Of a stretch of 64,000 bases of DNA, positions 1-64,000 are shown piece after piece. Source of the DNA: Sipunculus nudus (lineage: Eukaryota; Annelida; Sipuncula; Golfingiida; Sipunculidae); the NCBI GenBank assembly GCA_026874595.1, contig CM049306.1, positions 9,817,019 through 9,881,018 of the forward strand. The letters are read 5' to 3'. The notes under the pieces were generated by a model. The model did not search any database. It had not been told where the DNA came from and saw nothing but the letters and a program-made list of their open reading frames with translations. Both the position numbers and the translations under genes were made by a program. Each line of letters begins with the position of its first letter. Positions within the stretch are counted from its first letter, which is position 1.

Positions 1-1169
1 GTAGGTCCGATGTGGGAAAGGTAGATGAGTGTGCACACAAGCCTGATTTTTAAATTTTCCATACCAAACAAATCCTGGTAACCTCTTATGTATCACGCCC
101 AAACCTGGTTTGATATTTATTACCCAACCAGCTGTAGGAATGCATATTTTTTTCGAGTAAATTTAAAATATGAAGAGGGACTATTTCTTTATAGTAAATA
201 TTTTAATATGAAATTTTATTGATGCCTGACATGTATAACATGACTTGTATTCCTACACCCACATGCATATTCTTACATAGAACTAAAGTGATCCATGTTA
301 AACATAAGAAATTAAATCTATAACCCTCTTTCACTCTTTATATAATAGCTAATTGTCAGTTTCAAAATTTATGGATGTCATTATCACTTACCAGCTACAT
401 GCATATGTTTAATTTCAAAATAATAAGAGGCTATATTTCGAAGTAGTAAACATTTTATATGGTATTTCATTGATGTCTGACACGTCACACATTGCGATTC
501 TTACACAAACAGTGATTCATATAAATCATAAGAAAAATTAAATTTGTAACCCTCTAAAATGCAACTATAATTATAAGTCCTAAGCCTGTTTGGAGGTATG
601 GAACTCATGAAAATACATGTATGATGCGGGGCCGAACAGGTGAGGCATAAAATTAATTAAATAAGTTAAGTGTTAGGCTTAGGCTAAACAACTGATAACA
701 GTATTAACATAAACAGACATGCATGAGCACAAATATGGGTTGGTAAGTAAAACTGGTAGCATCCTTGATAACTGTGAGAACTTGAATGAAACGGGGTTCA
801 TCACAAAAAGTTGTGTTTACATCTGACAATCAATGCTATGTGTACATGCGTAAAAATATACTAAAATAAGGCAGTCTGCTTAAAAGTGAAGGAGACGTTT
901 GTGAATTAACTTTTTATTCATGATATATAAATAAAAACTATATATGTACAGTTATGATAATGTTCTTAAAATATGTTTCCAAATAGATTTTATAACATTA
1001 AAGACTTGAGATAGTAAAGTGAATGGTTATAACATAATTTTTTTTAATGTTTTGTTATATCCTGTTATAATTTGTTATTTTGATATGTTATTTTTTTCAT
1101 TCTATTTAAATTATTACATTTTAGAAATGTCATATGAAAAAATTCTCATAACTCTTTTAGAATATAGTT
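1..1169. other. AT-rich non-coding DNA
   Basis: I see no convincing exon, RNA gene or repeat structure here. Short A/T runs and scattered stops occur in all frames. Confidence 0.6.
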
Positions 1170-2855
1170 GTATCCCCAGACAAAGTCGGGGGATACTATG
1201 TTTTCATACCGGTCCCACCGCTGCCACCGCCGCCGCCACATATAAATCTTGTTGGAGCAATAACCCAAAAAATATTTCACGGAAAATTACCAAACTTGGT
1301 ATATGTATAGATATGGGTAAGAGGACGACGCCTATTTAAAATGAGGTCATGACCTTGACTAGGAGAGTGTCCTTGACCTTGAATAAGTCCAATTTTGGGG
1401 AAAATCACACAAATTCTTTAATATCTCAAGAAATCTTGCATGGATTTATCCCAAAATCAAGTTGATGGAAGATCATGGATAGGGTTGTCATGTTCCAGAA
1501 ACTGGTGGCACCACCTATTATTCTTTGTTTTCGTGCCGTTTAATACCCCCAAAATTGCCACCTTACAGTACTGTGAGCATTATAAGTCAAAAACTAATGG
1601 ACAGATTTCTTTTATATTATGCATATACATAGGTATGGGTTATGGGATGATGCTTATTTAAATTGGGGTCATGACCTTTCCTATAATAGTGGCCTTGACC
1701 TTGAATATTGCCATATTTGGTGAAAATCACACACTTCTTATGATATCTCCAGTGTTGATAGCCATATGGATTTCAAACATGACTTATGTATGGCCCACCA
1801 CTAAAGTAAGAACGCTATAGGTTCTAGGGTCATGAGGTCAAAGGTCAAGGTCACTGGACTGGCATTTTAAAAGATACTGTGGATGCATTTTAAGCCAAAC
1901 TTTCATCCCAGGTCTTCCATCTTGAATATATAGCTCACTTGCCAATAGTGGATGATCCATATAAATTTTCGGGTCACAAGGTCAAAGGCTTTTATTGATG
2001 TAATGATTTCAAACTTGACTTATATATGTCCCATTGAAAAGCAAGACCCAAATTGATTTTGGGGTCATGAGGTCAAGGTCAAGGTCACAGGACACATCTT
2101 TAAAAAGATTGTGGATGCAATTTCAGCCAAACATTTCATCTCAGACCTTTCTTCTTGCACATATAAGTCATCTGCCAATAGAGGAAGACCCCTATCAATT
2201 TTGAGGTCATGAGGTCAAAGGTGAAGGTCACAGGAGCCATCTGTCCAAAAATAAGTTTCTGGATGATAATTCCTTCTTTTATTGATGTATGGATTTCAAA
2301 CTTGACTTGTATTTGACCCATTGGAAAAGCAAGACCGGAATTGAATTTGGGGTCATGAGGTCAAAGGTCAAGGTCACAGGAAACCTCTTTAAAAGATTGT
2401 GGATGCATTTTCAGCCAAACAATTCATCTCAGATCTTTCATCTTGCACATATAGTTCACCTGCCAAGAGTGGAAGACCCCTATCAATTTTGAGGTCACAA
2501 AGTCAAAGGTGAAGGTCACAGGAGCCATCTGTCCAAAAATAAGTTTCTGGATGATAATTCCTGCTTTATTGATGTATAGATTTCAAACTTGACTTGCATA
2601 TGTCCCATTGGAAAAGCAAGACCCAAATTGATTTTGGGGTCATGAGGTCAAAGGTCAAGGGCACAGGACACATCTTTAAAAAGATCAAGGTCACAGGACC
2701 AACATCTTCAACAAGATTGTGGATTGTTAGATGGAAGAAACAATAAAAATGCTAAGTGTCAGTATATGCTGCTAAAAATGGGGGTCTATTCTTGTAGGGG
2801 GGGGGGCTACTATGTCTGGGGATACTCTGGCACCGGCGGTGCCAAGAAATGTCTA
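1170..2855 (+). mobile_element. Dispersed element, family C copy 1 (hairpin head GTATCCCC...GGGGATAC)
   Basis: The left end has a small hairpin: GTATCCCCAGAC, AAA, then GTCGGGGGATAC. The right end carries GTCTGGGGATAC at 2814-2825, the inverse of the outermost 12 bases. The interior holds two kinds of tandem units. The first is about 330 bp with 'gaggtcatgacc' and 'gtggcaccacct' marks (1200-1760). The second repeats about four times from 1760 to 2700 and carries runs of AGGTCA half-sites. A (G)n tract precedes the right end, and an ending in CTAGTT lies at about 2855. No transposase frame is visible, so this is a non-autonomous element. It matches 11939-13523. Confidence 0.75.
1835..2660 (+). 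promoter_or_regulatory. AGGTCA half-site arrays (nuclear-receptor-like direct repeats)
   Basis: Perfect AGGTCA hexamers lie at 1835-1840, 1842-1847 and 1848-1853; at 2070-2075, 2076-2081 and 2082-2087; and at 2358-2363, 2365-2370 and 2371-2376. Further near-copies fall at about 2210, 2490 and 2643. One-base spacing (DR1) and zero spacing (DR0) both occur. AGGTCA direct repeats are the classic binding sites of nuclear receptors, and TCAAGGTCA fits monomeric FTZ-F1/ERR-type receptors. The hexamers are plain in the sequence, but binding in vivo is only inference. Confidence 0.45.
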
Positions 2856-3419
2856 GTTAAAATATTTCTTTCATTCAGATATGCATTATTTTGAAAGAGT
2901 TGTTCAACAAAAGAGTCAGTATAATTAAAAGTTAAAGAGACTGTTGTTATATATTAGAAGCTGGCATTTTTATACTGCCGATAGTTTAGGCACTTCCTAT
3001 AAATATAATGACCTATATATTAAATTTTTCAAAACTACATTAAAATTTAAGATAAATTTACAATTCAGTACATCTTCCGCCAAGTCACATTCAAATTTCA
3101 GTATCATCCTTTTCTTCATGAACCTAGTCTATTCACTCCAAGAAATCTTCAGGTAGGCCTACCAGATCAAAATTTTCTGCCATCTTAAGTTTCTGCTAGG
3201 TGCGGGTAGGTTTTTTTTCATTGTAAAGCAGACTACATTTCTAGGAAAAAGTACTCCCATGGTTTCCAGGTATATACATTGGTTAAAGGGGGCCCCATCA
3301 TTATTTAGTTCCTAATTTTTTATTTTAATGTACATAGATAATTCTTGGTGAACACATACTTTTATTTTATTTAGGCCTTTAACTTTTTAAGACCATTCAA
3401 TGAAAAAAAATGGTTAGAA

Positions 3420-3560
3420 GACACTAGCATGGTATGGAATGTAGTTCTGACACTAGCATGGTATGGAATGTAGTTCTGACACTAGCATGGTATGGAATGT
3501 AGTTCTGACACTAGCATGGTATGGAATGTAGTTTTGACACTAGCATGGTATGGAATGCGA
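3420..3560. repeat. 29-bp tandem repeat, about five copies
   Basis: The unit begins GACACTAGCATGGTATGG. It recurs at 3420, 3449, 3478, 3507 and 3536 with almost no change, which suggests recent slippage or unequal exchange. Confidence 0.95.
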
Positions 3561-4676
3561 TACCAGTTGAGTTTGAAATCCTTGTATTTGCCCTTGTATC
3601 AGGTGGTCACATGTACAGTGGGGGTGATAAATCATATTACCTCAGTTGCCACATGCTGACTTCCATGACATTTTGTTTTATATAATTTTGTTAATGAGTT
3701 CCCCAGGTTTATGGTAATTAACTAATAAATACAGAATTAAAAGATTTATAGTGACATTTAAAGTAGATGGTAGGGATTGGCAAGAAAATGGTGTTCACTA
3801 ACCATATGCGTAGAGAATGCCTTGAGGGTTTTGTTTTGATTTGTGATCCTTCAAAAAAATCTCAGAGGTGAAATCAAATTTTCTCTGACAAAGCACAGCA
3901 GGGGAGTGTTATTTCCTAATAGGTCTTAGGTTGTTATTGAATATGTATATAAGAATAAACATGTCATGTACACAGACTGTTACAGAAAAACAGGGCATTG
4001 TATCTATAAGCCCCTACTAAAACCTTTAGGTCAGGCAAATAATGTATTACATTCTGATTCTATTAAAATACATGGCACATAAGCTAAAGTAAATTTGCTG
4101 CCATAGATTTTGCATAAGCTAAGCCTATTTACTGGCGTAAAAGAGGTGTTCCCATTTATTTTCACAATAAAATTGAGATTGTATGGAATAGAAAACTAAT
4201 GTATGTAGCAGGAAGATGAGAATCTGGGAGGATCCAGAATCTTCCTGGAAATTTCATAAAGAACCTTTTTATGATTAAATACAGACATGTCCTTTAGTAG
4301 TAAGAAAATGGAAATATTGTGTAGCAAGAGTATTGTGATCTGCTAAGATGGCTAACATCTGTCATGATCAGGTGTTGTTCAGACCTCATTAACAGCAGTG
4401 TGTAACTATAAATGTAGATTTATACATCCCATTGAGTTACTTTACTTCTGTGTGCTACCACTGTTTTTCAACTCATCATCACCATTAATGTGTAATTATT
4501 CTTGTCATTGTCAGTTTCAGCCTCATCACAGTGGGTCTAATTAACTTTACCAAGCTCTCAGAGAGCTGCGATGATAAACCAACACATACCTAAATCTTGT
4601 ACCACCTCAGCTGTTGCCACTTTTCTGGTTTGGTATAAAATATTTTAATCACATACCCAAAAAAGCAGTTCCTGAT
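3561..4676. other. Non-coding unique sequence
   Basis: I see no exon, RNA gene or ordered repeat in this AT-rich stretch. Confidence 0.55.
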
Positions 4677-5798
4677 CTAGAGCTTTAAAAGTAAACTTTC
4701 AAAAGAACTTGGTTTTATGAATTTAGCAGATGGAGAAGGGGCTGGTTGTTTGAACCCTGCAGGTTGAGTAGGGGCTGGTTGTCTGAACATTGCAGGTGGA
4801 GTAGGGTCTGGTTGTCTGAACCCTGCAGGTTGAGTAGGGGCTGGTTGTCTGAACCCTGCAGGTGGAGTAAGGGCTGGTTGTCTGAACATTGCAGGTGGAG
4901 TAGGGTCTGGTTGTCTAACCCTGCAGGTGGAGTAGGGGCTGGTTGTCTGAGCCCAGCCGGTGGCTGGAATATGAGTTTGTGATCTGTGTAGATGAGATTG
5001 CTGGAATAGGAGTTGATGTTTGAACTCAGATGGTGGACTAGGGGCTGGTTGTCTAAACCCAGCACAGGCTAGGGGCTGATTGTCTGAACCCTGCAGGTGG
5101 AGCAGGGGCTGGTTGTCCGAACCCTGAAAGTGGAGAGGGGCTGGTTGTCTAACCCTGCAGGTGGAGTAGGGGCTGGTTATCTGAGCCCAGCCTGTGGCTG
5201 GAATAGGAGTTTGTGATCTGAGATGAGCAGATTGCTGGAATAGGATTTGATGTTTTAACTCAGCAGGTGGACTAGGGGCTGGTTGTCTGAACCCTGTAGG
5301 AGGACTAGAGGCTGGTTGTCTGAACCCTGTAGGTGGACTAGGGGCTGGGTGTCTGAACCCTGCAGGCTGACTAGAGGCTGGTTGCCTGAACCATGGTGGA
5401 GTAGGGGCTGGTTGTTTGAGCCCAGCCGGTGGCTGGAATAAGAGTTTGTGATCTGATATGAGCAGATTGCTGGAATAAGAGTTGATGTTTGAACTCAGCA
5501 GGTGGACTAGGGGCTGGTTGTCTGAACCCTGTAGGTGGACTAGGGGCTGGTTGTCTGAACCCTGCAGGCGGATTAGGGGCGGGTTGTCTGAACCCTGCAG
5601 GCTGACTAGAGGCTGGTTGTCTGTCAGCTTAGCTGGAGGAGTAGGGGCTGGTTGTCTGAGATGAGCCGGTTGTGTAAGGGTACTTGTCTGAGCTAAGCAG
5701 GTGGCAAAGGGGTTGGTGATCTGAGCTGAGCAGGTGGCTGAATAGCCGATACTGTCATTTGAAAGTGGTATGGCTGACAGGAAAGCTTTACCTTGCAA
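4677..5798 (-). CDS. 373-codon Pro/Gln-rich open frame across the 33-bp minisatellite; doubtful gene
   Basis: The - strand frame opens with MQGKAFLSAIPLSNDSIGYS and runs through many GFRQPAPTPPA-type 11-residue repeats to SFESLLLKL. It has no signal peptide, no membrane helix and no known domain. Two other frames of the same array are also open, as expected when the unit length is divisible by three, so openness is weak evidence. Proline-rich repeats do occur in mollusc secreted matrix proteins, but nothing here shows transcription. I regard it as a repeat by-product unless RNA data say otherwise. Confidence 0.15.
   Translation of the reverse strand: MQGKAFLSAIPLSNDSIGYSATCSAQITNPFATCLAQTSTLTQPAHLRQPAPTPPAKLTDNQPLVSLQGSDNPPLIRLQGSDNQPLVHLQGSDNQPLVHLLSSNINSYSSNLLISDHKLLFQPPAGLKQPAPTPPWFRQPASSQPAGFRHPAPSPPTGFRQPASSPPTGFRQPAPSPPAELKHQILFQQSAHLRSQTPIPATGWAQITSPYSTCRVRQPAPLHFQGSDNQPLLHLQGSDNQPLACAGFRQPAPSPPSEFKHQLLFQQSHLHRSQTHIPATGWAQTTSPYSTCRVRQPDPTPPAMFRQPALTPPAGFRQPAPTQPAGFRQPDPTPPAMFRQPAPTQPAGFKQPAPSPSAKFIKPSSFESLLLKL
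4735..5740. repeat. 33-bp minisatellite with higher-order structure
   Basis: The unit is about 33 bp (GGGGCTGGTTGTCTGAACCC followed by tgcaggtggagta). It repeats with variants across about 1 kb. A longer block containing 'ggctggaatagga' and 'gatctgagatgagcagattg' interrupts it three times (about 4960, 5198 and 5431), giving a higher-order period near 235 bp. Because 33 is a multiple of three, long open frames arise in several frames on both strands. The longest is on the - strand (4677-5798). Confidence 0.9.
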
Positions 5799-5799
5799 T

Positions 5800-6847
5800 T
5801 CTCATTAAATAAGCATTCCTGTAATTTTATAAATGTTTGTTTATAGGTAAAGGTGAATACTTGGCATATTAATTTTAAAGCAAATACAGTGAATGAATCC
5901 ATTTATTTTTAATACTGGCTGATATTTGTGCAGGCTAGATGATGAAGGGGTCATTACTATGGTTATAACAAAGTTAAATTGTATAGTCCTTCACAGAAGT
6001 GAATTGTGAAAAGGTTTTTGGTGGAGCTTGGATCAGATATCAGAGTTTTGGTAATGGTAAAATATCATATATTTGTATAATGCCCAGTGTTTTGTGTATG
6101 ACATACACATCCAGTACATTATATGAACCTTAAGTAACTGAGCAGAAATGTACAACCCTAGCAAGCATGATAAATATCCCATTAATCTGTCATTGAATTC
6201 ATACTCAGAATAAACTACATTGGTTCAGGCCACCGAGGGTAATAACGCTGACAGGTCTGGAAAGTCTGCCCAGTGTTAGATGGCTAGCAAGCACATGGTA
6301 CAAATCACATCAAGGTCGCGTTTCTCTGTATTGCAACATCAGCTTGAAAAAAAAGGGCATAAACATACCCAAGCATGGTGTACTAAGAGTTTCAGGAAAC
6401 CTCTGTTAATATCAGTGCAAACAAATATTATCTTATCTTGCTGTTTTCTTCATGTTTTATTACTTACATCAAAACGTTTTTTTTTTTTTTTTGCAGTCTT
6501 TCTCTGATATCATTATTCCACTGCGTATTTTAGTAATCAAATGTAATGGATGTGTTCCAAACAGTTTTTGTAGAGAGGGCAAAAATGTGAATGCAGCATC
6601 ATAATTACTTTGTTTGTACATCTTTCTCTGATCAGTTTGAAATCTTAAGGTGACACCTGGTATGGGAATACAGTACCATAAGACAGTTAAAAAAAAAGGA
6701 ATTGGCCAGTATAAAAAAATCATAGGCTTACACCATATAAGAGCAGTCTTGCTCATATTTCTCTTTGTTCCTCCTTGTGGATTTATAATGTAATACATAG
6801 CCCTGATAGTCTTAGTCTTAGCTGCTTGGACAAAAACCTTGGTATAT
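5800..6847. other. Non-coding unique sequence
   Basis: I see only short open frames and homopolymer runs (T-run near 6478). No supported feature. Confidence 0.5.
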
Positions 6848-6852
6848 ATGTT

Positions 6853-7050
6853 CATTGGCAGGTCCAGAGGAGGGTCCATGGGGTCCTGTCCCCTCCAATT
6901 CGGGCCGCAACAACCTGTTATTCAGGAGTTTAAACCAGTTTTTTGGACCTGGACCCCTCCTATTTTGGGTGAGGGGACCCTTTTTTATGTTTTATTATTA
7001 GTCTTTCTGGGTTGGACCCTCCCCTTTCCAAAATCCTGGATCCGCTTCTG
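6853..7050 (-). mobile_element. 198-bp non-autonomous DNA transposon (GATCCAGG-ended) with 5-bp target duplication
   Basis: Read on the - strand it starts CAGAAGCGGATCCAGGATTT and ends in CTGCCAATG. It is bracketed by ATGTT at 6848-6852 and 7051-7055, a clean 5-bp target-site duplication. A second copy lies in opposite orientation at 62857-63060. The ends recall widespread hAT-like miniature elements that begin CAGGGGCGGATCC. Five-base duplications fit some hAT subgroups, but the superfamily call is tentative. No coding capacity. Confidence 0.85.
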
Positions 7051-7441
7051 ATGTTAAGCCCCAAATGTGAAAAGTTCATGAAATAGGCATTTAAAACTGA
7101 GAATTTCTGCTGGATTCTGATCATGTTTCAGTCGTATAATACTATTTTATATATCTGAGTAATATTTAATCAAACATTAATATCTAATTTAAAACTAAAT
7201 TCTAAATGCAAAAATGCCACACTGTACCACACAGGTGACTAACACATGAAACCATGCATTTCCATGTAACAACTCTTAATTATGCTCATTATAGGGTAGG
7301 AAATGATTTATAAATAATAATGGTTAATAGTGACCATCCCACTAGGCATATATGCAAGCAGATAGTCACAAGGAATCATTCAAACAGTCTATATATATAC
7401 CCAACACAACTGTGAAATATATATCTGTGGTAGTTTAGTTG

Positions 7442-7558
7442 TCCATTTCATGTAATGGACAAGAAGAATTGAGCAATTTTGGCCATTTTATGAAATGGGC
7501 AAGTCATTTGCTCGTTTCATGAACTAGGCATATGGCTGCCCATTTCATGAAATGGGCA
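7442..7558. repeat. Cluster of four near-palindromes built on CCATTTCATGAAATGG
   Basis: Variants of an even palindrome centred on TTTCATGAAA occur four times, about 30-40 bp apart, between 7442 and 7558. The last (7537-7558) is a perfect 22-bp palindrome with core CCCATTTCATGAAATGGG. Each could extrude as a short cruciform or act as a dimeric binding site. Confidence 0.75.
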
Positions 7559-8000
7559 ATTTCTCATTTTGGGTGTAACATATATTCAGTGTAACATCTA
7601 AATCTTTATCTCTATCTACCTATCTGTTTATCTATTTATCTTATAAATGTATTATCTTTTTTTAGACATAGCTTGTTCTAGTATGAAAAATTACAATCTT
7701 TTATTCACTTGATTTATTTAGTGGGAAATTAATGTTTTTCTGTTGACTGAAATAAGGAAGTAAATCATCTGTTTTAATCTGTTCTTAATTCAGGGAGCAT
7801 TGCTGTGGTACACATTACCATCATACCTTACCATCATGAGACAGAATACAGTCCTGTGTGGTCCTTAGTAGACTTAGAATGGCTGCATATCTGTAATTAA
7901 GTCAACTGACAAAGCACTACCGATCTTCCATTGTTAAAGAATCATGCTGACGATGTAGAAGAAACAAAAGAGATAAGAAGGAAGGAAGGATATGATGTGT

Positions 8001-8175
8001 ACAGTGAAACCTGTGTTTAAAGACCACCCATGGGAAAACTAGTCTAGATTCACAGGTGGTCTCATTACACAGGTCAATAAAAACCAAGATCACTGCTTTT
8101 GGTTAACGCAAAGGGTGGTCATAATAGGCTGGTGGTCTTATTAGACAGGTGCTCTTTCAGACAAGCTCGGCTATA
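8001..8175 (+). repeat. Dispersed repeat of the ACAGTGAAACCT...GACCACC type
   Basis: It starts ACAGTGAAACCTGTGTTTAA and contains several GACCACC / GGTGGTC words in both orientations ('ggtggtctcatta', 'ggtggtcttatta'). A related fragment at 60472-60600 starts ACAGTTAAACCTCACCGAAT. This word pattern is common in invertebrate repeats. The exact borders are unclear. Confidence 0.5.
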
Positions 8176-8774
8176 AATGTAATGTATGCATGGACATCTC
8201 AATAACTCTGTGTAGAAACTAAAAATTCTTTGAACAACATAAAAAGCATACTGTGTGCTGTCAGCTGAAACACTTGTTCTCTGTAATATGAAATAGACAG
8301 GCATGGATCATGGAATACATGAACAAATATATTATTTTCCTGAGACTCATGAGTCACAGTGTGACTGGGATATACTACTGTTAGTGCACTATACCTTTAC
8401 CTTTACTTTTTACATGCCACAGTCATAACAAATAAAAAATAAAAGTATTATGATCAGAGGACTTGACACTGTTATGTCTGATGTGTTATGTCTGATGTCT
8501 AACAAGGTATTGCATACCAGTAAACATGCCTTCAATTTTAAGCTTTGTGTCTCATGGGTTCAGAAATCTCATATCACTTTTATCAGCATAAATGGCTAAG
8601 GGAAAGAAATTGGACAATCATCAAAATCTGTGTTAAATGGATGGCTTACACGATATATTGATTTGTTTTACCTACCCATCAGTGCAAAGTAATAAACTGA
8701 CTGGAGGCTTTTGCACCAATATCCATGCAAGCAAAAGCCTCCGTGGAAATATAAATTTATCCATTGTGGGAAAT

Positions 8775-8893
8775 ACTGTGTAGTATTATTTACCTGTATA
8801 ATTCTTTTTTTCTCACTGTGTAGTATTATTTACCTGTATAATTCTTTTTTCTCACTGTGTAGTATTATTTACCTGTATAATTCTTTTTTTCTC
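8775..8893. repeat. 39-40 bp tandem triplication
   Basis: A unit beginning ACTGTGTAGTATTATTTACC occurs at 8775, 8815 and 8854 with only a T-run length change. It makes a repeated YLYNSFFSLCSII peptide in one short frame, which I regard as a shadow. Confidence 0.95.
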
Positions 8894-9184
8894 ACACTGT
8901 GGCCATCTTTTGATTTTGTATTCACTTTTCCCTGTTCCCAAGCAGCAATTATACTTTCCACTCTACACAGAAACCATACCTGTGCATGTCTATTTGTAGT
9001 TGCTTGCCCTTACAGGACGGCCAGTTTTCAAATTCAGGTAACCCCATTTTCAGTTTACCCAATTTTGAAATTGGGTAATCCATTTTGTTTGGATACCCCA
9101 TTCCATGTTTCAGATCACATCAACTTGAAACATATAACTCACTGAACTCCATAAAGAAAATCTGTGATTGAACCAGTGATTATT

Positions 9185-10000
9185 GTATCCGCCAAAACAA
9201 AGTTTTGCGGATACTATGTTTTTGACCGGGTTCTGCCACTGCCACCACCATGTTTGTTTCAGGAATAGGACTCTAAGACCACTGGACAGATTTTTCTGAA
9301 ACTTTACACAATTATCGGGTCACATGTGAACTGGTGCCAAAATATTTCGCTTGGACCTCTGACCTTTCCTCTCTCGAGTGTGTCAATCTGTGCGTATGTT
9401 TTGACACATTAACCCATATATCTGCAGACTCGTTTGACCAATCAGGAAAGAAATTTTGCACAAATGTAGCCCTTGGATAGCTTTATAACATACATAAAAA
9501 TGGTGGCGCCACCTGCAACCATTTTTCCACAGCATTCATCTGTTCATCTGCCTTGGGATAAAATCACTCATATCTCTGCAGTGAATGGACTTATCTGCCT
9601 AAAATTTGCATGTATATTCATCTTGGATAGCTTTCTCGATTTTATGGCAGGTGGCACCACCTACTTTCACCTTCAGCTGCAGACATCCAGGTTTATATCT
9701 CAGGACTGGTTTGATGTATCCTCCTGAAATTTTGCATGTGTGTAGATCTCACAAAGATCTTTATCATACACAAAACTGATGGTGCCACCTGCAACCATTT
9801 TTGCACAGCTTACGTCTGTTGTCTGCCAAGGGATAAAATCACTCATATCTTGGCAGTGGTTTGACTTATCTCCCTAAAATTTTGCATGTATGTACATCTG
9901 GATAGCTTTATGGATTTTGTGGCACATGGCGCCACCCTCATACACATTTTGGCTGCAGACTGCAGGTAGTCGCTTGTTGACTACCTGTGTTCTAGTTATA
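9185..10000 (+). mobile_element. Dispersed element, family D (hairpin head GTATCCGCC...GCGGATAC)
   Basis: The head hairpin is 9185-9214 (GTATCCGCCAAAAC, AAA, GTTTTGCGGATAC), followed by 'tatgtttttgaccggg' as in family C. The interior has two tandem units of about 280 bp: compare 9494-9661 with 9770-9940. Both carry 'ataaaatcactcatatct', 'aaaattttgcatgtat' and a GGTGGCGCCACC-type palindrome (9502-9513 perfect). The right end is probably near 9999, at 'gtgttctagtt'. No coding frame. Confidence 0.7.
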
Positions 10001-10067
10001 ACCTAAAGTAAGAAATAAAGATTCAATATAAAAAACTTTGTTTCATACAGTTCTTTCAATAAACCGT

Positions 10068-10400
10068 CAACAGGGTTGAAGCAGATCATGGCACAGCATA
10101 TACTGGTACCCCATTCTGTTTTGCTTTGAATTGATTACTGTAAATATGCGGTTAAGCCCCGTTGTTCTGCATGTAAAGGGTACACTTTGGTTAAATTTAA
10201 CACAAAGGGACTGGTATAGTTGAAAGAATATTTTCAGGATATTTTTACATGGGAGAAATATTTAAAAATCTCATCAATTTCCTTGGCTTCTGTCCAGGAA
10301 ATTTAGGTGAATGAAAAATCATTGGCCCTAAATCCAGTTTGGGTAATTAAAGTCTGGGCGAACGAACCAATATTTCACCCAATTTGGTCATTCCTGCGTT
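10068..10400 (+). repeat. Dispersed repeat, copy 1 of a pair (other copy 51926-52146)
   Basis: Both copies share 'gttgaagca-atcatggcac', 'ggttaagcccc-t', 'aaagggta-act-ggttaaatt' and 'ctcatcaatttcc', in the same order and strand. The copy here has about 25 extra bases after 'catggcac'. No coding frame or terminal repeat is recognised. Confidence 0.75.
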
Positions 10401-10809
10401 TTCTGCATATATTGCTATTTTTAGTTGTGTATATTCAATAAATGGAGAGGCCAGCCTTATCTTAAGATCTTAATGTCAGTTGTGATTGAAGCTGACCTCC
10501 ATTTTGTTGAGACCTATACACCAGCACACTTTCCAGAAAGGGATTCATAAGACATATGATCCTCCTGTTCCCTCCTGCATGACGTGTATTGGTTATCTGA
10601 CACTGACTGAAAAGCACAAAGAGGAAATAGATGAAAACCATATATATGTTAATGACAATGAGTATACTTTCATTGTTGTCAATTTAAAACTGAAAGATTG
10701 AATGTTCATGCAATTTAAATGCATGACCTCAGACTGTGTGAGTACTGATTGTGTACTTCAGTTTCCATCCCTTTAGCTTGTATGCAAAATTATATCCTTG
10801 TTTTATCCT

Positions 10810-11070
10810 AAAGACCCCGTTTCTGTAGCTTGAGCCTCTTTGGACCCCTTCCCAGTAGCTTGAGACTATTAAGACCCCTGCCACGTAGCAGAAGCCTCAT
10901 TAACCCATGGACTGTAGCTCTAGCCTCATAGACCCATGTACTTTAGCTTTAGCCTCAAGGACCCATGTACACAGAGCTCGAGCCTCATAGACCTATGCTC
11001 TGTAGCTCCAGCCTCATGGACCTGTGCCCTTAGCTTCAGCCTCATAGACCCCTTGTCTGGAGCTTCAGCA
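10810..11070 (+). repeat. Diverged 29-30 bp tandem repeat, about nine copies
   Basis: The unit resembles 'tgtagctctagcctcatagacccatg'. It repeats from about 10810 to 11070 with considerable drift, which suggests an old array. Confidence 0.85.
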
Positions 11071-11938
11071 TGCTGGGGACACACAGGTACAAAAGTACTG
11101 TTGTTCCAAATTTAATGCTGACCACTCTGTCATGTCTTGTACTCAAGCCTGTCTGATCGTGTTAGTTAAGAGACAACCACAAATCAATAAAATCATCTTA
11201 TACACAATACTGGATGTAACAAATCATCGTCTCAACATCCATGTGGCTCAGACTCATCAGATGTCATGTCACATGGTCTCTTTGAAGTCTTCTATCTGTT
11301 GGAGCTGAGGCGTTCCTTCAGGGTTTCGGACTGTTGATGGTTCTCAGTGGCATGCCAGTAATAAACAATAAAAACAGGTTTAATAGAATTCTATCATCAG
11401 CTTCAGTCAGAGGAAGAAATTGATTGCTGCAGCATGGTCTTTTCAATAAGAATGGATGACTTGGAAAGTGTAATAACATTCCCAGACTGTAGTGGAAAAA
11501 ATGTTTCACTACCATCTTCAAAAGTAATACATCAAAATATCTTTTACAGTTGTCTCCACAGAAATATATTACAGATGTATCCGTGGGTTATACACTCTGG
11601 GACCTTCTAGAGGACTCTGTGGACTGAAAAGGAAATCTAAGCTGGCTGAATGTACACACTTGTGTCTTTCCCCAGTAAACTGGTATAATATTCAAAATTT
11701 TTCTTGTAAATTTATATTGTGTGTCCAAAAAATCTTTGGTTATTAATTTGCATCTGTTAAATGTGCTTTAAATTGATGAACAAAAATGCATTGATGCATA
11801 ATTTAAATTAAATGATCAAAAAACAGTCTCTCTGAAATATCCTGAATATGTTCTGCATTTAAAATTAATAAAGTGGAGGCACATTACATTGAATTTTGTC
11901 AGATTGCAAAAGGACGACATTACTGTGAATTAATTATT

Positions 11939-13523
11939 GTATCCCCAGACAAAGCCGGGGGATACTATGTTTTCATACCGGTCCCACCGCCGCCGCCTAT
12001 AAATCTTGTTGGCGCCATAACTCAAAAAATGTTTCACCTATCTTTACCAAACTTGGTATATGTATAGATATGGGTGAGAGGACAATGCCTTTTTAAAATG
12101 AGGTCATGACCTTGACTAGGAGAGTGTCCTTGACCTTGAATAGGTCCAATCTTGGGGAAAATCACACAAATTCTTAAATATCTGAAGAAATCTTGCATGG
12201 ATTGATCCTAAAATCAAGTTGATGGAAGATCATGGATAAGGTTGTCATGTTCAAGGAACTGGTGGTGCCACCTATTATTCTTTACCTGTTTTTGTGCCAT
12301 TTAATACCCCCAAAATTGCTACTTGACAGTACTGTGAGCATTATAAGTCAAAAACTAATGGACAGATTTCTTTTATATTATGCACATACATAGATATGGG
12401 TTATGGGATGATGTTTATTTAAATTGGGGTCATGACCTTTTCTATGAGAGTGGCCTTGACCTTGAATATTGCCATATATGGTGAAAATCACACAAAATCG
12501 ATAATTAATTTCTCAATAAGGGATGCATGGATTGGTCCAAAAATCAACTTGACCGAAGATCTTGGATAGTAATGTCATGTACCAGAAACAGATGGCGCCA
12601 CCTGTTATTTTTTTACTTGTTTTTGTGCTGTTTAATACCTCAATCATTGCTACTTAACAGTACTGTGAGCATTTTAAGTCAAAAACTATCAGACAGATTT
12701 CTTTCATATTATGCATATACATAGACATGGGTTATGGGATGATGTTATTTAAAATGAGGTCATGACCTTAACTAGGAGAGTGTCCTTGAACTTAAAAAGG
12801 TCCAATTTTGGGGAAAATCACACAAATTCTTAAATATCTCAAGAAATCTTGCATGAATTGATCCCAAAATCAAGACGATGGAAGATCATGGATAGGGTTG
12901 TCATGTTCCAGCAACTGGTGGCACCACCTATTATTCTTTACTTGTTTTTGTGCCATTTAATACCCCAAAAATTGCTTCTTGACAGTATTGTGAGCATTAA
13001 AAGTCAAAAACTAATGTACAGATTTTATTTATATTATGCATGTACATAGATATGGGTCATGGGATGATGTTTATTTTAATTGGGGTCATGACCTTTCCTA
13101 TGAGAGTGGCCTTGACCTTGAATATTGCCATATATGGTGAAAATCACACAAAATCATTAATATCTCAATAAGGGATGCATTGATTGGTCCAAAAATCAAC
13201 TTGACTGAAGATCTTGGATAGTGTTGTCATGTTCCAGAAACTGACAGCTACCTGTTATTCTTTTAGTTATTTTCGTGCCGTTTAATACCCCATCATTGCC
13301 ACTTAACAGTACTGTGAGCATTATAAGTCAAAAACTAATAGACGGATTTCTTTCATATTATGCATATACATAGACATGGGTTAGGGGATGATGTATATTG
13401 AAATTGGGGTCATGACTTTTTCTATGAGAGTGACCTTTTCTATGAGTGTGGTCTGATATCAATTGTTGCTGAAGATGGGGGGCCTATTCTTAAGGGGGGG
13501 GGGGAATAATTGTCTGGGGATAC
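11939..13523 (+). mobile_element. Dispersed element, family C copy 2
   Basis: The head is GTATCCCCAGACAA at 11939-11952 and the right end is its exact inverse, TTGTCTGGGGATAC, at 13510-13523. The interior has four units of about 320-350 bp. Each carries 'ctcaataagggatgcatgga' or its variant 'ctcaagaaatcttgcatg', 'gtggcgccacct' variants, 'tacagtactgtgagcatt' and 'ggtcatgacctt', so two unit types alternate. A (G)n tract precedes the right end, as in copy 1. It lacks the AGGTCA-rich units of copy 1, so internal content differs between copies with the same ends. No transposase frame. Confidence 0.8.
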
Positions 13524-14619
13524 TATGGTATATTGTATTCTTTACCATTTGCTCATAACCATCTGTCTGATCTTAAAGCTATAATTATATAAATAAAGAA
13601 AAGTTCTTGTTGTTGAAAGTACACAGGCACTCTGGCTCCTGTTAAAGGGCAACCATTTTAAAAGCAGGGCATTGATATGATTTGTCAGCTGATGAAGCAG
13701 CTGGAGCAACCAGAGCAGTAACTACAGTAGAGCAAGACAAGTCCTAAGCTGAAAGAACTCCTTTTCTGTAACCAGCAGTAGATGCATCATGTTCTGTCTT
13801 TATGAAGTTTGTAATCAATCTGTTTATCCTACTGGCTGTGCCACTACTGGGAGTGTTAGTTAGATTGTTCTTTCATCTTCATATCAATCTGCCTTGAGTA
13901 GTGTGTTATAATTTATCAGACATCTTCATATCAAGCTGCCTCAAGTAGTGTGTTATAATTTATCAGAATGTTCTGTTTGTTGTAAGATATTTCAGTATGT
14001 TTCCCCACAACAAATACTTTAGGGAATCCAGATTTGGATGATGAAAGAAAGGGACAACAAATTTGTAGGATTAAGTTCTTTGACATGATAGTTCTCAAGT
14101 GAGGACATGTAGGAACATTTAGGAATTAGAAATATTTGATGTTTATCATGTATTAAAATGTGGAGCATTTTAAGGTACATAAATATTTTGCAATGTATAT
14201 TATCTGTCTTTATTAATTCATTGTGGCTAAACACAAAATTTTCCCACCAAAACCATTCGAGGCACACAGACTCACTCTCTTCAATTCACCTGTTATATAG
14301 ATAGTTATGGTTCTGTGTGTGATGAAACTCAGTCCTTGTGCGTCTGTTTACAATAACAGGACTGGGTGACTAAAGGTCAGATCTTACATATGATTGACAA
14401 CTCCTTACCGAGGAGAAGAAACATGATGAAAGAAGAAACACTGATTGGTACCTTCAATTAATTGTGCAGCTGGTATAAGCATATATTCACTCGTGTACAG
14501 GAACAAAATGTTTTAGAACAAATGTTGGCAGATACCATAACATTTTAAGGAAAAAACACTCTATTTCATGTTTATTTAAATGATCCTGTATGTGAATAGG
14601 TCCCTTTAAGGATTAGTAG
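13524..14619. other. Non-coding unique sequence with a local duplication
   Basis: A 50-bp segment ('cttcatatcaatctgcctt-gagtagtgtgttataatttatcag') is repeated in tandem at about 13874 and 13922. Otherwise I see nothing supported. Confidence 0.5.
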
Positions 14620-14620
14620 G

Positions 14621-17600
14621 TTCCTCTGTTTCTCTTGATTCTCCAGATTGTTCCTCTTGATCCACCTGTTTGTCTTTATTGACTTGAAGGAGCACAAAAC
14701 TTTAAATATGTTTATCCCTGTTTATCCACCATTCATATTGATTCTATATATTGCCTTTGATCTGCCTGTCTTTTTCACTTCTTCCACCTGAGTGTTCCTC
14801 TTAATCAACCTGGTTGTCTTCATCACCTAATAGTTCCCCTCGATCCACCTGTTTGTCTTCATTAACCTAAATGATGATCTTGCCTGATTGTTCCTCTTAA
14901 TCCACCTGATTGTTCCGCCTGTATCACCTGTTTGTCCTCATCCATCTAAATGATCCACCTGCCTGTTCCTCTTGGTCCACCTGATTGGTCCCCTTGATCC
15001 AACTGATTGTTCCTCCTGTATCACCTGTTTGTTTTCATCCATCTAAATGATCCACCTGCCTGTTCTTCTTGGTTCACCTGATTGTTCCTCTTGATCCACC
15101 TGATTGTTCCACCTGTATCACCTGTTTGTCCTCATCCATCTAAATGATCCACCTGCCTGTTCCTCTTGGTCCACCTGATTGTTCCTCTTGATCCAACTGA
15201 TTGTTCCTCCTGTATCACCTGTTTGTTTTCATCCATCTAAATGATCCACCTGCCTGTTCCTCTTGGTCCACCTGATTGTTCCTCTTGATCCACCTGATTG
15301 TTCCTCCTGTATCACCTGTTTGTCTTCATCCATCTAAATGATCCACCTGATTGTTCCTCTTGGTCCACCTGATTGTTCCTCTTGGTCCACCTGATCCACC
15401 TGATTGTTCCTCCTGTATCATCTGTTTGTTTTCATCCATCTAAATGATCCACCTGCCTGTTCCTCTTGGTCCATCTGATTGTTCCTCTTGATCCACCTGA
15501 TTGTTCCTCCTGTATCACCTGTTTGTCTTCATCCATCTAAATGATCCACCTGATTGTTCCTCTTGGTCCACCTGATTGTTCCTCTTGGTCCACCTGATTT
15601 TTCCTCTTGATCCACCTGATTGTTCCTCCTGTATCACCTGTTTGTCTTCATCCATCTAAATGATCCACCTGATTGTTCCTCTTGGTCCACTTGATTGTTC
15701 CTCTTGATCCACCTGATTGTTCCTCCTGTATCACCTGTTTGTTTTCATCCATCTAAATGATCCACCTGATTGTTCCTCTTGGTCCACCTGATTGTTCCTC
15801 TTGATCCACCTGATTGTTCCTCCTGTATCACCTGTTTGTTTTCATCCATCTAAATGATCCACCTGATTGTTCCTCTTGGTCCACCTGATTGTTCCTCTTG
15901 GTCCACCTTATTGTTCCTCCTGTATCACCTGTTTGTTTTCAGCCATCTAAATGATCCACCTGATTGTTCCTCTTGGTCCACCTGATTGTTCCTCTTGGTC
16001 CACCTGATTGTTCCTCCTGTATCACCTGTTTGTTTTCATCCATCTAAATGATCCACCTGCCTGTTCCTCTTGGTCCATCTGATTGTTCCTCTTGATCCAT
16101 CCGATTGTTCCTCCTGTATCACCTGTTTGTTTTCATCCATCTAAATGATCCACCTGCCTGTTCTTCTTGGTCCACCTGATTGTTCCTCTTGATCCACCTG
16201 ATTGTTCCTCCTGTATCACCTGTTTGTCTTCATCCATCTAAATGATCCACCTGCCTGTTCTTCTTGGTCCACCTGATTGTTCCTCTTGATCCACCTGATT
16301 GTTCCTCTTGATCCACCTGATTGTTCCTCCTGTATCACCTGTTTGTTTTCATCCATCTAATTGATCCACCTGCCTGTTCTTCTTGGTCCACCTGATTGTT
16401 CCTTTTGGTCCACCTGATTGTTCCTCTTGATCCACCTGATTGTTCCTCCTGTATTACCTGTTTGTTTTCATCCATCTAAATGATCCACCTGCCTGTTCTT
16501 CTTGGTTCACCTGATTGTTCCTCTTGATCCACCTGATTGTTCCTCCTGTATTACCTGTTTGTCTTCATCCATCTAAATGATCCACCTGCCTGTTCTTCTT
16601 GGCCCACCTGATTGTTCCTCTTGATCCACCTGATTGTTCCTCCTGTATCACCTGTTTGTCTTCATCCATCTAAATGATCCACCTGATTGTTCCTCTTGGT
16701 CCACCTGATTGTTCCTCTTGGTCCACCTGATTGTTCCTCTTGATCCAACTGATTGTTCCTCCTGTATCACTTGTTTGTTTTCATCCATCTAAATGATCCA
16801 CTTGCCTGTTCCTCTTGGTCCATCTGATTGTTCCTCTTGATCCACCTGATTGTTCCTCCTGTATCACCTGTTTGTTTTCATCCCTCTAAATGATCCACCT
16901 GCCTGTTCTTCTTGGTTCACCTGATTGTTCCTCTTGATCCACCTGATTGTTCCTCCTGTATCACCTGTTTGTCTTCCTCCATCTAAATGATCCACCTGCC
17001 TGTTCCTCTTGGTCCACCTGATTGTTCCTCTTGGTCCACCTGATTGTTCCTCTTGATCCAACTGATTGTTCCTCCTGTATCACCTGTTTGTTTTCATCCA
17101 TCTAAATGATCCACCTTCCTGTTCCTCTTGGTCCATCTGATTGTTCCTCTTGATCCACCTGATTGTTCCTCCTGTATCACCTGTTTGTTTTCATCCCTCT
17201 AAATGATCCACCTGCCTGTTCTTCTTGGTTCACCTGATTGTTCCTCTTGATCCACCTGATTGTTCCTCCTGTATCACCTGTTTGTTTTCATCCATCTAAA
17301 TGATCCACCTGCCTGTTCTTCTTGGTTCACCTGATTGTTCCTCTTGATCCACCTGATTGTTCCTCCTGTATCACCTGTTTGTTTTCATCCATCTAAATTA
17401 TCCACCTGCCTGTTCCTTTTGGTTCACCTGATTGTTCCTCTTGATCCACCTGATTGTTCCTCCTGTATCACCTGTTTGTTTTCATCCATCTAAATGATCC
17501 ACCTGCCTGTTCCTCTTGGTTCACCTGATTGTTCCTCTTGATCCACCTGATTGTTCCTCCTGTATCACCTGTTTGTCTTCCTCCATCTAAATGATCCACC

Positions 17601-19072
17601 TGCCTGTTCCTCTTGGTCCACCTGATTGTTCCTCTTGGTCCACCTGATTGTTCCTCTTGATCCAACTGATTGTTCCTCCTGTATCACCTGTTTGTCTTCA
17701 TCCATCTAAATGATCCACCTGCCTGTTCTTCTTGGTTCACCTGAGTGTTCCTCTTGGCCCACCTGATTGTTCCTCCTGTATCACCTGTTTGTTTTCATCC
17801 CTCTAAATGATCCACCTGATTGTTCCTCTTGGTTCACCTGATTGTTCCTCTTGATCCACCTGATTGTTCCTCCTGTATCACCTGTTTGTTTTCATCCATC
17901 TAAATGATCCACCTGCCTGTTCTTCTTGGTTCACCTGATTGTTCCTCTTGATCCACCTGATTGTTCCTCCTGTATCACCTGTTTGTCTTCATCCATCTAA
18001 ATGATCCACCTGCCTGTTCCTCTTGGTCCACCTGATTGTTCCTCTTGGTCCACCTGATTGTTCCTCTTGATCCACCTGATTTTTCCTCCTGTATCACCTG
18101 TTTGTCTTCATCCATCTAAATGATCCACCTGCCTGTTCCTCTTGGTCCATCTGATTGTTCCTCTTGATCCACCTGATTGTTCCTCCTGTATCACCTGTTT
18201 GTTTTCATCCATCTAAATGATCCACCTGCCTGTTCCTCTTGGTCCACCTGATTGTTCCTTTTGGTCCATCTGATTGTTCCTCTTGAACCAACTGATTGTT
18301 CCTCCTGTATCACTTATTTGTTTTCATCCATCTAAATGATCCACCTGCCTGTTCCTTTTGATCCTCCTGATTGTTCCTCTTGATCCACCTGATTGTTCCT
18401 CCTGTATCACCTGTTTGTCTTCATCCATCTAAATGATCCACCTGCCTGTTCCTTTTGATCCTCCTGATTGTTCCTCTTGATCCACCTGATTGTTCCTCTT
18501 GATCCATCTATTTGTCGTGATCAATATGAATGATCCACCTGCCTGTTCCTCTTGGTCCACCTGATTGTTCCTCTTGATCCACCTGATTGTTCCTCTTGTA
18601 TCACTTGTTTGTTTTCATCCATCTAAATGATCCACGTGCCTGTTCCTCTTGGTCCACCTGATTGTTCCTCTTGATCCACCTGATTGTTCCTCCTGTATCA
18701 CCTGTTTGTCCCCATCCGTCTAAATGATCCACCTGCCTGTTCCTCTTGGTCCACCTGATTGTTCCTCTTGATCCACCTGATTGTTCCTCGTGTTTCACCT
18801 GTTTGTCTTTATCCATCTAAATGATCCACCTGCCTGTTCCTTTTGATCCTCTTGATTGTTCCTCTTTATCCACCTGATTGTTCCTCTTGATCCATCTATT
18901 TGTCGTGATCAATCTGAATGATCCACCTGCCTGTTCCTCTTGATTCACCTGATTGTTCTTCTTGATCCATCTGCCTGTTCCTCTTTATCCTCCTAATTGT
19001 TCCTCTTGATCCACCTGATTGTTCCTCTTGATCCACCTGTTTGTCTTCATCAATCTGAATGATCCATCCTCC
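14621..19072. repeat. 4.4-kb minisatellite with a 97-bp higher-order unit
   Basis: The base unit is 22 bp (CTGATTGTTCCTCTTGATCC+ac). Three 22-bp variants and one 31-bp variant ('ctgtttgttttcatccatct' + 'aaatgatccac') make a 97-bp higher-order unit, sometimes with one 22-mer more or less. I estimate roughly 40 copies. The - strand gives short open frames rich in DQEEQSGG and RGTIRW, all ending within 72 codons because 97 and 22 are not multiples of three. The left border (14621-14880) and right border (18480-19072) units are more diverged than the centre, as expected for arrays homogenised by unequal exchange. Confidence 0.95.
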
Positions 19073-19165
19073 ATGCACCCAATTCAGATGACAGGTACTA
19101 CAAACCAGATTAATTAGCTATGAATGTTGAAGCAATTTATAAATGTGAATCAACTGAAATATTCA

Positions 19166-19171
<6 letters not shown>

Positions 19172-19195
<24 letters not shown>
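19172..19195. repeat. (TA)n microsatellite at the left border of the foldback element
   Basis: This is a simple TA run ending exactly where the foldback arm begins. A shorter 'catatatatg' tract follows the right arm. Confidence 0.95.
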
Positions 19196-19196
<1 letters not shown>

Positions 19197-20158
19197 GTCA
19201 AGGTAGAGTTTGCAATCTGGTAGAATCGGAGTTTCTACCAGTAAAAACTACGATCGGAGTCTCTGCTGGTAGAAACCACGATCGGAGTTTCTACCTGTAG
19301 AAACTCCGATGCTACTGGTAGAGATTTCGATCATGGTTTCTACCAGTAGGAACTCCAATCTTACTGGTAGGAACTTCAGTTCTACTGATACTATACTGGT
19401 AGAGACTCCAATCACAGTTCATACCTGAAGAAACTGCGATCCTACTGGTAGGAACTTCAATTCTACTGAAGGGCCAACCAGTAGAAACTGCGATCCTACC
19501 GGGCCAGTAGAAACTGCCATCTTACTGGTGGGAACTTCAATTAATGATAAGCCAACCAGTAGAAACTGCGACCCTACTGGTAGGAACTTCATTTCTACAG
19601 ATAGGAACTCTGTTGGTGCAAATCCCAAAATAAGTTTCTGTGGTTGTTAAATAATATTATATATTTATTTAAATATCAAATATTTGAATTTTCTTAAAAA
19701 ATTGTGACTTTATTTTATTATGCCTTTTTCCCCTTTAAAAACCTGTGAATTTATTTCCTATTTATTTTTAGTATGTCACAGGCAAGGAACCATTGTGTTG
19801 TTAAATTATTACCCTTGATGTTTGTTCTTCTTACAAAATAATTCACTAAGTGGGAAAGATAACAGGCAAGTATTGATAAGGTGTGAAATGTTTACCTTTA
19901 ACGTTTTACCTTTAATGCATGTTCTTGTAACCAAACAACTCGCAAGGTGTGAAAGCTGTCACAGTTGAGGTGTAAATTAGTTGTGTAATGATCAATCTCA
20001 GTTTCAACTGGTAGAAACCACGATCGGAGTCTCTACCAGTGGGATCGTAGTTTCTACTGGTAGAGACTCTGATCATGGTTTCTACCAGCAGAGACTCCGA
20101 TCGTAGTTTCTCCCAGTAGAAACTCCGATTCTACCAGATCGCAAACTCTACCCTGACA
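19196..20158. mobile_element. Foldback element with inverted arms of about 155 bp
   Basis: The left arm (19196-19350) starts TGTCAAGGTAGAGTTTGC. The reverse complement of the right arm (20004-20158) starts TGTCAGGGTAGAGTTTGC. The two remain closely alike for about 155 bp. Each arm is itself made of small inverted words such as GATCGGAGTTTCTAC / GTAGAAACTCCGAT, so the arms fold on themselves as well as on each other. The left half continues with diverged 'ctactggtaggaacttca' / 'ccaaccagtagaaactgcga' copies to about 19620. An AT-rich core follows. The short - strand frame here (19419-19628) only reflects these repeats. Target duplication is unclear because both flanks are TA-rich. Confidence 0.85.
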
Positions 20159-20599
20159 CATATATATGTTATACTGTAAATGTATAGTTACATTTTTAAA
20201 CCTGGAAAAATTATGTATTGAAAAAAAGGAATTAATGTAAATATTGTTAATTTTTTCCTGGCTCAGTAGAATGGGAATTAAAATGATTTGCTTTCTTTCT
20301 CCACCTTTCTGCCTGCTTAAATATTTTATAATTATGAATTAACTTTTTACCCTGTAAGCACTTGAAATTAAATTTTATATCCTGTTTGAATATTCCAGGT
20401 TCTTTTACTCCCACCATCCCATTCCCCCATCCCACAGTCATTTCTCTTTGGTACTGTGAACAATAGCTCTATTGCTATTCCATAAAATTTAATAATTAAA
20501 GGTAATATATACAGAGAGACTGAGGCCTTGTAACTCCAATCATAACCCCCTCCCCTATCAGTCCTTCTACCTGTTAAGTTGTGACTTTATGGCTACTGT

Positions 20600-21552
20600 A
20601 TACATATGATAAAATCTAGGTTTATTAAAAAAATTGGATCTCATTAGGCAAATGTGAAAACTGTTGAACTGTCAACAGCTTATCAAAAAGGTAACCAATG
20701 GAAACACATGGTTGGATCTCAAAATAATATTTTCAACAATTTCTTCAATCATATCAACCAACCACGGCCAAGATTACCTTTTCCAATCAGACTTTATCTC
20801 TTTTTCATAATCTAAACATAATATTTTAGATTTTAATCTTCCAGGTGTTTAAGTACTATTGAATGCTCCATCCTCTCTCTCTGTCTCTCTCTCTCTGTCT
20901 CTCTCTCCCCCTCTCTCTCTCCATCCACCTCCAACCTGCCCTCACTGTTCTCTTCTCAGAACCCTATCCCAATGTCAGCCTCAGTAAACAAGAACAAGAT
21001 GAATCAGATATATTAATACTTAAATATTTTGTATAACTATTTGTCCATATGTACATATGTACATACCAGAAATTATGTCAGTATTGTGTAATATGTAGAC
21101 ATAGTGGGCATCACAATAATGTACCTTGTCAAGACTGAAGAGATATTGTGTCATACAGTCACAAATTCATAATCCCCTCACCAGCATAGTTAATCATAAC
21201 ATCATATCTGTCAAATTGAAATCTTGCAGACTTCCATACACTATAGATCCTTCAACCAATAGCCTTATCATCATTTTACTATGGCTTATTACTGTTGTCA
21301 CTGCATTCATATTTGCTCAAATATATTGCAATTTTCAACCCCTCCTAAAAAAAATAAACCACTATTTTTTATTCTATTAATCCCACAGTCAGGTTATTTC
21401 ATTTGCTCACATACTACATTACATTCCTTTATAATAGCCCAACATGTCCATGATATTCATAAGCTTTATCGACTTGATATAGTATCACAATGGAGAAACA
21501 TTTATGGTCCAATCACGATCAGCTGAACACCGTGACCCATGGGTCCCTTGTT
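20600..21552 (+). mobile_element. Family A element fragment lacking its head
   Basis: The right end is CAGCTGAACACCGTGACCCA plus 'tgggtcccttgtt' (21520-21552), the family A tail. Upstream, 20640-20860 matches 35455-35700 of the family A copy at 33871-35743 ('caacag-ttatc', 'ggaaacacatgg', 'ttgcaacaatttctt'). The stretch near 21055 ('gtacataccagaaatta-gtc') matches the internal unit of 22868-25463. No AGCTCAGCTGACT head is found nearby. Confidence 0.65.
20871..20922. repeat. (CT)n microsatellite
   Basis: Nearly pure CTCT with a few G and C interruptions. Confidence 0.9.
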
Positions 21553-21555
21553 CTT

Positions 21556-21860
21556 CCTGATCCATCTGTTTGTCTTCATCAATCTAAATGATCCACCTGC
21601 CTGTTCCTCTTGATCCACCTGCCTGTTCCTCTTGATCCATCTGATTGTTCCTCTTGATCCACCTGATTGTTCTTCTTGACCCACATACCTGTACCACCTG
21701 ATCCACCTGCCTGTTCTTCTTGATCCACATGCCTGTTCCTCTTGATCAAGCTAAGTATTCCTCTTTATCCACCTGCCCTTTCTTTTTTATCTGTTCCTAT
21801 GGATTCACCATACCCCATTCCTCTTGATCCACCTGCCTATTCCTTTGATTTGCCTGCCTG
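21556..21860. repeat. Detached block of the 22-bp minisatellite
   Basis: It contains the same words as 14621-19072 ('ctgcctgttcctcttgatcc', 'catcaatctaaatgatccac'). It starts within four bases of the family A tail at 21552 and degrades towards 21860. Confidence 0.9.
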
Positions 21861-22867
21861 TTCATCCAGGGCTGTATGTGTTTACATAGATAATTTGAAT
21901 CATTTGTACTATATATGGATTATCCTTTTGATCATTTTAACATAACTTTAGCAAGCTAGATCAACTTTATTTTCCTTTCCATCATTTCTGTTCATGTATT
22001 ATTCAAAACATGCTGAGATATATGCTGTTCTTTCCTGAATCATGTGCTGAGAACATTCTTGCCACAGTGGACCATCCCCTGTGTGTCCGGATGCTTGGTG
22101 CGTTGTCAGGGGAGTCTCACTTTACCATCTAGCCCTGATAGTTAATTCATTAGTCTTCCAGTCTGGCGTATTAAGTCACAACACTGTTTGGGGAGTATCT
22201 CAGGTATCAACAGACCATTTATATAGATTGTACAGGGCTGACTTAGCTGTTAAGCCACCTAGTTATTTGTACATGCTGTCAGACTTATTTATAAATTAAA
22301 ACTTGTTGATGTGTTTGATGTTAGTCATTTTACAGGTTTTGGTGTATCAGAATTTATAAGACATGGCATAATATGAGCATATATTACTTGTAAATTTTTA
22401 GTCACACTTTCTTGAAAATCAGACTACAATAGTTCTCTTGTTCATTAAATAAATGAAATTACATAACTCAAGATAGGACACAATATAATATCTTACATGT
22501 AAATTTTGAGTCACACTTCAACATCATAATGACAAAACTTAAACAGGATTCTAAGTGGGTTTCCATTCTGAGGAAAACAGTTTTTAAGATGGGCTCAATT
22601 CATTAGATGCAGCAATATAAATTATGCAAATATATGCTTATCATTCATGGTTCTAGTGCCTTTTGGAAAAAAATTGTAAATATATTAGATATTCCTTCCT
22701 GTTGTTAATTTGGACAAAAATAATTTATTCTTTCTCCCATAAGTAACTCAGTGTTTTGCTGGTTAACATTTGGACTAATTTATGAATTGTTGAAGAATAC
22801 CATAATTGGGTGATACTAGGCAGCTGCAATATGTCACATAAAGGATTGGCACCCAGGTAAAGTTTTT
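21861..22867. other. Non-coding unique sequence
   Basis: Short open frames only. No repeats or RNA genes recognised. Confidence 0.5.
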
Positions 22868-25463
22868 AGCTCAGCTGACTAAAAGTCATCTGAGCTATAG
22901 TCGTGGTCAATTGTCCGTCGTCCGTCCGTCCGTCCGTAGATGTGGCACGTTTTGAAACCGTAAGACCTAGGAATCCAAACTTCAGCATAATGTTAGATGT
23001 CCCCAAGATCTCCTACTAAGCCGAAAACTGGGTCTTTGCGACTTCATTCCTTTGAGAAATTAAGGAAAAACCTCAATTTTTTATTAAAAACCTATTTTCA
23101 CACTTTAGGACTGTCTAATATCAAAACCACTCATCTGTTTTTCCTCATATTTCCTATAAATAATCCTCTATATAATTCCTATGTACATGCCAGAAATTAG
23201 GTCTGTATTATTTAATTTAAAAAAGTTATGGGCCCAAACATAATGCATTTTGTAAATAATCAGGAAAGAAATTTTATCACTTTACACAAAACTTGTTAAA
23301 GCTAAGCACTTTTTTTCCAGTAATATTACTTTTATTAATCAAAATTAAATTGTATACCCAAAATTAGATCAAAATCTTTTAAATTTTTAAAAATATTAGC
23401 AAAAATAAAAAATTGGTACCTTAAATTTTGCCCAACTTTTACCATGGCACGTTTTTTTGCTGTAACTGCTGTGGATTTAATTTTCACAGCATGTTTTTGT
23501 TAGCATTTCAACTGTTAACACCAAAAATTTGAAACCAGTTGATCAAAAACTGTAGATTTTATTTAAGTTTTCAAGCACCATGTCACATATTGCTAGTGTT
23601 ATGCAGTTTGCTAGAGCTCAGCTCCCGAGCTTCAGCTCTAAGTTCCTTAAATTTGGTATACTGTTAGATTTCACCAAAATCCCCTACCATGCCAAGAGTT
23701 TGGTCACTAGGACTTAATTCCTTCGAGATATCAATGAAAAACTTCATTTTTCCATTAAAAACCCAATGTTACACTTTAAGACTGCCTAATATCAAAACCA
23801 CTGATCTGACTTTGATCATATATAATATACATATTTTTCTATACATTCACTATGCACATGCCAGAAATGATGTCAGTATTGTGTATTTTTTTAAGTTATG
23901 GGCCCAAACATAATGCACTTTGTAAAAAATCAAGAAATATATTTACTCCCTTAACAAGGGCATTGCTTAAGCTAGAGATCTTTTTTGTCAGGGATGTAAC
24001 ATTATTTAATCAAGATTCAATTGAATACCCAAAATTAGTTCTGAATTTTTCAAATTTTATAAGTTATTAGTATAAATATAAAATTAGTACCTTAAATTTT
24101 GCCCAACTGTGACCATGGCACGTTTGTTTCCCGTGAGCACTGTTGATATAATTTTCATATCATGCACACATAAGGATTTCAGCTTTTTAGTTTAGAAAGC
24201 TGAAAGAAATTTGCCAAATATTGTAGCTTTTATTAATGTTTTTTATGAGACCCTGTCAGACCTTGGCTCTCTCCAGCCCCTCTTGAGTCACCTGTATGTT
24301 GACCTTGTTGACCTTTCATCAAATTATGCACGCTTGAGGGGAGAATCCAGGCAGCTTATGGCCAGCCACAGTTGATCCAGGTGTTCAACCCAACTCATCT
24401 AGTAGTTTTAACCAACAACATAACAATAAACAATAAATTAATAAATTTTTATTGGTTTTTAATAACAAATTAAAGAAAAATAGAAAAGGAATTTGTTAGT
24501 TTATAATAACAGGAAATTAACTTGCAGTTACTGATGATATAAGAATCTTGTATCGATGGGTAGAATGTCACATATTCCAAATAACACCATGCAGTCACCT
24601 ATGGCTTTTTTCAGTTCATTTTTAATGATAAAGAAGTAAATCATATTATTCATTACTAATCATTAAGGATTATATGAAGGAAATTAATGATAGACAAAGA
24701 TGCAGTTGATAATATTAATCTAGATTCCTACTGTGTCTAGTGTGTACATTGATGTGAAATTAGTCCAAAATGAATTTTTTACAGTTATTTTTTAATATAA
24801 ATAAAAGCCATAAAACCAGGTACTTATGATCATTATTTAAATGTGTGAATTTTGTATATTCTGGATTCTCAACATCATTGTTTGGTGAAAACTGAATAAA
24901 TACCAGACATGGTGCGAATACTTTGTAATTGTATTTAAATACGAATATGATTATGTACTCCATTATAAAATTTCTTGCATAAAGAATGGGAATTCAGGTA
25001 AAAATGAAAGTATATGAATACTCTTGCAAATACTTTCAAAATGTATTCATGAATGCATTCATGAATATATTCTTTAATATTATTTTAATAATCATATCAG
25101 TTATATTTCATTTTAAAAAATCATATGATTCTCTTATTATTTTTAATAAAAATTATATTTGGGACAATATTTGTAATTTTTTTAATAAATAGTTAAACTC
25201 TTATATTATATGTTCTGCTTATAAGTTATATGGCCAAGTCAAAATCTGTGTGACAGTAGTACTCCATTTGTTAATAAAATAAATGAAATCAATCCTCTTC
25301 CCTGTCTCCAAAGGTACTATCAAAATCATACATAAGCTAAACAACAACAACTCATAATACAGCTTATATTTATTACCACACAAAACCAGCATGTGCCTCA
25401 TTTCTAAATAATATTTTTTATCATATATAACAGCTGAGCGTCGTGACCCATAGGTCCCTTGTT
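22868..25463 (+). mobile_element. Family A element, near full length
   Basis: The head hairpin is AGCTCAGCTGACT, AAA, AGTCATCTGAGCT (22868-22896), then 'tagtcgtggtcaattg' and a (TCCG)n tract. Two internal units of about 700 bp follow: compare 22940-23580 with 23630-24240 ('atatcaaaaccact-atctg', 'ttatgggcccaaacataatg', 'accttaaattttgcccaact', 'gaccatggcacgttt'). The 3' part (24710-25463) ends in CAGCTGAGCGTCGTGACCCA plus 'taggtcccttgtt'. Its 24710-24970 and 25204-25463 segments recur at 52545-52790 and 57222-57477. No protein frame of note. Confidence 0.8.
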
Positions 25464-28400
25464 GTCATCTGTAAAGTGATTAAACAGCTCATTGGAAGGA
25501 TGGTAGGTACCAAACTATTTTGGGTTGTAAATAATAAAACCAGCTTATATTGGTCGTATTAATTAAACTGCATTTCAGCAATTTTTCACAATTCTGTTGC
25601 TTTTCACTAATAAACCTGCCACAATGCATGTGATATCCTGGCTTCTGGATGGTAAGATTAATAAGCAAGGATTCTGTGGTGAATATTCAATTACAATCAC
25701 TCATGGCAGACATTTGCAATAATATCCTGGACTAAGCCGATGGGGAAGTGTTCACTGTCACTTAATCATTGTCCAATCACTGATTTAGGACATGTAATGC
25801 TAAAATAAAACATCCACCCATCAACTCCAGGCAGAAATCTTGTTTGATTTTTTTTTATAATCTGTTAATTTGACCTAAAGTTAAATAATTCCCCAGAACA
25901 GTAATCAGTTATCATTAACCAAGGCATCTGACCCTGTCTGTACCTAACCATCTCTGCTGAGATTTTGCCAATTAATTGTTGATGATAAGTTCTGATTTTT
26001 CATCCATTTTATATTCATGCATGGTATTTATTGTGTAGATTATTTTTACAGGTTTCTGTTTCTGACAGCCAGTGATATGATCTGTGTATTATGGATGTGT
26101 ATTGCTAATTGTACATTTTTGTTCAAACAGGATAATGAAGCTATTGTAATACAGTCTTGGTGACAAAATTTAACTAATATTAAAAATATTGAGAATTGTA
26201 ATATATATAATAAATTTAAGGAGTCTATAACACTCCCACTGCTGATTTCATTTTCAGTTATGGTGTGACTGCATGAACTGGTTTATTGGAAGAGACATTA
26301 GTATAATCAAGAATTCATTTATGTCTATAAAGAGCAGTACCCTGATTTGAAGAAGACCATCAATCATATAAATTATTACTGTCACTTTCTGCTGCAAGTT
26401 AGACAGCTTGGTCAACTGCAATAGCCCTTACATGGCAACAGCTCAACTACAGTTAAACATGATTCTGAACAGTATGTAAACACAGGGACTCCAGCCACTG
26501 GCTACCAGAAGCCAGTCAATAAAGAAAGCAGAGTGGGGACATGTGACCTGTGAGTGGGATTGTAACCTAAATATTTGTCCACAAGCCCAGGTTTGCCTGA
26601 GGATTATTTGATTGATGGTGTCCTGTCATTTTGGTTGTTTCGATTGAATTCTGTATTAATAATGGTATCCAAATATAAAGCCCATGCTAGACTATTACAG
26701 AGACAATATTTGGAGTTGCAAATTATATTACAAGGATAGTAATGGATATGCAGGACAATGAATATTGCTCATGAATTATTAATTTCTGTGATTTAATATC
26801 AATGTTTCACCAATGTGACTGTTACAAGTTGGACAAAAGGATAAAGAACATTGTCATATATTTACGTTATGGTCCCTGAAGTGATAAAGCAAACTACAAA
26901 CAGTATGGTCCCTGTCTATCAGAAGAACATGATTCTCTGTGTGGAGAACCAGTCTTTTCATCACTACAGTTAATTTGTCACCAAAGGGAAATGGTGACAA
27001 AATGGCCATCAAGAAAAGTCAGGCGGGACTTCTTAAAATGGGCAATTAAAATGAGTCGGGAATGACAGAAGAACAGAATATTGAATGACAGAAGAGTCAA
27101 AATGTGGCGGGAAAGTTAGTTACTGCAAAAAAAGTGTTTTCACAGTGTGTCTACAAAGGATAAGATTTTAAAAAATATAATTTAGTGACTTGTTTCTATG
27201 TATGACAACTGTGGACTTAGATTTTAATTAACTTAAACTTGAATAATACCCAGATATGTGAAATATAAGGACATATTCAAATGGGCTGCCGTGAGGGAAT
27301 CGTTTACGGTGAGCAGTGAAGTAAATAGCCCTGAATACCATGGTTGGCAGTTGCCCATGCTATGCAATGTTTGTACATATATAACATGGGCCAGTTAAAC
27401 AAGCTTTTCAGTATTGGTATAGTGGTTATTTAAATTTTAATCATAATAGCTTGACCTTTTATCATACAAAACATTGGTGACGAATTAACCCTGTGGTACA
27501 GCATGTAAACTGGTGACAAAACAACCTTGGTGAAGAATCAACCGGTACTCCGTGTGTGATGCTATAAGAAAACATATGAATACAAGTTCTGAGTTGTTGT
27601 TTAATCAGTTTGGGTCAGTCCAAGAGTGACAGGACACAATAAACATTTCCTGACTTCAGCTGAATAAACAGCTGACTTAATTATGAAACTAAAGGGATGG
27701 GTCAGATATTTTATTTTCAACCATAAAATATACTTGTTTATTTTTTTCAGAGGTTTTAAAAATATCTGGTCAATTATCTCCTTGAAATGTTAAAATCATT
27801 TGTAAAATTGGTTCTTTCTGTGCTAGAACTCTTGCCGAATTTGCACTCTCTCAGTGATGCAAGGATTTCATTAAAGCTTTGATTCAGATGATGAAATAGT
27901 TTGTACACAGCTTTGAAGTTCTATGAGATCAGTTTGTGCTGCATATGTCATTAGCTCTTTTTGTTTCCTTTTCTCCAGTGCTATACTCTCTGTTTATATG
28001 TAGTCATGGTAGGTTATTTGGAACTTCGTGGCTGGAAAGTGCCTCTTGGATAATTCCAAAGGAGTGGCATCTACAAAATTAAAATAGTTATCTCATCCTT
28101 ATTTCTTCAACATTTCTCCTCAATTCATACCAAAATAGAAAAAAAACCATGCATGACTATCCACTCTACCATTGTTGAGGGAGCTAGCTCAGCCTGGTTT
28201 TGGCGGGGTTAACAGTTGAGCTTGGGCACAGCTTTCTTCCCCTTCTTTCGCTTTAAATGTAAGGTCATAATGTCACAGGTTTTACTCCTAAACTGAGCAC
28301 CATGACCCTGTGGTCACTCCATGGTTACCATTTGTCTTTCCTTTAAAGCCAGGGCACTTCAGTTGACGGCTAATTCAGCAAATATGTTTCTGTTGATGAA

Positions 28401-31400
28401 TCACTGTGACCAGTCACTGAAAACTATATTTCAGAACGTTTGTTTTCACTTTTAAAACTGTATGTTTTTACTCCAAGATATACATAATTTTCAGCTGTTC
28501 AGTAGCTGTGGGATGCTCCTGCAATCATGACTTGGTCCTTTTGATATTATTCCCTTTCCAAAAGAGCTTGTGCAATCTTAACTGAATGCCTGTTGTACAA
28601 AATCAGATGAAAATGTGTTCATGTCAGTCCTTCTTCCAAATGTTGATCCTTTTCCCAAAATATGTGACCTTATTTTGTGTCCTCTGTTCTGAATGAGCTT
28701 ACCATGCATTTAACTTTTGTCATCAGTGTCCTGGACGTGACAGTTTACTCATGCATGGGTCTCTTGGTAAATACAAGGAAAGCAATGATCTAGCCATGGA
28801 GTCATCATAGTAAATCACCAAGACATCCTTGACATTTTACCCTTCAGTTTTAACAGCTATACCTATAAGTCATTCTTAAACTTCTTGATATACAAGCAAC
28901 CAATTTTTTTTTATAAATTGTACTATATGTCATACAATACATACTATATCATATTACTAGTGGACAGTCACACTGTAACTGACACATATAACATGTTACA
29001 TATATTGAAAGCTCTGGCACAATCATATACTGAGCTGCTAAGCAGGAAGTGTTATAATCTGTAGTTGATTAGTTTCTTGAATGTTCTGAAATCCTTCCTC
29101 AGGCTAATCCTCATGCATATGGTGGCAATTAATTTACTAAAGTCTAACTGAGCCAGCTAGGGCTGAAGATTTCTTAGAAGAGGCTTTACTTTGTAATAAT
29201 AGAGTTAATTGCTTTTACAGAGAAGGTATCATTTTTGTATCTGATGATGCTAAATAAAGCAAGTGGTTAAATGCATCAGTGTTGTTTAGAATAGAGTGCA
29301 ACAATACATACAAAATAAACAACAGTAATTAGTCTGATTCTTGGCTCTGTGCCAGAACGGATGTAATCGGACCAACGAGAGCAAGTGTCACATGTTTAAA
29401 ATTTGGAGCTTGATGCACAATTTGATATCACACTTTCATTGGTCTGATTACAAGCCTTTGCTCTGTGCTAGCCCTGGTGGTGAGACCCAGAGAATCTTGC
29501 TATACAAAGCCGCAGTTACCAAGAGATATCTGGGATGACTGCAGTGTATAACCTCTACATGAGGAGCGTAATGCTAATAGTGTAATAATGTTATTGTCTG
29601 CTGGATGCAAACATCACCCACAGCCAGGTCAGAAAGAAAGCGTGATCGTTGGATCTAAGAGAGACTAGCTTGTTTTAGAAACATGAGATATGGTGGGATT
29701 CACAAATGTGATAGTCATTTAACTCAGACTCCCTGTGTGACTTGTTCCCTGTGGAGTAGGTTTAGGATTGAAAAGAGAAAATGAAAATTAACGACCGTCT
29801 ACAGCGGGGATGCTGGTCGCTTCCCCAAACAATGCCAGATTCAATTATAAAACTCCATTACCAGCAAGCCATGGAACAGGGACAAAAGTGAAATTTTAAA
29901 TTTTCATATAGTTCAAAACTGAAGGTTACTTGATAGAGAGTCACTTCAAAATTGCCCATGTTTTGTCTTGTATGCTTTTAGGAAAGCACTTAGTGCACAT
30001 TTAGCATAGCTTTGGAAAAGAAACAAAAACTACATCTTTTAAGACTGCTTTTGCCACAACCACTCAAAGTTGCCATGTACCATGCATCTGAGCCGGTTTC
30101 TGAAATATTCACCACTTGGGGAAAAATCTAATACTTAAAAGTGAAAATTGCAAACAGCATCATTACTCAACCATATTATTCAGCAAGAAACTAAAATTAC
30201 CCAGCTTACCAGCAGCATTTGTAAAACTTTGATATGTGAGAATAATTAAAATATATTTAATTTTTATTATGCTGCTAATTGGCTGCAAGTTAATCACATA
30301 ATGGTGAAAGCAATAGTACGTGTCAGAATTAATGACATGTCTGGAACTTTAAACAGATAAATGTTTGAAAGCTGTCCATTGGAGGACGTAAGAAAGATTT
30401 AAGCTTCCTCTAGACATTCAGAATACTTCCTGCTCAGAGGGACAGCCTGCTTGTTATAGAACAGCATTCCTGAGCAGTCAGGTTTGGTGTTTGGATCATA
30501 TTAGTCATTTCACACTCTGATGTCACTGAGTGTGCACAGAATTACTTTCAGAATTCACTAACAACAGAAGTACAAACAATGACTTGTTCCTCACTCATAA
30601 TTATTTGTAAAATTGATACTGGAGATAAGTTTACTATAACCTTAGAAGAAATACCTTTAAAAGCAAAATGTCTCAAGAAAATGAGCCTCCTTCTCTTTGT
30701 CTTTTCTTTCCTTCTTTCTTTCTTTCTTTCTTTCTCTCTTTCTTTCTTTTCTTTTCCTTCACTTCTTTCTTCTTATTCCTTCTTTCTTTTTTCTCTTCGC
30801 TCTTTGTTTTTCTTTTCTTCTCTTGCTCTTTCTTTCTCTCACACTTCCAAAGGGTTATAAAAGGAGGAAAAAGAATATATAGTTACTCATTTTGATGCAT
30901 TAATGATTTAGACTCAAAAATGAAGATAAAACTCGAGTTACAACCACCTTAAGAATAAGAAAAGTGATTCTATAACCACCTTTGCTGAGGAATGCCTGAC
31001 GCAAGAAGAATAACTTAGTAGGGACCACAAACTTGTATTCATGTACTTGTATCATGACTGCAGTAGATATATGGAATATCCCAGTTAAAAAGTTATATAT
31101 TTGATTTTTCTCACTGTAATTGAGAACCTCACAGATATGAATGTACAGGTAAATATAGATTTCTTGGTTTGGTTACCTGTGCCTTTTACAGGGCATGCAT
31201 AGAAGAGAAGTCAAATGTAAAGTTAAATAGAAATCAAGACTATATTTCAGTTTTATAAGAGAATTCAAAATGAGCCTTGATGGTACACCTGACATAGAGG
31301 AGCTTCAGTCTTGTCACTGCTTTGTTCAGCTAAAGTTGCTCGGGATACTTCAAAACCAACTAATCCTGCCAGTTTATGAGCATTAAACATCAGTTATTTC

Positions 31401-32487
31401 TATATAATTGTCTTGTGCTCTTTGAGGTTACAAGTATAAATAGCAAGCTTTGAATTTCATGGGAGACCAGGAACCATCTCCTGGATATAGATATCAAATA
31501 AAGGTGCAGACTTCAAAAGTCACATGACAGAAGTACTTAACAAACCATAACCTCTAGCTCTGTCGGATGAAGATCTGGCTTCAAATGCTTTGACACCAGA
31601 TATCTCAATAATACAAGTTATTGTGATCAGATCACTGGTAGCAAAGCTCCAAGCAGTGAAGGTTATTGAATAGACACTGAAATTACAGACTGGAAGACCT
31701 GTGGTTGGACAGGTGGGTTGACCAACTAGAAAAAGTTGATAAACTCTGTAGTTCATCATTTCACAAAAGATCATAAAGATAATACATGTCGGTCTCCAGA
31801 GGACACCATCTACCAAGCTGAGATTGGAACTGACTTTTTTTCAGCAAAAGCCTTTATTATTTAATTCCTGTGTTCCCTTTGATAAATCTCTGACTCGAGG
31901 CAGCTCAGCTTAAAAACTGCTCACAAACCCTCCGGGTAGGTTCAGTGTGATATTTCTGGCTTAATCGAGAGATTGGGCTTGTGGTTACCATGGTAACTGA
32001 TCCCCTTAGGAGTCAGCCAAAATCCCTTGTATAAGCTCAAAAGCCTATGCAGTCACTTTAACAAACCTAGACTTCTCATACTGTTGCTTTCTTGTGGTCT
32101 ATTTATTCATCGCCTTGATTGTAATATGATATCACCAAATTTTCAGCAGTACATTACATGTTTCTTTTTTCCTATGAGTCTGATGCTCAGCTCATTTTCT
32201 GCATGTTAATTTTCTGTTCCACAGATCACAAAACAATTATCCCATATTACTGTTCATGTTGATGCACAAGGATATGTTTTATCAAGTACATAAGTGTCAT
32301 CTACTTTGATTCTTATTTCTCTAAAACTATTTCTCATCATGAAACCTGAATAAAAGTTATATTTTTCGAATATTTACTGTCATTGTCTCTTTGATATATC
32401 TCACAAAATTGATATATCTCACAAAAATTTGTATATAGTAGATCCAGAGAAATTTATATAAAAAGTTTTGTTTTGGTGTTTTTTCAG
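25464..32487. other. Seven kilobases of mainly unique sequence upstream of the NCKX exon
   Basis: I found no exon with convincing splice borders plus family similarity, and no RNA gene. The only ordered repeat is the TTTC tract at 30711-30850. The missing N-terminal NCKX exon(s) could hide here because the family's N terminus is poorly conserved. A - strand open frame of 98 codons (31520-31816) has no recognisable domain. Confidence 0.5.
30711..30850. repeat. (TTTC)n polypyrimidine tract
   Basis: About 140 bp of almost pure pyrimidine. It produces three overlapping Phe/Ser/Leu-rich open frames that are not genes. Confidence 0.95.
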
Positions 32488-32688
32488 ATTCCTCCAGACA
32501 TCTTCTTGCCACACTTCCAAACTGCACACCTCCAGCAATTCAGCATTTTCCAAAAGGCCTCTTTAACCAGGAATACCGATCTCATGGTGCTATTTTAGTT
32601 CACGTTGTGGTAGCGGTGTATATGTTCATTGCCCTCGCCCTGGCCTGTGATGATTACTTTGTCCCATCCCTGGATGGCATCTGTGAAG
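32488..32688 (+). CDS. SLC24A: NCKX (SLC24A) exon: N-terminal flank and first membrane helix of the exchanger core
   Basis: This exon belongs to a K+-dependent Na+/Ca2+ exchanger, a plasma-membrane antiporter that exports Ca2+ with K+ in exchange for Na+. It is preceded by a pyrimidine tract and AG at 32486-32487 and ends at a GTGAGT donor at 32689. The first two bases complete a codon begun in an unseen upstream exon. The frame then reads SSRHLLATLPNCTPPAI, FPKGLFNQEYRSHGAILVHV, VVAVYMFIALALACDDYFVP and SLDGICE. The phrases CTPPAI, FPxxLFxxExRxHGA and YMFxALAxxCDDxFVPSL are hallmark NCKX spacing. NCT is an N-glycosylation sequon in the expected extracellular segment. AILVHVVVAVYMFIALALA is the first core helix. 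The exon ends one base into a codon and joins in frame to 37921. Family assignment is firm, but orthology to a given vertebrate SLC24A member is not. No upstream coding exon was recognised in 1-32487. Confidence 0.95.
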
Positions 32689-33870
32689 GTGAGTTACTAG
32701 AGGTCAAAGTTGCTATTTTAGGGGTCATGGCTCTATTACCCATAAGGAACAAGGTCATGCTGCTATGTTACAAGAGAAAAAAATGTTGAACATTGTTAAA
32801 TCTGTTGTGTTGTTGTTCCCAAGTGCATATTAGGTTGTTTGACCCAGAAAATGCAGCTCAGAATGTACTGTGTTATATTGATTTGCTGCAGGCAGTATTA
32901 TTTTGTTATGGGAGGCTGTCATTAAATATTCATAAACATTTTAAGTGAATGAATGACCAGAGCAAATCGGATTAGTCACTTCACATGCAGAGAAGTAAAT
33001 TGATATTTATTTGTTTCAAATTGCTAACAAGATAGTTATGTCTGGTATTATTAGTGAACCCACATTCATGAGTGGTCTACCAGGGAATTGAAACAGTGGA
33101 AAAAGAGTCAATGACAGTCTGTCAGTGTCTGCTAGGACAGAATTCCTTGGAGGGTCCTGAAGCCAAGCAGCTATTTCAAGGAATCATTAGCAATATGTTG
33201 GTATATGGTTGATTAATTAAGCAGTGTGAATGCCTGTGATAGTGCTAAATTCACATTTGTTTCATCAGATTCATCTAATTTTAAGAGTTATTGGACAAAA
33301 AGAGAATGAGACAGATCAATCACACTTACTGCATGTGAAAGACAATTGAAAATGACCCGCTTGAGATTATGTAAGTTGGTTTGTCGGTGAAACATGATCA
33401 AGTGAATTTTTGAAAGGAAAATGATACAAAATTTGGCTCCTGAATTTGATTTGTGAGTAATTTATGATATAAATTACATTCTGCTTGTTCAGAAGAAATA
33501 TTGTGAATAGATTATGTTGTAAATCAATTTTACAAATTTGCATGATCAGTCATTTTATATATTTTTTTAAATTTATAGAATTTTTTTTGTAATTTTATAT
33601 AAATTTATTTAGTGTGAAAAATGTACTCAGAGCAAGTACAGTCAAGAGGAAGATACACCATAATTCCATCTTTTAATTTCCAGGGTTTTCTGGAAGGGGA
33701 TATATATGGGTTTCCCCTAGAGACCCAGGGTGTGGAAACTTTTTGAAAATCAGTTTATAAGATATCAGATTTGAGCATTACTTACATAAGCCAGACCTTT
33801 TTGTTTATCAATGTCAAAATATGGCATATGAGGTGACTACTCTCCAAGTATAGAGACTGATTGCATTTTT
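32689..33870. other. NCKX intron sequence, unique
   Basis: This follows the GTGAGT donor. No repeats or RNA genes recognised before the family A element at 33871. Confidence 0.6.
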
Positions 33871-35743
33871 AGCTCAGCTGACTATTAGTCATCTGAACTA
33901 TAGTCGTGGTCTATTGTCCGTCGTCCGTCCGTCTGTCCGTCCGTCCGTAGATGTGGCACGTTTTCAAACCGTAAGACCTAGGAATCCAAAATTCAGCATA
34001 ATGTTAAATGTCCCCAAGATCTCCTACCAAGCCGAAAACTGGGTCTTTGCGACTTCGTTCCTTTGAGAAATTAAGGAAAAACCTCAATTTTTTAATTAAA
34101 ATCCTATTTTCACACTTCAGGACTGCCTAATATCAAAACCACTCATCTGTTTTTCCTCATATTTACCATAAATATTCCTCTATATAGTTCCTATGTATTT
34201 GCCAGAAATTAAGTCTGTAAAGTATAAATTCTTTAAGTTATGGGCCCAAACATAATGGACTTTGTACAAAATCAGGAAAAATAATAACTCACTTAACATG
34301 AAAAATTTTGAAACTAGAGTCTATTTTCTCAAGTATATAACTATTTTTAATTAAGATTCAATTGTTTACCCAAAATTATATCAAAAAAATTTATTAAGTT
34401 ATTAGCATAAAAAAAAATCAGTACCTTAAATTTTCCCCAACTTTGACCATGGCACGTTTTTTTCCTGTAAGCACCATTGATTTAATTTTCACAGCATGTA
34501 AACATAAATATTGAGTTTGTCTAAATCTGAAATTTGAAAATAAAAGCTTGAAAATTAAGCTAGTTATTGATTTTTTTTTTGTAGTCACTTGCTTTGATTA
34601 CAGATGCAGGGTCCCACTCCAGGTCACTGGAAGTCAGCTATGCCAGGGTTTCTGATTTGTTACAGTCACTGGGGGAGATCCCCTGCTGTGACAGGTGTAC
34701 AGTTATTCTCATATCACCACCCCAATCACCCCCCCCCCCCCCTGTAAACTCAACCCACCAAGTGTTATGCAATAATTGTTATTGTTTTCACTGTATCTCC
34801 TTAATTGTAATGCTGTTTCCACTCCGATATGCAAAAATTTTCCTTGAAAAAATAATTCAAGGTGTAATCCAGAAGATGCAATGTTGTGTAATGTAGCATT
34901 TTTAAAGAAATCTATTTTCTTTTAAATGATTTTAACAAATATAATTGAACCCATCGGTATGCTTAAATTATTATAAAATATGAAGCACAATATGGATAAA
35001 TAAAGACACAATTAAAAATTGTGAAATCTAAATCAAGTATTATTTTTAGATATTTATTGTTTTGCAGATTTAAAAGATATATTTTTGTGGTAAAAATAAA
35101 TAAACATTTGTATGCATGATGTGGTGTTATCTGACAAGATTGAGATTTATGATGATGCAATTGAGAATTATGAATCAACTTTTATATTCAGATATATATG
35201 TTAAATTGGAAATGTATAGAGATATTAACTTAAATTAGAAAATAATTGATGTGATAAAAAAATGAGGATTTAATACAAACATTTGTTCATTATTTTCCTG
35301 CCTCAGCAGAATTTGAGATCAGGCTTTGTTTGCCCTGTTTTATGTTGTTAATTAGCTATATTTCAACTGTATATATTTCATAAAAAAATACATATATATT
35401 TAATAATATATATTATACAAAAAAATAGATTCAATTGAAAAAATGTGTAAACTACTTAAATGTCAACAGTTAATCGAAAAACCAACTAATGATCATTGTA
35501 ATAGAACAGATCATTTGTTCACAAACTGCTCACATGCTTTAGTTTCAACATTAGGAAACACATGGTCAGGTCACAAAATATTTTTGCAACAATTTCTTGC
35601 TCATCAATACAAACCAATCATATAAACCAACCATGGCCTTTATTACCTCTTCCTCTTACACTTTATCTCCATTTGATATTATTTTAGATTTTTACCTTCA
35701 AGGTTAATGTCAGCTGAGCACAGTGACCCATAGGTCCCTTGTT
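33871..35743 (+). mobile_element. Family A element within the NCKX intron
   Basis: The head hairpin 33871-33899 (AGCTCAGCTGACT, ATT, AGTCATCTGAACT) is followed by (TCCG)n and a unit closely matching 22940-23580. The tail is CAGCTGAGCACAGTGACCCA plus 'taggtcccttgtt' (35711-35743). It has one internal unit instead of two, then a different AT-rich segment shared with 20640-20860. It lies in the same orientation as the host gene. Confidence 0.8.
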
Positions 35744-35846
35744 TATCACTGAATAGATACTGGTATATTTTTTATCATTAGCTCATTTAACAGGTCTATA
35801 TTTCTTGTACTGGTTACTCCTGGGGTGTTTTCACTGGCCTGAAGTA

Positions 35847-35848
<2 letters not shown>

Positions 35849-35889
<41 letters not shown>
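35849..35889. repeat. (TA)n microsatellite at the 3' tail of the LINE fragment
   Basis: About 20 TA dinucleotides abut the 'taataataat' end of the - strand LINE tail. Confidence 0.95.
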
Positions 35890-35891
<2 letters not shown>

Positions 35892-36415
35892 ATAATAATA
35901 TATAGTATTTATATAGCACCAGTTCTCCGATGGTGGGACTCACAGCGCAATTCACCCACACACACACACCCACATACAATTTCATGGAAATCTACTCCCT
36001 GTGCCTCACCCAGAAAAAAAAATGATGCATATTAATTACCAAAAGCTTGCCAAAAGAGATAAGTTTTTAAATTAGTTTTAAATGATACAAGAGTTGGAGA
36101 TTTCCTAAGTGTAAAGGGAAATGAATTCCAAACTTTTGGGGCTATAAAACAGAAGGAACCTTCACCGATTTTCATATTACACTTTGGTACTTTAAGAAGA
36201 TTTCTGCCAGCGGAGCGCAGCATACGCAAAGGCCAATAGGTCAAATATGATGGAAGTGAGTCATCAAAACAGCGGTAAACAAAAACATCATTTGTATAAT
36301 ATGCAGTACTTGATGGGAAGCCAATGGAGCTGTTTGAGCAGCTGGGTGACATGGTCGGTCTTATGCTTCTTAAGAATGAGACACGCAGCATTTATTCTGG
36401 ACCATCTGTATATAT
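35885..36415 (-). mobile_element. 5'-truncated LINE 3' end, L2/CR1-like
   Basis: Read on the - strand, one frame gives [20 protein letters not shown] then [14 protein letters not shown] and a stop. Another frame continues [20 protein letters not shown], then [28 protein letters not shown] and FKTNLKTYLFWQAFGN with a stop near 36032. The patterns LHWLP, SYL, FxxxxPKxWNSxP and FKxxLKTxLF are typical of the C-terminal end of L2/CR1-clade reverse transcriptases. At least one frameshift separates the two parts. After the stop, a 3' tail with 'gcgctgtgagtc', 'ggtgctatataaata' and TTATTATTA resembles L2/CR1 tails. It is a dead 5'-truncated insertion, cut off at a (TA)n tract. Confidence 0.85.
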
Positions 36416-36420
36416 ACATA

Positions 36421-36511
<91 letters not shown>
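36410..36511. repeat. (TA)n microsatellite
   Basis: About 100 bp of TA with two interruptions, upstream of the LINE fragment. It yields several long Tyr/Ile open frames that are not genes. Confidence 0.95.
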
Positions 36512-36513
<2 letters not shown>

Positions 36514-36514
36514 T

Positions 36515-36715
36515 TTTATTGTCTGTGTGACACATTTCAAATATATTACAATAAGTATAAAGTTTTAAATGTTTTATGTTTCCAGCACATGTTAATTCTA
36601 AACCAGGTTTAGATGTATAATATTTCCTAGTAAACTCAGAAATGGTTCCAAAGTCAATAATTATAATTAATAATATATTTCTTTTGCAGTATATAAATAT
36701 TATCCTATGAGCCAT
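36515..36715 (+). repeat. Dispersed repeat of about 200 bp, copy 1 (other copy 48365-48575)
   Basis: Both copies start just after a (TA)n tract with 'ccttttattgt-ctgtg-gac'. They share 'acatttca-atatattacaa', 'gtttccag-a', 'taaactcagaaatgg' (tt in place of ta in the other copy) and 'ataaatattat'. The order and strand are the same. Confidence 0.85.
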
Positions 36716-37770
36716 GATTCTTTATTCTTTACATTCACCTAATGCCAGTGAAAGACATTGCCCTCTCTCACATCAATAAAGAAATATATAAAACCCTTAA
36801 AATTTATTATAGGGGTTTTTAAAAACCTGAAGAGATTGTACCTTGGTTGTAACCCCCTAAAAAATGTCATCAAAACATATCTAAAGTCACTAACAGACAA
36901 ACCAACCAAGTCACCACCAACCAAGGAAAAGACATAATACCTTGCCACTTTGCAGAGGTACAGTTATCAGTATTTTAAGCTTCACTGTTTATTTTTTTCC
37001 CTAATTTTATTTTCCTTGAAGTATTGTTTTATTTTCCTTGAACTAGATAATAATTATTTTTTGCATGTGTGATAAGTATTCTTAAATCAAGAAATGTAGA
37101 GGCTATCCCGAAAACACAATATTTATTTATATCCATTTATATATATCTTATTGTAACAGTCCCATATGATGAATAGCAAAATTTAGTACAGAGTGCCAGC
37201 CATTCTGCAGACAAAAATATCATAGATAAAGTAACTTCTTTATGTTTCTTTTATAATTAATATGCATAAGGATTAAGATCTCATTAAGATAAGGATTAAG
37301 ATCTTCCTTCTTCTGCTGGTATATGTCAACATATAGTAAATATAAGCCTGACATGGGTAAGGAGAAAATGTCAGAGATGATTGGATGTTAATAAAATCAT
37401 GTTCCTTATTTTTAATTGCAGAAGGTACCTTGAGAAAAGTATGGTTTATATTTTTACAAACAGATCTTTTTATAGTCTTTAGAAATATAATAAATATGCA
37501 AAGTTATGCAACATTCAAAGAAAGAGAGATGAAGATTGTTTTTGTTTAAAAAAATCAACACCAAGTCATGTTTAATTAATTTGTAGATCTCATGGTAGAA
37601 GGTAAAGTTTTTGTGATAAGTCAGTCCCACTGCTGTTGAAAGCTGTTTTTATGGATACTTTTATCTTATTCAGCAGTAGTAGTATAATGGTAGTTATTCG
37701 AATCTATATTTTGCATTTTGACAAATTGTTGAAACACCAGCATCATTACTGCATCAGTAGTGTACTTATC
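36716..37770. other. NCKX intron sequence, unique
   Basis: AT-rich, with no supported feature except a short duplicated 'aaggattaagatc' near 37267. Confidence 0.55.
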
Positions 37771-37920
37771 CCCTGCATCTTTATTAGTACATAAATAGTA
37801 TTTACTTTTGGCCTTTTTCAGCCCTGCATCTTCATTAATATATGTTTATTATTATTGCTGGCTTTTTCAGCCCTGCATCTCTTGTAGTACATGTTTAGTT
37901 TTATGTTTTGCCTTTTTCAG
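37771..37920 (+). repeat. Tandem triplication of a 3' splice-site region, about 50-bp unit
   Basis: Units start with CCCTGCATCT at 37771, 37822 and 37871. The true exon (CCCTGAAGAT) starts at 37921, giving spacings of 51, 49 and 50 bp. Each of the last three junctions carries a pyrimidine tract and AG (CTTTTTCAG): AG at 37820-37821, at 37869-37870 and the real one at 37919-37920. The copied unit includes the first five bases of the exon. From either decoy acceptor the coding frame meets a stop within a few codons. Confidence 0.85.
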
Positions 37921-38021
37921 CCCTGAAGATCCAAACTGATGTTGCTGGTGCTACTTTCATGGCTGCTGGAAGCTCAGCTCCAGAGCTTGCTACTGCTGTC
38001 ATTGCTGTTTTTATCGCAAAG
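37921..38021 (+). CDS. SLC24A: NCKX (SLC24A) exon: alpha-1 repeat, ion-binding helix
   Basis: The acceptor is CCTTTTTCAG at 37911-37920 and the donor is GTACCA after 38021. Joined to the previous exon (g+cc = Ala) it reads [20 protein letters not shown] followed by [31 protein letters not shown] is the NCKX alpha-1 fingerprint. In the family, the acidic residue of APEL is a Ca2+/Na+/K+ ligand. After PEL this protein has [11 protein letters not shown], where vertebrate NCKX1-4 typically have FTS-IGVFI. From memory, an ELAT...AKDDIG arrangement occurs in some insect NCKX-like proteins, so an invertebrate clade is likely. The exon ends in phase 0. It is preceded by two tandem near-copies of its own acceptor (see the repeat at 37771-37920). 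Confidence 0.96.
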
Positions 38022-38941
38022 GTACCATAAAGAATGGAAATGGAGTAGCTTCACCATAAAGTATGGAAATATGCAGCTATCTCCTTTCAGCTTGATTAAA
38101 CAGAGTCTCCAGTGTTGGCATGGTATTATTTTTTGTAAACAGGATGTATTTATATACTTCAGGCCTAGGGTCTCAGGTCCAAATGCCCACGTTTTCTTTA
38201 TAACATAAAAAATAATATGACTTAATATAAGGAAAGACAGATAAGCAGTTGGTTTCTGACTTCTGGTAGAGCCAGTTCCTTTTTATACAGCTGTAAAATG
38301 ATTTTGTAAATATATATATTTATATTTCACCATTTCATGCCCATTAACTTTTTTCATTTGTCATGACAGTGCTCTTTTTAGATTTAAAAAAGTATGTTAA
38401 AATGCCAGATGCGAGGAAAAAATGATAATTTAAATTGTGAGGTTGTAACAGAAATGATAGCTTTTTAAATGTTATACAGATCATAATCGTATAAATGAAA
38501 AACAAACATTAAGATTGTTAAAGTTATAAGGACAATGTAATGGAACATTATTTCATATTTCCATCACATTACAAGTACTATAGAGAAGTGGTTCTGTATT
38601 GTATGTAGCCTATTGTTTGAAAGATAGTAATCGAATAGAAAGGATAACTCTAATAGAAACCTCTGCAGCAGTAAAGAGGAATAATAATTTTCCAAGGTAA
38701 TAAAATGTGGTATTGATTATTGTAATCTGAGCAATCTAATGTAATTTAAATCAATATTGCAAAACATCAGTAAATAACTCCACACCTGTGTTACATAACA
38801 GCCACTCGCAAAGTAGAAGTAGTTGTGATGACTGGTGTTTTCCAGGAATCAGTTCTTACCATGTGTTTTATCTTGTAATTCTAGATTTAAATTCATCAAG
38901 TTAATTAAAGCTGTGGTCTAACTAGAGCTGTCTGATTGTAG
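38022..38941. other. NCKX intron sequence, unique
   Basis: A short intron (920 bp) between two alpha-1 exons. Nothing else seen. Confidence 0.7.
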
Positions 38942-39028
38942 GACGACATTGGCTTGGGGGCTGTTGTAGGATCTGCTGTTTTTAACATCATGTTTGTGGT
39001 CAGCATTTGTGCCTTAGGGGCTGGAATG
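38942..39028 (+). CDS. SLC24A: NCKX (SLC24A) exon: end of alpha-1 repeat (GSAVFN helix)
   Basis: This is an exon of exactly 29 codons, phase 0 on both sides. The acceptor AG lies at 38940-38941 and the donor is GTAAGT at 39029. It reads DDIGLGAVVGSAVFNIMFVV then SICALGAGM. GxxxGSAVFN is the second half of the NCKX alpha-1 repeat, in which Ser and Asn side chains line the ion pathway. FNIMFVVSICALGAG forms the following helix. The pyrimidine tract upstream is weak (tctgattgtag), but the frame, the phase and continuity with both neighbouring exons leave little doubt. The next exon lies 21.65 kb downstream. Confidence 0.95.
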
Positions 39029-39797
39029 GTAAGTGGCCGGTTCTCATCTGTCTGTCAATAATTTATTAGGTGACATGGTCAGTGGAAATGTAGAAATCAG
39101 CATTCTAAGTTATGCAAGCTTTTGCAATGCAGGGCATCCATAGCTATTGTGGGATGCTCCCAAAACTGTGCTTGCATTTACTTATTAGGCTCACATTACT
39201 AGGTTCATTCCTGCATAAGTGACTCTACATTTGTGAATATCCCTTGATGACATACCTGAATCCAGAGCATATGTGCTGGATCCACACCAAAATCTTATCT
39301 ATTCTTTATTGGCCTATTTTCAAAATGCCCTGAAAATTTCATGAGATTCCATTAATGATTGTATGAGTCATGTTTTAAACATACATACCATCACAAACAG
39401 GGATAAAAGCATGCCCTCCTTGCGGAGGCAATCAGGTTTGCTTGGCCACTCTAGTACTCTACTGCTTACAAAGGAGGAACTCCCCTTGAATTAACAAAAT
39501 GTACCTGTGGCCTGCTCAGTCCACTCATAGATAAGGTACTGGTCATTCTGTAATTTACATCGAAGCATAAGATGAACAGAATGGTACCCTGTAAAGTACT
39601 TACAGTTCTGGCTATGCTGCTAAGTGCAGGATGACCCTTTAGTCTAATAATCCAGGATTCAGCAAAAGACAGCAAATGCCTTGACAATGGATTTCCCACT
39701 ATGAATGTATTAATTCTAATCCATTTCGTGTTATCCAGCTCCACACCATTGCTGAGAACCAACATGCCTCATTATGATAAACAGTATCCATGTAATT
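39029..39797. other. Start of the 21.6-kb NCKX intron; unknown 99-codon - strand frame
   Basis: This starts with the GTAAGT donor. A - strand open frame of 99 codons (39466-39765; NGVELDNTKWIRINTFIVGN near its start) ends just short of the family E head. I cannot match it to a family, and it may be chance or a remnant. Confidence 0.4.
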
Positions 39798-40802
39798 AGG
39801 GCTCCACTTCAATAGAAGCAGGTGCCCTATAGTAATCACCCTGTCCGTCTGTCTGCCAGCAGTCTGTCTGTCTGTCCCTCGGTCTGTCAGTCCACAATTC
39901 ATATCCTGATGATAACTCCAGTTTTCTAATCACATATGGATTTCAAACTTAATATTATAAATGCCCACCACTAAAGCAAAAGTCCCATTGATTTTGGGGT
40001 CAGAAGGTCAAGGTCTCAGGACTCACATTTTTAACAACTTTGTGGATGCATTTTGAGCCAAACTTTCCATGCCAATCTTTTCATCTTACACATGTAGGAC
40101 ACCAGCCAACAGGGAAACAAATCTATCAGTTTTGGGGTCACAAGTTCAAAGGTCAAGGTCACAGGAGTCATCTGTTTGTTTCCTCTTGATAACATCAGTT
40201 GGGATTCACATATGGTTTTCAAACTTGACTTTTATATGGCCCAACACTAAAACAAGCATCCTTTTATTTTGGGGTACAGTCTCCCCATCTTTAAAAGATT
40301 TTGGATGCATTTTAAGCAAAACCTTTCATACCAGAGGTTCCATCTTACACATACAGCTCACCTACCAATAGGCAAATATCTTTTTCCTTTTTGGGGTCAC
40401 AAGATCAAAGGTCAAGGTCACAGGAGCCATCTGTCCACGCACTGATTTCCAAAACCTTTCATAACTCCAGGTTTGGATTCACATATGGATTTCAAACTTA
40501 ATAGATATTTATGGCCCACCAAAAAAGCTAGAACCCTGTTGATTTTCAACCTTGAGGTCAGAGGTCAAGGTCTCAGGACTCGTATTTCTAAAAAGTTGTA
40601 AATGCCTTTTATGCCATACTTTTCTGGCCAGTCATTCCATCTTGCTTCAGTGTTTTAATACTGTTTTGGGTCAGTTTCCTCTGTCTCTGCATGTAATCAG
40701 GTCTTTTATGATATTTTCGAAGCATCACTCAGCTCACACTAGAAGTCTATAAGCCTTTAGCAGGGCCCTTCCTGACCTGTCAGTATTCATCTAGTTCTAG
40801 TT
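39798..40802 (+). mobile_element. Dispersed element, family E (hairpin head AGGGCTCCACTTC...)
   Basis: The head hairpin (39798-39828) pairs AGGGC-CC-CTTC with GAAG-GG-GCCCT around an AATA-type loop. It is followed by 'ctatagtaatcaccctgtcc' and CTGTCTGTC repeats. The internal units match the second unit type of the element at 1170-2855 ('atatggatttcaaactt', 'gtggatgcatttt-agcc', 'tcatctt-cacat-ta'). They carry AGGTCA pairs at 40150-40161 and 40409-40420. The right end is 'gcagggccctt' ... 'tctagtt' near 40796-40802. Confidence 0.7.
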
Positions 40803-41154
40803 ATATTTTTGTGTATATCTGTCAGTCAGTTACCTCATCACTAGAAAAAAATGTTTCATTTAAGGTACATTTAATTGCAACAAGCTTTATTGGTTTATTT
40901 CGGGATGGTGTCAGTATATAAAAGGAAGCAGTCTTTCAAAGGTGTGTGTGTGTGTGGTGTGATCATTAGTAGGTCCTTGTGTAATTTATTAAAATTCCTT
41001 AAGTGGAGTTTAACATACCTTATCCATCATACTTCCTGGTGAGGCAGAATATGCCTGATGTGGTGATTAAAGGTTAATCTCATTTACTTCAATGTGTTAT
41101 GCAGAGTGCGAAAAATCAGCCGTCTATTGCAATACAAATGTAACAGTTATGAAC

Positions 41155-41490
41155 TGGCTTGTGTGGTCTAGGGGTAGAGCACAGGACCCAAAGCCCATAG
41201 ATTGCGAGTATGAATCTTGCGCAATTAAGTGACAATTTTCATGGTCTGCCCCCACCCAGGGTGAGCACTCTGTGGACTTAATGGGATAGCCATGTCCCTT
41301 ACAAATGAGTGTGTCTTTCTGGGGTTCTTTGGTGGTATGACCTTGCCATGAGGGGGAATGACTACACAACCAGGGCTCTTAGGTGCAGTGGTCACCAGGC
41401 CTGGTTAACACCAGGAAATAAAATGACAGGAGGCATGTGCTACTGCCTTGTCATGGAACTGAAACTGGAATGGAATTGTGCAGATGTACA
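41155..41490 (+). mobile_element. tRNA-derived SINE
   Basis: The head GGCTTGTGTGGTCTAGGGGT plus 'agagcacagg' has the form of a tRNA D-arm with an A box at about 41163-41175. A degraded B box, GAGTATGAATC, follows at 41206-41216 at the normal spacing. The body ('ctgcccccacccagggtgag', 'gactacacaaccagg') is not tRNA-like. It does not fold as a working tRNA, so it is a SINE and not a tRNA gene. The 3' border is unclear. Confidence 0.65.
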
Positions 41491-41499
41491 TACTAATAG

Positions 41500-42590
41500 T
41501 TAAGCTAGCATTGAAAAATGTAGTTGGTTTACTCCAACAAAAAAAAACTGAAAGTTTCATTTATAAATTCTACTTTCAAAGATTATGGAGTTACCTTTGT
41601 GGAGCAGCATACACGTCTATGCAGCATATGATTAAATGGTTCAGTGACCACCAGTGGTTAGTTCTGACAACTTGTTTCTCTTGTATGCATTTACTGGTCC
41701 TTGGCACCACATCAACGAAGCTGTTAAATGCTGATGGTAAACTTAACAGAGTAATAGATAGCTTCCTGGGCACACAGCTTCAGGTTGTAAACTGACTTTT
41801 TGTGTGGTTTCTTTACAAGACTTCATCCATAAAATAAAACAGACAAATAGAACATGGAAAGCAGTGACGGGAGAGAAATATACCATCACACTGGATCAGG
41901 ATGCCTCTTATAAATGTTTAAAGTCAAAGATAATTACTTTTCTTTTTTAAATCCTTCAAGAGAAAGTCTTCAACTTTAACAAAAACATATTTCATGGCTG
42001 CCAGGGAGCTGACCTTGATTAATTGCCCAACTGTTCCTATCAGAGGGGAAAATTCTTGCCAGCAGTTTTGATGCATTAACATCGTAGATTACTAAAATCC
42101 ATGATATCCTAAATAATTACTTATAAGGCAGTTTTTTCCATGTCAGCCGAGGTTAATTCTGAAGATTGGCTGATTTTAAAAGTAAATGACAATTTCTGAA
42201 ATCTGTTAATTTAATTGTTTGATAAATGAAATAAATACTAATATATGAAAAAAAGCAACTTCAGTTGATGAATGCATGCACCTATTGACAAAAGTGTAAA
42301 ATAAGGATTATACACATTTGTGGACTGGGAAAAAGGAATAAAATTTATCAGTTCCATGTATTTTAATTATTTTCATAAGAAAAATCAGCCCCTTATCAGT
42401 TAAATAAAATCAACCACATTTGTGATAAGATATAAAACAAAACCAGTGAATTATCTAGTTATTCTACACAAAACTGTTGTATTTCATGATATTCCAAAGT
42501 CAATTGGTTGATTTAAAGAAATCCCAAGTTAACAAGTGTACATTGGAATTTTTCAAATCTAACATTTGAGACTGGAATAACTGACTATTC
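41500..42590. other. Intron sequence, unique
   Basis: No supported feature. A 105-codon + strand frame (41478-41795) has no recognisable domain. Confidence 0.5.
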
Positions 42591-42601
42591 CAGTGTCAAC
42601 T

Positions 42602-42666
42602 GTTGAGATGGTAATTCCCATGTAAACTGGAAGTTAACCAGTTTACATTGGAATTCCCATCTCAAC
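42602..42666. repeat. 29-bp hairpin with 7-base loop
   Basis: The arms are 42602-42630 and 42638-42666 around the loop AAGTTAA, with only two mismatches. The arm ends at the loop with GTAAACTGG / CCAGTTTAC. A second small inverted repeat (ACTGGAATA...TATTCCAGT, 42571-42594) lies just upstream, and the word GGGAATTCCCATCT recurs just downstream at 42677. No tRNA or known RNA fold is recognised. Confidence 0.85.
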
Positions 42667-43671
42667 TAGTTCACTTGGGAATTCCCATCTTACTATAGAC
42701 ATGGCAAATTTTATGACTTTTTGGGTCTTTAACTGATATGAATGATATGAAATAGACATATGTAGGAAAGTATGTTTGCATATATCAGATATATGAATTT
42801 AACACTAGACATCACAAATATCAGTTATATATTATATTATAATTTATTTGTTGAAGAACAGATGAAGTTCCCTGGCTTTAAATATTACAACAAAGCTTAC
42901 TAAGTTTCAGCCCTTATGCACTTTTAATTATTTACCCACAATGCAATTTTGTTTTATTTAGAAAACATAAAACCTGTCGCTAATTAAAGGGATTGGTATG
43001 GAAAAACATGACATGAAACAGTTGTTAATTCCAGGGCTTTTCCCCAGCACAGCATGCAGCATCTTTAAATTTCATCTCTTTTATGATGTCAGGTTTTTAA
43101 CCTGTATCTAATGGACTGCAGCAAATAAATGTGTGGCAGAAAAAAAAACAAAAGAACTATGATCCTGTAGGATCAACATGGGATCAAGATTAGTTGATAA
43201 GTAAAATGAACCTTTGGCAGAGATTAAAAAATAGGTTTGTCAGTGAACTTGTAACCAACCTGCAGGTGCTTTTATCATGCTTTATTTCCACACCTGTATT
43301 AGATCAGGTTAACGTGATAAAATATACCATATCATGTGGTAGGTCTCTCAACTAAATTCATTTGTAATTTGAAACAAGGCATGCTTTCTTACCAGGGCTT
43401 AAGGCATACTTTTGATTCAAATATCAAGTTATTTGGATAAAATTCTCTGCACTGTTTCCTACCATTTGATAGAGTCTGCTCAGCTGCATGTCACTTTCTT
43501 CATTGGAAAATTATGAAAACTTATCCAGTACAGGAATTTCAAATACCAGTAAGTTTAATTATTTGAAAAGAGACTTTGTGATCAATGTTGTTGTGGAAGC
43601 CTTGTGGTATTCCAGGTTGGGGGAATAATTAAGTTTCAAAGAAATGGTCATTTTTGCCATTTTAGTTCACT

Positions 43672-43800
43672 CTCCAAACTTACACGATGGTGCAGCATCC
43701 ACTGTGGGTTGTCTATGATGCCATCCTCCGTCCACCGTATGGGACCAAATATCTCAACAACTCTTGCAGCTGTCATCATGAAACTTTAACTAATCATGTG
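43672..43800 (+). repeat. Fragment related to the repeat at 63066-64000
   Basis: It shares 'actta-cgatggtgc-gc', 'gtc-t-tgatgccatc' and 'atctca-aa-ct' style words with the head region near 63076. It is short and diverged. Confidence 0.4.
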
Positions 43801-44142
43801 ATGAATATGAAAAACTATGCTTTCGGTGATGCTGCCTATATTAACTATCTTTCTGTAGACAAGATAAGTAAAAGTATTAATATTTTGGCTTTCATGTCAT
43901 TGGTGACCAGTGCTTAGAAGAAAGGGAATGAAATGAGTATAAATTCAGTCAAATTATTTTCAAGATGGCATCTTATTTTACTGGAGTATTGAGAATGTAA
44001 CTGAATTGAATTTAATCATTTTAAAAATTCAGTCTTTATGGAAATTTCCGTTTTGCTTTTTCATTTGATTGATTAAATAATGTAATGACTGTCACCAGAT
44101 ATATCTGGAATAGCTACAACTATTGATTATATGTGACTGGTA

Positions 44143-46009
44143 CCGTATTTATGCGTGTATAAGACGACCCCCCCCCCCCCATGTTGAGCCTCAAATTTTG
44201 GTTCAAAATAATTTTCAGCATCTTAAGTTGGAGCTACCAGTTACTGAGGATCACTTTGTCAGCATGATGATCTCTTGAACACTGATGATTGAAATGGGAT
44301 TTTATATTTTTTTATTCTTAAAATGGTCAGTGGTGTACTTTTTATGATGCTACAAGTGAAAAAAGGAAAGTAATATAGAAAGGTATGGAGCAGACCAAAA
44401 CGGAATTAATTTAACATATCAAAGAATGAGTATTATACAACAATCCAAATTAATATCATAAGAGACATCAAAGGGTCAATTTTAGGACCCAAATTAAGGT
44501 AATAAATTATTATCAAGGAGATGGCACCCACTAAGAATTAACATGTCTAGAGAATGTGCATTACAGGGCATTTATCTTTAAAAAAAGATTAATTTATTTC
44601 AAAGAAATGTCAGTCTTCTGCATTATTTGAGGGAGATCACCCCAAACACTCACTGCATATCAGCGTCCACAGTGCACGAAACCAAGGCTTCCATGGTGCT
44701 CTACTTAACTAGGCTTCCTCATTTATTATTCCATGTTGATCTTAAACTATCGAAAATTACATTTTCCTGGCCTGTCCACACCCATGTCACAGTCACCAAA
44801 TTTTCCCACAATACATAACACGTTTGCGTAAACGACGTCGGTCAGGTTCGAATTTATTCCGTTGTACCAGTGAGGAAGGAAAAACGTAATTAGGTAATGA
44901 CCCAGTAGGACTTTCGTGAACTATGTTATTTTACAACATTTAACTGTGTGCAAGTTCAATGCTACCTTGTAGAAACCAGGGTTTCCATTCGATTACTATT
45001 TAATAGTTCAATTCCCAAGAGGATATTGCACCAAATCCTGGGTTTCTTTATAAAATTGTGAGGATATTCGTCATATTTATATCCCGCGGAATCTTGGTCC
45101 CTTTTTTGAACTTTACTGACCCGTTATAATACATTCATTTCTTGACGTAGTCCAATAATACAAGCTTGACAAGCAGTGAATTTCGCGGCACCTGAGGAAA
45201 GACCGCTTCATATTTATAATTATAACGCGCTACTGGTTGTCTTGTAATCAAAGTGCCATGTGCGAGTCTCCGTGTATGTCAGTGTGCAAGCCAGCTGACA
45301 GCGTCCGCATTCACTGGACTCGTGAACATTTTACGCGGTAAATACGGCACCATATGAAAAAATCATCCTTGTATTAATATGCATATTACGTGCTACTGGA
45401 TGGCATGAGCAAGTTCCCAGCATCCCTTGCGCGAGCGCTGTATTCTCGGATCTTGAGTATATGGATAAGCCCCGCAAGCTGATAGCGGCATCGACAATTA
45501 TATCACTGCGTACCTGTTTTAAAGTGAATTGCCACGATATTTTTGGCAAAATATACTTTAAAACTTATTTATTTTCAGGGTTGGGAATTCCGTTTCGGTC
45601 TGTCAGTTCCCCAATTCCGTCCGCGATCGCGGGAAATCACTGGCTCTTCTGTCAGAAGGGCTTTAATATATTGATTCTGTTTAAATTCCTGTGTCAGTGC
45701 GGCAAGGGCAAACCACTTCTTATTAATTATTTAACTATGTGCGCATGTAAATCTGATGTATAAACGATAAATTTAAACATAAACAAAGCACTGTTATGTT
45801 CTTTATTGAGTATACATTACCACCAAACGGACATGATCACCAATATTCACGCCGTCCAGTTCGACCGACATAATAACGCTGATTGCCATAAATTCCCCTA
45901 GGCGGCCCTGAGGACGCTGAAAAACCTTTACCCGTGTATAAGACGGCCCCCCTTCTTTGCCAAATATTTTTAGGATAAAATTTGTCGTCCTGTACACGAA
46001 CAAATACGG
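44143..46009. mobile_element. 1.87-kb TA-flanked DNA transposon with CpG-rich interior
   Basis: The left end is CCGTATTTATGCGTGTATAA then 'gacgacc'. The reverse complement of the right end is CCGTATTTGTTCGTGTACAG then 'gacgaca', matching at 22 of 27 positions. Both ends are flanked by TA (44141-44142, 46010-46011), as expected for Tc1/mariner-type (pogo/Tigger-like) integration. A second internal copy of the end in + orientation (GTGTATAAGACGGCC, about 45932) makes the right end palindromic. The interior (about 44820-45930) has many CpG sites, unlike the surrounding intron. No transposase motif is seen. On the - strand, a 66-codon frame (45803-46003) ends in a stop that overlaps AATAAA. Confidence 0.75.
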
Positions 46010-46011
46010 TA

Positions 46012-48335
46012 AGCAAATGCGATGGCGGTACCTATGTTGGACTCCTGCTGAATGGAATTTTCACTTTCAGTGTTTTATTTCTTGATCATCCATTATCATG
46101 CACGGTATGGCACAGAGTAAACATTAGATTCCTCTGTCTCTTTTTTTTAAATGTTGAATTTAATAAATGTGAAGCACAAAATTCTTTAAGACAATGAGAA
46201 ATATTTTATTTGGATGGAACTTTAATTTTTCCGTGTCTATGGAGCTTATAGTGCAACAAATACAAATGATCTGATTTTGTGAAATAATGTACAAATATTA
46301 CTAAATTTGAGTGAAATTTAAAGTTACAGTAAAAAATGGAAAAAGGAAAGCATGCTATTCTTTTATATTTTCTCTCAGTAATTTGTTACAACTTGCTTCA
46401 AGAACCTAACACACTTCCTCATTATGTAAAGAATCAAAATATTTAAGTGTGTATTTCTGTGTATAAGGGTTATGGCTATAAAAATGTTCTTTATGTTTTC
46501 CACAAGAAATCATAAAACTACATTTTGACAAGAGAATGGAACCAACTGTAGAATCCTTTCATATAGAGCAATCAAGGTTTGTAAGTGTTCCCCTCTGTGT
46601 GATTGACTTCCTGGAGGCTTTCTGTGTTCACTTGTTTGATAAGTCAGGTAAGATGTAATCTAAGGGAGGCCATGGTGACATTGCTCATTCCCTAGTTGTA
46701 TTAAATACCAATAGTGATGCTGTAGAAGTTAAGCGGTTTGTGAAAATAACTGTGTAGGGTGGTATAATTGCTTTCTACAGAAACTGTCCCTGTCACAGTG
46801 CAGTATTAAGGGGGAAAGATAAAAAAAAGCTTAATCAAGATTTTAAAATAGATTTTCTTTTTTTGGGATTTATCCAGAAAGAATGTACTTTTTTCTATAT
46901 ATAAAAATTTATATTCACATATTATGCATACCAGCCATGTCACCTATTTTCATCACTTCATTTAAATGTGTAAGATAAGACACAAAAGACTATATTTTGC
47001 AATGAGCTGTATCCTTTCAACAGGCAGCCACTGCTGAAGCTTTGGTTGTTTGCTCAGGTACAGTTTTTCATGATGAAACACCACTTGTTTCTTTATTGGA
47101 TTTAGGTGGCACTAAACTGTCTGTCTCAAACCAGATGCATCTCCAAGGAGTTTAATTAGGATATTTTCCTAAGATAAACAGTATGAGTTCATAACTTTTG
47201 ATTAGACTTTAAACTGTGATACAGATATATATAAAAGTAGTCTGAGACTACATATTTTCCTCCACCATGATTCTAATCATAACTTATGTTTGCTACACAG
47301 AAAAATGTGTGGCGTGGTTCAGCACTCCACAGTTGGATCACAGGGAGCTCTAGAACCAAGGCAGCCCTAATACCAATAAATAGCAGTAGCCCTTAACCAG
47401 GATAAAACTGCCTTACAAGGTTTTATAATGTTTTTATTAAAAACATATTATTGTAATCCATATTAATGGATTTTTTCTGTGGTGTTACCCTTATTTATCC
47501 TAAATTGTCAGTTTTTTAACAACATTTTACCCTTCTTGAGTAAAGTTACAAACAAATAACCCAACGAAGAAAACAAATATTATAAAAACAGAGTATCACA
47601 ACCTGGTGATATTAGAATGAAAATTAATAGCTCTTACACAGACTGTGGTATGATTTCAGTTTGATGAAGTTTTTTACTGGTAGTTGAATTAATACTGTTC
47701 CTTTGAACATTTAAATAGCTAAATTCAATGTGATTTTAAACGTCATATTTAAAGTGATCCCTTGTAGGATTTCCAGTAGTTTTTGTACACATTTAGCAAG
47801 TGAAAGCCACTCCAAATGTAAAAGACATGATGAAACCTGCTGCATTTGACAGGTTTTATCACAGCTGTGAGAAGATCAGGAACTGTTCTGATACCTAAAT
47901 GTACTCTGACAACAGCCTGATAGAAGTGTCATATGCAAAATGGCTGTGTTATACTTGGATGTTGTCATGTAAACAGTGCTGTCACAACAGCTTTATATTG
48001 CAGTCAGGCACTTTGCTGTGAAATGCTCACAATCACACTTGCATCACACTTGCCGTTTTCTCAGAGCTGTGCTTAACATGAGCCTTGCAGACAATTTTAG
48101 ATTTTAGTCATCATTCGATCCTTAACAGAATATAATTAGGGATTCCCAAGAGCAGATATGACTGCATCATCTTTGATACCATCAGTCTAGAAAATGTTTT
48201 GACATTCTATAAAATTAATATTAAATGTTACAACATGTATGTGTTATATTAACAGAGGTATCAATTTATTGTCAATGGTGGGTGGGGATGACTTGCAGGC
48301 ATGGGAGATTATCAATCCTTTTTTTACAACTTTAT
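46012..48335. other. Intron sequence, unique
   Basis: No exon, RNA gene or ordered repeat recognised. Confidence 0.55.
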
Positions 48336-48364
48336 ATATATATATATATATAAAATATATACAC

Positions 48365-48575
48365 ACCTTTTATTGTTCTGTGACACATTTCAGATATATT
48401 ACAATTAAGTACAAAGTTTAAAAAATAGGGTATCATGTTTCCAGTATAGGTTAATGCTTAACCATGTTAAGATATATGATATTTCATAGTTAACTCAGAA
48501 ATGGAACATAAGTCTATAATTATAATTATTTATATATTTCATTTCCAATACATAAATATTATTCTCTGAATGGGG
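48365..48575 (+). repeat. Dispersed repeat of about 200 bp, copy 2 (other copy 36515-36715)
   Basis: It again follows directly after a (TA)n tract (48336-48356). Similarity is described under copy 1. Confidence 0.85.
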
Positions 48576-48734
48576 GGGGGGATGATTCAACACTGAACAT
48601 CTCCTTTTACTGAAAAGTGGTTTAAGGTTATATACCCCCCCCCTCCTATCCCTCCCTGTATTAACTACCCTTGAAATAAATGTTACTGTATTTTGCTGGA
48701 GGGGATAGGGGATTCATCATGACAGGGTTACATG

Positions 48735-49300
48735 TAGACTAGTGATTAAAGAGATGGCTTTGGTGTTGAGGGTTCTGAGTTAAAACTCCATCTGCTTTTC
48801 AAGTGTAAATTGGTGAAAGTTTGATAGAACCTCAGGGATTAGCTGTTAATGTCCTAATGACAGTCCCCATAAAAACCCCATAACTTTTGAAGTATATCAT
48901 ATTTTTCCTCAAATTCGAACACTGATTGTTTCAACTAAGTTCTTTTAGGAGTTTGAAAACCATTGACCTTGACCTGGATTTTCAAGGACAAATCAGCCAG
49001 ATTAATGCTCATTGTTTCAACAATTTCTTGTGATTGCAGTATCTTTTAAAGCACTGCATGCATATTCTTTCCTCAAATTTGACACACAAGTTGTTTCAAC
49101 CAAGTTCTTGAATTGGATGGAAAATTGTTGACCTAGGCCTTAACCTTCAAGGTCAAATAGGCGAAACAGAAATATATTGTTTACACTATTACTTTTGAAC
49201 CTCTCATCATTTTTGTGTGAAATTTGATATGTGAAATGTTTCTACCAAAATCTCAGAAGTATATTTGCAATGCAAAAACAAACTCATTCTAGTGTAATTT
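48735..49300 (+). repeat. SINE-like head followed by two or three units of about 170 bp
   Basis: 48738-48790 has a weak tRNA-like pattern ('tagactagtgattaa' and 'gttctgagttaaaactcc'). From 48895, units with 'ttcctcaaatt-ga', 'gtttcaac-aagttctt' and 'ttgacct-g-cct' recur at about 48900 and 49065, and a weaker one at about 49220. The borders are unclear. Confidence 0.45.
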
Positions 49301-49796
49301 GAATCGATAAGCTTAACATTGATAATGTTCATGAGATGCAATGCATATTGTATTGTTTTATCCAGAAAGCACTATGTGTAATATAGAAAGACTCTTAACC
49401 TAAACTGTAACCTAAACTATTTACAGATCTAAAACTGCTTTACATTCCAAACTCAATCCTTTTAATACTCATTTAAGATCCTATAGATTGTCATATGATG
49501 AGATGTATATGCATTTCGATGCTTACATAAAAAATAAAGCCAGTACTTGATAGCAATAAATAATTAAGGAATATTACCTTCATGCAGTTCTTAGCCTGTG
49601 CATTAATGAAATTGATGATCACTTTATATATGGAAAGTTAATCAGTTTATTTATTTTTCCATATTGTGAGTTCAGTAGTGCACATATCTTGCTTCAAAAT
49701 TGATTATTTTATCTCTGATTGTGTCAAAAAAATATTGAAGAAATTTCTTGAGGTGTGTTTTACCTACACATACTTTCCTTGTAATCAAGTCATTTT

Positions 49797-50960
49797 TCAT
49801 GTCACTGTGGAGGAAGATTGTTAACTTCAGTCACCTGGTCATGTCACTGTGGAGGAAGATTGTTAACTTCAGTCACCTGGTCATGTCACTGTGGAGGTAG
49901 ATTGTTAACTTCAGTCACCTGGTCATGTCACTGTGGAGGAATATTGTTAACTTCAGTCACCTGGTCATGTCACTGTGGAGGTAGATTGTTAACTTCAGTC
50001 ACCTGGTCATGTCACTGTGGAGGTAGATTGTTAACTTCAGTCACCTGGTCATGTCACTGTGGAGGTAGATTGTTAACTTCAGACACCTGGTCATGTCACT
50101 GTGGAGGTAGATTGTTAACTTCAGTCACCTGGTCATGTCACTGGAGGAAGATTATTAACTTCAGCCACCTGGTCATGTCACTGTGGAGGTAGATTGTTAA
50201 CTTCAGTCACCTGGTCATGTCACTGTGGAGGTAGATTGTAAATTTCCCTCACCTGGTCATGTCACTGTGGAGGAAGATTGTTAACTTCAGTCACCTGGTC
50301 ATGTCACTGTGGAGGTAGATTGTTAACTTCAGTCACCTGGTCATGTCACTGGAGGAAGATTGTTAATTTTTTCCTCACCTGGTCATGTCACTGTGGAGGT
50401 AGATTGTTAACTTCAGTCACCTGGTCATGTCACTGTGGAGGTTGATTGTTAACTTCCCTCACCTGGTCATGTCACTGGAGGAAAATTGTTAATTTCCCTC
50501 ACCTGGTCATGTCACTGTGGAGGTAGATTGTAAATTTCCCTCACCTGGTCATGTCACTGTGGAGGAAGATTGTTAACTTCAGTCACCTGGTCATGTCACT
50601 TTGGAGGTAGATTGTTAATTTCCCTCACCTGGTCAAGTCACGGTGGAGGTAGATTGTTAACTTCAGTCACCTTGCCATGTCACTGTGGAGGTAGATTGTT
50701 AATTTCCTTACCTGGTCATGTCACTGTGGATGTAGATGTTAACTTCAGTCACCTGGTCATGTCACTGGAGGAAGATTGTTAACTTCAGTCACCTTGTCAT
50801 GTCACTGTGGAGGTAGATTGTTAACTTCAGTCACCTGATCATGTCACTTTAGAGGTAGATTGTTAACTTCAGTCACCTGGTCATGTCACTTTGGAGGTAG
50901 ATTGTTAACTTCAGTCACCTGGTCATGTCACTGTGGAGGTAGATTGTAAACTTCAGTCAC
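49797..50960. repeat. 42-bp minisatellite, about 27 copies
   Basis: The unit is GTCATGTCACTGTGGAGGTA + 'gattgttaacttcagtcacctg'. A shorter variant lacks three bases (CACTGGAGGAAG), and a variant has 'tttccctcacc'. Because 42 is a multiple of three, a 124-codon frame (49818-50192) of LTSVTWSCHCGGRL repeats is open. I regard it as a by-product. Copies at the left are the most uniform. Confidence 0.95.
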
Positions 50961-51925
50961 AGTGTACACAGTGTACTACAAACAGCAATTTGAATTGCTG
51001 AAACAGTTTTGAATGAGTTCATTCTTGATAAATTTTTAATGAATTTGACTTTTATGTATTTATTTCAGTATTATCATGAACGACTCAATGTGCTATTGAA
51101 TAATTTAACCTTTTAAGAAAATTATCTGTAAAAAAACAGGTGGACACAGGTTTGTGGACCAGAGTATTGTAAATAATTGAACAATGATATGAGATTTGTA
51201 CATAAAAAGACCAAAGTAGTACATGAGAAGGCCACCACACTGTGAGCAGCAGTGATAATTATAGTGTGTTTATAGATAGGTTTGTGGAGACACTGTAGTA
51301 TCAGCTGTACACTTTATGGATTGTGCTCTGTGTTTAAGTTGACATTATCACTGTAACAAGGGGCCAAATATCTATCAGAATGGATCAGGTTTACCTCGTG
51401 TGTGAGTTTATGATAGCAGTTGGTTCCAGTTTTTATGGTGATTTTATGGTGGGAACTAGATTGGTCACCATAGTAACACCTGATTTCATTTATTAAGTGT
51501 CATGGGACTAATGTATGAATCTACCTTTTTCTACCATCTAGTTTAAACAGTCATCATCAATAAACCCAGAGATAATCCAAATATGATATATGCTACTTTT
51601 GCTAATTTTTAAGATTATAAAACATTTCTAAAACGTAATAGTGTCTGAAAGTTTATTTAAATAAGTTATAATAACTCATTAGCCGTGGTGATTAATGCAC
51701 AGTTGCCCAGTGACTGAACGGTGAGGCCGAAATATATCTGAAGAAACCGTATGGGAATGCATACAAACTCACACAACTGCCAATTTTTGGGGGGAAATTA
51801 AAGCGAGTGAATTTGTTATTGTCACAAAGTTTGTAATAGAAAAGTGCAGCATTCGAGAACAACTCAGGTTTTGGCTATTCCAACACACAAACACATCCCC
51901 TGTACGCTGGTCTCTATACAGTATA
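50961..51925. other. Intron sequence, unique
   Basis: No supported feature. Confidence 0.5.
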
Positions 51926-52146
51926 ATACCAGGGGGTTGAAGCAAATCATGGCACGGTGGCCAGACATCTTACAGTATTTACGTGGTTAAGCCCCATCAT
52001 TCTGCATGCAAAGGGTAAACTTGGGTTAAATTAGCACAAAGTAACTGGTTTAGTTGAAAAAAATATATTTAGGATATTTTTTTTCTGCAAGAAATTATTA
52101 TAAATCCCATCAATTTCCAAAGCTTTTGTCAAGGAAATCTAGGTGA
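51926..52146 (+). repeat. Dispersed repeat, copy 2 (other copy 10068-10400)
   Basis: It has the same order of shared words as copy 1, ending with 'aaggaaatctaggtga'. Confidence 0.75.
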
Positions 52147-52149
52147 TCA

Positions 52150-52975
52150 AAAATTTTTTTTTTTAATTATATTTATTGCAAAAAAATATTAAAATATGTC
52201 CGTATTTTAAAATTTTACTCAGACAACAACTGATTAAAGATGTCAATATGTTTTACTAATGACATTAAGACTTGTGGCCATATCAGCTGTCATAAGACTA
52301 TGTAAATAATCAAAATTTATATTCCTGAATTCTTTATTTCAATTAATAAAATTAAACTTGCCTATCTCTCTAATTTGCCTCTTGTATGATTTACAGGGTG
52401 TCCTTATCCTGAGGTTATTTTTTACACATAAAATGGTTTCATAGCTGAGACTACTTCATTTTTTTCTGATACAATTTTTTTAAATTTTGAATATGATAAA
52501 AAAATCAGATCTTAGAAAAGTTCTCATTATGATTTCTGTAATATTAATAATTGTCAATAGATTATTACTGTGTCTTATGTGTAGATTGATGTGGGAGTAG
52601 TCCAAAGCGAATATATTAGTTTTATTTTTTTTAATATGAATTAAAGCCATAAAACCTTATGATCATCATTTAAATTTGTGAATTTTGTTTATTCTAGATT
52701 CTCAACATCTTTGTTTGGCTGAAACTAAATAAATACCAGACATGGTGTGAATACTTTGCAGATGTATTTTAATACGAATATGAATATGTATTTTTAATTA
52801 AAATTATATTTGGCACAATAATTGTTATTAGATTTAAATATATAGTTAACTTATAAAATAAATAGTCTTATATAATATGTGCTAGTGCTACTCTTGGGTA
52901 GGGATAACCTGTAATTATTAAATAACAGTTAACACATTTGTAAAAAGCATAATTAACATGAGTGATAATGGACAG
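52150..52975 (+). mobile_element. Left part of an interrupted family A element
   Basis: 52545-52790 matches 24710-24970 of the family A copy at 22868-25463 ('aaagccataaaacc', 'gattctcaacatc', 'aaataccagacatggtg'). The continuation, which should run into the 25204-25463 match, is displaced to 57222-57477. Between them sits another family A element. Confidence 0.65.
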
Positions 52976-53035
52976 TTTTTAGCTCAGCTGACTGAAAGTC
53001 ATCTGAGCTATAGCGATCACTCTTTGTCCGTCGTC

Positions 53036-53070
<35 letters not shown>

Positions 53071-54128
53071 CTGTCCGTTAACCAGGCACAAATTGTAACC
53101 GCTAGATCTGGAATCTTCTTACTTGACATCCTGGGAGGTCCATGAAAAATCTCCATGGAAACCAAAATTAGGTCTCTGTTACCCATATTCTTCGAGCTAT
53201 GGAGCCCTAAAGTACCCCCAAGAAAAGTAAAAAATTTCATACAAAAACTTCAATATCTCATTAACAACTTGAATGATGGTCATGATTTGTGGCATAACTA
53301 TTGATCATGACATGTGTCATCTGTTCCTGCAGACTGGTGGCGCCACCTGTATCGTTCGATTTTTTACGATTTTTTCCTCTATTTTTGAGACCTTTAAGGA
53401 TGCTGTCATCTGTTAGCATGGCACAAATAGTAACGACTGGACCTAGAATCTTCATTCTCAACACACTAGAAGACCTATGAAAAGTCTCCATGGAAACCAG
53501 AAATTAGGTCTCTGTTACCCATATCCTTCGAGCTATGGGGCCCCAAAGTACCCCCCCAGAGTAGTCAAAAATTTCATACAAAAACTTCAATATCTCAATA
53601 ACTACATCACTGATGGTCATGATTTTTGGCATACATATTGATTATGAGATGTTCCATCAGTTCCTGCAGACTGGTGGAGCCACCTATGTTATCTATCAAG
53701 AGGGTACAAATTGCAACAACTGGACCTAGAAACTTCATTCTTGTCATGCAAGGAGGCCCATGAAGAGTGCCTGTGAAAAATTGAAATTAGGTCTCTGTTA
53801 CCCATATCCTTCAAGCTATAGGACTCTGAAGTATCCCTCAGAATAATGGACAATTTGATACAAAAGCTGAAGTATCTGAACAACTAATACGGAGATCAAT
53901 ATGATTCTTTGCATGGATATTGACCATTAAGTGTTTTTAGCTCAGCTGACTGTAAGTCATCTAAAGTATCCCTCAGAATAATGGACAATTTGATACAAAA
54001 GCTCAAGTATCTAAACAACTTTTGCAGTGATCACCATGATTCTTTGCATGGATATTGATCATGGAATGTGTCATCAGTTTCTGCAGTATGGTGGCGCCAC
54101 CTGTATTTTTTTTATTTTTACGAATTTT

Positions 54129-55852
54129 TATGCCCCCGCCACAAAGTGGCTGGGGCATATAGTTTTACCCATGTCCGTCATTCCGTCCTTCCGTCCTTCC
54201 GAAATCAAACAGTTGTACGGACTTTTTTTCGCAATGCCTGCAGATATTGGCCTGATTTTTGGTGTATGGGCAGATATAGACCAGTTACAGATCGAGTTCG
54301 CGTTTCGTCCCGGTTGACCTACTTTTGACCGTTTTACGGCTCCTGAACATAGAAAATTTCATGAAAAATATGAAATTTCATGACAAATACACATGTACGG
54401 ACTTTTTTTCGCAGTGCCTGCAGATATTGGCCTGATTTTTGGTGTGTGGACAGATATAGACCAGTTACAGATCGAGTTCGCGTTTCGTTCCGGTTGACCT
54501 ACTTTTGACCGTTTTACGGCTCCTAAACTAAGAAATTTTCATGAAAAATAGAAATATTCATGACAGATACACATGTACGGACTTTTTTTCGCAATGCCTG
54601 CAGATATTGGCCTGATTTTTGGTGTGTGGGCAGATATAGACCAGTTACAGATCGAGTTCACGTTTCATCCCGGTTGACCTACTTTTGACCGTTTTACGGC
54701 TCCTAAACTTAGAAAATTTCATGAAAAATAGAAAATATTCATGACAGATACACATGTACAGACTTTATTTCGCAATGCCTGCAGATATTGGCCTAATTTT
54801 TGGTGTGTGGATAGATATAGACCAGTTACAGATCGAGTTCGCGTTTTGTCCCGGTTGACCCACTTTTGACCGTTTTACGGCTCCTGAACTAAGACAATTT
54901 CATGAAAAATATGAAATTTCATGACAAATACACATGTACGGACTTTTTTTCGCAGTGCCTGCAGATATTGGCCTGATTTTTGGTGTGTCGGCAGATATTG
55001 ACCAGTTACAGATGGAGTTCGCATTTCATCCTCGTTGACCCACTTTTGACTGTTTTACGGCTCCTAAACATCGAAAATTTCATGTAAAGTATATATTTTC
55101 ATGACAAATACACTTGTACAGACTTTTCTTCACAATACCTGCAGATATTGGCCTGATTTTTGGTGTGTGGGCAGATAATGACCAGTTACAGATCGAGTTC
55201 ACGTTTTGTCCCAGTTGACCTATTTTTGACCGTTTGACGGTGCTCTAACATAGAAAATTTCATAAAAAGGTGCACATGTATGGACTTTTTTTCGCAGTGC
55301 CTGCAGATACAGGCCTGATTTTTTTTGTGTAGGCAGATAATGACCAGTTACAGATCGAGTTCTTGTTTTGTCTCAGTTGACCTACTTTTCACCATTTGAC
55401 TGCTCCTGAACATAGAAAGTTTCATGAAACATATAAATTTTCATAACAAATGCATATGTACTGACTTTTTTTCCTCAATGCCTGCAGATACCACCCTGAT
55501 TTTTTTTGTGTGGGCAGATAATGACAGTTACAGATCGAGTTTGCGTTTCATCCCGGTTGACCTACTTTTGATTGTTTTACGGCTCCTAAACATAGAAAAT
55601 TTCATGAAAGACAGAAATTTTTATGGAAAATGCACATGTATGGACTTTTTTTCGAAATGCCTGCATATACTGGCATGATTTTTGGTGTGTTGCTTGATAA
55701 TGACCCGTTACAGATCGAGTTTGCATTTTGCCCTTGTTGACCTACTTTTGACCATACGACACCTCCTGAACTTAATAAATTTTCAAAATTTTACAAATGT
55801 TTCTAATTTGCCCAAGGCGGGGGCATTCGTGTTGTTCCAACACATCTAGTTT
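54129..55852 (+). mobile_element. Family B element (TATGCCCCCGCCAC hairpin) inserted into family A
   Basis: The head hairpin is TATGCCCCCGCCAC, AAA, GTGGCTGGGGCATA (54129-54159). A 'tatagttttacccatgtccg' and TCCTTCCG tract follows. The right end has GGCGGGGGCAT (55816-55826), then 'tcgtgttgttccaacacatc' and 'tagt'. Inside are about nine tandem units of about 181 bp starting near 54214, 54395, 54576 and so on. Each begins with 'gtacggactttttttcgca' and 'tgcctgcagatattggcctg' and includes 'gaccagttacagatcgagtt'. The surrounding sequence is a family A unit. The same place uninterrupted reads 'ttttttacgattttttcctc' at about 53362-53383. Confidence 0.85.
54214..55720 (+). repeat. 181-bp internal satellite of family B, about nine units
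   Basis: Units lie head to tail. The first three or four are nearly identical, and later ones (from about 55100) drift and vary in length. Overlapping open frames of 86-96 codons at 54027-54328 are repeat by-products. Confidence 0.9.
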
Positions 55853-57210
55853 TCTCTATTTTTGAGACCTCATAAGATGCGGTCATCTGTTAACATGGCA
55901 CAAATCGTAACAACTGGACCTAGAATCTTCTCTCTTGACATGCTGAGAGGCCCATGAAAAGTTTCCTTAAAAACTTGAAATTAGGTCTCTGTTACCCATA
56001 ACCTCTGAGCTATGGGGCTCCGAGGTACCCCCCAGAATAATGGAAAATTTGATACAAAAGCTCAAGTATCTGAACAATTATTATATTGATCACCATGATT
56101 CTTTGCATGGATATTGATCATGAAATGTTTCATCAGTTTCTGCATTCTGGTGGCGCCACCTGTATTTTTTCAATTTTTAGCTCAGCTGACTGAAAGTCAT
56201 CTGAGCTGTAGGGATCACCTTTTGTCCGTCGTCCGTCCGGCCATCCAGGCGTCTGTCTGTTAACAGGGCACAAATCGTAACCGCTAGACCGGGAATCTTC
56301 TTACTTGAAATCCTGGGAGGTCTATGGAAATTCTCCTTGTAAACCTGAAATTAGGTCACTGTGACCTATATTCTTCGAGCCATGGGGTTCTGAAGTACCC
56401 CCCCCAGAATAATGCAAAATTTAATACAAAAGCTCAAGTATCTGAACAACTAATGCATTAATCACCATGATTCTTTGCATGGATATTGATCATGGAGTGT
56501 TTCATCAATTTCTGGAGATTGGTGGCGCCACCTATATTTTTTTTATTTTTTACGATTTTTTTTCTCTACTTTTGTGATCTTTAAACATTTGGTCATCTGT
56601 AAACAGGGCACAAATCATAATGACTGGACCTAGAATCTTCTGTCCTCACCTCCAGGGAAGCCCATAAAAGGTCTACATGGAAACCCGAAATAAGGTCCCT
56701 GTTACCCATATCCTTCATGCTCTGGGGCTCCGAAGTACTCCCCAGAATAAAGATTTGGTCATCTGTTAACAGAGCACAAATTATAATGACTTGACCTAGA
56801 ATCTCCTTTCTTGATATGCTGGGAGGCCCTTGAAAAGTCTCCTTGTGCACCTGAAATTACATCTCTGTTACCCATATCCTTCATCCTATGCGGCTTTGAA
56901 ATACCCCCCAGAATAAACATTTGGATTTGTTAACAGGGCACAAATCATAATAACTGGACCTAGAATTTTATTTTTTGACATGCTGGGAGACCCCTGAAAA
57001 GTCATCTTGTAAACCTTGAAAATAGGTGTCTGTTACCCATATCCTTCATGCTACTGAGCTCCATAGTACCCCAATGAATATTGGATGATTTTATACAAAA
57101 GGTCAAGTTTGGAAAAAGTATTTCATTCACATTTGACATTTAGATGATAAAATTACTTTTGTCAATGTCTTCCTGGTCAGCTGAGCATCATGACCCCTGG
57201 GTCACTTGTT

Positions 57211-57477
57211 TTCAAATACTTCCACTGCAATGTAGTTTAAGTTAAATGGCCAAGTCAAAACCTGTGTGACAATTGCACTCCATTTGTAAATAATATAAAT
57301 GTCATCAATCCCTGTCTCCAAGGATACTATCAAAAGCTTACATAACTTGGGTTAAACACCAAATAAACTCATAATACAGCATATATTGCCACACAAAACC
57401 AGCATGTGCCTCATTTCTAAATCATATTTTGTGATCATATATAACAGCTGAGTGCGGGGACCCAAGGGTCCGTTGTT
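57211..57477 (+). mobile_element. Right part of the interrupted family A element
   Basis: 57222-57477 matches 25204-25463 ('atggccaagtcaaaa-ctg', 'ctcataatacagc', 'aaaaccagcatgtgcctcat') and ends in CAGCTGAGTGCGGGGACCCA plus 'agggtccgttgtt'. It pairs with 52150-52975. Confidence 0.75.
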
Positions 57478-57749
57478 ATTTTTAATAGCATTTAAAATGT
57501 GACCTTAGCTTATGTCCACTTTCTTCCTTATTCTATAATAAACAGGTGTTCATACATTCCCATGGTTATTTTATGCACCTGTTACTGTCACATAGCTGAA
57601 ATGATGATACTTCCAAAAATATATGATCATGAGAGACTCCTGCATCTTTGATACAGTCCATAAAAGTGCACGGTATTAGTTTGGCGAATGTATATTTAAT
57701 ATTTAATTATCATCAGTTAGCAGGAGCATTTCCTCATAGCTTTTAAATG

Positions 57750-57751
<2 letters not shown>

Positions 57752-57805
<54 letters not shown>

Positions 57806-57822
57806 TATATGTATATATATAA
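57752..57822. repeat. (TA)n microsatellite
   Basis: About 70 bp of TA with two interruptions. It lies 40 bp before a further family A tail (57861-57893). Confidence 0.95.
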
Positions 57823-57860
57823 ATTAGTATATTTTGCATTTGCTAAAATTTTTCAAAATT

Positions 57861-57893
57861 CAGCTGAGGGACGTGACCCATGGGTCTCTTGTT
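57861..57893 (+). mobile_element. Isolated family A tail
   Basis: CAGCTGAGGGACGTGACCCA plus 'tgggtctcttgtt'. No matching head is seen immediately upstream, so it is probably the remains of another copy. Confidence 0.65.
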
Positions 57894-60471
57894 TGAGTGC
57901 TCTCTGGCCATTTTATCCCAGGTAAATGAGGATATGTATGAAACAGCTAGTAATTAACAAAACAGCAAGAAATATGAAAACCTGATACCTGTAAATGTCT
58001 CAGGATAATTTATCGTCCTGTACAGTAGTTTGTACCAGGTGGATCATGGGAAGCACATGATAAATTTGTATCCAAGGTCAAAGAGGAATGGTGGAATTGC
58101 TGGTAAGCTCATGCAAAATAAGAACACAAGCTCAATGTACAATACCACCACAGCAACAATGAATTCATGGTTAAAATACTGGCAAGGTGACAGGTCATGA
58201 CACCTATACCTGCATGGTCAACTAAACTAATGTCAGTAGAGGAGTACATCGTCACATATTGGTCATTAATCATTAACAAGGCTATTGTGACATAGTCTGT
58301 CTTGACAAAGCTAGGAAAACAAAGGCTTGTCTCATTATATATGCCAAACATGCCTCTGTAGATACCTGTAGAGTGCAGCTATTGATATGTCTCAGTGACT
58401 GCCACTGGTGGACTGGTAAAATCATGCCAGTGGTGTTTTTGATTGACTTAGATTGACTTTGTTGCATTTGACCTGAGACAGGAAGTACAAAAAGAGACCT
58501 CTGATGTGGTTGTATAAACAGGTTCAAGTAAAACTAGACTTATAATACCTAAGTAAAAATAAGTCACTTGTAATGGGATATGATCCAGACCACCGGTTTA
58601 AAGAGTCATACATGGTACCACTGGGTACTAACAGTTCATACTAGGTACTGTTGGGTACACATGATATGGAGCGTCATCAGGAATGATGCTCCACAGAAGA
58701 ATATTTATTTTGGAGTCACATCTATATATATATAACCAGGCTGATATCACGGCCATTGTTCACTCTTAGAAGCAGCCTTTTATTGTACTCACAGATTCTG
58801 GCTCCTGTAAGTTTGGTTTATTGGCATGTTGATACAAAAGTAGATCTATAGAAACAATTCTGACAAATCATTTATAGCAAATGATACTACATGAAACCAG
58901 TATTAAAAAGCAGTTAAATGATAGCCATAAATCTCCATGACTCTGAAGCTGAGAGTGAGAATTCAGGAAAAAAAATTAATGAGATACATTGCTCATATTC
59001 TGGGATGTACTAATTGAATCAATATCAGTAATAATTAATCACAAAAATAATTATTCAGGAGAAGATATTAACACTGATATTAGTGTTTACAGATTCATAA
59101 AAGCCTGAGTCAGCACTATGACCTGACATGCAGTTTACTTTTATTTGTGTAGTCAAATTTGCCTGACCTCATTTTGGTATATGTAATCCTTTGTCCAAGT
59201 TGTATTATGCGATGTGACTCAGACATTTTGTCAAATAATATTTTGTCTAGCTCCCTTGATGTCATGTTTTCTCTCTGATATTTTTGTCTTGGTCACATTT
59301 AATGTCATTTCTTATCCTGTTACATCTCCTTTATTGTCAACTTTTTTCCAGTAGTATTTTTGTCATGTTACATTTTGCCTAGTGGTATTAATACTATTAT
59401 ATCATGTGACATTGTGCTGACTGGTAGCAGCATGGAATTTTTGTCCTGTGATATTAAATAATGTCACATTTTGTCATGTGATACAAGTTGTCATTGGATA
59501 TTTTGTTCTGATGTTATGTGGACTGTATTCTCCTTATAAACATGCCAGTGCAAGATTATGTACAGTGTTAAGAAGGCTGCTGCTGATACAGAAATGCTGG
59601 CAGCAACAGGTGCATGTTATCAGTCCTGGCTCGTTCAGTGTACAGCATGATATGGGTACCAGTATTCATGGCTGTCAGACTGTTGAGTGCTTCCAGCTCT
59701 CAGTATGACAGTTCCTGAGAGACCGGCAGCATATCAAGCACTGTTAGACTGGCTAATGTTATTGTAGTCAGCAATTGATGTTCAGCACACAAGGATCAAG
59801 GCTCTTGTGACCGACCAGGCCACACAGCCTTCTAAGTGCATTGTGTGCAATGTGATCAACTTTGAATTCTTTGATTGGCTGAGGCAGTTCAGGACTATAT
59901 CAAAGAAGCATACCAGGTTTTACATGTTTTGTGTTTGAAATTTGGCCTGACCTTGGCCCTTTGTTTCATGCTTGTATATATTTCATGACCTTGACCCAGT
60001 GAAATGACAGCCACATGAAGGAAAACACATTCATGCTTTCCATAAAAAAAGTTTCAATGTAAGTTTTATAATTTCCACAATTTTACGAGTTTAAGTATTT
60101 TCTCTAGCTCTCGAAATGATAGGCTTGGTCCATTTTTTTGCAGGGAGACTAGGATTGCAGGTCATGTGACATCTTGTCAGTATATAGCTCTTATGAATAT
60201 TGAACAGAGGTTAATTGTGATATAGAAATTTGCTACTCATTACTAGCAGAAACACAACCAGCTTGCTAACCTATTCTGTGAATGTCAGTTTTCTTATTTT
60301 TGTTTAATTTGATTCCACAAAAAGGTCAAAAATGTTTATCACCATTTGTAAGAAGTCCAGGATATAAAATTCATGGTTCATATTGTTTCTTTTAATATAA
60401 AATAACTCAAAGTTTTTAAATATCAAATTATATTTTATTATCAATTGACAAAATATATGTATATATATACA
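57894..60471. other. Intron sequence, unique
   Basis: Short open frames only. No supported feature before the repeat fragment at 60472-60600. Confidence 0.5.
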
Positions 60472-60600
60472 GTTAAACCTCACCGAATGACCACCTCTGT
60501 TAAGTGACCATCTCAGTATAATGACCACTTGTTCATGGGTCCCAATTCTTGTTTGATCAGTATATGAGACCACTTAGAACACCTTTATCAAGGTCCCTTT
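60472..60600 (+). repeat. Dispersed repeat related to 8001-8175
   Basis: It starts ACAGTTAAACCTCACCGAAT and carries spaced GACCACC / GACCATC / GACCACT words. Confidence 0.45.
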
Positions 60601-60682
60601 GGTGGATGTAATTTTGAGGTTTTACTCTCTATACAACCCATATATATCTGTCTGTGTGTATGTGCTTTGTTCTACTTTACAG

Positions 60683-60783
60683 GTGGTTCATCTACACTGG
60701 TGGCCCCTCTTCCGAGATAGTGCCTTTTATGCCATCAGTATCCTTGCTCTAACACTTGTCATACTGGATGAATTCGTTCACTG
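60683..60783 (+). CDS. SLC24A: NCKX (SLC24A) exon: helix after the alpha-1 repeat
   Basis: The acceptor tctactttacag ends at 60682 and the donor GTAGGT starts at 60784. The exon reads VVHLHWWPLFRDSAFYAISI then LALTLVILDEFVH plus the first two bases of a Trp codon. NCKX proteins have a W-x-L-x-RD motif followed by a hydrophobic helix and a short D/N-E-x-V-x-W turn at this place. Here WWPLFRD, AFYAISILALTLVIL and DEFVHW match. The Trp codon is completed by the first base of the next exon (tg+g). Confidence 0.94.
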
Positions 60784-60925
60784 GTAGGTGACGCTGTTTC
60801 CCTTATCATTAATGCAGCAGCCAGTATTTGAAAAATATAAATCATGTATAATTTGTTCAAAGAATTAGCATGTAAAATTTACTTTATCAGAATTCAAGAG
60901 GGTTATATAAATTATTTCACTCTTA

Positions 60926-61727
60926 AGCTCAGCTGAAAATAGGTTATCTGAACTATAATGATCATCCTTTGTTGGTCAGCTGTCAATATGTCTGTTAACA
61001 GGGCACAAATTGTAACTGTTTGACCTAGAAATTTCACACCTAACATCTAGGTAGATTTCTTGGTAAATATTCTTGCTCACCAAAAATTAGGTCAGTGCAA
61101 CCTTTATTGTCCAAGTAAGGCATATTTTTGTGGTTTTTAGCAATTAGTTTTAGCAATCTTGGTTTGTAATACAAAAATTCTGCATTCAGCCCAAACTGTA
61201 TAACATTGTGTCATCTGCACATATAACCTGTGTTATTATATAAAGTATGAAGAAAATTAGCTCAGCCAGTGCTTTAGAACTGTTGCAGACACACTTGCAA
61301 AATTTTAACATTTTGGGCTGTTGATGCATGAAGTTCATACTTTAAAATATCCCAGTAATGATTGCTTTTGTGAAATTCTGTTAGCTTATTTATCATTCGT
61401 AATCCTTTCAGTTTTGTAATACTAGTGGCTCCACCTACATTTCCTTTATTTTTTTACATTTTTATGATATTTTCAGGATTAGTACTCAGGGGTTGACATG
61501 TCACAATAGGAGTCCAGCAACACATATTATACATTGTATGCACTAATGCATCAGTTACACATATGTATCAGTCACCATGGAAAATTTGAGGAAAATCCAT
61601 CTGTTACTTTCTTCCCAACTGCCAAACATACAATTGCAAAAATACTAAAATGACAGCAGTCTTAGTTGATAGAATTTCTCTGTGTCAGAGGTCAGCTGGG
61701 GGTCATGACCCCTAGGTCATTTGTTAG
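60926..61727 (+). mobile_element. Short family A element between two NCKX exons
   Basis: The head is AGCTCAGCTGA...TTATCTGAACT (60926-60953), then 'ataatgatcatcctttgt', 'aacagggcacaaattgtaac' and a unit with 'agtggctccacct'. The tail is CAGCTGGGGGTCATGACCCC plus 'taggtcatttgtt' (61693-61727). It is more diverged than the other copies and only 0.8 kb long. It fills most of the 1.08-kb intron. Confidence 0.75.
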
Positions 61728-61863
61728 TTTTATTTTAGTTAATACTATACATTTGTTAGTCAATACAAATATGTTTTGACCCCCTTTAAATGTTTAAAAA
61801 TCTTTATTGTCAATGTTTGATGAGTTGCATACTGTATATATATTTTTTCTGGATGTTTTTCAG

Positions 61864-62096
61864 GTATGAAGCCTTAATACTGCTTGTATTATATGCCTTG
61901 TACATATTGCTCATGTATTTCAACAAACAAATTGAAGCATGGATAGTCCCAAAATGTTCTCAGTGTTCAGCTCACAAGGAGGAACACCTTGAATTAATCA
62001 ATCAGGAAAAAAATCATAGCATATTGCAGAACGGAGCCGTGGATTCCATTGACAGCTCTCTAGAGATGGAGGATGAAAACATGAACCCTGCAGCAG
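61864..62096 (+). CDS. SLC24A: NCKX (SLC24A) exon: fifth core helix and start of the cytoplasmic loop
   Basis: The acceptor ttttcag ends at 61863. The donor GTAAGA follows 62096, and the exon leaves in phase 1. It reads YEALILLVLYALYILLMYFN then KQIEAWIVPKCSQCSAHKEE and continues as an acidic, polar stretch rich in E, N, D and S up to MNPAAG. YEALILLVLYALYILLMYFN is the helix that closes the N-terminal half of the exchanger. The NKQIEAWIVPKCSQC segment matches the start of the large cytoplasmic loop, which is variable across the family. If this donor is not used, reading on adds about 36 residues with a hydrophobic end (KNIWVFIISNCCILICTC) before a stop near 62204. I take that as intron sequence. 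The alpha-2 half must lie beyond 64000. Confidence 0.93.
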
Positions 62097-62856
62097 GTAA
62101 GACTCCACAAGAAGATGTTCTTGTCTGTGGTATAAATATACCTCTTCCCAAAAACATCTGGGTATTTATAATCTCCAATTGCTGTATACTCATATGCACA
62201 TGTTAATTTTGACAATCATATTTAAGACACTTTCATTTTTATTAGTTTGACAAAAATACATATATGGGAATGACATCTCAATACTGCTTTAATGTGTTAT
62301 AATAAAATCCTCAATTTAGAGCATTTTGGCTCTCCCGAGACCCTTTTGTTAGATCTGACAGGTTTCTGCTGTCATTACAAGCCATCTGTTTTCTTACAAC
62401 TTATTATATAATTATATTTTTATTCTATCATTTATCAAGTAGTTGAAAAAAATGCTGATTAGCTTGGTGATGTCAGTAGACACTCCAGGTTAAAGTTTTT
62501 TGTTGTCACTTTATAACTTGAAAAACCACTTACCCTATTGCTTTCATATTACACATATGGAATCCCCTCTTTGATATGATGATCCAAATGTCAAGGTCAC
62601 AGGCATCATTCAGGTTAAGGTTTTTTAGTTTGGTTCATTGCTCTATTGTAAATAAAGATATTTCAGTTTAACCTTGTAGACTGATGGACAGTGACAATAT
62701 CCAGCACACCAAATAAAAATTTCCCCATATTTTAATTTCTGGGCTAGTAATTAGCACCTAATGTACAAAATGTACATACAGATCACAACCCATGCAGCTC
62801 AAAATAAACTTTTTGTTAACTCCTAATAACCCAGCAGCCACTTACCCTATTGATTT
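62097..62856. other. NCKX intron sequence after the last visible exon
   Basis: It starts with a GTAAGA donor. Apart from a stray 'tgtcaaggtcacagg' near 62590, no feature is seen. Confidence 0.6.
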
Positions 62857-63060
62857 CAGGGGCAGATCCAGGATTTTGGAAAGGGAAGGGTCACACCCAG
62901 GAAGACTGAAAGGAAACCTAAAACAGGTCCTTTGGTACAGGAAGGAGGGGGGTCAGGGTCACAAAATATAGTTTGAAACCCTAAAAATAAGGTTATTTTG
63001 GCTGCAAAAGGAGGGGGTCAGGACCCCCTTGACCCCCCCCCCCCCCTTGATCTGCCATTG
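62857..63060 (+). mobile_element. 204-bp non-autonomous DNA transposon, copy 2 (opposite orientation to 6853-7050)
   Basis: It starts CAGGGGCAGATCCAGGATTT and ends in GATCTGCCATTG. It is bracketed by GATTT at 62852-62856 and 63061-63065, a perfect 5-bp target duplication. The interior is G/C-tract rich with a 14-base C run. Confidence 0.88.
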
Positions 63061-63065
63061 GATTT

Positions 63066-64000
63066 TTAGCGAATCTGTGAGCTTACGCGATGGTGCGGCG
63101 TCATCTGTCGTGCGTCGTCTGTCGTGCTTCGTGCGTCATCTGTACGTTAACCATAGCTATCTCATAAACTGCAGGAGCTAGCATCACCAAATTTTTTGCA
63201 AATAATCAGTCATCCAAAAACTATATCGGATTTTGTTTATTTTTTTTCTAACTGCATTTTCTTAGATTTTATAGGGAAAAAGCTAAAAAAGCTTTAAAAA
63301 TCTTCTTCTCTGTCCAGCCAAATTGTCCAATATTTCACAGAAATGATCCCTGGAACAATCTTTCTCAAGTTTGTTCGAATACTTTAAGTTTGTTGATTTT
63401 TGGCCGAGTTACAGGAAGTTGAACTTTGTTAACTGTGCAAAAAAGCATATTAAAATTTAAATCTCAGAAACAGCTGTAGCTATCATCACCAAATTTTATG
63501 CCAATGTTGGTCACATAGGTCATATCTGAAATTGAAATATTGGTGGCGCCAGCTGCATCGGCCTTTTTTGTACGGGGTCGTCAGTGCCTGTATCACACTG
63601 AGGGCTACAAAAAACTTCTTTTCTGAAACCATATGGCCAAAATGTTTAATATTGCACAGAAATGATCCCAGGGTAGTGCTTTCTGAAGTTTGTTCAAATG
63701 GTCTGTTTTCAGTGACTTGGCTAAGTTATGGGAAGCTGAATTTAGCCATATGCCATAACAGCCCATTTTAGCTTAGTGGCTACAAAGATCTTCTTCTCAA
63801 AAACCACTGGGCCAAATTCTTAAATCTCACATGTTAATTATCCTCAGATGTTGATAATTCAAGTTTGTTCAAATAGTTTTGGTTCAGTGCTTTTTGGCTG
63901 AGTTACGGGAAGCTGAACTTAGCCAGTTTGCTGTATCGTCCTATATGAGTTATAAACCTGCGAAACATTTTTCGACTGATGCCACTGAAGCCAGTTTGTT
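63066..64000 (+). repeat. Dispersed repeat with three or more units of about 170-300 bp, running off the window
   Basis: The head region has 'agcttacgcgatggtgcggc' followed by GTCGT / CTGTCGTGC repeats. Units near 63300, 63610 and 63785 share 'cttcttctc', 'ttcacagaaatgatccc', 'agtttgttc-aa' and 'gagttacgggaagctgaact'. A GGTGGCGCCAGC near-palindrome sits at 63542-63553. The right end is not in the window. Confidence 0.7.

Follow-up and report, generated by a model that had tools for sequence, protein, structure and literature searches.

We find that five dispersed repeat families (A to E) in the genome of the sipunculan worm Sipunculus nudus are almost certainly HINEs, that is, non-autonomous Helentron (Helitron2) rolling-circle transposons, and that family A is tied to a coding Helentron. 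The kind is already known, and families A to E are new members of it. The window in which the families were described is a stretch of 64,000 nucleotides (G000:C1:9817019-9881018), part of a 1.43-Gb assembly of 153 contigs.

Head hairpins and layout of the elements

The first-pass annotation had described ten elements in five families, each starting with a terminal hairpin ("head"), and all ten heads are present at the positions it gave. Folding one head each of families A, B, C, and D returns the claimed hairpin, with folding z-scores of -3.6 to -7.6. The E head hairpin is weak (z = -1.5, for a slice that ended three bases short). In a scan for stems with at least 11 pairs, at most two mismatches, at least four G/C, and a loop of 3-7 bases, the window gives 25 rows, whereas 20 dinucleotide-shuffled versions average 1.85. 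Eight of the 10 heads account for nine of these rows; the remaining rows are unrelated inverted repeats, some of them overlapping. Two heads, those at 39798 (E) and 60926 (A), are so imperfect that they fall short of these thresholds.

On the plus strand, the order of parts is a T-run, the 5′ subTIR, a short loop, the complement of the subTIR, TATAG or TATG, a microsatellite, a body that may hold tandem units, the 3′ subTIR, a short palindrome, CTAG or CTTG, and T. A T directly precedes 21 of 22 distinct A heads, 11 of 13 distinct B heads, and all three distinct C heads, and for D and E this was read in the window copy. The microsatellite past the hairpin is GTCC/GTCT or TTCCG in A, B, and E, where the TCCGTC-like tract described for most families is found (as TCCGTC/GTCC), and CCG/CCACC in C and D, which lack that tract. 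Tandem units, also attributed to most families, are found by TRF in A (the copy at 52981), B, and C; in D, E, and the A copies at 22868, 33871, and 60926, TRF reports a GTCC microsatellite at most.

The short inverse of the outer stem arm that had been noted at the right end of A, B, and C is borne out: the 3′ subTIR is complementary to the 5′ subTIR exactly or nearly so in these three families, eroded in D, and weak in E. Tails lie at 25431 and 35711 (A1 body), 57178 and 61693 (A2 body), 55816 (B), 2814 (C), approximately 9966 (D), and approximately 40770 (E). A feature that the annotation had not listed is a 3′ palindrome followed by CTAG or CTTG and T, present in all five families: clear in A, B, the first C copy, and D, and weak in E. 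One A copy (the 60926 element) has TTTG in place of CTAG/CTTG, and in the second C copy neither palindrome nor end is seen after the subTIR at 13508. The palindrome plus CTAG/CTTG rule alone is not rare (16 sites in the window, where 20 shuffled versions average 7.8), so the case rests on copies rather than on the motif. The elements of the window are as follows; the ends of C, D, and E are read from these window copies.

1170..2856, plus strand: family C; head hairpin, CCG-rich tract, 288-bp tandem units; 3′ subTIR GTCTGGGGATAC at 2814, palindrome GGCACCGGCGGTGCC, end CTAG followed by TT.
9185..9995, plus strand: family D; head hairpin with one bulged base, eroded 3′ subTIR, palindrome GGTAGTC/GACTACC, end CTAG followed by TT.
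11939..13523, plus strand: family C, second copy; 326-bp tandem units; the end given is that of the 3′ subTIR.
22868..25461, plus strand: family A (A1 body); tail CAGCTGAGCGTCGTGACCCATAGGTCCCTTG followed by TT.
33871..35741, plus strand: family A (A1 body); tail GTCAGCTGAGC and palindrome, CTTG followed by TTT.
39798..40794, plus strand: family E, a weaker case; imperfect head hairpin, GTCC/GTCT tract, short palindrome CTGAC/GTCAG, end CTAG followed by TT.
52981..57208, plus strand: family A (A2 body), interrupted by B; head hairpin 52981-53009, GTCC/GTCT microsatellite, satellite units, 3′ subTIR at approximately 57176, palindrome TGACCC/GGGTCA, end CTTG followed by TTTT.
53939..53971, plus strand: partial inner A head, also in loci L002, L003, L005, and L008.
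54130..55849, plus strand: family B, nested in a T-run of A; head hairpin 54130-54158, TCCGTC/TTCCG tract, 180-bp tandem units at 54214-55753 (TRF), 3′ subTIR GGCGGGGGCAT at 55816-55826, palindrome GTGTTG/CAACAC, end CTAG followed by TTTT.
56179..56207, plus strand: second full A head, also in L002 and L003, with a close form in three Helentron leaders.
60926..61723, plus strand: family A, short and diverged; tail GTCAGCTGGGGGTCATGACCCCTAGGTCATTTG followed by TT.

The five families had been presented as different in sequence, and two alignments qualify this. The D and C heads are 72% identical over 65 bp (E = 0.004), and E matches A at 79% over 70 bp just past the stem, most of it microsatellite. 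Family A itself comprises two bodies, A1 (22868 and 33871) and A2 (52981, 56179, and 60926). In family E the stem is poor and the tail echo weak.

Three further repeats of the window are recorded here. A long tandem array (TGATCCACCTGATTGTTCCTCT) with 22-, 97-, and 313-base periods occupies 14883-19044 and 21589-21863, with an A-type tail (21520) shortly ahead of the second block. Regular minisatellites at 4726-5660 and 49797-50960 have 33- and 42-base periods, both multiples of three. A-type tails with no assigned head are found in the window at 21520, 57427, and 57861 and elsewhere in L079 on C10 (reverse strand, 1140).

Terminal position of the hairpins and an empty site for family B

The interval 52981-55852, which had been treated as one element, is a composite of the 5′ part of an A element extending to approximately 57208 and a nested B element at 54130-55849. 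Two paralogues of the window A element, L002 and L003, lack B and read ACGAATTTTTTTCTCTATTTTTGAG at the site where the window has ACGAATTTTT on one side of B and TTTTCTCTATTTTTGAG on the other. Seven Ts are present in L002/L003, and five and four Ts flank B in the window. These empty sites show no target duplication beyond Ts. Because the T-runs hide the exact junction, a target duplication of zero and a 2-base TT duplication are indistinguishable.

For family A, we retrieved eight loci by their head (L001 being the window copy). In seven of them the head comes right after five or more Ts, the 5′ boundary being TTTTT followed by AGCTC or a variant, with unrelated flanks; the eighth, L003, is truncated there. 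For family B, 40 tails were scored among 1717 first-look candidates and 30 were retrieved (L043 being the window copy); all 30 of these have the 3′ boundary CTAG followed by TTT. The B tail query included 11 bases of A-satellite flank, which favors B copies nested in A, and by eye about 10 of the 30 retrieved tails have flanks other than A satellite. The boundary between T-run and head in the A loci, the B tails, and the B empty site together place the hairpin at the terminus in both families, and not at an internal or random position relative to the true ends. Covariation in the B palindrome (TTG/CAA versus TCG/CGA) was dropped as evidence, since both arms contain CpG and deamination can mimic such a pattern.

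These ends bear on an alternative in which a DDE transposase mobilizes A to E, which would then be MITEs or foldback elements whose head is the remnant of an inverted repeat. There is a precedent in that Pearl, a bivalve relative, was first named a MITE (PMC7492417, cited from a partial text). Against it, the terminal repeats are asymmetric, the 5′ copy being terminal and the 3′ copy lying inside the palindrome-CTAG/CTTG end; the B empty site has no target duplication beyond Ts; and the A partner described below encodes Rep and a PIF1 helicase. We therefore give this explanation next to no credence.

A coding Helentron that shares the ends of family A

A profile search yields at least 143 Helitron_like_N matches in the genome and none in a control set of 14 genomes. 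The long autonomous relative that the annotation had proposed to look for, with head, tail, and Rep/helicase, is found for family A, in copies on contigs C17, C5, and C10; none was found for B to E. The C17 copy has the exact A tail 1 kb past the end of the endonuclease part of its frame, and an exact A-type tail is also present on the C5 and C10 copies. C17 and C5 are 98.9% identical over 1047 bp and C17 and C10 98.6% over 1118 bp, and in both comparisons identity stops three Ts past the A tail. At the opposite end, an outer A head follows TTTTT on each contig (C17, 35640361; C5, 42923483; C10, 71611300). The spans of the copies are thus 14,883 bp (C17), 16,126 bp (C5), and 15,727 bp (C10), resting on both ends, with two gaps in the C17 sequence and the C5 and C10 copies taken without their middle sequence. 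The flanks of the three copies do not match each other and have T-runs on both sides.

The C17 copy, in which alone the protein domains of the A partner were read, has a single open frame of 2342 codons (7026 bases) without a stop, its ends being seen in L074 and L073. From the start, the frame contains a tegument-like protease domain (VTD; Herpes_teg_N, E = 1.2e-13), for which there is a solved relative (8add, E = 1e-11), a Helitron_like_N (Rep) domain, a PIF1 helicase (E = 1.5e-23), and, at the end, a partial match to an AP-type endonuclease (Exo_endo_phos_2, E = 1.3e-5) that lies under the Pfam cut-off. The first of these is placed as follows.

L074 (C17:35632500-35637000), 3-1028, minus strand: tegument-like (VTD) domain, Herpes_teg_N match.

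The leader between the outer head and the frame is related to the window A element. With B removed, that element is 81% identical to the C17 leader over 715 bp from the outer head and 92.7% identical over 1178 bp that comprise satellite and inner head. The C5 and C10 leaders share 96.8% and 94.6% identity with that of C17 (longest aligned pieces), and all three leaders carry a second A head, in a close form, along with A satellites.

An alternative is that the A head and tail at these three sites come from HINEs that landed next to or within the Helentrons, and are not Helentron ends. In its favor, a D element and a further A head lie in the leader together with A satellites, and 45 bp past the Helentron's own tail C10 carries another A-type tail, which has no assigned head. 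Yet outer head and tail flank the Rep match in three copies at different sites, identity among the copies ends at the tail, and no other A tail is present in the leader sequence (complete for C17, partial for C5 and C10). Moreover, related Helentrons on C3 and C1, 79% identical to each other, stop five bases past TTCAGCTGAGCGTCATGGCCCATGGGCCACTAG, a variant of the A tail. We regard insertion as very unlikely, if marginally less so than the MITE explanation, and the Helentrons on C17, C5, and C10 as the likely autonomous partner of family A.

The C17 leader also contains a D-type element (L074, reverse strand, approximately 1666-2530) that has a head of its own and ends in CTAG, and the C5 and C10 leaders have a D head at the corresponding site (L082 and L083). 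Since the D head occupies an equivalent site in the other two copies, the D insertion probably predates the spread of the C17, C5, and C10 copies.

Multiple heads and a single tail

Three heads, the outer one, a partial one, and a second full one, accompany a single tail in the window A element. The partial inner head recurs in L002, L003, L005, and L008 and is thus part of family A. L002 has the same order of heads as the window element, its tail lying beyond the locus. The multi-headed A form has itself multiplied, and it sits in the Helentron leader. Helitrons are known to occur in tandem, the inner copies truncated at their 3′ ends (PMC7492417, partial text).

Other Helentrons in the genome

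For families B to E, we scanned 18 Helentron stretches (L039-L042 and L073-L086) and found, at up to two mismatches, no B-E head and no tail of B, C, or D that could be assigned to a Helentron; the matches consist of the nested D element and, in L076, a few two-mismatch matches to the C arm that lack the remainder of an end. Two Helentrons with long open frames, P on C11 (L039/L040; 2235 codons) and Q on C13 (L041/L042; 2426 codons), were considered as partners. Both lack the A head and tail, and with up to two mismatches allowed they show neither a head of B to E nor a tail of B, C, or D; both were rejected. Their own ends were not found in L039-L042. P and Q are 87% identical over the coding part, have short repeats at the N-terminus, and represent a second Helentron lineage. 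The domains of P, the one scanned, are DUF6570, OTU, Rep, PIF1, and Exo_endo_phos; P thus has an OTU protease match in place of the tegument-like protease (VTD) with which the A Helentron frame begins.

A second Helentron on C13 (L075/L076) is 87%-89% identical to the A partner over two coding pieces, and no end of it was found in these two stretches. An exact-motif scan of thirty Rep loci with 1.5-kb flanks (L009-L038) gave one match, in L036. Taken at first for a B tail, this match comes from the arm of an oppositely oriented B head, and it was rejected as a sign of a partner: a HINE near a Rep match, with the B head on the reverse strand at 3131, approximately 1 kb from the Rep match and on the opposite strand to it.

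A mismatch in the head stem

Among heads collected at up to three mismatches, with the mismatch position left free and several loci yielding two heads, one stem position is almost never paired. In A, position 8 is paired in none of 22 distinct heads (other positions, 18-22 of 22); in B, position 8 is paired in one of 13 (other positions, 12-13); and in C, position 9 is paired in none of three (other positions, 2-3). As copies share ancestry, this amounts to three families and not 38 independent cases. The tail carries the base that matches the mismatch position in all 30 B tails, in 38 of the 45 A tails, and in both C tails. Accordingly, the outer arm is calculated to pair less strongly with its own partner than with the tail: -10.7 versus -15.1 kcal/mol in A, -12.0 versus -17.0 kcal/mol in B, and -11.2 versus -14.1 kcal/mol in C. 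The D head has a bulged base at position 9, and the D tail does not restore full pairing, which counts against a general mismatch rule.

The head-stem mismatch of A, B, and C, absent from the pairing with the tail, may be a new detail; a narrow search of partial texts brought up no mention of it. A speculative reading, which we consider improbable but worth stating, is that the head hairpin is designed to yield: its mismatch would serve as a tuned switch by which the tail displaces the hairpin and fixes the point at which copying stops. If this were true, failure of the switch would yield A elements with several heads and one tail.

Relation to known elements

The published systems compared here are cited from partial texts. 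In Helitron2, the 5′ hairpin is formed by the 5′ ATIR, and the 3′ ATIR lies just upstream of the 3′ hairpin; Bao and Jurka proposed that pairing of the 3′ ATIR destroys the 5′ hairpin as copying ends (PMC3627910). Thomas et al. (2014) described Helentrons, HINEs, and their TT target (PMC4067079). The layout given for HINEs is a 5′ subTIR, an IR, a microsatellite, central repeats, a 3′ subTIR, and a palindrome (PMC7492417), central tandem repeats being frequent and not obligatory.

A close likeness, judged from published descriptions and not from sequence, is to the Cg_HINEs that Vojvoda Zeljko et al. (2020; PMC7492417) described in Crassostrea gigas. These have a 5′ subTIR of 11-12 bp with an IR 1-12 bp away, a GTCY/GTCC microsatellite in several cases, central satellite-like repeats, a 3′ subTIR, a 3′ palindrome, and a T-rich target with no TSD. 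That study reports that no autonomous element could be related to Cg_HINEs, in contrast to family A, which is linked to one. No HINE partner is named in the part consulted of a survey of five oysters (PMC11136912), and we found no coding Helentron linked to a satellite-bearing mollusc HINE in the open-licence literature, seen mostly as titles and the starts of abstracts.

Helentrons and HINEs of mite, Culex, and Drosophila, including DINE-1 (PMC4067079), resemble the present elements in their subTIRs, IR, 3′ stem loop, TT target, and microsatellite or central repeats, and in having a Rep/helicase/endonuclease partner that shares the ends. The A partner differs from the Helentrons of Thomas et al., as described in the text available, in carrying several heads and satellite in a long 5′ leader and in a frame that starts with the tegument-like (VTD) domain. 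Helitron2 (Bao and Jurka 2013; PMC3627910) is similar in its 5′ hairpin, its 3′ ATIR by the 3′ hairpin, and a T at the 5′ end; it was reported without an endonuclease (PMC4067079), whereas the A partner has the partial endonuclease match. Helentrons that carry VTD (PMC9741609) likewise have a herpes tegument-like DUB domain in the frame, with molluscs among their hosts, although that account, in the part consulted, concerns the protein domain and not HINEs or element ends.

The suggestion of Helitron-like hairpins, distinct from the ordinary TIR layout, agrees with this published Helitron2/HINE layout, and that of non-autonomous elements with related machinery agrees with a Rep/PIF1 Helentron that shares the A ends. 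The further proposal that A to E form a new, unclassified superfamily of non-autonomous elements does not hold up, as the layout is already published for Helitron2 (PMC3627910) and HINEs (PMC7492417). Its appeal is that the family sequences differ and that the ends lack the canonical TC...CTRR pair of Helitron1. The elements do depart from canonical Helitron1 in having a 5′ hairpin and ATIRs, and while CTAG ends fit the CTRR rule, the CTTG of family A does not. But the listed features all appear in the available descriptions of Helitron2, Helentrons, and HINEs, and for A the existence of a Rep/PIF1 element with A ends contradicts it. We find a new superfamily about as improbable as MITEs.

If A to E are HINEs, the Rep/helicase of such a Helentron would nick at the 5′ hairpin, and one strand would be peeled off during copying. 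Copying would halt at the 3′ palindrome, where the 3′ subTIR could displace the 5′ hairpin, and the copy would be joined between Ts. Slippage or repeated copying would expand the internal satellites, which would be carried along with the ends, and families B to E would presumably use related Helentrons of their own with matching ends.

Both ends of family A, and its satellite too, link it to a Helentron that codes for protein in one long open frame. A direct test is now possible of whether one protein mobilizes satellite-bearing HINEs and of how satellites enter them. The conserved mismatch in the head stem also yields a specific prediction about the way in which these transposons select their end.
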